Shown: piece by piece, positions 1 through 37,290 of the stretch
Layout of the letters: the number at the start of each line of letters is the position of its first letter
Position numbering within the stretch: position 1 is the stretch's first letter
Source of the DNA: Williamsia sp. 1135
Lineage (GTDB): Bacteria > Actinomycetota > Actinomycetes > Mycobacteriales > Mycobacteriaceae
Direction: 5' to 3'
Assembly (NCBI RefSeq): GCF_002095395.1
Contig: NZ_MJEI01000059.1
Location: 1-37,290, forward strand
Length of the DNA: 37,290 nt
The notes under the pieces: generated by a model
What the model was told of the DNA's origin: nothing
Database searches by the model: none
Seen by the model: only the letters and a program-made list of their open reading frames with translations
Position numbers and translations under genes: made by a program

Positions 1-55
1 CACCCCAAACGGTAACTAACCGACACCAAGGTCGGATCCACCGTTAATCGGACAC
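1..55. repeat. IS-end-like repeat, left copy
   Basis: The reverse complement of this stretch matches 11054-11102 almost base for base apart from a few substitutions and short gaps. The shared core is GATTAACGGTGGATCCG, followed by CCTTG.TGTCGGT and a G-rich tail. The outer tip reads CACCGTTAATCGGACAC and ends near position 55, so any parent element would lie to the left, outside the window. Direct inspection shows the repeat. That it is the terminal repeat of an insertion sequence is inferred from its length, its opposite orientation at 11 kb and the transposase debris near the other copy. Confidence 0.6.
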
Positions 56-217
56 TCCCGTGCCACCGACATTCGGTACATGAATGATTCGCTGGAGCTG
101 AGCTTTGGTGCAACGATTTTGAGCGAGCGTCTGAGAAAAGCCGCCGAGGACACCGCTCTGGAGCCGGGCAAGAGATTGGGGTCCTTGACGACCCGCCGCC
201 TCGGGCGGGGTGCTGAA

Positions 218-901
218 TCAGAGATCAGTGCGGGTCACTGTCAGCGCGCGTTGCGCGGAGCGTGCAGCGAGAAAGTCGTCGACGAGTTGCTGTCGTTCAG
301 CCGGGCCGATCGGCGGGAGTGCAGTGAGTCGGGTGAAGACGATGGGTCCGACGAGTTGGGTCAGGGCGAGATTGGTGTCGAAGCGACCGAGCTCTTGCTG
401 GGCTTCGGGGCTGCCCAGGATCCGGTCGAACGGTTCGCGGTATTGGTTGACCACCCGTGCGCGAAGGGAACTGACCGGGTTGCGGTCTTCTTCGGGATGC
501 GATGTCGCCTCGGCCGTGCCGGGTTGGGCGGACCCGAGGGCGAGCCACCCGAGCATCGTCAGTTGGGCGGGGGCTTCCTCGATGAGCTTGGCCTGACGGT
601 CCAGCAGTTCGATCAACTGTTCACGGATCGTTCCGGACGCCGGCGGCGCGGTGACCGGGGGTAGCAGACGCTCGAACGCCGCGGCCAGGAGCTGGGTGCT
701 GTCGGTGAAGTGCCGATAGAGGGTAGTCCGCGCGACCTTGGACGCCTTGGTGACCGCGTCGATCGTGACGGCCTCGATACCGCCGGTCGAGAGCAGGGAC
801 GTCGCCGCGTCGAGCAGTCGTGCGCGTGAGCGTGCCTTCCGGGGATCCACGAGCCGGTCCTCGTCGTCGTCGGTGTTCTGGTTGATCATCTCTTCGCCCA
901 T
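218..901 (-). CDS. TetR/AcrR family transcriptional regulator
   Basis: This is a 227-residue DNA-binding repressor of TetR type. The N-terminal helix-turn-helix spans about residues 46-65 (VTIDAVTKASKVARTTLYRHF), with the family's typical T-LYRHF end. The C-terminal part is an all-helical, ligand-binding-like domain with no recognisable specificity. It is divergent from the MFS exporter, and the 108-bp gap between them holds a perfect inverted repeat (972-994). The likely arrangement is a local repressor that controls the exporter and itself. The start at 901 has only a weak ribosome-binding site, and an in-frame ATG four codons downstream is an alternative. Family call is firm; the inducer is unknown. 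Confidence 0.9.
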   Translation of the reverse strand: MGEEMINQNTDDDEDRLVDPRKARSRARLLDAATSLLSTGGIEAVTIDAVTKASKVARTTLYRHFTDSTQLLAAAFERLLPPVTAPPASGTIREQLIELLDRQAKLIEEAPAQLTMLGWLALGSAQPGTAEATSHPEEDRNPVSSLRARVVNQYREPFDRILGSPEAQQELGRFDTNLALTQLVGPIVFTRLTALPPIGPAERQQLVDDFLAARSAQRALTVTRTDL

Positions 902-971
902 CTCGTAATTGTGCCCCCGGATCAGCCGCAGGCACTATCCCCGCACCCGCATTGTGCTACTCATAGTAGTG

Positions 972-994
972 TAACGCTACCAACTGTAGCGTTA
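972..994. promoter_or_regulatory. Inverted repeat, likely TetR operator
   Basis: TAACGCTAC and its exact reverse complement GTAGCGTTA are separated by five bases (CAACT), forming a 23-bp perfect palindrome. A degraded further half-site (GTAG) lies just upstream at 966. It sits between the divergent TetR and MFS genes, ending 3 bp before the exporter's Shine-Dalgarno GGAGG (998-1002). Size and position suit a TetR-dimer operator. Binding is inferred. Confidence 0.75.
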
Positions 995-1009
995 AGTGGA
1001 GGTGGCTGT

Positions 1010-2611
1010 ATGACCGCCGATGATCGAGTACTGCTGTCGCGGGCGCAGAAGTGGACGTTGGTGGTCTCGTGCCTGTCGGTGGCCCTGGTGGTCGCCTCAA
1101 TGGCGGCCCTGTACACCGCGCTTCCGAACATTGCGGTAGCCACCGGGGCGACGCAAACCCAGCTCACCTGGGTGGTCGACGGGTACACGCTGGTGCTGGC
1201 GTGTCTGGTGTTGCCCGCCGGGGCCCTGGGTGACCGCTACGGCCGACGGGCGGTGCTGATCGTGGGGTTGGCGCTGTTTTCGCTGGCCTCGGCGGTGCCA
1301 CTGTTGGTATCGACACCGTGGTGGTTGATCGCGGCGCGGGCAGCGGCCGGGGTGGGTGCGGCGTTCATGATGCCGTCCACGCTGTCGATCCTGACTGCGG
1401 GATTCCCCGAGCAGCAGCGGGGGCGTGCGGTCGGGATCTGGGCGGGGGTCGCCGGGTCCGGGGGTCTGCTGGGGATTCTCGGGTCGGGGCTGCTGCTCAA
1501 CTACTGGTCGTGGCAGTCGATCTTCGTCGGCCTGACCGCGGTGGGGGTGTTTCTGCTGTTGTGTGCCTTCTCCATTCCCGAATCCCGCCAGGAAAATCCG
1601 CCGCTGATGGATGTGATCGGATCGGTCGCGGTGGTGTTCGCGGTCGGACTAGTGGTGCTCGCCATCATCGAAGCCCCAGTACGCGGCTGGTCGGATCCCG
1701 TGGTGGTCGCCGGGTTCGGGCTGGGGGTGGTGGCCACAGTGGTGTTCGTGGTGTGGGAGTTGCGGGCGGATCATCCGCTGCTCGATGTGCGGTTCTTCGC
1801 CCGTCGGGGCTTCGGGAGCGGATCGTTCTCCATCACCATCCAGTTCCTGGTGACGTTCGGTGTCTTCCTGGTCCTCGTCCAATACCTGCAGTTGATCTTT
1901 GGATACAGCCCGTTGGGTTCAGCGCTGGCCTTGGCGCCGATGATGGTGCCGTTGGTGCTCTTGTCGGCGGTCGCACCGTGGATGACGACCCGGCTGGGGT
2001 TGCGGTTGATGACAGTGACCGGTCTGCTCGCCATCGCCGCGGGGTTCTACTTCATCAGCCGGCTGGATTTGGACACCACCTACCTCGACGTGATGTGGCC
2101 GACGCTGATCATGAGCTCGGGTCTGGGCCTGACCGCGGCGCCGGCGACGGCGGCTATCGTCGCGGACACCGCGGTCGAAAAGCACGGGGTCGCCGCGGCG
2201 GTCAACGACGCCACCCGCGAGATCGGCGCGGCGATCGGCATCGCGGTCGCCGGCAGTGTCCTGGCCGCCGGGTACAGCCACAACATCGCCCCCGCGGTCG
2301 CGCGGCTCCCACCGGAGGCGCGGGGCCCGGTCGCCGACTCACTCGCCGGTGCCCTCGAGGTCGCCGACCGGGCGGGACCGGCCGGCCAGCAACTCGCCGA
2401 CTTCGCCAAGTCCGCGTTCCTGCACGGCGTCGAGCAGTCCGCGATCGTCCTCGCACTCATCGCGGCGGCGGGTGCCGCGATCCTGCTGCTCTGGGCGCCC
2501 GGCCGCGCTTCCCCGGACGCAGGCGCATCGAGGAGCCCGGCTGAACCGGCCCAGCGCAGGTCGATCCCGCGCCCGCCGCTAGCCAGCACCGTCGAGAAGG
2601 AACGCCCGTGA
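1010..2611 (+). CDS. MFS transporter, DHA2 (14-TM) drug-exporter type
   Basis: A 533-residue inner-membrane proton-coupled exporter of the major facilitator superfamily. Motif A is seen at residues 71-80 (GALGDRYGRR) and a DHA2-like WVVDGYTL at 54-61. Many hydrophobic segments span the protein, consistent with 14 helices as in EmrB/QacA. The ATG at 1010 is chosen because GGAGG (998-1002) lies 7 nt upstream; the longer frame from 911 would run through the operator. The last codons overlap the thioesterase start (GTGA), so the two are co-translated. Divergence from a TetR gene suggests substrate-induced efflux. The substrate cannot be told from sequence. Confidence 0.92.
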   Translation: MTADDRVLLSRAQKWTLVVSCLSVALVVASMAALYTALPNIAVATGATQTQLTWVVDGYTLVLACLVLPAGALGDRYGRRAVLIVGLALFSLASAVPLLVSTPWWLIAARAAAGVGAAFMMPSTLSILTAGFPEQQRGRAVGIWAGVAGSGGLLGILGSGLLLNYWSWQSIFVGLTAVGVFLLLCAFSIPESRQENPPLMDVIGSVAVVFAVGLVVLAIIEAPVRGWSDPVVVAGFGLGVVATVVFVVWELRADHPLLDVRFFARRGFGSGSFSITIQFLVTFGVFLVLVQYLQLIFGYSPLGSALALAPMMVPLVLLSAVAPWMTTRLGLRLMTVTGLLAIAAGFYFISRLDLDTTYLDVMWPTLIMSSGLGLTAAPATAAIVADTAVEKHGVAAAVNDATREIGAAIGIAVAGSVLAAGYSHNIAPAVARLPPEARGPVADSLAGALEVADRAGPAGQQLADFAKSAFLHGVEQSAIVLALIAAAGAAILLLWAPGRASPDAGASRSPAEPAQRRSIPRPPLASTVEKERP

Positions 2612-3129
2612 CCCAGCTACCGCTGCCGCCGCACTCGCCGACCTGCATGGGGTGCGGGCCAGACAATCCCGCCGGCCTGCAACTGGTGGTGTTCCGCTCC
2701 GGCGACGAGGTCTACACCGATGTGACGTTCGGCGAACGCCACATCGGTGCGCCCGGCCTCGCGCACGGCGGGGCAGTGGCCGCCGCCTGCGACGACCTGT
2801 TCGGCTTCGGCCTCTGGATCGCCCGCACCCCGGCAGTGACCCGGAGCCTCACCGTCGACTACCTCGCCCCCGTCCCGCTGCACCGGCCCCTGCGCATCAG
2901 CGCCCACGTCCGGGAGATTGACGGCCGCAAACTGCACCTTAAGGCGACCGCCACCGCCGATGACGGCACCGCCTTGTTCACCGCCCACGCGGTGTTCATC
3001 GCCGTGTCGATCGAGCACTTCGCCCAACATGGCGCCCCCGGCGCCGTCCAGGACCTACTCGACCGCCTCACCTCCGCGCTCGACCACGACGGGCCGGACA
3101 GACCGTCACCGCACCCGCCGGACCGCTGA
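2608..3129 (+). CDS. PaaI-like hotdog thioesterase
   Basis: A 173-residue protein of the hotdog-fold acyl-CoA thioesterase family. The N-terminal CMGCGPDNPAGLQL and the LAHGGAVAAACDD stretch (residues 51-63) are characteristic: the HGG loop and following acidic residue sit at the catalytic site of this family, which cleaves acyl- or aroyl-CoA thioesters. The GTG start at 2608 overlaps the MFS stop codon by four bases and is preceded by GAAGGA, which fixes the start. Coupling with an exporter suggests that a CoA-bound acid is released and then exported, but this is inference. The C-terminal 25 residues are low-complexity and Pro/Arg/Asp-rich. Confidence 0.85.
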   Translation: MTQLPLPPHSPTCMGCGPDNPAGLQLVVFRSGDEVYTDVTFGERHIGAPGLAHGGAVAAACDDLFGFGLWIARTPAVTRSLTVDYLAPVPLHRPLRISAHVREIDGRKLHLKATATADDGTALFTAHAVFIAVSIEHFAQHGAPGAVQDLLDRLTSALDHDGPDRPSPHPPDR

Positions 3130-3155
3130 CACGACCGAAAGAAGATGCATCGGCA

Positions 3156-4747
3156 ATGCGGCACACCAGTGCCCGTCCACACCCCGGGCGGCCACACCCA
3201 CCAGAAGCCCACAATGCGGCCCGGCCAGTTCCGGTGCTGTTACGCACGAGGTGGGGTCTACCACTGCTGACCGTGGGCTCGAGCGTGGGCGGGGCCGTCG
3301 TCGTCGCGCTGCTGATCGTTCTGGGCGGCGCACCGCACCGATTCGGTGCCCAGCTCGGAACGCTTCTGCAGATCCTGGCGATCTACGTGGTCGTGGCTCT
3401 GCTCGCCGCAGTTCGCGGCGTCCTCGCCCTGCGTCGACGCAGCCTCGGGTGGCTGGACACCTCCTCTGCGCCGACACCCGACCACGCCCGCCACACCCTG
3501 CGATTGCCCACCGAGCCCACCGTCCTCATCGGATCTCTGTGGGCCGGGGGCATCCTCGCGATGTCCGGCTCGGCCTTCGCGCTCCTGCCCGTCTGGGAGG
3601 CCCTCGGCGGAACCCTACTCATGACATTGGGCGGACTTGCCACCGTCGGATACAACTACCTCTTCGTCGAACTTGCACTCCGTCCAGTGATGGCCACGAT
3701 CCTGGCAGTCGACACCGCACACGCGCCACCACGAACGTCAGTCATCTCCCGGCTGATCCTGACCTGGGCGCTGACCTCCGCGCTGCCATTGGCCGCGGCC
3801 ATCGCGCTCCTGCACTATCCAGATGCGGCACCGCCCGACCGCATCCGCGCCGCGACCTACCTCGCCGCCCTCGGACTCGTATCCGGAGCTCTCGCGGAAA
3901 CACTGCTGGCCCGCGCCGTCGCACAACCGATCCACCAGATGCGCGGTGCACTCCGCCGCATCGGGCAGGGCCGGCTCGACGTGCGCGTGCCCGTCGACGA
4001 CAGCAGCGAAATCGGGGTACTGCAATCCACCGTGAACGACATGGTCCGCGGACTCCAGGAGCAGGACCGACTGCGCGACCTGTTCGGACGGCACGTCGGA
4101 AGAGACGTCGCGCAACGCGCACTCGACCGAGGAGCCGACCTGACCGGCGAAATCCGGGAGATAACAGCACTGTTCGTCGACGTAACCAACTCGACGGCAC
4201 TCGCCCACCAGATCTCACCGCAAGAATTCGTCGACAAACTCAACCGCCTCCTCGCAGAAGTGATCGCGGCGACCGAGAGCCACCACGGGGTCTGGTCAAC
4301 AAATTCGAGGGAGACGCCGCACTCTGCATCTTCGGGGCGCCCGTCGCCCGAGCCGATGCCGCTGACTCCGCACTCCACGCCGCACGACAGATCCGCGACC
4401 GCATCCTGGGTCACGGGGAACTCGACATCGGGATCGGACTCGCCACCGGCCCCGTCTTCGCCGGAAACCTCGGCACCGACCAGCGCCTGGAATACACCGT
4501 CATAGGCGACGCGGTCAACGAGGCATCACGCCTCACCGAACTCGCCAAACACACGCCGGGACGGATCCTCGCCAGCGACGCCGTCATCAGAGCCGCCAGC
4601 GAACCCGAACGCCAATACTGGACACCACACGGCGACTGCTCCCTCAAAGGACGAACCCTGCCGACACAAACCTGGGTGCCTAATTGCTTCGTAACTCAGC
4701 GTCCTGTTGAGCTACCCACATCGGCTGGCCAATCGCCAAAAAGCTGA
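3156..4747 (+). pseudogene. Membrane class III adenylate cyclase, frameshifted
   Basis: The N-terminal frame (3156 to about 4289, 378 residues) has about six hydrophobic segments, a HAMP domain (about residues 250-305) and the start of a cyclase domain with metal-binding Asp342 in ITALFVDVTNST. It then goes out of frame. The missing half continues in another frame from 4289 (HGGLVNKFEGDAALCIFG, then IGDAVNEASRL with the transition-state Asn and Arg) to the TGA at 4747. Rejoining the frames gives about 530 residues, the size and order of mycobacterial Rv1318c/Rv1319c/Rv1320c cyclases (TM-HAMP-cyclase). The break is at a GGGG run (4287-4290) where one more G restores the frame. It may be a true mutation or a sequencing error. 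Confidence 0.85.
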
Positions 4748-4776
4748 CGCCTGAGGCCTGCGGGCCGGTCGTGGAG

Positions 4777-4837
4777 TCCCACCGACCGACAGCTGCGGAA
4801 GGCGGGGGTGCCGTGCCTCCTGGACTGGTCGGTGGGA
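4777..4837. terminator. Long inverted repeat between convergent genes
   Basis: TCCCACCGACC (4777-4787) pairs perfectly with GGTCGGTGGGA (4827-4837) across a 39-nt G/C-rich loop. It sits between the cyclase stop (4747) and the fprB stop (4930), two convergent genes, so a bidirectional terminator is likely. There is no T-run, as is usual in high-G+C actinobacteria. Confidence 0.55.
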
Positions 4838-4929
4838 TTCGGCAGTGCGATCGCTGCTTCGTTGGCTACCGCACCCGGATAGCCGCCGACGGGCGAAACC
4901 TCTTCCCAGCGCCGACCGCGGGCTCGTCG

Positions 4930-6615
4930 TTAGTGACGAACGACGGCCAGCACCCGTTTCGGGAACGACGGTTCAGGTGCGGTGGCCGCAGCTGCAACCA
5001 TGTCGGCGACGGAGGTGAACTTGTCGCGCGGGCGGTGATCGCCGCCGCGCTCGATCTCGGCCTCGTCGATGGCCTTCCATCCGGCCGCGCTCACCACATC
5101 CGGTCTGCGGCTGCGCACCAGCTTCTGCAAAGCGGCGGGCTTGATGCGCGGGCCGTGCAACAAACCGGCGTTGTAGTCGTCGACAAGGCTCTGCACCGTC
5201 TCCCGTGCGCATGACTTGTTGGTGCCGATGAAGCCAGTGGGCCCGCGCTTGATCCAGCCGGCCACATAGGTGCCGTGCACGGGCTGTCCCTTCTGCGGAT
5301 CGATGACCCGACCGCCGTCGTTGGGTACCACGGCGGCGGCGTCGTCGAAGGGCAGATCGCGGATCGCTTTGCCGCGGTAGCCGATCGACGTCAGTACCAG
5401 GCCGGCGTCGAGGTGGCAGGTTCGGTCTGTGCCGGTGATGTTGAAGACGATGCCGCTGACACGGTCGCTGCCGAGGATGCGCTCGGGTGTCAGCCGGTAG
5501 GCCAGCCGGATCTGCGGGCCCGTCGCGGGCACTGACGCGTCTCCGAGCTTGCTCAGTACCTCCAGTTTGTTTCGGATCAGCGGGTCCTCCGCCGTGGCGA
5601 GGTCGGCCTGCACGAGAGCATGGTCGGTCGCATCGAGAACCACGTCGCACGCTGACGTCAGCCCGATCAATTCCGGCAGGGTGAAAGCGGACTGCGCCGG
5701 CCCGCGGCGGGCTGCGATCACCACTTCGGTGATCTTCGACTGCCGCAGTGCGGCCAGCGCGTGATCGGCGATGTCCGTGCGCGCCAATGCGTCCGGATCG
5801 GTCGTCAAAATGCGGGCCACGTCGAGCGCGACGTTGCCGTTGCCGACCAGCACCACTTGTTCATGTTCCAGCTCGACAGGGAGATCGGTGTATTCGGGAT
5901 GTCCGTTAATCCACGCGACCATTTCGGTGGCCGTGCCGGTGCCGGGCAGTCCCATGCCGTCGACGTCCAGTCTGCGATCGTGCGGCGCTCCGACGGCGTA
6001 TAACACCGCGTGATGGTGGGCCAGCAGTTCGGCGTGGGACACATCCAATCCCACCTCGACGTTGAGGTAAAAGGTGAACCCGGACGAGCGGCTCACTTCG
6101 TCGAAAAGCCGGGTCACCCGCTTGGTGTTCTGATGGTCGGGTGCGACGCCGGCCCGCACCAGCCCATAGGGCGTCGGGAGCCGTTCGAAGACGTTGACCC
6201 GTACGCCTGACTGGGTCAACAGTTCGTCGGCGGCATACATCGCCGCCGGGCCAGAGCCAACAATCGCCACCGTCAACGGATCCGACTCGCGTGCATCGAC
6301 TTTAGGGGCGGCGATGACCGGCGCCAGCTTAGACGTCGGCGGCACCTTTTCGCCTGCGGGCCGATCCGGGTAGAACGCCGCGTTGAGCGCGACAAACGGC
6401 AACTGTTCAGGCTGCAGCTTTGCCTGCGGCGCTATCGCGTTGACCGGGCAGGCTGAGACACATGCGCCGCAATCGACACACGAGACCGGATCGATGTACA
6501 ACATCTCAGCGGTGGCGAAACCGGGTTCGTCCGGCGACGGATGAATACAGTTCACCGGGCAGGCGTAGACACAGGACCCGTCGCTACAACAGGACTGGGT
6601 GATCACATGGGGCAT
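4930..6615 (-). CDS. fprB: Ferredoxin-fused ferredoxin/adrenodoxin-type NADP reductase (FprB-like)
   Basis: A 561-residue electron-transfer protein. Residues 1-60 form a bacterial ferredoxin domain: Cys9, Cys15, Cys19-Pro, then C46-x2-C49-x2-C52-x3-C56-P, typical of 7Fe/8Fe ferredoxins. An adrenodoxin-reductase-like flavoprotein follows, with FAD-binding VGSGPAAMYAAD (119-130) and a second nucleotide-binding stretch LVGNGNVALDVAR; RGPTGFIGTNK lies near the C-terminus. Length and order match mycobacterial FprB. It moves electrons from NAD(P)H through FAD to its own iron-sulfur centre and on to an oxygenase. The gene follows the diiron oxygenase after only 11 bp on the same strand, so that enzyme is the obvious partner (inference). 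Confidence 0.92.
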   Translation of the reverse strand: MPHVITQSCCSDGSCVYACPVNCIHPSPDEPGFATAEMLYIDPVSCVDCGACVSACPVNAIAPQAKLQPEQLPFVALNAAFYPDRPAGEKVPPTSKLAPVIAAPKVDARESDPLTVAIVGSGPAAMYAADELLTQSGVRVNVFERLPTPYGLVRAGVAPDHQNTKRVTRLFDEVSRSSGFTFYLNVEVGLDVSHAELLAHHHAVLYAVGAPHDRRLDVDGMGLPGTGTATEMVAWINGHPEYTDLPVELEHEQVVLVGNGNVALDVARILTTDPDALARTDIADHALAALRQSKITEVVIAARRGPAQSAFTLPELIGLTSACDVVLDATDHALVQADLATAEDPLIRNKLEVLSKLGDASVPATGPQIRLAYRLTPERILGSDRVSGIVFNITGTDRTCHLDAGLVLTSIGYRGKAIRDLPFDDAAAVVPNDGGRVIDPQKGQPVHGTYVAGWIKRGPTGFIGTNKSCARETVQSLVDDYNAGLLHGPRIKPAALQKLVRSRRPDVVSAAGWKAIDEAEIERGGDHRPRDKFTSVADMVAAAATAPEPSFPKRVLAVVRH

Positions 6616-6626
6616 GTACGCCGCTC

Positions 6627-7643
6627 CTACGCTACGGCGGACACGTGCTGGCGCTGCGGCTCGCTACGGTAGCGACTCGGCTTGCCGTCGATCTTGCAGA
6701 TCCGCCAAACGATCTTGGCGAGCGGATTGATCAGACCCGTGTCGTGGCACAGCATCCGGACGTCACCGAACATGTCACGTAGCGTTTGCCGCGACTCCGG
6801 CGAATTGAAGAAGACCTCCTTGCGCACCGAGCGCGGAATATCGAATTGCTTCCAGAACTCCCGCGGCGGAACCATGATGGCCGAACACAGCACACGCATC
6901 ATCACCGGCACAAACATCGACAGCAAGAACCGCTTCCCTCGTGACAAATGCGGCACCCGCTTACGCAGGTACTCATGCGCGAACGAGATGTGCCGCGCCT
7001 CTTCGGCCACGTGGATCGCCATCACCCGCTCCATGATCGGGTGCAGCTGTTTACCCTCGCGCAGAACGTTCTTTTGCGTGTGATCGATGGGTTCTTCACC
7101 GGCGAGAATGCCGAACCAGAACGGGATCGGCAGCGGCCCGGCCATCAACGGGACGACCGGTTGGGACCACCTCAGCAATCTTGGCATCCCGGGCACGTCG
7201 ACGCCGATACGGTTCACCATCTCCTGGAACATCATGGTGTGGTTGCACTCTTCGGTGGCCTCGTGCAGGCAGTAGCGGTACTCGGGCGACCCGTTGGGCG
7301 TCCAGAACGCGTAGTCCATCAGGCCACGGATCAGGACCAACTCGAAGTGCAGGCCGACCTTGGCAACGTTGGCCTGACGCCACATACCGATCTCGATCTG
7401 GCGCTCGACCGATTGCGCTTGATACCACGGGTGACGTCCGAGCGGATCGGTCCCGGGAAGGACCCATCGCTCGTCATTGGGTGTCACCGCGAACTCGGGT
7501 GCATCCCAATCGATATCGACATAAGGGTTGAAATGCCGTCGCACTGACCCCTCAGACAGTGTGTTGAGCATGTCGGTGTACACAGTGTCGTCGAGTACAT
7601 CCATGTTGCGACGCCAACGACTAACCATGCGCGTCCTAGCCAT
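6627..7643 (-). CDS. AurF-like diiron oxygenase, paralogue 1
   Basis: A 338-residue soluble helical-bundle protein of the AurF-type non-haem diiron family. The seven expected ligands are present with AurF-like spacing: Glu101, Glu132 and His135 (EECNH), Glu184, His211, Glu215 and His218 (HVAEEARH). Characterised relatives oxidise aryl amines (AurF, CmlI), but the substrate here is unknown. ATG 7643 is chosen because GGAGG lies 6 nt upstream; an upstream in-frame extension to 7799 has no such site. The gene is directly followed by FprB, a plausible reductase. A GTACC-gca-GGTAC repeat lies about 50 bp upstream. It shares the DIDWD motif and all ligands with the protein encoded at 17363-18331. 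Confidence 0.85.
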   Translation of the reverse strand: MARTRMVSRWRRNMDVLDDTVYTDMLNTLSEGSVRRHFNPYVDIDWDAPEFAVTPNDERWVLPGTDPLGRHPWYQAQSVERQIEIGMWRQANVAKVGLHFELVLIRGLMDYAFWTPNGSPEYRYCLHEATEECNHTMMFQEMVNRIGVDVPGMPRLLRWSQPVVPLMAGPLPIPFWFGILAGEEPIDHTQKNVLREGKQLHPIMERVMAIHVAEEARHISFAHEYLRKRVPHLSRGKRFLLSMFVPVMMRVLCSAIMVPPREFWKQFDIPRSVRKEVFFNSPESRQTLRDMFGDVRMLCHDTGLINPLAKIVWRICKIDGKPSRYRSEPQRQHVSAVA

Positions 7644-8929
7644 CAGAAGCCTCCGAGAAGTGTATATTTTTGGGCTTGTGTTCATACATATAGTACCGCA
7701 GGTACCACATAACAGCGATATCCTCTCACGTGATGTGTCAAACCACCCATGCGCGGACCGTGTGACACGAAACCCGGCGCCTTTGCTGCATCCCGGCACA
7801 CGAAGCGGAGCGCTGTCGCGCGCCCAGGTCCCCGGCGGCAGTGATCATCCTGTCGCCGCTGGGCACCGCGGGAGAGGCCAGCGCCGGTTATCGTGCGGCC
7901 GGTGATGAAGGCACGGTGGCCGCGACTGTTCATCCATCAGTGGACCGCGCACCCGGTTCACCGCCTAGGTCGGTGGTCCAGAAGATGATGTCGCCCTGAG
8001 CGTGAAAATAACGCGTCGCACCGCGTCGATTGCGCACTTATGAGTGCACCACGAGGCAGACGGAATTCAGATCGCGTTGCTCGGGTACGAGCACGGTCGT
8101 CGCGGCGGCCTCGGGTCCACCGTTTAGGTTGCAGTCGGTAAGAGAAGCTGCGTTGCAGCGATCCGTCGGGCTATTAGACCAAGAACCATTTTGACGTCGT
8201 GGGGACCGGAGCACCGTTGCCCGGTTGCGCTTGCTGGTAGCCGGGTAGAGGATGTTAAAACCGGTCCGGGGAGGGGGAAGCACCGGGTGGTGCTCGCGAT
8301 GTGTCTGTTGTCGTGCGGAGCCCGACCGATCTGTGCAGAGCGACTCGACTCAACGGCACTCACGTCGGACATAATTAGATTTCTTTGCCTCTGTCTTCGA
8401 CGGGCCTGTCGTCGGTTGTCGCGATGGCCTCGGGTAAATCGTTCGGCACGGCCAGCCGGGCCGGCTCCTTCCGGCCGCGTAGTCGCGTTCGTCCCCCAAC
8501 TCGCAACATTCCCGTTCATGAGGGTCGCTGCCGTGCACGGCGACTTCTGACGCCAGTACCCGTTGCGGCCCAACGACGAGCACCACGACGATTTCTCGGA
8601 GAATGGTTCTCTTGGCCGTAATCGCGACAACCTCACTGCTCTTCCATATGGCACGGGAAACCACACCCGAGAGGTTGGAGCCGGACAGGTCTGGTATGTT
8701 CTCACGACTAGTGTTCGTGGTCTACCCCAATGGACGAGACCAGGAACACATCCGCTCGATGCTGTGGCGGTACTTCGCCCTGCATCTCTGCTCACCGAGA
8801 GCCTGGCCAATCGAGGACCACTCCCCGGCCCGTGGACCACTCCTCCGGTCCCGACACTGTTCTCCCCAGACCCGTGTCGTTAGCCAGGCGGGACGCCCCA
8901 CTCCGATCAGAAGTCGGATCTGGACCCGG
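7644..8929. other. 1.3-kb stretch without a recognisable gene
   Basis: Between the diiron oxygenase start and the truncated FemAB-like gene no frame on either strand shows a recognisable family, a good ribosome-binding site or a conserved motif. The open frames here overlap one another and have the Arg/Pro/Ser-rich look of spurious translation. The stretch next to 7643 must hold the promoter of the oxygenase and contains the repeat at 7693-7705. The rest looks like decayed or rearranged DNA, in line with the broken gene beside it. Confidence 0.5.
7693..7705. promoter_or_regulatory. GTACC inverted repeat upstream of diiron oxygenase 1
   Basis: GTACC-gca-GGTAC lies about 50 bp upstream of the oxygenase ATG at 7643, in an AT-richer stretch suitable for a promoter. 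The arms are short, so a regulator site is only a suggestion. A related AGTACC-a-GGTACT repeat occurs at 32420-32432 in front of yrbEA. Confidence 0.35.
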
Positions 8930-9643
8930 TCAGTGCAACACCACGGCACTTGGCCCCGAATGTGGGATGGTGAGCATAGAAGCAGGCACGATCTCCTGCC
9001 CGAACGCGTACCCCAGGATGCGGCAGTTCTCGTCGGTGGCCGGGACCCGTTCGACCGTCACACCTTCCTGCGCTGCACGACGGATCGACTTTCGCGCTCG
9101 CTTCTTGAAGCGAGCCTGCACGTCGAGTTCGGAGCCGCGCAGATCCACGATGACCGAGCTGTCGTCCAACCACGTCGGCACCCGCGTAAAACCCTGGGCA
9201 CGAAGGAGTTTGGCGTCGTCTGCATTCGCCTTCAGTTGGGAACGCACCCGAACCGCGGTGATCCCGTTCTCTGCCCCGAACGCAGCCACTGCGCGGCCGG
9301 ACCGGATCAGATCGTGAACGTCGAGGACAGGCGGTCCGAAAAGCACCCAGAGCGCTCCCACAAGCGGCACGTCCACCTGGAACGCCGTCACTGCGTAACC
9401 GCCCACGATGAGATAGACGGGCCTGGCACCCTGTAAGGCCATGCCGTCGATGTTGGCGCGACCGCGATAGACGGTGCCCTCGTCTGGGCTCAGCAGGATC
9501 AGTTCGTCCCACCGCGCGATTTCGTCCTCGCCCGCGAATCGTACGTGCGTTGCTTCAGCCGCAGGCTGATGACGTGCATCCCCACGTTGTCCGAATCGCC
9601 GACCTGAGCGGACAGTTCTGCCCACCGCCTTTACTGCGCTCAT
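8930..9643 (-). pseudogene. FemAB-like acyltransferase, truncated at the C-terminus
   Basis: The 237-residue product resembles the FemAB/GNAT-type aminoacyl- or acyltransferases. Visible features are an N-terminal half with PVYLIVGGYAVTAFQVDVPLV and FGPPVLD, and the family-like VIVDLRGSELDVQARFKKRARKSIRRA segment, where a long Ser/Asp-Leu strand leads into a basic helix. FemAB members usually run past 300 residues. Here the match ends soon after YAFGQEI and a short unrelated tail leads to a stop, so the C-terminal domain is missing. The ATG at 9643 overlaps the alkB stop (ATGA), showing it belonged to an alkB operon. Function is probably lost. Family assignment is by appearance and moderately sure. 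Confidence 0.6.
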
Positions 9644-10803
9644 CTGGCAGAGCTCCCGGCTAACGCGGCGCCGTAGCGCTGCTCGATTTTGTCGGCCTTC
9701 GGCGGGTGAACGTTCACCCTGGAGAGGTCGCCGTTGTAGTGGCCGAGCACGCGGGGATCCATCACCTTGCGCCACAGCGGCGGGATGAACGCCAGAACCA
9801 CCATCATGGCGTAGCCCGCAGGAAATTGAGGGGCCTCGCTGCAACTACGAAGGGCCTGGTACCGCCGTCCGGCGCGCGCGTGGTGATCGGAGTGCCGTTG
9901 CAGGTTGAGCAAGACGACGTTGCTGACGAGGTGGTCACCATTCCAACTGTGCTCAGGACGCACCTTTCCCAATCTTCCGTCCGGAGTGGGCATTCGCAGC
10001 AAACCGTAGTGCTCGATGTAGTTCACCGCTTCGAGTACAAGCATGCCGATGACCGCCTGCAGCGCGAAATATGGCAGCATCGCCCACCCGAAGGCAGCGA
10101 CGATGACGACGGCAATCGCGACACTCACCGACCAGGACTGCAGAATTGTGTTGCGCCAGTGCCAGAATCGGTGGCCCTGACGATGTAGACGAGCGGTTTC
10201 GAGCTCGATACCCGAGACAAGTCCTCCATAGAACGCGCGGGGATAGAACGCGAACAAGGACTCGCCGAATCGCGCGCTCGCCGGATCTGCAGGGGTTGCG
10301 ACCTTCACGTGGTGGCCGACGTTGTGTTCGACGTAGAAGTGCCCGTACACCGACTGCGCCAACGCGATCTTGGCCAGGCCCTGTTCCAATTTCTCGCGCT
10401 TGTGGCCCAATTCGTGAGCGGCGTTGATACCGATCGCGGCACTCATGCCCAGAGTGATCGAAAGACCTACCCGCTCACCCCTGGTCATGTCCGCGAAGGC
10501 AAGGCACCAGAAGCCGAAGAACAGGCCCGCGTACTGGAGCGGGACGAAGATGTAGGTGCACCACCGGTAGTACCGGTCCGCCGACAACGTCCGCACCGCA
10601 TCATCCGGCGGTCCGGCGCGGTCGGGCCCTCGGATCAGGTCGAGGAGAGGGACGACCACGAGGAGCAGGTAACCACCGAAACCCCAGAGCAACCCCGACA
10701 CACTGTTCGCCAGCAGGCACGCGATGAACGGCCCGGCAGGCACGAGTAGACACAGCGGCCACAGGTGACGTTTGGGGTCCTTCCAAGTGCTAGTATCCGA
10801 CAT
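9640..10803 (-). CDS. alkB: Alkane 1-monooxygenase (AlkB)
   Basis: A 387-residue integral-membrane non-haem diiron hydroxylase that converts n-alkanes to 1-alkanols at the cytoplasmic membrane. All four histidine signatures are present: HELGHK (130-135), EHNVGHH (159-165), NYIEHYGL (261-268) and LQRHSDHH (301-308). Hydrophobic segments lie between them. The KDPKRHLW start region is typical of actinobacterial AlkB, so ATG 10803 is preferred over the longer frame from 10875; the ribosome-binding site is weak. AlkB needs rubredoxin and rubredoxin reductase, usually encoded just downstream in actinobacteria, and neither is in this window. Either they are elsewhere or the operon was cut by the rearrangement that truncated the next gene. 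Confidence 0.95.
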   Translation of the reverse strand: MSDTSTWKDPKRHLWPLCLLVPAGPFIACLLANSVSGLLWGFGGYLLLVVVPLLDLIRGPDRAGPPDDAVRTLSADRYYRWCTYIFVPLQYAGLFFGFWCLAFADMTRGERVGLSITLGMSAAIGINAAHELGHKREKLEQGLAKIALAQSVYGHFYVEHNVGHHVKVATPADPASARFGESLFAFYPRAFYGGLVSGIELETARLHRQGHRFWHWRNTILQSWSVSVAIAVVIVAAFGWAMLPYFALQAVIGMLVLEAVNYIEHYGLLRMPTPDGRLGKVRPEHSWNGDHLVSNVVLLNLQRHSDHHARAGRRYQALRSCSEAPQFPAGYAMMVVLAFIPPLWRKVMDPRVLGHYNGDLSRVNVHPPKADKIEQRYGAALAGSSAR

Positions 10804-11053
10804 ACCCCGGTCCTCGACTTCAGCTCTGAGCTGGGTGTGGTGCATCAGCACAGCCACCTCGCCCGCAATCTTCACGCGTCTTCACACTCACGGATCCCTT
10901 CCGTGGCACTGCATACCCCAAAACCCGGTTGTTCGACGTCAGGACTGGTTCGCCCGCAATGGCCGCTTTCAGTCCGTCTCGCCGTTCACCAAATGCAATT
11001 CCCCACTAATCGTCTGATGCGCAATTTAAACACAGAAACTTCGTTACGGTAGC

Positions 11054-11122
11054 GTCAGATTAACGGTGGATCCGGCCTTGATGTCGGTAGTTTCGGTTGG
11101 GGCGATGCACCGTTAATCTGAC
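11054..11122. repeat. Miniature inverted-repeat element or collapsed IS (right copy of window-start repeat)
   Basis: GTCAGATTAACGGTG (11054-11068) and its exact reverse complement CACCGTTAATCTGAC (11108-11122) enclose 39 bp. From its left tip, about 48 bp match the reverse complement of 1-55. The structure looks like both ends of an insertion sequence with the body deleted, that is, a MITE-like remnant. No clear target-site duplication was found. The repeat is seen directly; the mobile origin is inferred. Confidence 0.6.
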
Positions 11123-11336
11123 ACTTCCGAGGTTTGCAACCCTGCGTTAACGGGCAGCCCCGGTAATCCCGAAAATCAGTGCCTTCAGCACGCGTAACCG
11201 TTGTGGACTACGTCAAAGACGCCCATCATTGGGCTCAGGGGTACAAAGATTCGATACTCTCTCAGAGTGCGCGAGGCAGGGCGTGAAAACCCAGGGTTAG
11301 CGTCGTGGAATCACGAAACTGCGCGGCCGAGCGAGT

Positions 11337-11592
11337 GAACCCCGAGGCGTTCAACTCTCTGTTCAAGGCCGAGTGTGTCCGCCAAACCGGTCATGCGCCC
11401 GAAAGGTGAATGGTCCGGGGTCGGTGACGCTTGAGATGGCTGTGTCCGAATACACCGAGTGGCTGAACCATTGCCGCCTACACGGCGAGATCGGACACGT
11501 CCGCCCGTCGAATACGAGACCGCCGACTGGTCGAACCCGAAGATAACCGACTACCGTGAAATCCGGTTCCAGCAGAAGCCGGAAACCAACTA
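11337..11592 (+). pseudogene. IS3-family transposase remnant (C-terminal end)
   Basis: Conceptual translation across shifting frames gives the C-terminal signature of IS3-type transposases (DDE integrase domain). An AFNSLFKAECVR stretch comes first. It is followed by YTEWLNHCRLHGEIGHVRP, equivalent to the usual WFNHRRLHGEIG. A frame change then leads to VEYETADW...DYREIRFQQKPETN and TAA at 11590-11592. At least two frame breaks and a stop after VRQTGHAPER show it is dead. The N-terminal three quarters of the transposase are absent. Confidence 0.75.
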
Positions 11593-11976
11593 ATCGAGCC
11601 TTCACAACTCGGGCGATTCACGACTCTGGAAGGCATCATGCATGGCCGCACAGTCGCTTTGATTCGGCGAGGCGCACTGAAACGAAGGCCTGAATCGCAC
11701 TTGGCTGGGTTAGCCCACCGGGTGGTAGCTGGGTGTTTTAGATCACTGTCACGGTAGCGGGCACGCCGGGTCTGGATCGGTCACAATTCTGACTGGAGCT
11801 TAGATATTACGATCGCGACGAACGGCGACTGCGCTCACATCGTTGACGACTTCCTTGCCGCCCACACACCTACGGACCGGCGCCCACTCTAACCCGACCC
11901 GACCGCAAGGCAAGAACCGACCGATCAATCGCGCCGCCACTGATAGTTCGGCGAATGGCTAGCTGCAAACGCGGGG

Positions 11977-12729
11977 TCAGTTCACTTCGAGGCGGGACGC
12001 GAAACCGGGATGGCTGAACGGCAGAGCAGGCGAGAAGGCGACGCCTAGGGTTGCGGCTGCGCCGTTGATGATTCCCCATGTCGTCTCCGATAGGTGTGCG
12101 GCGAAATAGCTGTCGTCGACCCCTTGCTCACGACCGCTGTCGATCCACCACTGAGTCGCAGATAGCCCAGAACCCAGGATGGACGCCACTGCCAAGGGAA
12201 TGATCGAGGCATCTGCGTGAATACGTTGCAGACTTTCAGTGAACCGATCGGCGACGACCTCCATCACCGACATCAATTGGTCAGCAACTCCGCCATTTCC
12301 CGATCCGGAATACTGAAACAAGTGATTCGCCATAAGGAAGCTGACGACCACGGGATGTTGCCCAACCAGCGCGACGTAGGACTGGACCGACGAGCGAATC
12401 ATATCGTCAACAGACGCATGCTCTTGCTCAGCAAGGATTGTGACTTGCGCCGACTCCCACATCAACGCACCGAGCTTCGCCGCCACCGCCCCGTTTAGAC
12501 CCGCTTTGTCTCCGAAGTAGCGGTACAGCTTCGGTTTGGACACGCCTGCTTCCGCAGCAATGTCGTCCATGCTCACGCCTACGCCATGGAGGTCGATGGC
12601 CCGTATGGCCGCATCGACCAACTCCGCTCGTCTTGCGATGCGATGGTCATCCCACCGGGTGCTGCGGGCATCACGCACCCGACGCTGTACCTGAGATGGC
12701 GCGGAGGAAACGCGGCGGACGACTGACAT
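11977..12729 (-). CDS. TetR family transcriptional regulator of the oxygenase operon
   Basis: A 250-residue TetR-type regulator. The helix-turn-helix is at about residues 53-72 (SMDDIAAEAGVSKPKLYRYF), followed by a helical ligand-binding domain. ATG 12729 is chosen over the longer frame from 12774 because the latter adds 15 residues with no ribosome-binding support; the basic N-terminal extension of about 30 residues before the TetR core is still long. It is the last gene of the minus-strand run that begins at 18331, about 80 bp after the hydrolase, so it is a good candidate for the pathway regulator. Its target may be the repeats at 18377-18415 (inference). Confidence 0.88.
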   Translation of the reverse strand: MSVVRRVSSAPSQVQRRVRDARSTRWDDHRIARRAELVDAAIRAIDLHGVGVSMDDIAAEAGVSKPKLYRYFGDKAGLNGAVAAKLGALMWESAQVTILAEQEHASVDDMIRSSVQSYVALVGQHPVVVSFLMANHLFQYSGSGNGGVADQLMSVMEVVADRFTESLQRIHADASIIPLAVASILGSGLSATQWWIDSGREQGVDDSYFAAHLSETTWGIINGAAATLGVAFSPALPFSHPGFASRLEVN

Positions 12730-12807
12730 TGTGGAAACTATCCTACCGGAAGCCCCGAAGCCATCGGCGACCATGTGCGTGAGTCCACAGGCATCGACAG
12801 TTCGCTG

Positions 12808-13725
12808 TCAACGTTCTACCGTGGCTGCGTCCAATCGCGCCACCGCTTCGTTGAAATCGTTCGGTGCCTCCATGTTAATCATGTGACCGATCTGCGGCAA
12901 CGCCACGAGATCATGCAACCGACCGCGCTGCTTCAGCCGTTCGGCGAGATCAGTGGAATGAATCTCAGGTGTCAACTTGTCGGCAGAACCCACGATCACC
13001 GTCGTCGGCACCGCAAGTGAGTCGACTCCTTTGCTGACGTCGATGGAGGCCAGGACCTTCCCCCACATTCCCCGGACCGCAGGTGGGCAACGCAATACTA
13101 TGCCGGAACACTCCGCTACAACGTCGGCCGACGCGTGCGGACCCATCGTCCCGTATTTTACCAACCGTCGGTTGAAACGAGTGTCGAGCATCTCCGGTCC
13201 CGCGATGGCGAGCCCAGCCGCGAAGCCCCGCTCGAGTGTGGCGCGGAATCGACGTGGCGACCTTATTAACGTTGATCTGCTGACCAATTGGGAGGGGCCT
13301 GTGCTCGCTAGCACGGCACCGCGTGATGAGGGACGCACAGAGTGCGGATGCTCGGCAGCCCAACCCATGATGGACATTCCGCCCATACTGTGACCGATCA
13401 CCAAGGCCTTACGACTCGAGGTCACGACCGCGCGCAAGACAGCCTCAAGGTCGTCGCCGAGCAGCGACGACGAGAACTGGGAGTGCCCCCGGTCGCTCCA
13501 GCCATGTCCGCGTTGGTCATACACCACCACACGGTGAGTGTGGGCGAAGTGTTCGATCTGGGGTCGCCAGAACCGGCTCTGGCAAGCCCACCCGTGGCTA
13601 AACACCATTAGTGGCGCATCATCACCCAGCCCGTACTCCTCGACGAACAACCTCGTGCCGTCCCTCGAGAGAACCTCCCGCGATCGCGCCGGCAATAGGC
13701 CAGCTCCCGGATAGTCAAAGGTCAT
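12808..13725 (-). CDS. Alpha/beta hydrolase (putative ester/lactone hydrolase)
   Basis: A 305-residue alpha/beta-hydrolase-fold enzyme. The nucleophile elbow GHSMGG places Ser113; the likely catalytic partners are Asp249 (VGSADKLTP) and His281 (IGHMINMEAP). HGW at 44-46 supplies the oxyanion region and DQRGHGWSD (70-78) is typical of the family. The start overlaps the reductase stop by about 11 bp, so it is translated in the same operon. Placed after a Baeyer-Villiger monooxygenase and an SDR, its expected role is to cleave the ester or lactone made by the former. Haloalkane dehalogenase or C-C hydrolase activity cannot be excluded by sequence alone. Confidence 0.88.
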   Translation of the reverse strand: MTFDYPGAGLLPARSREVLSRDGTRLFVEEYGLGDDAPLMVFSHGWACQSRFWRPQIEHFAHTHRVVVYDQRGHGWSDRGHSQFSSSLLGDDLEAVLRAVVTSSRKALVIGHSMGGMSIMGWAAEHPHSVRPSSRGAVLASTGPSQLVSRSTLIRSPRRFRATLERGFAAGLAIAGPEMLDTRFNRRLVKYGTMGPHASADVVAECSGIVLRCPPAVRGMWGKVLASIDVSKGVDSLAVPTTVIVGSADKLTPEIHSTDLAERLKQRGRLHDLVALPQIGHMINMEAPNDFNEAVARLDAATVER

Positions 13726-14785
13726 CGAAACTCACCGTCACAGCGTCGGTGAGCGGAAGTGCCTGGCACGCGAGTCGCTCACCGTCCTCAATGTCGTCGT
13801 TGACGAGGATGTTGTTCTGCGCCATCTCGACATCGCCCTCGATGAGCTTGCAGACACACGCGCTGCACGCGCCCTCTCGACATGAGTACGGGGCGTTGTG
13901 CCCTCGTGAGAGAAGCACATCGAGCAGCGGTGTGTTACGTGGCCATTCCGTGGTGATGCACTCTCCGTTGAGGTAAACCGTGGCTGTAGCTACACCTTCG
14001 TCGTCGCTGAGTCGACGTAGTGTGGCGGTGTCAAACGGGTCACCCGCCAGTGACTGGAACACCTCCCGATGTACATCCGAATGGTCCACTCCACACGCGG
14101 CGGCAGACCTTTCCACCAGATCCATGAATGGGGAAGGGCCGCACGTGAAGATCGACGACCCCTTGTGATCACGAATAATCTTCTCGACAGCCACGGATGT
14201 GGGGAGCCCGTTCTCGGACTCAAGCCAGTAGACCAGGGTGAACCGCTCGGCGAATTCAGATCTGATCTGCTGAAGCTGGCGCTCGTACATGACCGAATCG
14301 GCGTCACGGTTCGCGTAGAACAGCACGACTTCTCCACTCCCCGACACCAGTGCTGACTTCACCAGCGACAGGACCGGCGTGATGCCACTTCCGCCGGCGA
14401 AGAAGAGCATGTCAACGTCGAGGCTCTTAGCGGTGAACTTTCCCGATGGCGTGAGTACGGTCACCTCCATACCGACGGAGACGTTGTCACACAACCAGTT
14501 CGACGCATATCCCCCAGCGGTGCGCTTCACCCCGATCTCAAGGCGAAAGTCGTCGACATGGGGCGAACTGCTCAGCGAATAGCATCGTGCGACGTGGCCC
14601 GTCTGGTCCGACGGGATTTTCAGCGTAATGAACTGACCGGGTAGATGCTTGAAATCGTCTACGATCTCGTCAGGCACTTCGAAGGCGATGCTGACGGAGT
14701 CCTTGGTCTCCTGCACGACCTCCGACACGGTGAGCGTCCGCGATCGCGCGGTCGTGCCCGGCCGATTTTCCTGCTCGACGCTCAT
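13715..14785 (-). CDS. Ferredoxin-type oxygenase reductase (FNR-like with C-terminal 2Fe-2S, KshB/PaaE-like)
   Basis: A 356-residue iron-sulfur flavoprotein that passes electrons from NAD(P)H to an oxygenase. An FNR-like FAD domain comes first (RCYSLSSSP, residues 67-75), then a nucleotide domain (GGSGITP 131-137; CGP 215-217). The C-terminal plant-type 2Fe-2S domain has ligands Cys302, Cys307, Cys310 (CREGACSAC) and Cys340. This order is that of KshB, the 3-ketosteroid 9-alpha-hydroxylase reductase, and of PaaE. Its stop overlaps the hydrolase start, and its own start overlaps the SDR stop by four bases (ATGA). No Rieske oxygenase is present, so the operon's diiron oxygenase is the natural electron acceptor (inference). 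Confidence 0.92.
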   Translation of the reverse strand: MSVEQENRPGTTARSRTLTVSEVVQETKDSVSIAFEVPDEIVDDFKHLPGQFITLKIPSDQTGHVARCYSLSSSPHVDDFRLEIGVKRTAGGYASNWLCDNVSVGMEVTVLTPSGKFTAKSLDVDMLFFAGGSGITPVLSLVKSALVSGSGEVVLFYANRDADSVMYERQLQQIRSEFAERFTLVYWLESENGLPTSVAVEKIIRDHKGSSIFTCGPSPFMDLVERSAAACGVDHSDVHREVFQSLAGDPFDTATLRRLSDDEGVATATVYLNGECITTEWPRNTPLLDVLLSRGHNAPYSCREGACSACVCKLIEGDVEMAQNNILVNDDIEDGERLACQALPLTDAVTVSFDDL

Positions 14786-15651
14786 TTAATGATTCCCCGC
14801 TTTCGGGCCAATGCGTAGCCCGCACGTGAAACAGGCGCAGAGATGTCCTGGTAGCGCGGACCGACAACGCGTGCAACAAAGTCGAAGCCCCGCGCGTCTG
14901 CGCCGATCAGCACTCGAGGCTTCTTCTTGTCCATTCCCTTGAGGATGGTGGACGCCGCTTTCTCCGGAGTGGTCCGGGCAATGTTGTTGAACATTGTGGC
15001 AATGGTGGCGGTATCTGCCCCCATATCGGATACACCCCGAGCGTTATTGACGATATTAGTTTTGACGCCGCCGGGGTGAACGCATGTCACTGTGACCGGA
15101 TGCCGACTGATCTTCATCTCTTGGCGAAGCGCTTCGGTGAAGCCACGCACACCGAACTTGGCGGCATTATAGGCACTCTGACTCGGGATACCGACCAGAC
15201 CGAAGACGCTGGAAGTGTTGACCAGATGACCATCACCGGAGGCGATTAGATAGGGCAGGAAGGCCTTCGTCCCGTTGACGACACCACCGAAGTTGATACC
15301 CATCAGCCAGTCAAAGTCCTCCCAGGACATGTCAACAACGTCGGCGCCGAGGGCGACGCCGGCATTGTTGAACACCATGTTGACGGCCCCAAAAGATGAC
15401 TGGACGCTCTCGGCGTAATCCTGGAAGGCAGCACGATCTGCCACGTCCAACACGGCGGTCTCGACTTTCGCCCGATGCGCGGTACGGCACATAGCCGCCG
15501 TTTCCGTGAGATGTACCTCGTCGACGTCGGACAAGGAAAGGCTGGCCCCGCGTGCAGCCAGTTGGAGGGCGAGGGACCGGCCGATCCCTGAAGCGGCTCC
15601 CGTGACGACTGCGACCTGGTTCGCATAATTGTCTGCTGTCGAACTACTCAC
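14782..15651 (-). CDS. Short-chain dehydrogenase/reductase (putative alcohol dehydrogenase)
   Basis: A 289-residue classical SDR. The cofactor motif TGAASGIG is at 17-24, NNAG at 95-98, and the catalytic set Ser148, Tyr161 and Lys165 (YNAAK) is complete. Asp42, at the end of the second strand, favours NAD over NADP. The C-terminal part with DKKKPRVLIGADAR resembles SDRs that occur with Baeyer-Villiger monooxygenases in actinobacteria. The start is GTG at 15651, about 40 bp after the monooxygenase stop. The likely role is oxidation of a secondary alcohol to the ketone used by the monooxygenase. The reverse reaction or another substrate is possible. Confidence 0.9.
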   Translation of the reverse strand: MSSSTADNYANQVAVVTGAASGIGRSLALQLAARGASLSLSDVDEVHLTETAAMCRTAHRAKVETAVLDVADRAAFQDYAESVQSSFGAVNMVFNNAGVALGADVVDMSWEDFDWLMGINFGGVVNGTKAFLPYLIASGDGHLVNTSSVFGLVGIPSQSAYNAAKFGVRGFTEALRQEMKISRHPVTVTCVHPGGVKTNIVNNARGVSDMGADTATIATMFNNIARTTPEKAASTILKGMDKKKPRVLIGADARGFDFVARVVGPRYQDISAPVSRAGYALARKRGIIK

Positions 15652-15690
15652 TGTTAAATACTCACTTCTCGATGACCTACGGCTGGGTTG

Positions 15691-17214
15691 TTAGGCGATC
15701 TCGTACTCGGTGGGCTTGAAGTCCTTCGTCGCTCGCCAGTACTGCCAGGTGAATCCGGGCCACACCGTACGGTTGACACCCTGCGAGTCCAGATACCAGC
15801 TCGTACATCCGCCGTTGGTCCATACGCCCTTGGCGAGCTTGTGCTGGATGTCCTTGTTGAAGTGTTCTTGAACCTCGGGCCGCACATCAACGCGCTGCGC
15901 TCCGCGACTGTCGACGGCGTCAATGGCCTTCATGATGTACTTGATTTGCTGCTCGATCATGAATACAACAGAGTTGTGCCCCAGACCAGTGTTAGGTCCG
16001 AGTAGGAAGAACAAGTTCGGGAATCCCTCGGTGGTGATGCCGAGGTGGGTGTTGATGCCCGTCTCGTGCCAGTGCGACGGCAGATCCTCGCCCCGGGCGC
16101 CTTTGAGCGCGAGTTGATCGAACCCGTCCGTGACATGAAACCCTGTGGCGTAGATGATCACATCTACAGAGTGCGACACGCCGTCAGCGGTGACGATAGA
16201 GTCCGCGGTGACCTTTTCGATCCGATCGCTGATCACTGTCGTGTTGGGCGCGGCGAGTGCGGGATAGTAGTCGTTCGATCCCAGGATGCGTTTACATCCG
16301 ATGCGGTAGGACGGCATCAACTTGCGGCGTAGTCCGGGGTCAGTGATGGAACGCTCGATGTTCCATTTCGCCACCTTTTCGATTGGTCGCATAAGGTTGG
16401 AGTGGCCGTTGAGCCCGAAGGCCAGGCTCTCTGCGCCCCAGTAGACCGACCACCGCGCGAGACGGCGAGTAACAGGGATCTTGCTGAGCAAGGTCCGAAG
16501 CGCAGTCGGCACTGCGAAGTTTTTGCGTGGAAGCACCCACGCCGGGGTTCGCTGGAAGACCGTGAGTGCGCTGGCCTCCTTCTGCACGAACGGCACGAAC
16601 TGAATCGCGCTGGCACCGGTGCCAATGACGGCCACCCGCTTGCCCTGGAGATCCACCGTGTGATCCCACTTTGCCGAATGGAATGCCTGACCGGTGAAAT
16701 CGTCGATTCCAGGGATGCTCGGATAGTTCGGGATGTGCAGAGCGCCGACACCGGACACGACATACTGTGCGATGTACTCTCGGCCCGACTCGGTACGCAG
16801 GTGCCACCGAGATTCGGACTCGCTCCAATATCCGGATACTAACTTCTGCCCGAAGTGAATCTTCTGAGTGACACCACGCTTGTTGGAAATCTCTTTCAGG
16901 TACTGCTCGATTTCGGGCTGCGAGGACCACACCTTCGACCAGCTGCCGCGGCTCTCGAACGAGTAAGAATACATCAGTGACGGTACGTCGCATGCACATC
17001 CTGGGTAGGTGTTGTCGCGCCACGTCCCGCCGACGGAGTCAGCCTTTTCCAGCACGATGAAATCGCTGTACCCACTTCGGCGAAGCTGCACGGCCATACC
17101 GAGGCCGGAGAAACCACTGCCGATGATAAGCACTTTAGTAGTGATGGGTTCGGTCGTTCCCGGGTCTGTCGCCGTGGCGGCGCGCGTTGCGCGCTTGGTG
17201 TTGGAGGACGGCAT
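15691..17214 (-). CDS. Baeyer-Villiger-type flavin monooxygenase
   Basis: A 507-residue FAD/NADPH enzyme that inserts oxygen next to a carbonyl, turning ketones into esters or cyclic ketones into lactones. It carries the type I Baeyer-Villiger fingerprint FxGxxxHxxxW(D) as FTGQAFHSAKWD (173-184), flanked by two Rossmann motifs, IGSGFSGLG (31-39) and GTGASAIQ (198-205). GGTWRDNTYPGCACD is also typical. ATG 17214 is preferred to the frame opening at 17289; a GGAGA lies 11 nt upstream. It is preceded by the diiron oxygenase gene and followed by the SDR. Related mycobacterial proteins (EthA, MymA) have the same layout, but the substrate here is unknown. Confidence 0.93.
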   Translation of the reverse strand: MPSSNTKRATRAATATDPGTTEPITTKVLIIGSGFSGLGMAVQLRRSGYSDFIVLEKADSVGGTWRDNTYPGCACDVPSLMYSYSFESRGSWSKVWSSQPEIEQYLKEISNKRGVTQKIHFGQKLVSGYWSESESRWHLRTESGREYIAQYVVSGVGALHIPNYPSIPGIDDFTGQAFHSAKWDHTVDLQGKRVAVIGTGASAIQFVPFVQKEASALTVFQRTPAWVLPRKNFAVPTALRTLLSKIPVTRRLARWSVYWGAESLAFGLNGHSNLMRPIEKVAKWNIERSITDPGLRRKLMPSYRIGCKRILGSNDYYPALAAPNTTVISDRIEKVTADSIVTADGVSHSVDVIIYATGFHVTDGFDQLALKGARGEDLPSHWHETGINTHLGITTEGFPNLFFLLGPNTGLGHNSVVFMIEQQIKYIMKAIDAVDSRGAQRVDVRPEVQEHFNKDIQHKLAKGVWTNGGCTSWYLDSQGVNRTVWPGFTWQYWRATKDFKPTEYEIA

Positions 17215-17362
17215 TGAAGTGAGATTCTCCTGATCGAAGTACAGCAAATGGACCTGCACGACGCGGGGCGTGGCAGGTGTGAATGTCATTCGCCCGGTCC
17301 CTAGCGCAGAGATCCGAACGTTGAGTCGAGACGGCTCGCGGCCGCGCAGACGTGGGCGGGTG

Positions 17363-18331
17363 TCAGCGCAGGTCGTCGGGGAGGCTGCGCGTTGCGCGCC
17401 ACATCGCCATTGTGAACTTGCCCTCCATCATCCCGGCTTCGTGGAAGAACCGGATCATAGGCTCGGACATGAACTGCAAGTTGACGCGATAGTTCGGGCT
17501 CGTCTGCTGAGTCCACAGGCCGCGCAGACGGCTGATTCCGTTCGCGGGATAGACCTTTGGATTGATGAGCAACGGGTACGCGAAGTTCGCAATGGCCGCC
17601 AGCGTGCCTCGATGCCAAGCGCGTGAGATGCGTCCGCGACGCTGCATGCCCTCTACCATTTCTAGGCGCGCGAACGTGATGTGGCGGGCCTCTTCGAGAA
17701 CGTGGATCTTCATGAGCTGGCGCAGCTGCGGCTGCATCTTCGGGTCATTCATCGCTTCACGCTGGGCGCGGTCAAGTATCTCTTCGATGAGCAGAGTCGC
17801 ACCGGATACAGACGGGCCGAGAGGCACGAAGTGCAGGATCTTCGCAAAACTCAAGAACCCCTTCGGTAATTTGTACGGTGCCAACCCCGTCTTGTTGATC
17901 AGCCTCGCAAACATTGTCGAGTGGCGAGCCTCGTCGCCAATCTCGTTGAGGGCGTAGAGCGCCCTTTGATCTGTCAGGGCGCCTTTGGCAGACGTTCGGA
18001 GCAGCGCTGAGCTGAGCAGATTCTCTGCGTAGATACCGAAGCTGAGAATGCTGACAATTTCATGGCGGCCGAGTTCCACCTTCTGCTCATCGCTCATTTT
18101 CTCCCACAGCTTGGTGCCGTAGAGCGAGACACGATGCTCGGGCAGGAAATACTTCCCCTCCTCCCAGGGCGAGTCCCAATCGATGTCGATCTCCGCGTCG
18201 TAGAACTTTTCGGCCGCCGCCCGCAGGAGTCGGCCGGCAGACCTTTGCATGTCGACGGGCTTGCGGGCACTAACGCGCGCAACCCCTTCCGTCGAAACGT
18301 CGGGCTTGATCTCAACTTTTTGAACGGTCAT
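17363..18331 (-). CDS. AurF-like diiron oxygenase, paralogue 2 (first gene of the oxygenase operon)
   Basis: A 322-residue non-haem diiron protein. The seven metal ligands of the AurF family are all present with matching spacing: Glu103, Glu134 and His137 (DEARH), Glu183, His210, Glu214 and His217 (HVLEEARH). ATG 18331 has GGAGGTG just upstream. The gene leads the run oxygenase, Baeyer-Villiger enzyme, SDR, reductase, hydrolase, TetR, so it probably performs the first oxygenation, with electrons from the reductase at 13715-14785. Characterised family members are aryl-amine N-oxygenases; the neighbours here fit C-H hydroxylation instead, which is inference. The promoter region upstream carries repeats (18377-18415). 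Confidence 0.87.
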   Translation of the reverse strand: MTVQKVEIKPDVSTEGVARVSARKPVDMQRSAGRLLRAAAEKFYDAEIDIDWDSPWEEGKYFLPEHRVSLYGTKLWEKMSDEQKVELGRHEIVSILSFGIYAENLLSSALLRTSAKGALTDQRALYALNEIGDEARHSTMFARLINKTGLAPYKLPKGFLSFAKILHFVPLGPSVSGATLLIEEILDRAQREAMNDPKMQPQLRQLMKIHVLEEARHITFARLEMVEGMQRRGRISRAWHRGTLAAIANFAYPLLINPKVYPANGISRLRGLWTQQTSPNYRVNLQFMSEPMIRFFHEAGMMEGKFTMAMWRATRSLPDDLR

Positions 18332-18376
18332 GTGACACCTCCGTTGTGTTCCGGGCCGAGCTGAGTCTCGTCTTTA

Positions 18377-18415
18377 TACCCGATACCCCGGGTACCCGAT
18401 ACTGCTAGTATCGGG
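18377..18415. promoter_or_regulatory. Repeat cluster in divergent promoter, likely operator
   Basis: TACCCGATAC occurs twice in direct orientation (18377-18386 and 18393-18402). The second copy forms a perfect inverted repeat, CCCGATAC-tgcta-GTATCGGG (18395-18415). A CCCGGG palindrome lies between the copies. The block sits 46-84 bp upstream of the diiron oxygenase start and 50-88 bp upstream of the DUF4873 start, so one regulator could control both directions. The TetR at 11977-12729 is the local candidate. Confidence 0.7.
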
Positions 18416-18464
18416 CCCAGTGAGTTCTTTTGTCAACGTTTGATGTGAAGAAAGTGAGCTTTAC

Positions 18465-18806
18465 GTGTCTGACGACCACGATCTCGACTACTCCGGCGAG
18501 GGCACCTTGGTGTGCCGTGGCAAGGAGATTGCTGTCGGGGTGAAAATCAAAGGCTATTTCCAGCCCCTCAACGGCTTGTACACCTGGTACGGCAGGATCG
18601 ACAAAAATGATGCGCTCGACACCCTCCTCGCGGGCAGGCGCACGGTTGCTGTCTTCGTGACACCAGAGGGACGCGCCGAGTGCCTCGTGGGCGATCCTGA
18701 TTTCTGGGACCGATATCGCATTACGGGCACGAGCAGGCCGCCATACCACATCCCCACCACGCTCGAGGAAGTGGAGTCGATAGTAGAGAGTCAATATTAC
18801 AGCTGA
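18465..18806 (+). CDS. DUF4873 domain protein
   Basis: A 113-residue soluble protein that looks like the DUF4873 family: an early YSGEGTLVCRGKEIAVGVKIKGYFQPLNG-type beta-rich half, then WYGRI, and a C-terminal GDPDFWDRYRITGTSRPPY. In actinobacteria this domain occurs alone or joined to flavin monooxygenases; its function is unknown to me. The start is GTG with a GA-rich ribosome-binding stretch just upstream. It is divergent from the diiron oxygenase across the repeat cluster and about 60 bp upstream of mmpL on the same strand, so it may be co-expressed with both. A role as an accessory to the oxygenase pathway is inference. Confidence 0.75.
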   Translation: MSDDHDLDYSGEGTLVCRGKEIAVGVKIKGYFQPLNGLYTWYGRIDKNDALDTLLAGRRTVAVFVTPEGRAECLVGDPDFWDRYRITGTSRPPYHIPTTLEEVESIVESQYYS

Positions 18807-18869
18807 CCGACCCGCGTAGCCGCCTGGGGGCGTTCCCCCACATCCGATGAGTCCGAGAGGAATTCGTAC

Positions 18870-21800
18870 GTGGTCAGGTCGTCGATCATTCACAACCGTC
18901 CATCGAGGCGTTCTGCCGGAACCAGTGAATACAGCGCTCATCTGGAAAAGGTCGCCTGGTTCACGCTGCGGCGCAAGGGATTCGTGGCGTCGGTCTGGGT
19001 CGTGGTTGCGATCGGCCTAGCGGTGCTATTTCCGCAGCTGGAGTCCGTGATCCGACAACAGTCGGTGGACCCGATACCCGCGGGCGTGCCGTCATTTCAG
19101 ACGCTCGACCGGATGGGTGAGGCGTTCAATGAGAAGGGGGCCAAGACCACCGTCTTCGTCGCCATGGAGAACGACAGGGGTTTCTCGGACACCACACGCG
19201 CCAGGTATGACGAATTGGTGACCGCGCTGCGTGCGGACACGGAACACGTCATCGCAGTCCGCAATCTGCTCGGCGACCCGCTTACGGAGAGTCAGGCGCT
19301 GAGCAAAGACAGGAAGGCGTGGTATCTGCCTGTCGGTGTCACCGGGACGTTGGGCGGACCGGACGCTGCCGACGCCGTGGAAGCGGTTCGCGACACCGCG
19401 GACGAGATCTTTGATGGTACCGACACAACGGTTCGAGTGACCGGTCCACCTGCCACATTCACCGACCAGCTCGCGGTCGGTGAGTCCGATCTGGTCCTGA
19501 TCACGATCGCCACGGTGCTGTTGATCGCCGGAATCCTGCTGGTCGTCTACCGATCGGTCTTCACCGCTCTCATGCCGCTGCTGGTGGTCGGCATGAGCCT
19601 GGGAGTGGGCCGCGGGGTGCTCTCCGGTTTGGGCGAATTGGGCATGCCCGTGTCTCAGTTCACCTCGATGTTCATGACGGTAATTATCTTCGGCGCCGGA
19701 GTCGACTATTCCGTGTTCCTTATAAGCCGCTATCACGAGGGCATCCGGGCCGGCAATACCCCTGACGTGGCCATTGCGAACGCCACAGCAACGATTGGTC
19801 GCGTGGTGCTCGCGTCCGCAGCGACAGTTGCCTTTGCTTTCTTAGCGATGGCGTTCGCCAAGCTCAGCGTGTTCAACACGCTCGGCCCGGCGTGCGCGAT
19901 CTCTATCGCCTTTGGCTTCTTGGCAACCGTCACTTTGCTGCCCCCCGTGTTGTCGTTCGCGGCAAAGCGTGGTGCGGGTCTACCTCGTCGCGACCTCACC
20001 AGGCGGTACTGGCATCGGGTGGGAACGGGGGTGATCCGGCGGCCGGTCCCGCTGCTCGCGGTGAGTCTGGTGGCACTGATCGCTCTCGGCCTTATCGCGA
20101 CCACTATGACAATCACCTATGACGATCGGGAAGGTCAGCCGTCGGATACCGGAAGCAACGAGGGATACGCGCTGCTGAACCGGCATTTTCCCAAAGACGC
20201 CATCATTTCCGAGTTCCTTCTGGTGGAGTCGAACAATGACATGCGCACCGGTCAGGGACTGGCCGATCTTGAACAGATGGCGTCGCGCGTAGCGCAGACG
20301 CCCGGTGTCACCCGCGTCATCGGGGTGACTCGCCCGACGGGCGAGAAGCTTGAGCAGGCTGAATTGTCATGGCAGAACGACCAGATCGGTAGTGGTATCA
20401 CCGAACAGACCGGTGACGCACAGTCACGGAAGGGCGACCTGGAGCTACTGAGGATCGGGTCCTCACAACTCGCCGACGGTCTTGCTCTGCTGAACGAGCA
20501 AATCACCACCAACCTCGCGCCGCTGTCGGGGGTGCTCGAGCAGGCCTCGTCGGCCGGCGAGCAGCTCAGCCAGTATCGTCCGCTCATCGATCAGCTGGCT
20601 GCTGCGGCGCCCGCACTCAATGAGTTCTCCCAACAAGCTCCTGAACTGTCTCGAGTGGCACGACAGGCACAGTCGGCTGCCGACTCCGTCGCACCGGCGT
20701 TGAGTGCACTCGATGCTCCCTGGTGCGTTCAGATTCCGCAGTGTTCGGCTTTGCAGGCGCAGACCTCGGACATCCGCGCATTGGCCGACAACCAGTCCCT
20801 CGGTCATGTCGCGGACTTCGCTACCCAGCTCGGTGGGGTCGAGGGCCCGGGAACGGCGGACCTCGCGCAGTTGCAGAGCTCATTGGACGTCCTCGACTCC
20901 GCGCTGCAGACGATCAACGGCCAGGACCTCGGCAGTCGGTTGTCACAGCTCCAGACGGGTGTCAGAGCGCTCGCCGACGGGGCCCGGCAGCTGGCCGGCG
21001 GTGTGAGCGCATTGGTGGACAGCAACCTGCAACTGCTGGCGGGCCTGTCTCAGGTGGCCGCCCAGCTACGCGCGCCCGCCCGGGACATCGGCAACTCTGA
21101 CTCGGCAACGGGGTTTTACCTACCCGCCGACGCGTTCAAGGATCAACAGTTCAGTCAAGTGGCGCGTCAGTTCATCTCGCCGGATGGAAAGACCGTTCGC
21201 TTTGTAGTGCAGACCGCCTACGATCCGTATACCGCGGATGCTATGACGTTGGCGAACAGTCTGTCGAAGGTGGCCGAGGACGCCATGCCGAACACCACGC
21301 TGCAGGGTGGGCGCGCATCTGTCGCCGGGTTCCCGGCGATCAACGCCGACGTCCAACGACTTCTGGCGTACGATTTCAAGTTACTCGGATTCGGAACGCT
21401 CCTGATAGTCGGCTTGATCCTAATGCTTTTGCTCAGGGCGATCGTCGCACCGATCTATCTACTGGCCACCGTTGTTCTCAACTACGCAGCCGCCCTAGGT
21501 ATCGGTGTTCTTGTCCTGCAACACATTTTCGGCAATGAAATTGCGTGGCCGGTCCCGCTGGTGTCCTTTATCGTTCTGGTTGCAGTGGGGGCCGACTACA
21601 ACATGCTGTTGGTTTCCCGGCTCAGAGAGGAGTCGACGGCCAATATCCGGCTCGGAGTTCTACGCACCGTCGCATACACCGGCTCGGTCATCACCTCGGC
21701 CGGTTTGATTTTCGCGGCGAGCATGTTCGGACTCATGCTGGGATCGATTGACGTGATGGTGCAGATCGGTTTCATCATCGGTATCGGGTTACTCCTGGAC

Positions 21801-21956
21801 ACCTTTCTTGTTCGCACTATTGTCGTTCCTGCGTTGGCGGCATTGCTCGGTGAGGCGAGCTGGTGGCCAGGGCGGGTGCACCGCGCGGTCGTGAGCCGGG
21901 ATTCCAGCGAGGTAGGACCCTATGCCCGAGGACATTTGACGACGTCTAATCTCTGA
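18870..21956 (+). CDS. MmpL/RND-family membrane transporter
   Basis: A 1028-residue inner-membrane transporter of the MMPL (RND) superfamily. It has two membrane halves, each with the proton-relay Asp-Tyr pair: GAGVDYSVFLISRYHE (Asp279-Tyr280) and GADYNMLLVSRLRE (Asp909-Tyr910). Large periplasmic loops follow the first helix of each half. The second loop (about 430-850) has a long Gln/Ala/Leu-rich stretch that predicts coiled coil, as in the larger mycobacterial MmpLs. The GTG start at 18870 is supported by GAGAGGAA 8 nt upstream. No MmpS partner is seen. MmpLs move lipids, siderophores or drugs. Position beside the oxygenase operon and opposite mce suggests a hydrophobic cargo. Confidence 0.93.
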   Translation: MVRSSIIHNRPSRRSAGTSEYSAHLEKVAWFTLRRKGFVASVWVVVAIGLAVLFPQLESVIRQQSVDPIPAGVPSFQTLDRMGEAFNEKGAKTTVFVAMENDRGFSDTTRARYDELVTALRADTEHVIAVRNLLGDPLTESQALSKDRKAWYLPVGVTGTLGGPDAADAVEAVRDTADEIFDGTDTTVRVTGPPATFTDQLAVGESDLVLITIATVLLIAGILLVVYRSVFTALMPLLVVGMSLGVGRGVLSGLGELGMPVSQFTSMFMTVIIFGAGVDYSVFLISRYHEGIRAGNTPDVAIANATATIGRVVLASAATVAFAFLAMAFAKLSVFNTLGPACAISIAFGFLATVTLLPPVLSFAAKRGAGLPRRDLTRRYWHRVGTGVIRRPVPLLAVSLVALIALGLIATTMTITYDDREGQPSDTGSNEGYALLNRHFPKDAIISEFLLVESNNDMRTGQGLADLEQMASRVAQTPGVTRVIGVTRPTGEKLEQAELSWQNDQIGSGITEQTGDAQSRKGDLELLRIGSSQLADGLALLNEQITTNLAPLSGVLEQASSAGEQLSQYRPLIDQLAAAAPALNEFSQQAPELSRVARQAQSAADSVAPALSALDAPWCVQIPQCSALQAQTSDIRALADNQSLGHVADFATQLGGVEGPGTADLAQLQSSLDVLDSALQTINGQDLGSRLSQLQTGVRALADGARQLAGGVSALVDSNLQLLAGLSQVAAQLRAPARDIGNSDSATGFYLPADAFKDQQFSQVARQFISPDGKTVRFVVQTAYDPYTADAMTLANSLSKVAEDAMPNTTLQGGRASVAGFPAINADVQRLLAYDFKLLGFGTLLIVGLILMLLLRAIVAPIYLLATVVLNYAAALGIGVLVLQHIFGNEIAWPVPLVSFIVLVAVGADYNMLLVSRLREESTANIRLGVLRTVAYTGSVITSAGLIFAASMFGLMLGSIDVMVQIGFIIGIGLLLDTFLVRTIVVPALAALLGEASWWPGRVHRAVVSRDSSEVGPYARGHLTTSNL

Positions 21957-22165
21957 TGGCGGGGTGAAATTACATCAGGTGCGCGAGGGTTGACCGGAAT
22001 TCTCGGTTCCTGCCATGAAACGGACCCACGATCAATTGCCCATTCTCGCTAACGCTTTCGCTACACCCGGTGCCGTGGTGCTCGGTCGCAGTGTGAGTCA
22101 TCGCTGCGGACGCCTGGCCTGAGTACTTCTATGAGCACCGGCCGGGCCGAGGCGGTGAACACCAG

Positions 22166-22194
22166 ACGGCGGCGGTTCAGTGAACCGCCGCCGT
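22166..22194. terminator. Strong hairpin terminator between convergent fadD and mmpL
   Basis: ACGGCGGCGGTTCA (22166-22179) and TGAACCGCCGCCGT (22181-22194) form a perfect 14-bp stem around one base, in practice a very stable hairpin. It begins 15 bp after the fadD stop (22210, minus strand) and about 210 bp after the mmpL stop on the plus strand. It is symmetrical and can end transcription from both sides. There is no T-run. Confidence 0.85.
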
Positions 22195-22209
22195 CAGCGA
22201 GAAATGTGT

Positions 22210-23853
22210 TCAGTTCGGCACGACGACGAGATTCCCGTCGGCATGTTGGGAACGCAGAGCTCTTTTGTCGAACTTGCCCACGCTGGTGCGGGGCACCTGG
22301 TCCACGAACGCCCAGTTCTTGGGAATCCACCAACGAGGGATCTCGTCGGGGCAATTCTCGAGGAACCACTGGCCGAGTTGATCGGCGGTAACGTCGCTGC
22401 CGTGCGTCCGGACGACCACGGCTAGGGCCGTCTCCTGCCATCGATCGTGGGGGATAGCGATCACGGCAGCCTCGGCCACCTGAGGATGGCCCATTATGGT
22501 GTTCTCGAGCTCCACCGATGAGACCCACTCGCCACCGGACTTGATGACGTCCTTCGTTCGATCGGTGAGCGTCAGATAACCGTCTTGGCTGATGTGGCCA
22601 ACGTCGCCGGTTCGCAGCCAGCCGTCACGGAACTTGTCGCTGTCTTCGTCCATATTGTAATAGCTACCGGTGATCCACGGCCCCCTCACTTCCAGTTCCC
22701 CCACGGACCTGTCGTCACGTGGAACCGGCATACCTGCCTCGTCGGTGAGACGCATCTCGACGCCACAGATGGCACGGCCCTGACGCTTGCGATACGACAT
22801 ATCGGATTCCGGTGCGACACCGGCCGGTGGTCGACTCACCGCGGCGAGTGGCGAGGTTTCCGTCATCCCCCACGCTTGGATAATCGGGACGCCGAACCTG
22901 TCCGCGAATCCCTCGATCAACGACTGCGGCACCGCCGCACCGCCGCAGGCGACCAGACTGATCGACGACAGATCCACGTCGGGATGCGATGTCCCAAACT
23001 GCAATAGATCGTTCCAGATGGTCGGAACGGCACCCGCTTTCGTGGGCCGATGTGTCTGAATCATGTCCGCCAGAGGAGCTGCTTGCAGGAATCGGTCGGG
23101 CAGAAGTAAGTCGGCACCCGCCATAAGGGCCGCATAGGGTAGGCCCCAGGCACTGGCGTGGAACATCGGCACCACGGGCAGGACTCGGTCACCTTCCTCC
23201 ACGGCGAGCGCATTGCCGGTACAGGCTGCCATCGAGTGAAGGAACACCGAACGGTGGCTGTAGACAACGCCTTTGGGGTCTCCCGTGGTTCCGCTGGTGT
23301 AGCACATAGCCGCCGCCGATTTCTCATCGGGTTCTGCCCACGGAAAGGCCGGGGACTCCGCAGCGAGCGCGTCCTCATAACGAATTATTTCGACGCCGTT
23401 GCCCTCCAGCGCCGACACCTCCCCACCGCCGGCGACGAACACGACACGTACGGTCGGCAGGCCCGGCAGCAGCGGCGCCAGCAACGGCACTAGCGAACTA
23501 TCCGTGATGATGACCCGGTCCTCGGCGTGGTTCGCGATGAACGACAGTTGGGACGCAGACAACCGTAGATTCAGGGTGTGCAGGACGGCACCCATGGCGG
23601 GAACCGCAGCGTACGCCTCGAGGTGCTCCTGATTGTTCCACAGCAAAGTGGCGACCCGGTCATCGTCGCCCACACCGGCACGACGCAGAGCATTGGCCAG
23701 CTGCCCGCAGCGTTCCTCAAGGGGCCCGTAAGTCGTGGTTCGAGCCGGTTCGGCGCCGCCGTAGGTGATCACCTGCCTGCCGGCGTGATTCGTCGCGACG
23801 TGGCGAAGGATCGACGACACCGTCAAAGGTACGTCCTGCATCGTGCTCTTCAT
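22210..23853 (-). CDS. Acyl-CoA synthetase (AMP-forming, FadD-type)
   Basis: A 547-residue ANL-superfamily enzyme that activates a carboxylic acid to acyl-AMP and then acyl-CoA. Seen are the P-loop YTSGTTGDPKG (185-195), QAWGMTETSP, WLRTGDVG with the conserved Asp, a DRTKDVIKSGGEW hinge, and the C-terminal catalytic Lys in GKFDKRAL. It resembles medium/long-chain AlkK-like ligases. ATG 23853 has GGAG 11 nt upstream. It lies 33 bp after mas and is the last gene of the mce run, so its substrate is probably an acid imported by the Mce complex or made from imported material (inference). Confidence 0.92.
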   Translation of the reverse strand: MKSTMQDVPLTVSSILRHVATNHAGRQVITYGGAEPARTTTYGPLEERCGQLANALRRAGVGDDDRVATLLWNNQEHLEAYAAVPAMGAVLHTLNLRLSASQLSFIANHAEDRVIITDSSLVPLLAPLLPGLPTVRVVFVAGGGEVSALEGNGVEIIRYEDALAAESPAFPWAEPDEKSAAAMCYTSGTTGDPKGVVYSHRSVFLHSMAACTGNALAVEEGDRVLPVVPMFHASAWGLPYAALMAGADLLLPDRFLQAAPLADMIQTHRPTKAGAVPTIWNDLLQFGTSHPDVDLSSISLVACGGAAVPQSLIEGFADRFGVPIIQAWGMTETSPLAAVSRPPAGVAPESDMSYRKRQGRAICGVEMRLTDEAGMPVPRDDRSVGELEVRGPWITGSYYNMDEDSDKFRDGWLRTGDVGHISQDGYLTLTDRTKDVIKSGGEWVSSVELENTIMGHPQVAEAAVIAIPHDRWQETALAVVVRTHGSDVTADQLGQWFLENCPDEIPRWWIPKNWAFVDQVPRTSVGKFDKRALRSQHADGNLVVVPN

Positions 23854-23886
23854 GAAGAGAAATACTCCTTCTGCGGCACAGCCGCG

Positions 23887-24573
23887 TTATTCAGCTGGGC
23901 CGTAGTCCTGGATCTGCCAGCTCCCAGCCGTTTTCGACACAATTACCTTTAACAACGTCGGCAGTTCACTTGGTTGTGGGTTTTGCACGTTCTGCGTCTT
24001 CTGGCTCGCGAAGACCATCACCGTGTACTCGCCGTCGGTGTCACCGGTGACGCTGGTGGCCAGAACGCGTCCCGACGCTTGCACCTGGGCTTGCTGCATG
24101 ATTTGCGTCAGCGTCGGTCGAACCTCGTCGTAGCGCTTGATAAGCGCCTCACCTGCGTTCTCCTTGACCGCTGCAAAAAAGGCGTCGGTGTTTTCGTAGC
24201 TGTAGGTCAGGGACTTGGTCGTGTAATCCGAGGCGGCCTCCGCCGCCGCGGCCCGTTGCGCGGCGTCGTTTTCCAATGTCGACTTCGCGTCGTCGGCCTC
24301 GAGGTAGAGGTAGGCGAACACGCCAACCAGCACAGCGAGCACCACGATCACGGCCGAAACGGCCACGGCAGCACGTGATTGCGGCAATGCTGACCAGCGA
24401 CGCCCACTCGGCGAGGGGGGGGCGACGTCGCTGTCGTCAACCCCCGCCGTGGCTACAGAAGCAGTTAGGGCGTTTTCGTCCACCAGCAGATCGCCATCCG
24501 TCGTCGCTGCTGCCGCGCCGTCCTCGACCTCAGTGGGCTCAGTAGGCGGTTTGGTCTGCTCGTCATTTGTCAT
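23887..24573 (-). CDS. Mce-associated membrane protein (Mas)
   Basis: A 228-residue single-pass membrane protein. An acidic, Ala/Glu/Asp-rich cytoplasmic tail (1-65) leads to one membrane helix (about 68-91) and an external domain of about 130 residues with the alternating pattern of Mce-associated proteins (EALIKRYDEVRPTLTQIMQQ, then a beta-rich end). Such genes follow mceF in most actinobacterial mce operons, and their products stabilise or help the transporter. An AAGG lies upstream of ATG 24573. It sits between mceF (about 50 bp) and fadD (33 bp) on the same strand. Confidence 0.85.
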   Translation of the reverse strand: MTNDEQTKPPTEPTEVEDGAAAATTDGDLLVDENALTASVATAGVDDSDVAPPSPSGRRWSALPQSRAAVAVSAVIVVLAVLVGVFAYLYLEADDAKSTLENDAAQRAAAAEAASDYTTKSLTYSYENTDAFFAAVKENAGEALIKRYDEVRPTLTQIMQQAQVQASGRVLATSVTGDTDGEYTVMVFASQKTQNVQNPQPSELPTLLKVIVSKTAGSWQIQDYGPAE

Positions 24574-24622
24574 CTAGGACCTTCTTGTGTACTTGCGGTG
24601 ATAGTCGCTTGTGGACAAGTCG

Positions 24623-25582
24623 TCATCGTGGTGCCGGCGACATGGTGATGGGGACCTCGGCGCGACCTGGTCGCGACGTCGGGAAGGTTCGGGCGAGGAG
24701 GTCGCCGATCGACCCGAAGTCGACGTAGGTGTCCGCAACCTTCTCGGTCGCCGGTTTCACCGCACGGGTGATCGTCAGCAGATCAGGCTGCAGGATTTGG
24801 ATGTAGCCGCTGAGCTTTTCCACAAGCTTCAACACGGGAGGCCACTTGTCGTACGAGGTGGTCGTGAACTCGATGAACGCCCGCTGAATTCGCGCCAGCC
24901 CGTTCACGGCGTCAGGGGTACGCACAGCTGCCGCACTGAGGACGTCCCCGACGTTGGACATGAGGCCGAGCAGGAACTCGGCGTTGTCCGCAGTCACCCG
25001 GACGGAGCCATCCTTGCCGACGAAATCGACTAGGCGGTACATCATGTCGCCGATCATGTCGAGGTCTCCCTGCTGTCCGGCGACGGCCTCGGCGACGGTC
25101 TTGTTGATGGACTCGATCGATGCCGGGTCGAGCCCATCTGCCACTGCAGCCATCTTCGGCAACACCTGGGGCACCGATTGCGACACGTGCACCGCCTCAG
25201 CGGGCACCACGTCTCCGTTGCGGAAGTACCCGCTGGTGGCCGTGCCCGCGGGCACGAAGTTGATGTACTGTTCCCCCGCAAGTGACAGATTCTGGATAGA
25301 CATCACACTGTCCTGGGGGATCTTGTTATCGGAATCGATCGCCATCTCGACCTTAAGTGCCGAATCCACGACGTTGATGGAGGCCACCCTTCCGACAGGT
25401 ATCCCCCGCACCATCACCGGCGACGTATCCAGCAGACCGCCCGAGCTGTCGATGAAGGCGGTTAACGAGTACTCGGAGCGGGTGGGGTTCACGCGTGCCA
25501 CGCCGACGACAAGGTAGCCAAGCCCTACAACGAACACGACGGCCAAAGCCACCATAGATATGAGCGTGCTGCTGCGGTTCAC
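24623..25582 (-). CDS. mceF: MceF-type substrate-binding protein
   Basis: A 319-residue Mce/MlaD-family protein, sixth and last of the set. One N-terminal membrane helix (about 8-28) is followed by the MlaD/Mce domain (VMVRGIPVGRVASI, then SLAGEQYINFVPAG) and a helical tail. Six different Mce proteins form the periplasm-spanning channel of the lipid importer. The GTG start overlaps the mceE stop (GTGA). At 319 residues it is shorter than the MceF proteins of mycobacterial Mce1-4, mainly in the tail. Confidence 0.9.
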   Translation of the reverse strand: MNRSSTLISMVALAVVFVVGLGYLVVGVARVNPTRSEYSLTAFIDSSGGLLDTSPVMVRGIPVGRVASINVVDSALKVEMAIDSDNKIPQDSVMSIQNLSLAGEQYINFVPAGTATSGYFRNGDVVPAEAVHVSQSVPQVLPKMAAVADGLDPASIESINKTVAEAVAGQQGDLDMIGDMMYRLVDFVGKDGSVRVTADNAEFLLGLMSNVGDVLSAAAVRTPDAVNGLARIQRAFIEFTTTSYDKWPPVLKLVEKLSGYIQILQPDLLTITRAVKPATEKVADTYVDFGSIGDLLARTFPTSRPGRAEVPITMSPAPR

Positions 25583-26616
25583 GGCATCATTCCGATCGAT
25601 TTCAACACGGTAATAAACGATTCGGCGTCCCGCCGCGCCAGGTTCCGGCCATCGATGGAGATGTCCGAAAGGTTGATATCGGGCGACCCCACGAATGGAA
25701 TCAGTTTGTCGCGGATGACGCGCGTTGCCTGCTCCGTGAAGGACTTTGAGTAAATGTCGGAGTTGGCGATCGACGCAATCACCGGGGCGATCGCAGCCAC
25801 CGACTCCTTGATGCGTGAGTACTCCGGATCCACGATCCTGCCCGCGGCCACAGCGAAATCACGCAAGTTGGCGATGAGTAACGCGACGTCGATCAGGGAG
25901 TAGCCGAGGCCATAAAAGTTGCGTCCACCCTTAGTCAGCATCCGGTCGATTCCCGATGGATCAGCCAAGATCACCTTCAGAGTCCGATCAGCCGACCTCA
26001 ACACTACGTCGAGCTTGTCAGTGTTCGAGGAGACCTCCGAAACGGTCTCCAGCGTTGTCCGATACAGGGCGTCGAATTCCTGCGGGTCCTTGGGGAACGT
26101 GGTGTTCAATGTCGAGATGGCGGTGTGGATCTTGTCGAGCTCACCGCCGCCGAGGACATTCGCCATTCCGCGCATGACGTCCTCGACATTTGCTGCCGGC
26201 TCGGTCCGTGCCAGCGGGATCACCGAACCCGACCGCAGCAAGGCACCCGTCGACGGCTCGGCTGGGGGAAGGATGGCAACGTAGATCTCACCGAGGAGAG
26301 TGTCTTGACGCAGTTCGGCTCGCGATTCGCCCGGCAGCTGAGTCTTGTGATCGATGCGAGCTTCGACGACCGCATGCCCGTTCTCGTACGTGACATCTTC
26401 GACGGTTCCGACGCTGATCCCCTCCGACAGGACTTTAGCGAGGGCTGGCAGGTTGAGTGCGCTGGTGAACTCCATCTGGATGTCGTAGCCGTTGCCGTCG
26501 GAGGTCCCTACGGTCGGCGGATTGTCGGCGTTGATCCCACATGACGTCACGAACACCATCGCTGCCATCAGTGCGACTATCGTGGGTCCGAGGCGTGCCC
26601 GGTTGACCGAGATCAT
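25579..26616 (-). CDS. mceE: MceE-type lipoprotein
   Basis: A 345-residue Mce/MlaD-family lipoprotein. A hydrophobic N-terminal signal (about 9-25) ends in the lipobox VTSC with acylated Cys26, as expected of the MceE/LprK position. The Mce domain follows (LSEGISVGTVEDV, then LLGEIYVAILPP). Its start directly touches the mceD stop and its own end overlaps mceF. As an anchored subunit it would be part of the importer's periplasmic tube. Confidence 0.92.
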   Translation of the reverse strand: MISVNRARLGPTIVALMAAMVFVTSCGINADNPPTVGTSDGNGYDIQMEFTSALNLPALAKVLSEGISVGTVEDVTYENGHAVVEARIDHKTQLPGESRAELRQDTLLGEIYVAILPPAEPSTGALLRSGSVIPLARTEPAANVEDVMRGMANVLGGGELDKIHTAISTLNTTFPKDPQEFDALYRTTLETVSEVSSNTDKLDVVLRSADRTLKVILADPSGIDRMLTKGGRNFYGLGYSLIDVALLIANLRDFAVAAGRIVDPEYSRIKESVAAIAPVIASIANSDIYSKSFTEQATRVIRDKLIPFVGSPDINLSDISIDGRNLARRDAESFITVLKSIGMMP

Positions 26617-27665
26617 CAGGCCCCTCCACCCATCATCCCGGCGATCGTCCTTGATGCATCGCCGGGCCTGCAGACGCCGTTTGCCACTGGCGCAGCGCAG
26701 CTACTGACGAGGCTTCGCAAAGGCAGCGACACTGCGAACGCCTGCACGATCGACTTGGCATCGGGGTGTTTGACGATGAGGTCTGCCGTGCGGGCTGCTA
26801 CTGCTGCCATCATGTCCGGCTGCTCTCCCATGCCGGCGATGAGCGGAACGGCAGCATCACCGATCGCGAATACCGGGGGACCGAAATCTGTTGCGAGCCG
26901 CGAGAGGATCGGTACGAACGTCCCCGCGTACTCGACTGCCGCACCGAACGTCTGGCCGAACGCGACGATGACATTGATGGCACCGACGAAGTTGTCGAAG
27001 AGGGCGGTCAGCTCTTTGTCGTTCTCAGTTGCCACCCCCGTCAGTGTTGCGAGGTTCCCGACGATCCTGCGAATCTGTCCATCCCGCTTGGCCGGGTCGT
27101 TGATGAGCGTGGCAGAGTCCTTGATGATCCCGGCCACGTCGCCCTGTGTCCCTTCCAGATTGCGGGAGACGAGCTTGAGGGACTGCAGGACGGCGTCGGT
27201 GTTTCTACCGTTGTCCTTGACCAGGTCCTCGGACAAGTTGCTGATCGAGTCGAGCGTCTGACTGACGCCTAGCGGGGTTCTCGTCTTACTCAACGGAATG
27301 CACTGATTCGTCTCGTATCGGGCTCCACCGGAGTACGGCTTGGTGAACTCTATCTGACGTTCGGTCACGATGGATGTCGACACCATGGTCGCGCCGACGT
27401 CGGCGGACAGCGGCACGCTCTTGTCGACCCGCATCTCGACCCTTACACCGGACTGACCTTTATTCTGTTGCACCCCAACGACGCTGCCCACCTTCTTGCC
27501 GAGCATGGCGACTGCGTTGCCTTCGAAGAGGCCCGATGCATCGGTGAACTCTGCGCACAAGGCACGCGTGTCGTCGGACGCTGTCCGCCCTATCCCGATA
27601 CCAGCGATGACCACAACCACCACGGCGACCAAGAGCAGCAGCCTTCGGACCCAGGTGGTCAACAT
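26616..27665 (-). CDS. mceD: MceD-type substrate-binding protein
   Basis: A 349-residue Mce-family protein with an N-terminal membrane helix (about 7-26) and the Mce domain (AVAMLGKKVGSVVGVQQ, then IVTERQIEFTKPYSGG). A helical tail follows, ending in a short Cys-containing C-terminus (SCAAPVANGVCRPGD). The ATG at 27665 overlaps the end of mceC by 7 bp. It has the fourth-position order of an mce operon. Confidence 0.9.
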   Translation of the reverse strand: MLTTWVRRLLLLVAVVVVVIAGIGIGRTASDDTRALCAEFTDASGLFEGNAVAMLGKKVGSVVGVQQNKGQSGVRVEMRVDKSVPLSADVGATMVSTSIVTERQIEFTKPYSGGARYETNQCIPLSKTRTPLGVSQTLDSISNLSEDLVKDNGRNTDAVLQSLKLVSRNLEGTQGDVAGIIKDSATLINDPAKRDGQIRRIVGNLATLTGVATENDKELTALFDNFVGAINVIVAFGQTFGAAVEYAGTFVPILSRLATDFGPPVFAIGDAAVPLIAGMGEQPDMMAAVAARTADLIVKHPDAKSIVQAFAVSLPLRSLVSSCAAPVANGVCRPGDASRTIAGMMGGGA

Positions 27666-28657
27666 TTGTCGTCACCACTCGGAATGCACACACGAACCTC
27701 TGGTTCTGTGGTGGCCGGCGCACCCACCGGCGCTGCCTGGAGGAGTACGCCGAGGCGCTGAGTGATCTGATCGACCTGTGTTAGGGCATTGGAGTAGCCC
27801 GGCAGCTCTGTCGCCACCTTGTCCAGGAGCGTCTTGAACTGTTGCACGGACGGTTCGATCCCATCGCGGTACGCCACGAGCGGCCTCGTCAGAAGTTTGA
27901 ACAGACGCCTGAGGTAGTCGAACCCGTCGCGGACGTTCTGGATATCAGGTCCCAGAGTGCTGGCCAGGAAGCTGAGTTGACGGAGAAAGTCGACCAGCAC
28001 CTGCTTTTGGTCGGCGAAAGCTTCGACGTATTCATCGGACAGAGCGACCGTTTTGTCGAGCTGACCGTACTGTCGCTCTAGGAGGTCCATCAGACTGCTG
28101 GTGTTCCTCAGTGCGTCGGGAATGTTTGTGTTGCCGTCGGAGAACGCATTCTGCAGCAGCGTCGCGGTTTGACGGAGATCGACGCCGTTCACATCACGAA
28201 ACACCGGCGTCGTCGTCTCCAGCGTGTTCGAGATGTCGTAAGTACTCGATGTCTGAACAAGGGGGATTGCCCCCGAGAGCGCGGTCGGTCCTGACCCTGG
28301 GTCCAGATCGAGAACTCGCCCGCCGATCGGCGTGATCAGGCGAACCGCTGCGGTAGCGTCCGAACGGACCGATACCGAGTCGTCGAGTCGAAATTTGACT
28401 GTGATGAACGTTCCTGTGAGGTCCACCGACGACACCTTCCCTTGTCTTATCCCCGCTATACGCACCTGATTACCCGACTCCAGCCCGCCGGTGTTGACCA
28501 GCTGGGCCGAGTACACCTTTTGGCCGGGCGGTGCGATATACACGGCCCCTGCGATCACCAGACCGACCACCACGGTCACCACCACAACACCGGCGACGAT
28601 GAGGTCGCGCCTGCGTTCAGACTGGTGATGCGATCGATTTCGATTAAACAACCTCAC
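27659..28657 (-). CDS. mceC: MceC-type substrate-binding protein
   Basis: A 332-residue Mce-family protein. A basic, Arg/His-rich start (RNRSHHQSERRRD) precedes a membrane helix (about 22-44). The Mce domain (NQVRIAGIRQGKVSSVDL, then ITPIGGRVLDLDPG) and helical tail follow, with Cys in the last residues. The GTG start overlaps the mceB stop (GTGA). It fits the third position of the operon. Confidence 0.9.
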   Translation of the reverse strand: MRLFNRNRSHHQSERRRDLIVAGVVVVTVVVGLVIAGAVYIAPPGQKVYSAQLVNTGGLESGNQVRIAGIRQGKVSSVDLTGTFITVKFRLDDSVSVRSDATAAVRLITPIGGRVLDLDPGSGPTALSGAIPLVQTSSTYDISNTLETTTPVFRDVNGVDLRQTATLLQNAFSDGNTNIPDALRNTSSLMDLLERQYGQLDKTVALSDEYVEAFADQKQVLVDFLRQLSFLASTLGPDIQNVRDGFDYLRRLFKLLTRPLVAYRDGIEPSVQQFKTLLDKVATELPGYSNALTQVDQITQRLGVLLQAAPVGAPATTEPEVRVCIPSGDDKC

Positions 28658-29652
28658 TTACACACCACCAATCGTTGCCCCATAAGCGCGATCCTCGCTG
28701 TATCCGGCAGAGGCAGAGGACCTTTCGAACATCGCGCCTCGCTCGGCGTGGAGTTCGTCGCAGCGGCCAGCGAGTCCATAAGGGGCTTGAGCAGTACCGC
28801 GCCGTTGAGTAGACCCTCCAACTCCCCGGGTTCTCGCGTCAGACGCTGATAAATCGTCGCGAAACTCTGGTCGTACGTTGACTCAAGTTGCTCGCCGGTG
28901 ATGACCGTCTTCGACATGGACCGGTTGACCTCGCGTAGCGACTCTCGCAGCCGGTCACTCACGCGGCTGAAGGCGTCGACGATCGATCCCAGCTTGTCGA
29001 CAAGTTCGACCATCTCCGCCGAGCGGCCTTCGAGCTGGTCGGAGACCTGGCCAAGGCTCGTCACAATATTCGTGATGATCTCAGACCGCTGGTTCCCGTA
29101 GGCAGTGATGTTGGCGACCTGCTTCAAAACAGGCGCTATGCCCCTTCCATCACCTTGAGCAACGCGCAACAAATTGGACTGCAGTTCATTGATCTCGTCG
29201 GCATTAAGCGTGTCGAACACCGGCTTGAACCCGTTGAACAAGGTGGACACATCAAATGAGGGAACGGTCTTGTCGAGCGCCACCTGTGTGAGTGCCCCCT
29301 GTGTCTTTCCCTGTGCCGCACCGATCAATTCGACATATCGCTGACCGAGAAGATTCTGATACCGCACGGCGGCGGTGGTGTTCGATGTGATCGTGACGTC
29401 GTCGTTCAGTTGGAAATGAACGACCGCCGTGGGCCCTTTCAGGTCGATCGCCGTCACATAACCGACCTTGACTCCCGCCAACCGCACACCGTCGCGAGGC
29501 TTGAGCCCGGATGCATCGGAGAAGACCGCAGATCGTTCAGAACTCGGTCCGTCCGAGCTGGGTTCGAGGATGGCGATGATCACGTAGGTGAGAACGCCGA
29601 TGACCGCGGCGAACGCAACGATCTTGATGATGGTGGGAGTTAACGACTTCAT
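28654..29652 (-). CDS. mceB: MceB-type substrate-binding protein
   Basis: A 332-residue Mce-family protein with an N-terminal membrane helix (about 8-28) and a Mce domain (DGVRLAGVKVGYVTAIDL, then NLLGQRYVELIGA), then the helical tail that builds the channel in this family. It ends with a Cys-containing segment. Its ATG lies immediately after the mceA stop codon (TAG at 29653-29655), so translation is coupled. Confidence 0.92.
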   Translation of the reverse strand: MKSLTPTIIKIVAFAAVIGVLTYVIIAILEPSSDGPSSERSAVFSDASGLKPRDGVRLAGVKVGYVTAIDLKGPTAVVHFQLNDDVTITSNTTAAVRYQNLLGQRYVELIGAAQGKTQGALTQVALDKTVPSFDVSTLFNGFKPVFDTLNADEINELQSNLLRVAQGDGRGIAPVLKQVANITAYGNQRSEIITNIVTSLGQVSDQLEGRSAEMVELVDKLGSIVDAFSRVSDRLRESLREVNRSMSKTVITGEQLESTYDQSFATIYQRLTREPGELEGLLNGAVLLKPLMDSLAAATNSTPSEARCSKGPLPLPDTARIALMGQRLVVCK

Positions 29653-30687
29653 CTACCTCGGTCCTCCTGCTGCAAGCGCGCTCTGCAGCGCAGGTGACGT
29701 CTGCACTACCAGGGCGACCTGAAGCTGTACTCGCTCGCCGACCTGCGGCGTGGCTTTGTCGATGCTGTCCAAGATTTGCGGGATGGTGTACACGGTTCGC
29801 ACCAGCCCCGATGCCGACCTGGCGACCGGCCTCGCCAGATCGAGACCCACGTCCAGTAGTGAACTCAACGCCGGATAGTTTTTGCTCAACAGTCCCCCGA
29901 GTCCGCCGAACAAGACCGCGCCGGTGTCGTTGAGGTTGCCCTTTGTCTGTTTGATGGCTTCGTCAGTGGCGAAGAAATCAGCGACGTCGACGTTTATCAG
30001 AATGCCCGGAACGAACGGCGTCATGAAATCGGCTACACCCTGGGACAGGTCTGCTGCGATCGCCAAATCCTGGCCCACTGGCCGCTGTTGAACGTCCCGA
30101 GTGATCTGTGCAATCTGGAACATGAGCTTGCCGGCGTCGGCAAACGTTTGGGAATCATCGACAACAAACTTGACCACGGAATTGAACGCCGGCTGATCGA
30201 GAGCATTGACCAGCTTGGAAAGCTTACGAATCAGTGTCGAAACCGACGTTTGTTCGGACTGCTGCTTGTTGACATAGACACTGCCGCCATCACCGATTAA
30301 CTCTCCCCGTCCGGGGTCAACAATCTCCAGTGCCGTTGGCCCCAGCGCGCTGGCAGACGTGTAATTCACCGCCAGGCCCTGACGCAACCGGATGTCGTCG
30401 TTAGCTCCGGTGAGCTCAATTCTCACAGATGTGCTTTGGTCGCGCACCGACACCGAGGACACCTTGCCCACCGTAAAGCCTCGGTACTTCACCTCCGATC
30501 CGCCCTTCAGCCCGTCACCAATCGCGTCGGTGGTTATCGTCACTGTCTTGCTGTCTACAAATTTTCCGGTTGCGTTTCCCACCAGAAAATAGGCGGCAAC
30601 CACCACGACGACGAGGACACCGATCCCACGCAGGGTCAAATTTGTTATTGATGGCGCGCGCCCTGACGGATCTTTATAAACAGCCAC
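29653..30687 (-). CDS. mceA: MceA-type substrate-binding protein
   Basis: A 344-residue Mce-family protein, first of the six. It has one membrane helix (about 20-38), the Mce domain (SEVKYRGFTVGKVSSVSV, then SASALGPTALEIVDPG) and a helical tail. The GTG at 30687 (VAVYKDPSGRAP) is preferred because AGGGG lies just upstream and it begins 8 bp after the yrbEB stop. The longer frame from ATG 30732 would overlap yrbEB by 37 bp and remains possible. Fatty acids, mycolates and sterols are known Mce cargoes; this one is not assigned. Confidence 0.9.
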   Translation of the reverse strand: MAVYKDPSGRAPSITNLTLRGIGVLVVVVVAAYFLVGNATGKFVDSKTVTITTDAIGDGLKGGSEVKYRGFTVGKVSSVSVRDQSTSVRIELTGANDDIRLRQGLAVNYTSASALGPTALEIVDPGRGELIGDGGSVYVNKQQSEQTSVSTLIRKLSKLVNALDQPAFNSVVKFVVDDSQTFADAGKLMFQIAQITRDVQQRPVGQDLAIAADLSQGVADFMTPFVPGILINVDVADFFATDEAIKQTKGNLNDTGAVLFGGLGGLLSKNYPALSSLLDVGLDLARPVARSASGLVRTVYTIPQILDSIDKATPQVGERVQLQVALVVQTSPALQSALAAGGPR

Positions 30688-30695
30688 TTCAACCC

Positions 30696-31559
30696 CTACC
30701 CCGAAATCCTGACGCCCGAATCGAAGCCCCACATCAGCAGGGTCAAGATCATATCCTCCACAACAATGATGATGAGACTGCTACGGATCGCTCGACCAGA
30801 CGCGCGGCCGACGCCCTCTGCTCCACCGGTGGCGTAGAAACCCTGGTAGCTGTGGACGATGACGACCGATACTACGAAAATGAGGACCTTGATGACCGAG
30901 AACACCAGATCCTGCGGTTTGAGGAACGCATTGAAATAGAAATCGTAGGTGCCACCTGACTGGCCGTGTAGAAGGATGACGACCAGCTTGGCTGCGGCGA
31001 AACTGAGTATCAGCGTCACGATGTAGAGCGGGATGATGGTGGTGATCGCTGCAACCACGCGCGTGCTGACGACATATGGAATCGGCCGCACCGCCATCGA
31101 TTCGAGTGCGTCTATCTCTTCGGCGATGCGCATCGAACCGATCTCCGCAGTGAGGCGACAGCCGGCCTGGGCTGCGAAGCCGATCGCGGCGATAATCGGT
31201 GCCAACTCCCGAGTGTTGGCGTACGACGAGATAAACCCGGTAAGAGATCCCATCCCCACCAGGTCCAGCGAGGCGTAACCCTGGATGCCGATGGATGCCC
31301 CGACAGCCATTCCGAGAATGACAAGCACGACTGCGGTACCCCCGCCGACCAGAATAGCGCCTCGCCCCCAGGCAAACTCCTGTATGTACAAGAGCGTCTG
31401 TCGTCGATAGGTGGTCGCGACGTGGCGGATTCCGGCGACGGTGTCAATGGTGAACGTGGTGATGTGCCCGAGTTGTGCGGGGACTTCGGCGAGGGGCGTC
31501 ACAGAACGAGCGATCGGACGAGTGACAGAAGTGAAACGGGTGGAAGGTACTGCGGTCAC
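30696..31559 (-). CDS. yrbEB: YrbE/MlaE-type permease, second subunit
   Basis: A 287-residue integral-membrane permease of the MlaE family. About five or six hydrophobic segments are present, along with the family signature GFAAQAGCRLTAEIGSMRIAEEIDALESMAV. The EEIDAL stretch is the coupling helix that contacts the ATPase. It pairs with YrbEA in the membrane. The MlaF-like ATPase (MceG) is not in this window, as is normal because one ATPase serves several Mce systems. The start is GTG, 10 bp after the yrbEA stop. Confidence 0.93.
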   Translation of the reverse strand: MTAVPSTRFTSVTRPIARSVTPLAEVPAQLGHITTFTIDTVAGIRHVATTYRRQTLLYIQEFAWGRGAILVGGGTAVVLVILGMAVGASIGIQGYASLDLVGMGSLTGFISSYANTRELAPIIAAIGFAAQAGCRLTAEIGSMRIAEEIDALESMAVRPIPYVVSTRVVAAITTIIPLYIVTLILSFAAAKLVVILLHGQSGGTYDFYFNAFLKPQDLVFSVIKVLIFVVSVVIVHSYQGFYATGGAEGVGRASGRAIRSSLIIIVVEDMILTLLMWGFDSGVRISG

Positions 31560-31569
31560 GTATTCTCCG

Positions 31570-32445
31570 TCATCCGATGGTCTGCGGGACGAACATGATC
31601 GTTAGCTGGGTGATGAATACGTTGATGACGAAGCACGCCACCACCCCCAGAACTACGGTGGCGTTGACAGATTGGGCCACACCCTTCGGGCCGCCTTTTG
31701 TGGACAGACCCCGGTGACATGCGATTGCCACAACAACGAGACCGAATACCAACGACTTGACCAGTGCCACAAGGATGTCCGCCGATGAGGCGAACGAGGC
31801 GAACGAGGCGACGTAACTTCCGGGCGTGATGCCTTGGACGTTGACGCTCAGGATGTAGCCGGCCACGAGGCCGGTAAACACGATGAGCATGCACAACATT
31901 GGAGCGACGATGAGAACCGCGACGAACCGCGGTGCGACGACTCGACGGGTCGGATTGAGTCCGAGAGTTTCCATAGCATCGATTTCTTCACGGACGGTAC
32001 GCGCGCCAAGGTCAGAGGCGATGGCCGACCCTGCCGCACCACCGAGCAGGAGCGCTGTGACGATCGGTGCCCCCTGCTGAATGATCCCGAGTCCACCAGC
32101 GGCTCCGGCGATCGACGTGGCCCCGACCTGCTGGGTCAGACTTCCGACCTGCACCGAGACGATGACGCCGAACGGAATTGCCACCAGGATCGCCGGCAAC
32201 GTCGTGACGGTGATGACGAACCAGGTCTGTGTGACAACCTCCCGAAAAGGAAACCGTCCGGTGACAATGTCGCGCACGGCCCACCGCAGTGCCTGGCCGG
32301 CGAGGGCAATCGTATTTCCGAAGGTCGCAAGACTGTCTGTCGCACGACCAGCAAGTTCCGTAGCGATACTGATTTCTCCTTCACCTTGCTGAACAGCCCA
32401 CCGCGATGGGTGTTCGCACAGTACCAGGTACTTGCAGTACTCCAT
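31570..32445 (-). CDS. yrbEA: YrbE/MlaE-type permease, first subunit
   Basis: A 291-residue frame for an MlaE-family permease. It holds the signature GSAIASDLGARTVREEIDAMETLGLNP and several membrane helices, and ends with VINVFITQLT. It heads the mce operon. The start is unsure. ATG 32445 has no ribosome-binding site and gives an N-terminus longer than known YrbE-A proteins. A clear GAAGGAG lies in the frame with ATC at 32367 as the only codon at the right distance, giving 265 residues; no ATG, GTG or TTG lies nearby. The upper limit is annotated here. Confidence 0.88.
   Translation of the reverse strand: MEYCKYLVLCEHPSRWAVQQGEGEISIATELAGRATDSLATFGNTIALAGQALRWAVRDIVTGRFPFREVVTQTWFVITVTTLPAILVAIPFGVIVSVQVGSLTQQVGATSIAGAAGGLGIIQQGAPIVTALLLGGAAGSAIASDLGARTVREEIDAMETLGLNPTRRVVAPRFVAVLIVAPMLCMLIVFTGLVAGYILSVNVQGITPGSYVASFASFASSADILVALVKSLVFGLVVVAIACHRGLSTKGGPKGVAQSVNATVVLGVVACFVINVFITQLTIMFVPQTIG
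32420..32432. promoter_or_regulatory. AGTACC inverted repeat at the mce operon start
   Basis: AGTACC-a-GGTACT is a perfect 6-bp inverted repeat, followed at 32436-32441 by the palindrome AGTACT. If translation of yrbEA begins near 32367 as the ribosome-binding site suggests, the repeat lies in the untranslated leader or promoter. It resembles the GTACC repeat at 7693-7705. Operator function is a guess. Confidence 0.35.
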
Positions 32446-32759
32446 TCGCGGTTTGGATATTTCTGCCCGAACTAACCAGCCGCACGACGGAACACCGGCC
32501 CCGTTGACCCTCGATGACGCACCGACCCGTCCCTATATGCGGCAGTGGCTCCGCGGGGCTCGCTGGTCGCTGGTCTGCACCGAGTTCATTACTTCGGTTG
32601 AGCAAAACCGGGCTGACCTAGATGCGGAATCTTGTTCCGGTGGAGCGAGATTCGCTAGTGAAGCCAGCGACAAACGATCGCCCCGACAGACTGCGTTTGC
32701 ACCCCAGCGGACGGCGGGGCACTGGTGCTGCGGGGGCCTCGTGATCTACGGTTCCACCC
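32446..32759. other. Divergent promoter region between mce operon and SDR
   Basis: No credible gene is seen in these 314 bp. The region must drive the minus-strand mce operon and the plus-strand SDR. A weak inverted repeat GAATCT...AGATTC is at about 32627-32653. No clear -10/-35 pair or KstR-type palindrome was recognised. Confidence 0.5.
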
Positions 32760-33638
32760 ATGGTGACAGTAGCCGTGAAGTACGTGCCAGCCCGAGTCGC
32801 GCATACTGCTTTACAACGACCACGCACGCCGGTCGAGCTCGTCAACACACTTCGCACCAGATCGCCGGCTAGACGGCTACAAAACTTGACCGTCCTCGTC
32901 ACTGGCTCGTCGTCGGGCATCGGCGCTGCGGCAGCTGAAGAGTTCGCCCGTCGTGGAGCCCACGTCCTGATGGTGGCGCGTCGCGCCCACAGCCTCGACG
33001 AACTCGTCACGCGTATCCGGGCCGCGGGCGGCTATGCCGACACCTGTCCGGCGGATCTCTCCGATACCGACGACACAGCTCGCTTGATCCAGCACGTGCT
33101 CGATGTATACGGCTGCCCGGACATCATCGTGAACAACGCCGGGCGGTCGATTCGCCGCGAGGTCCTCGACTCGACTGACCGGCTACACGATTATCAGCGC
33201 ACCATGGCGGTCAACTACTTCGGTCCCGTGCAACTGACGTTAGGGTTCCTACCTGCCATGAAGGAGCGTGGCAGCGGTCACTTCATCAACGTCTCCACCT
33301 GGGGTATCCCGATGGGCGCCATGCCCAAGTTCTCGGCATACGCGGGATCGAAGGCCGCGATTACCGCTTTCGGACGCAGCATAGCGTCGGAGTTGCGCGG
33401 CACAGGGGTCTCTGTGACCACAGTCTTCTTCCCGCTCGTGCGGACACCGATGATCGAGCCCACCGACGAATACCACCACACTCCCGCCCTCACCGCGGTT
33501 GAAGCTGCAGGCTGGCTTGTGCACGCGGCTGTCTACCGCGATCTGGAGGTCATGCCGCGAGTGGCACGGTTTCTCCGACAAGTGGGCGCGGCATCATCGA
33601 GAATCGCGGACGGGCTTGTAGAACGCAATGCGCCCTAA
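32760..33638 (+). CDS. Short-chain dehydrogenase/reductase
   Basis: A 292-residue classical SDR. The cofactor motif TGSSSGIG is at 48-55, NNAG at 125-128 and the catalytic Ser179, Tyr194 and Lys198 (YAGSK) are present. Arg74/Arg75 just after the second strand (VARRA) favours NADPH. The 47 residues before the motif are longer than usual, basic, and may hold a later true start; ATG 32760 has no good ribosome-binding site. The C-terminal part (PRVARFLRQVGAASSRIADG) resembles mycobacterial lipid-acting SDRs. It is divergent from the mce operon, so a role in metabolism of the imported lipid is plausible but not shown. Confidence 0.88.
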   Translation: MVTVAVKYVPARVAHTALQRPRTPVELVNTLRTRSPARRLQNLTVLVTGSSSGIGAAAAEEFARRGAHVLMVARRAHSLDELVTRIRAAGGYADTCPADLSDTDDTARLIQHVLDVYGCPDIIVNNAGRSIRREVLDSTDRLHDYQRTMAVNYFGPVQLTLGFLPAMKERGSGHFINVSTWGIPMGAMPKFSAYAGSKAAITAFGRSIASELRGTGVSVTTVFFPLVRTPMIEPTDEYHHTPALTAVEAAGWLVHAAVYRDLEVMPRVARFLRQVGAASSRIADGLVERNAP

Positions 33639-33978
33639 CGTGTGTGCCCCAGATAGTGGCCCGGCGAGGTGACTAACTTGCCCGGGGACCGGTGTGCGCG
33701 CACACGGGATAGCTGACTCGTCGGTGCGATCGACCCAGAGGCGCTGGATAGCGACGTTCCTTTCCCGGCCACGGTCCCGGCACTACACAGTCCACCGTTG
33801 CATTTCGATCGCTAAGGATGCGGCGATTCGATTGGGGCACTTGCCTTAAGACAAGGTCGCCGGATTACGGCGATGTCTGCGCACCCTGTCATCTGCGATT
33901 ACGCCGACGTTGTCAACACACTCGACGAGGGGTCCTCGCAAGTTGCGCTCCGCTGATACAGGGTTCAAGGGATCGCCC
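33639..33978. other. Convergent intergenic region with palindrome
   Basis: No convincing gene is seen between the SDR stop and the stop of the Rv2466c-like gene. GTGTGCGCGCACAC (33692-33705), a perfect 14-bp palindrome, could fold as a hairpin and end transcription from the SDR side. CTTGCCTTAAGACAAG (33842-33857) is a second imperfect repeat. Confidence 0.45.
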
Positions 33979-34581
33979 TTAGGAGCTAAACGTTGGTGGT
34001 CCGCTGTGTGGTCGTTGCAGTTGTGCGAAGGCGCTTGTTGCCGACAGCGTCTGTAGGGCGTCGAACAGCTGGTCCCCGTCGTGGTCGCCGGGAATGGCTG
34101 TGAGTACTGGCCCGAAGAAGCACTGGCCGTTGATGCACACGATGGGGCTACCACCAGAGTCGCCGAGACTGTCTTGACTTTGCTGGTGTGCCACACGCAC
34201 TGCACTGTCGTAGGTCGAGTCGTCGAGGCAGTCGGCGAGCTGGGGATCGAGACCACTCTCGGCGAGCGCGCCGGCGACCATCGTCGCGGTGACGTCGGCG
34301 CTCTGTTGGTGCACCCGCTGGCCCAGGGCGGTGTAGAGCGGTCCGAGTGCGCTGTCGCCGGCCCGGTCATGGGCGGCGGCTAGGACACGGCCCAGTTGCT
34401 GGGAGACTTCGATGTGGTGCCGTTGCTGTTCAGGAACATCTGTGCCCTCGTTGAGCACCGCGAGACTCATCTGCCGCCAATCGATCTCGATGTCGCGGCG
34501 CTGCGCGGTGTTGACAAGCCACCGAGACGCGGCCCAGGCGAACGGGCATGCTGGGTCGAAATAGAACGTCACTGCGCTCAT
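33979..34581 (-). CDS. Rv2466c/DsbA-like thioredoxin-fold oxidoreductase
   Basis: A 200-residue thioredoxin-fold protein with a helical insertion, like the mycothiol-dependent nitroreductase Rv2466c of Mycobacterium tuberculosis. The active site is FDPACPFAW with a single Cys12 (CPFA rather than CPWC or CPxC), which suits mechanisms using mycothiol as the second thiol. SPIVCINGQCFFGPVL near the C-terminus carries the cis-Pro loop of this fold. In the M. tuberculosis protein this activity reduces nitro compounds and thiol adducts; here it is inferred. It is preceded at about 30 bp by the DUF302 gene on the same strand and is probably co-transcribed. Confidence 0.8.
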   Translation of the reverse strand: MSAVTFYFDPACPFAWAASRWLVNTAQRRDIEIDWRQMSLAVLNEGTDVPEQQRHHIEVSQQLGRVLAAAHDRAGDSALGPLYTALGQRVHQQSADVTATMVAGALAESGLDPQLADCLDDSTYDSAVRVAHQQSQDSLGDSGGSPIVCINGQCFFGPVLTAIPGDHDGDQLFDALQTLSATSAFAQLQRPHSGPPTFSS

Positions 34582-34611
34582 CTTTACTCCTTCAAGTGCG
34601 GACTGTTGGGT

Positions 34612-35022
34612 TCAAGCGGATGCTGCGGCTTCCAGCGCAGCGATAGCGGCGGTGAGTTTGGCTGATGCATCGGTGGCCACGGGTTCGAGTTCAGCTTCCC
34701 CGGACACCTCAACCATCAGGTCGGGATTCATGGCTTCGACGATCGAGTTCGATGGATTGGCAGGGTCGGTGCGGACCACGACGTTGCACGGCAGAAGTAG
34801 TCCGATCTGCCGATTGACCCCCAGTGCGCGGTGCGCCAAAGGTGGGTTACAGGCACCCAGGATCAGGTAATTTTCCATGTCCACGTCGATTTTTGATTTC
34901 AGGGTGTCTTTGACGTTGATCTCGGTGAGGATCCCGAAACCCTGCTCGGACAATGCGGCACGGGTACGTGCGACCGCCTCGTCGAACGGGACGGTTAGAA
35001 CGGTGGAGATGGACAGTGACAT
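34612..35022 (-). CDS. DUF302 family protein
   Basis: A 136-residue soluble protein of the DUF302 family. The features are an N-terminal amphipathic repeat (FDEAVARTRAALSEQGFGILTEI), the NYLILGACNPPLAHRAL segment with Cys58, and LPCNVVVRTD with a second Cys. Members are small alpha/beta proteins of unknown function, often near redox and stress genes. ATG 35022 is chosen because GGAAGGA lies just upstream; the open frame running up to 35265 overlaps the DUF2892 gene and is not coding. The last residues are Ala-rich. Confidence 0.85.
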   Translation of the reverse strand: MSLSISTVLTVPFDEAVARTRAALSEQGFGILTEINVKDTLKSKIDVDMENYLILGACNPPLAHRALGVNRQIGLLLPCNVVVRTDPANPSNSIVEAMNPDLMVEVSGEAELEPVATDASAKLTAAIAALEAAASA

Positions 35023-35059
35023 AACAGCTTTCCTTCCGGGTGGGGTTTCGTGTTCGGAT

Positions 35060-35291
35060 CTAGTGGAGTTCGGCGCGGCGCGGTAGTCCGAGGCGGTGCA
35101 TGAGCAGGCTGGCCGGGGCACCAGCCGACGGCGGCGAAGAGCAGCAGGTTCAGTGCTACGAAGGCGGTCAGCAGCAGCCACCAGGTCGAGACGCTGGTGG
35201 CCAGGGCCAGGCTCGCGAGAATCATCAATCCTGCCAGGAGTGGCACTGCTCGTTCGACGGTCCACGTGGGTGCGGTTGTTCGTCTGTTCAT
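35060..35291 (-). pseudogene. DUF2892 small membrane protein, frameshifted
   Basis: The frame from ATG 35291 encodes two membrane helices (about 14-33 and 37-54) and reaches the conserved GWCP, as in DUF2892/YgaP-type membrane domains. It then enters an unrelated Pro/Arg-rich tail. Removing one G from the GGGG at 35115-35118 gives WCPASLLMHRLGLPRRAELH and a TAG at 35060-35062, the usual short end of the family, for 76 residues in all. This leaves a normal 37-bp gap to DUF302. Either the gene is mutated or the sequence has a homopolymer error. Confidence 0.75.
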
Positions 35292-35319
35292 CGGGTCGTA
35301 GGCCTTTCTGGTGGTGTAT

Positions 35320-37290
35320 TCAGTGGGAGAACGAGATCGCGGGCAGGATCTTGCGGAGCCAGGTCGGTGACCACCATGCGGCCCGGCCGGTGAGGCGGAG
35401 TAGGGCGGGCAGCAGCATCAGCCTGATGAGTACCGCATCGAGCAGTACAGCCACACCGAGGATGATGCCCATCTCTTTGGGTGGCAACGGGTCTGCCAGT
35501 GCGAAGGTGAAGAACACTGCGACCATCACCGCCGCGGCGGCGAAGATGATTCGTCCCGAGTGAGCCATGCCGTCGATCTGTGCAGTGTCGGCATCGCCGG
35601 TGCGCTCGTAGTGTTCTTTTGCAGTGGCGAGCAGAAAGACGGTGTAGTCCATGGCGATGGCAAAGATCATCGCGAAGAAGAACACCGGCCCCCAGCCGTC
35701 AAGGAAGCCCTGCGGGGTGAACCCGAGCAGCCCGGACAGGTGGCCGTCCTGGAAGATGAGCTTGGCGACACCGAACGCAGCCGCAGTCGACAGGAGGCTG
35801 ACGACTGTGCCGATCAATGCGATCAGTGGGGCCTGCAGTGAGACCAGGAGCAGGACGAACCCGAGAACCAAGATGATACCGACGATCAGCGGGAAGTAGT
35901 CGCCCAGAGCCTGTTGCAGATCGAGGTTCTCGGCCGGGGCGCCGCCGACCAGCGCATTCCCGGGAAGTGCGCTACGCAGGTCATCGACGATGGCGCCGAG
36001 TTGGGCATCGGAGGGATCAACTGCGGGCAGTGCTTGCATCATCACGTAGTCGGTGCCGTCGAGCGCCGGCTGCGGCGGGGTGACCATGCTGATTGCGGGT
36101 GTCTGTGCAGCTGCGGTGGCAGCCTGCTGTGCCTGGGCCGAGGGTGCGACGATCTGGAGCATGCCGGGGGCGCCCTCGCCCATCTGCTGCTGGACCAATT
36201 CGTATCCCTGGCGCACGGGTGCCTCCTCGGGGACCACCGAGATCGAGGGCATGGCGACCTTGAGGCCGATGACCGGGATGGCCAGCGCGATCAGCACGGC
36301 CAGCGATCCGAGCGCGAACGGCCATGGGTGGTTGTGCAGAATCTTGCCCCAGCGTTCGAACAGCGGCGAACGGTGTTGCTGGCGTTTGGCGTACGGGAGC
36401 GCCGCGGCGTTCACCTTCGGACCCAGTGCACCCAGGGTGGCCGGGAGCAACGTCAACGTGGCCGCGAGGACAAACGTCACCGCCAGCATGATGCCCACGG
36501 CCATCGTCCGCACCGCAGGAGCGGGCACCAGCAACACCGCCGACAGGCTCACCAGCACGGTCAGACCCGAGAGCACCACGGCTTTACCGGCGGTGTCCAT
36601 AGTTTCGGCGACCGCGTGGGTCTTGTTGGTGTGGTTGTTGAGGGCATCCCGGAATCGGGAGACGATGAACAGGGCGTAGTCGATTCCCAGTGCGAGGGCG
36701 AACATCATTGCAAAGTTCATGGCCCACACCGAGATCGGCGTGACCTGATTGAGAAGTACCAGACCGCCGGCTGACGCGATGAGGCCGGCGATCGTCAGCA
36801 GCAGCGGCAAACCCGCTGCCACGAGCGAACCGAACGCCAACACCATGATCGCCAGAGTCACTGGCCACGAGAACAGCTCGGCCTTGATCATCGCGTCGTG
36901 ATTGGCCTTGTTGAAGTCGCTCCACAGGGCAGAGGCGCCCGTGGGATACACCTCGACACCATCGCGCGACAGTTCGGTGAGCTCCCCCTTGACCTCGTCG
37001 ACGGCCCGGACCATGTCATCGGTGTTCGCGTTCGCACCGGCGATCAGGATGCCGGTGTGCTGATCGCGGCTGATCGTCATCCCCGGCTGTGGAGGCACGA
37101 CATCGCCGAACCGAGAATCATCTACGAAAACAGCCGTCGCATTCGCGATGGTTTCCTGCATCGTCGGACTGTCGATGGTGTCGCGGTCGGAGTGGATGAC
37201 GACCTGCACCGCAGCCGATGAGTTGCCGCCGAAGTGCTGCTGCGCCAGCTCTCGCACCTGCACCGACTCCGACCCGTTGGCCTGCCAGCC
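35320..37290 (-). CDS. MmpL/RND-family transporter, 5' end outside the window
   Basis: 656 residues are visible; the frame stays open to the window edge (GWQANGSES...), so the true start lies outside. It is an MMPL-family membrane transporter with two halves and the proton-relay Asp-Tyr pairs ALGIDYALFIVSRFRD and AIAMDYTVFLLATAKEHYE. The short periplasmic domains put it with the YdfJ/ActII-3 type of about 700 residues rather than the long lipid MmpLs. It lies upstream of DUF2892, DUF302 and the Rv2466c-like gene on the same strand, with a gap of about 30 bp to the first of them, so a stress- or export-related operon is likely. The cargo is unknown. Confidence 0.9.
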   Translation of the reverse strand, partial: GWQANGSESVQVRELAQQHFGGNSSAAVQVVIHSDRDTIDSPTMQETIANATAVFVDDSRFGDVVPPQPGMTISRDQHTGILIAGANANTDDMVRAVDEVKGELTELSRDGVEVYPTGASALWSDFNKANHDAMIKAELFSWPVTLAIMVLAFGSLVAAGLPLLLTIAGLIASAGGLVLLNQVTPISVWAMNFAMMFALALGIDYALFIVSRFRDALNNHTNKTHAVAETMDTAGKAVVLSGLTVLVSLSAVLLVPAPAVRTMAVGIMLAVTFVLAATLTLLPATLGALGPKVNAAALPYAKRQQHRSPLFERWGKILHNHPWPFALGSLAVLIALAIPVIGLKVAMPSISVVPEEAPVRQGYELVQQQMGEGAPGMLQIVAPSAQAQQAATAAAQTPAISMVTPPQPALDGTDYVMMQALPAVDPSDAQLGAIVDDLRSALPGNALVGGAPAENLDLQQALGDYFPLIVGIILVLGFVLLLVSLQAPLIALIGTVVSLLSTAAAFGVAKLIFQDGHLSGLLGFTPQGFLDGWGPVFFFAMIFAIAMDYTVFLLATAKEHYERTGDADTAQIDGMAHSGRIIFAAAAVMVAVFFTFALADPLPPKEMGIILGVAVLLDAVLIRLMLLPALLRLTGRAAWWSPTWLRKILPAISFSH

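Follow-up and report, generated by a model that had tools for sequence, protein, structure and literature searches.

An AurF-type diiron oxygenase operon and an Mce-type lipid importer predicted to form one catabolic regulon in Williamsia sp. 1135

The window, a stretch of 37,290 nucleotides from Williamsia sp. 1135, on balance appears to carry a mobile regulon for the catabolism of a lipophilic substrate, in which import would be combined with an oxidation led by an AurF-type diiron enzyme and assisted by a DUF4873 protein. An earlier note on this DNA had proposed that an operon of six genes encodes a subterminal or ring oxidation running from C-H through alcohol, ketone, and ester or lactone to an acid plus an alcohol. 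The conserved gene order, the pairing of AurF with a reductase, purifying selection, and an operator in common with lipid import lent support to this pathway, whereas the hydrolase assigned to its last step was not part of the conserved core. The features of the window are as follows.

4930-6615: ferredoxin-reductase adjoining the second AurF
6627-7799, minus strand: second AurF of the window
9640-10875, minus strand: AlkB-type membrane hydroxylase, 1.1 kb beyond tetR
11977-12774, minus strand: TetR-family regulator (TetR_N), presumed binder of the 27-bp operator
12808-13725, minus strand: alpha/beta hydrolase (Abhydrolase_1, GHSMG), putatively hydrolysing an ester or lactone
13715-14785, minus strand: PaaE-like FAD/NAD(P)H/2Fe-2S reductase (RED; Fer2, NAD_binding_1, and FAD_binding_6), proposed electron donor of AurF
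14782-15651, minus strand: short-chain dehydrogenase (SDR; adh_short 168 bits, TGAASGIG, YNAAK), putatively converting alcohol to ketone
15691-17289, minus strand: type I Baeyer-Villiger-like flavin monooxygenase (BVMO; FMO-like, FTGQAFHSAKW, PDB relatives)
17363-18331, minus strand: AurF-family diiron oxygenase of 322 amino acids (PF11583, seven ligands), predicted catalytic subunit
18384-18410: 27-bp double-palindrome operator, TAC-N5-GTA-N5-TAC-N5-GTA, in the AurF/DUF4873 intergenic region (alignment of 22 regions)
18465-18806, plus strand: DUF4873 protein (PF16170, AurF linkage), predicted accessory component of the AurF oxygenase
18870-21956, plus strand: MmpL/RND-family transporter (PF03176, 524 bits) behind DUF4873, a variable member of the module
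22210-23853, minus strand: FadD-type acyl-CoA ligase (AMP-binding, 280 bits) closing the Mce operon
23887-24573, minus strand: conserved ORF without a Pfam match, between mlaD6 and fadD
24623-32445, minus strand: Mce-type lipid-import operon of two MlaE permeases and six MlaD proteins, the true start of mlaE1 being uncertain
32413-32439: second operator copy, mismatched at one position; the conserved part of mlaE1 follows after 103 bp

An ORF check placed all six genes of the operon on the minus strand exactly where the earlier note had put them, and the overlaps at 14782-14785 and 13715-13725 were likewise exact. The position of the BVMO gene was also correct, but its start is probably near 17214 rather than 17289, because the plasmid orthologues are annotated at 504-506 amino acids. 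The DUF4873 gene, which is divergent at the head of the operon, lies just outside the range first described. In comparisons with seven close relatives, the five enzymes had dN/dS values of 0.02-0.20, indicating purifying selection, and AurF (0.03-0.07) was one of the operon's most constrained genes.

The order AurF-BVMO-SDR-reductase, part of the five-gene order whose conservation had been suggested as a check, was kept across genera in 54 of the best-scoring 79 loci of 305 relatives; in this best-scoring set one further locus carried the four genes rearranged, and 10 carried AurF with none of the other three. Being the top scorers among the 305 relatives, these 79 loci bias the counts towards close kin; many are near-identical loci of Nocardia and Gordonia that are not independent, 17 are shorter than 17 kb, and the identity thresholds and the 7-kb limit used in counting were chosen by us. 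The operon was also found on plasmids in soil Rhodococcus strains and a Gordonia, and its distribution was patchy, with 3 carriers among the 8 genomes of the same genus that were searched. The carriers include Gordonia alkanivorans, G. paraffinivorans, and G. polyisoprenivorans, names that suggest growth on hydrocarbons.

The oxygenase scored 244.9 bits against PF11583 (Pfam cut-off 29.6), which was its sole Pfam match, and no NCBIfam family was matched (E ≤ 0.001 in both); by Pfam and NCBIfam it does not belong to the MMO/PaaA-type families of soluble multicomponent diiron hydroxylases. All seven ligands listed previously (E103, E134, H137, E183, H210, E214, and H217), the 3-His/4-Glu set of the AurF family, were present and invariant in an alignment of 41 rows, and the predicted fold is that of AurF and CmlI. 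The DUF4873 protein scored 100 bits against PF16170 (cut-off 25). DUF4873 was near AurF in 73 of the best 79 loci of 305 relatives, and all 11 DUF4873 genes in 118 genomes had an AurF gene nearby. DUF4873 is thus tied to AurF.

AurF and CmlI, named members of PF11583, are arylamine N-oxygenases. It is conceivable but improbable that the present enzyme is one as well, in which case the imported compound would contain nitrogen (e.g., an amide lipid), AurF and DUF4873 would N-hydroxylate it, and the BVMO, SDR, and hydrolase would act elsewhere on the molecule. Against this, the identity of the window enzyme to AurF and CmlI was only 13-14% over the structural alignment, neither of them was matched by phmmer or by a subfamily profile, and a broad profile reached AurF at an E of only 0.11-0.12. 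Unlike AurF and CmlI, it is linked to a dedicated reductase, DUF4873, a BVMO, and an SDR, families of which the last two act on ketones and alcohols, and some sister clusters contain a degenerate AurF partner; among the conserved partners we recognised no amine context and no gene for processing amines or amides. An amidohydrolase-family gene near one cluster (L095) speaks for the N-oxygenase explanation. It is also favoured by a published account that regards the 3-His/4-carboxylate set as confined for the most part to N-oxygenases; the same account describes many reactions of ferritin-like diiron enzymes (PMC12101540). Among these, CylC, which resembles AurF at 12% identity, chlorinates an unactivated carbon, which speaks for the C-H reading; CylC and NocO are comparable in functionalising aliphatic carbon, but they chlorinate chains bound to an acyl carrier, have an altered predicted ligand set, and are not described with an operon of this kind in the part covered (PMC12101540).

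The closest parallel to the AurF-DUF4873 pair is in the lipothrenin cluster, where, according to the part of the report covered, the AurF homologue LitN adjoins the DUF4873 protein LitO, deletion of LitN abolishes N-hydroxylation, and deletion of LitO lowers it (PMC10616846). LitN, an AurF-like protein with a DUF4873 partner, is thus an N-hydroxylase thought to target an amide nitrogen, which counts against a C-H reading (PMC10616846). The lipothrenin cluster differs in being biosynthetic, and no BVMO appears in the covered portion of its gene table (PMC10616846).

The BVMO contained the fingerprint FTGQAFHSAKW and the Rossmann motif GSGFSG, and its best PDB relatives were cyclohexanone, steroid, and phenylacetone monooxygenases. 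Type I enzymes are defined by the fingerprint FxGxxxHxxxW together with a Rossmann motif. In the best 79 of 305 loci, the SDR (67) was more widespread than the BVMO (62), suggesting that the pathways of some relatives may end at the ketone stage. The hydrolase was found at an identity of at least 50% in 21 of these best 79 loci, some others carrying a different alpha/beta hydrolase, and is outside the conserved core of the operon. Operons that pair a BVMO with an esterase or dehydrogenase include those of the acetone monooxygenase of Gordonia TY-5 and mymA, which the present operon resembles in this respect; we know of no linkage to AurF, DUF4873, or Mce for such ketone pathways.

The reductase has the cysteine motif C-x4-C-x2-C-x29-C and scored 239 bits against TIGR02160 (PaaE), below the cut-off of 420.8; by sequence it has the architecture of PaaE but is not PaaE itself. 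The reductase gene adjoined AurF without a BVMO in 6 of the best 79 of 305 loci and was absent from 18 of them, and AurF, the reductase, and DUF4873 stood on their own in one locus (L044/G015). Since the reductase is kept beside AurF where the BVMO is absent, AurF is probably the protein it serves. Both this linkage and the constraint on AurF argue against a pathway that starts from a ketone or alcohol, in which BVMO, SDR, and hydrolase would be the whole route and AurF would perform desaturation, alpha-oxidation, or further oxidation of the product. Such a start is unlikely, although AurF-BVMO-DUF4873 units without SDR or reductase matches (L048, L050, L150, L152, and L153), clusters without a BVMO, and the breadth of ferritin-like diiron chemistry in the covered part of the account cited above (PMC12101540) are consistent with it.

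The 6-Mb genome contains no perfect operator site besides that at 18384-18410, and the only other site within one mismatch is the copy at the start of the Mce operon. Four sites were found in this genome at one mismatch with a reversed-pattern control, and among 201 genomes perfect hits occurred in 59 with the real pattern vs 14 with the control; the shuffle controls were dinucleotide-block shuffles. An operator stood at the same position, 103-115 bp before mlaE1, in L158, L201, L071, and L072. Of the 11 loci with sequence upstream, 6, the window among them, had a copy scoring 11 or 12 of 12 at the Mce promoter; in the other five (L085, L088, L104, L106 with 280 bp available, and L124), no copy scoring at least 11 lay in the 600 bp upstream of mlaE1. 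In L124 the operator precedes the hydrolase gene located before mlaE1. By our reading, the operator would overlap the −10 element of aurF, with TTGACA conserved upstream, and the TetR protein is presumed to bind it. The operator of Williamsia herbipolensis is identical to that of a genome (G231) placed in another genus. An operator common to the aurF and Mce operons predicts one import-plus-oxidation regulon, and its occurrence before a lipid-import operon fits the catabolism of a lipophilic compound.

Mce genes were present in 30 of 62 loci of at least 17 kb and absent from 32, vs none of 23 control loci, some of which were only 10-17 kb long. The Mce assignment rests on Pfam matches of three of the eight genes, both MlaE genes being matched by PF02405; orthologous Mce operons are annotated on plasmids, and FadD matched PRK06187 (long-chain-fatty-acid-CoA ligase) above the cut-off. 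The mymA operon of mycobacteria is biosynthetic and modifies cell-envelope lipids. A similar role here, with Mce and MmpL moving the lipid, would suit the MmpL neighbour (beside the operon in 15 of the best 79 of 305 loci), the Mce genes, and the hosts, which we take to be mostly mycolic-acid bacteria. We regard this role as quite doubtful, because plasmid carriage and the patchy presence within the genus suit an accessory catabolic trait, as do the FadD that ends the Mce operon and the common operator.

The earlier statement that the operon holds no other hydroxylase is literally correct, but AlkB and the second AurF lie nearby. That the reductase serves either of these is very improbable, although both are encoded on the same strand and no more than 11 kb away: AlkB was found in just 2 of the best 79 of 305 loci (short loci could hide it), and the second AurF has its own adjoining ferredoxin-reductase, a pairing that occurs twice more in this genome.

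In 26 of the best 79 of 305 loci, the intact AurF gene is adjacent to a paralog that has lost three to seven of the ligands. These degenerate paralogs formed two separate groups on a tree of 112 rows, made by a quick method with long-branch warnings from the 135 AurF-type ORFs of the ligand check plus the window (L005, L036-L043, and identical sequences were dropped). The two label changes on this tree would correspond either to two ligand losses or to a single loss plus a regain. The dN/dS values of the paralogs were 0.10-0.30 in 11 pairs, which share species and several of which have a dS above 1, indicating purifying selection. Such a paralog is absent from the window, and all five AurF proteins of this genome retain their ligands. 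The oxygenase of the sister clusters seems to have turned into an alpha/beta enzyme of catalytic AurF and ligand-losing paralog, presumably in contact. A catalytic subunit, a degenerate paralog, a small protein, and an FAD/2Fe-2S reductase make up the MMO-type and PaaABCE systems. The likeness holds in full for the sister clusters only; AurF belongs to another Pfam family, the window has a single oxygenase subunit, and DUF4873 is not, to our knowledge, known as a coupling protein. We tentatively propose that these proteins could represent a new class of AurF-family multicomponent diiron hydroxylase, with a catalytic AurF, a PaaE-like reductase, a regular DUF4873 component, and a ligand-less beta subunit that two lineages seem to have gained independently. 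Such a class would be convergent with methane monooxygenase and PaaA/PaaC; here it would stand under one operator with an Mce importer and would oxidise the C-H bonds of a lipid or hydrocarbon brought into the cell.

In the regulon that we favour, the TetR repressor would leave the operator in response to the substrate or a product, switching on both the Mce-type importer with its acyl-CoA ligase and the divergent promoter of DUF4873 and the AurF-BVMO-SDR-reductase-hydrolase genes. The FAD/2Fe-2S reductase would take electrons from NAD(P)H and hand them on to the AurF-type protein, which, assisted by DUF4873, would add one oxygen atom, most likely at an unactivated or subterminal C-H. The SDR would then oxidise the alcohol to a ketone, the BVMO would insert oxygen, the hydrolase would open the resulting ester or lactone, and FadD would activate the acid for beta-oxidation. 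We infer the C-H hydroxylation, the electron flow, and the order of the steps.

If this is true, the AurF family would include a branch that oxidises carbon and whose electron donor can be named, DUF4873 would obtain a function, and an Mce importer would be linked through the common operator to a defined route of oxidation. With the AurF twins that lack ligands, the MMO-type gain of a non-catalytic subunit would then have been rerun independently. Because the module is plasmid-borne in soil Rhodococcus strains and a Gordonia and several of its carriers bear the names of hydrocarbon users, it may matter for the breakdown of oil or other lipophilic pollutants.

The operon described by the earlier note is real, and the conservation of gene order whose absence had been named there as grounds for rejecting its proposal was found. 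In the best 79 of 305 relatives, obtained by a scan of named genomes, the order AurF-BVMO-SDR-reductase was kept at 54 loci. The genes concerned in the window are the following:

4930-7799, minus strand: second AurF gene and, directly after it, a ferredoxin/FNR-type reductase gene
9640-10875, minus strand: AlkB-type membrane diiron hydroxylase
11977-12774, minus strand: TetR regulator
12808-13725, minus strand: hydrolase
13715-14785, minus strand: PaaE-like FAD/2Fe-2S reductase
14782-15651, minus strand: short-chain dehydrogenase (SDR)
15691-17289, minus strand: Baeyer-Villiger-like monooxygenase (BVMO)
17363-18331, minus strand: AurF-like diiron oxygenase
18465-18806, plus strand: DUF4873 protein
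22210-23853, minus strand: FadD
24623-32445, minus strand: Mce operon, mlaE1 first
34612-37263, minus strand: DUF302 gene and MMPL transporter gene

Within these best 79 loci, the four-gene order occurred in Williamsia, Gordonia, Rhodococcus, Dietzia, Jongsikchunia, Nocardia, Antrihabitans, Aldersonia and Mycobacterium/Mycobacteroides records, and a single locus (L101, Segniliparus) had the set rearranged. The remaining forms were AurF-BVMO-SDR (7 loci), AurF-SDR-reductase (4), AurF-reductase (2), AurF-SDR (1) and AurF alone (10); the Amycolatopsis and Pseudonocardia loci were without the reductase. A hydrolase of the window type (at least 50% identity) was present at 21 of the 79, and the AurF-BVMO gap held weaker alpha/beta-hydrolase matches in L123, L124, L129 and L130, Pfam-checked for L124 only. 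In L101, from Segniliparus rugosus, a BVMO-SDR pair is followed by two adjoining AurF genes, each encoding all seven ligands. The AlkB gene, encoding the motifs HELGHK, EHYG and RHSDHH, was a neighbour of the operon at just two of the best 79 loci, those of W. muralis and W. limnetica.

An orthologue of 97-98% identity was found in three of eight same-genus genomes searched; the other five gave only matches near 37-39% or lower. At synonymous sites, the window AurF gene was no further from Gordonia alkanivorans (0.28) than from its congeners W. muralis and W. limnetica (0.28-0.31); the G. spumicola, Rhodococcus and Dietzia copies stood at 0.40-0.45. Because a copy from another genus is as close as those of congeners, and because the operon is carried on plasmids, these results indicate horizontal transfer. 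The dN/dS values of the five operon enzymes were 0.02-0.20 in seven close comparisons (AurF, 0.03-0.07), and those of TetR and DUF4873 were more relaxed (0.17-0.51).

The reductase has a PaaE-like architecture, its score of 239 bits lying below the cut-off of 420.8. It was kept beside AurF without BVMO at six of the best 79 loci, and L044 (genome G015) has an AurF-reductase-DUF4873 unit; this arrangement favours AurF as its client. No such reductase was found at 18 of these 79 loci; therefore, one may also be supplied in trans. The second AurF of the window (386 bits) is paired with a ferredoxin/FNR-type reductase, as are two further cases in the same genome (C6 and C26). Since such pairs recur, AurF proteins fall into two classes that differ in electron partner.

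At the operon head, a divergently oriented gene codes for a PF16170 (DUF4873) protein; this gene was near AurF at 73 of the best 79 loci. When 118 genomes of the class were scanned independently, 10 of them proved to carry DUF4873 genes, 11 in total with two in the window's genome, and all 11 had an AurF gene within 2 kb; BVMO lay between the two in three (L150, L152, L153), and DUF4873 was fused to a flavoprotein-like part in two (L147, L148). In the lipothrenin cluster, N-hydroxylation was lost when the AurF homologue was deleted and lowered when the DUF4873 gene was (PMC10616846). N-oxygenation by the AurF of the present operon, instead of C-H hydroxylation, is considered unlikely. Given the genomic linkage and these deletions, the best interpretation of DUF4873 is that it serves this AurF branch as an accessory component. 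It is modelled as a small beta-barrel, with no decisive structural match.

At 26 of the best 79 loci, intact AurF stood beside a paralog in which at least three of the seven ligands, and up to all seven, are replaced (QINHCSQ in Mycobacteroides versus EEHEHEH); the window has the single-AurF form. In a tree built by a quick method and containing long branches, supported branches separated these paralogs into a group of 22, mostly upstream and in one supported set with their catalytic partners, and a group of four downstream copies from Rhodococcus/Rhodococcoides. In 11 pairs, dN/dS was 0.10-0.30 for the degenerate copy versus 0.03-0.17 for the intact partner. The ligand-less copies look like maintained pseudoenzymes, and the simplest reading is that both forms would make up a heteromeric oxygenase.

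Of the 62 loci that were 17 kb or longer, 30 had MlaE/MlaD genes near the operon; their position and orientation varied, and their identity was 24-99%. The control set, 23 loci in all (11 other AurF loci, three from the window's genome and nine DUF4873 loci), had none. The window's genome has four MlaE pairs, so that we estimate a chance expectation of about 2% per 20-kb locus. In Gordonia hirsuta (L124), ligand-less AurF, AurF, hydrolase, BVMO, SDR, reductase, hydrolase and then Mce genes lie on one strand; on plasmid pGKT3 of Gordonia KTR9, the operon is accompanied by a full Mce set and FadD, and Mce adjoins the operon on a R. erythropolis plasmid. DUF302 and MMPL genes like those at the window edge (MMPL 77-78% identical) adjoin the operon in five Nocardia loci (L086, L087, L089, L090, L091), and may therefore be further module members. 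An ABC1 (UbiB-like) kinase gene was seen near AurF in L112, L098, L124, L133 and L095, accompanied in the first three by a saccharopine-dehydrogenase-like gene.

Alignment of 22 AurF/DUF4873 intergenic sequences revealed TTGACA in all 22 and a double palindrome, TAC-N5-GTA-N5-TAC-N5-GTA with variable spacers, to which 13 sequences conform perfectly and nine with a single deviating base. The only perfect copy in the window's 6-Mb genome is at 18384-18410. With one mismatch allowed, the sole further site, 32413-32439, precedes the conserved mlaE1 region; the reversed-pattern control gave four sites, and one-mismatch matches are therefore not rare by themselves. Since the mlaE1 ORF of the window opens at 32445, the operator might cover its first few codons; in the plasmid orthologues, translation is annotated as starting downstream of the operator. 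Counting the window, six of the 11 loci for which upstream sequence was available had a copy at the Mce promoter. It lay 103-115 bp before the conserved mlaE1 part in L158, L201 (pGKT3), L071 and L072; in L125 the distance was 279 bp. No operator was found within 600 bp upstream of mlaE1 in L085, L088, L104, L106 (280 bp available) or L124; in L124, one precedes the hydrolase gene heading the Mce run. Among 201 family genomes, 59 had a perfect operator and 14 a perfect control site; among the matches listed, 11 of 30 operator loci were at an AurF gene. Fourteen similar sites in other family genomes (L186-L199; TATTCAATACC core) formed a second group, with none of the window's genes nearby. In the two examined, L192 and L198, the palindrome is flanked by a TetR gene on one side and an ABC-2 transporter gene on the other, a placement that fits a TetR-type operator.

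Searches of open-access papers yielded no characterised pathway of this make-up. The oxidation pathway proposed in the earlier note is supported in part, by the conserved gene order and the favoured AurF-reductase partnership, and is extended here; we infer every chemical step from family knowledge, on a base of gene content, linkage, predicted fold, selection and the operator. Mce-mediated import would come first, AurF, the reductase and DUF4873 would insert oxygen, and SDR would oxidise the alcohol; BVMO would then perform a Baeyer-Villiger insertion, followed by hydrolysis, and FadD would activate the product with CoA. An import-plus-oxidation pathway with C-H hydroxylation as its opening step is, on balance, somewhat probable.
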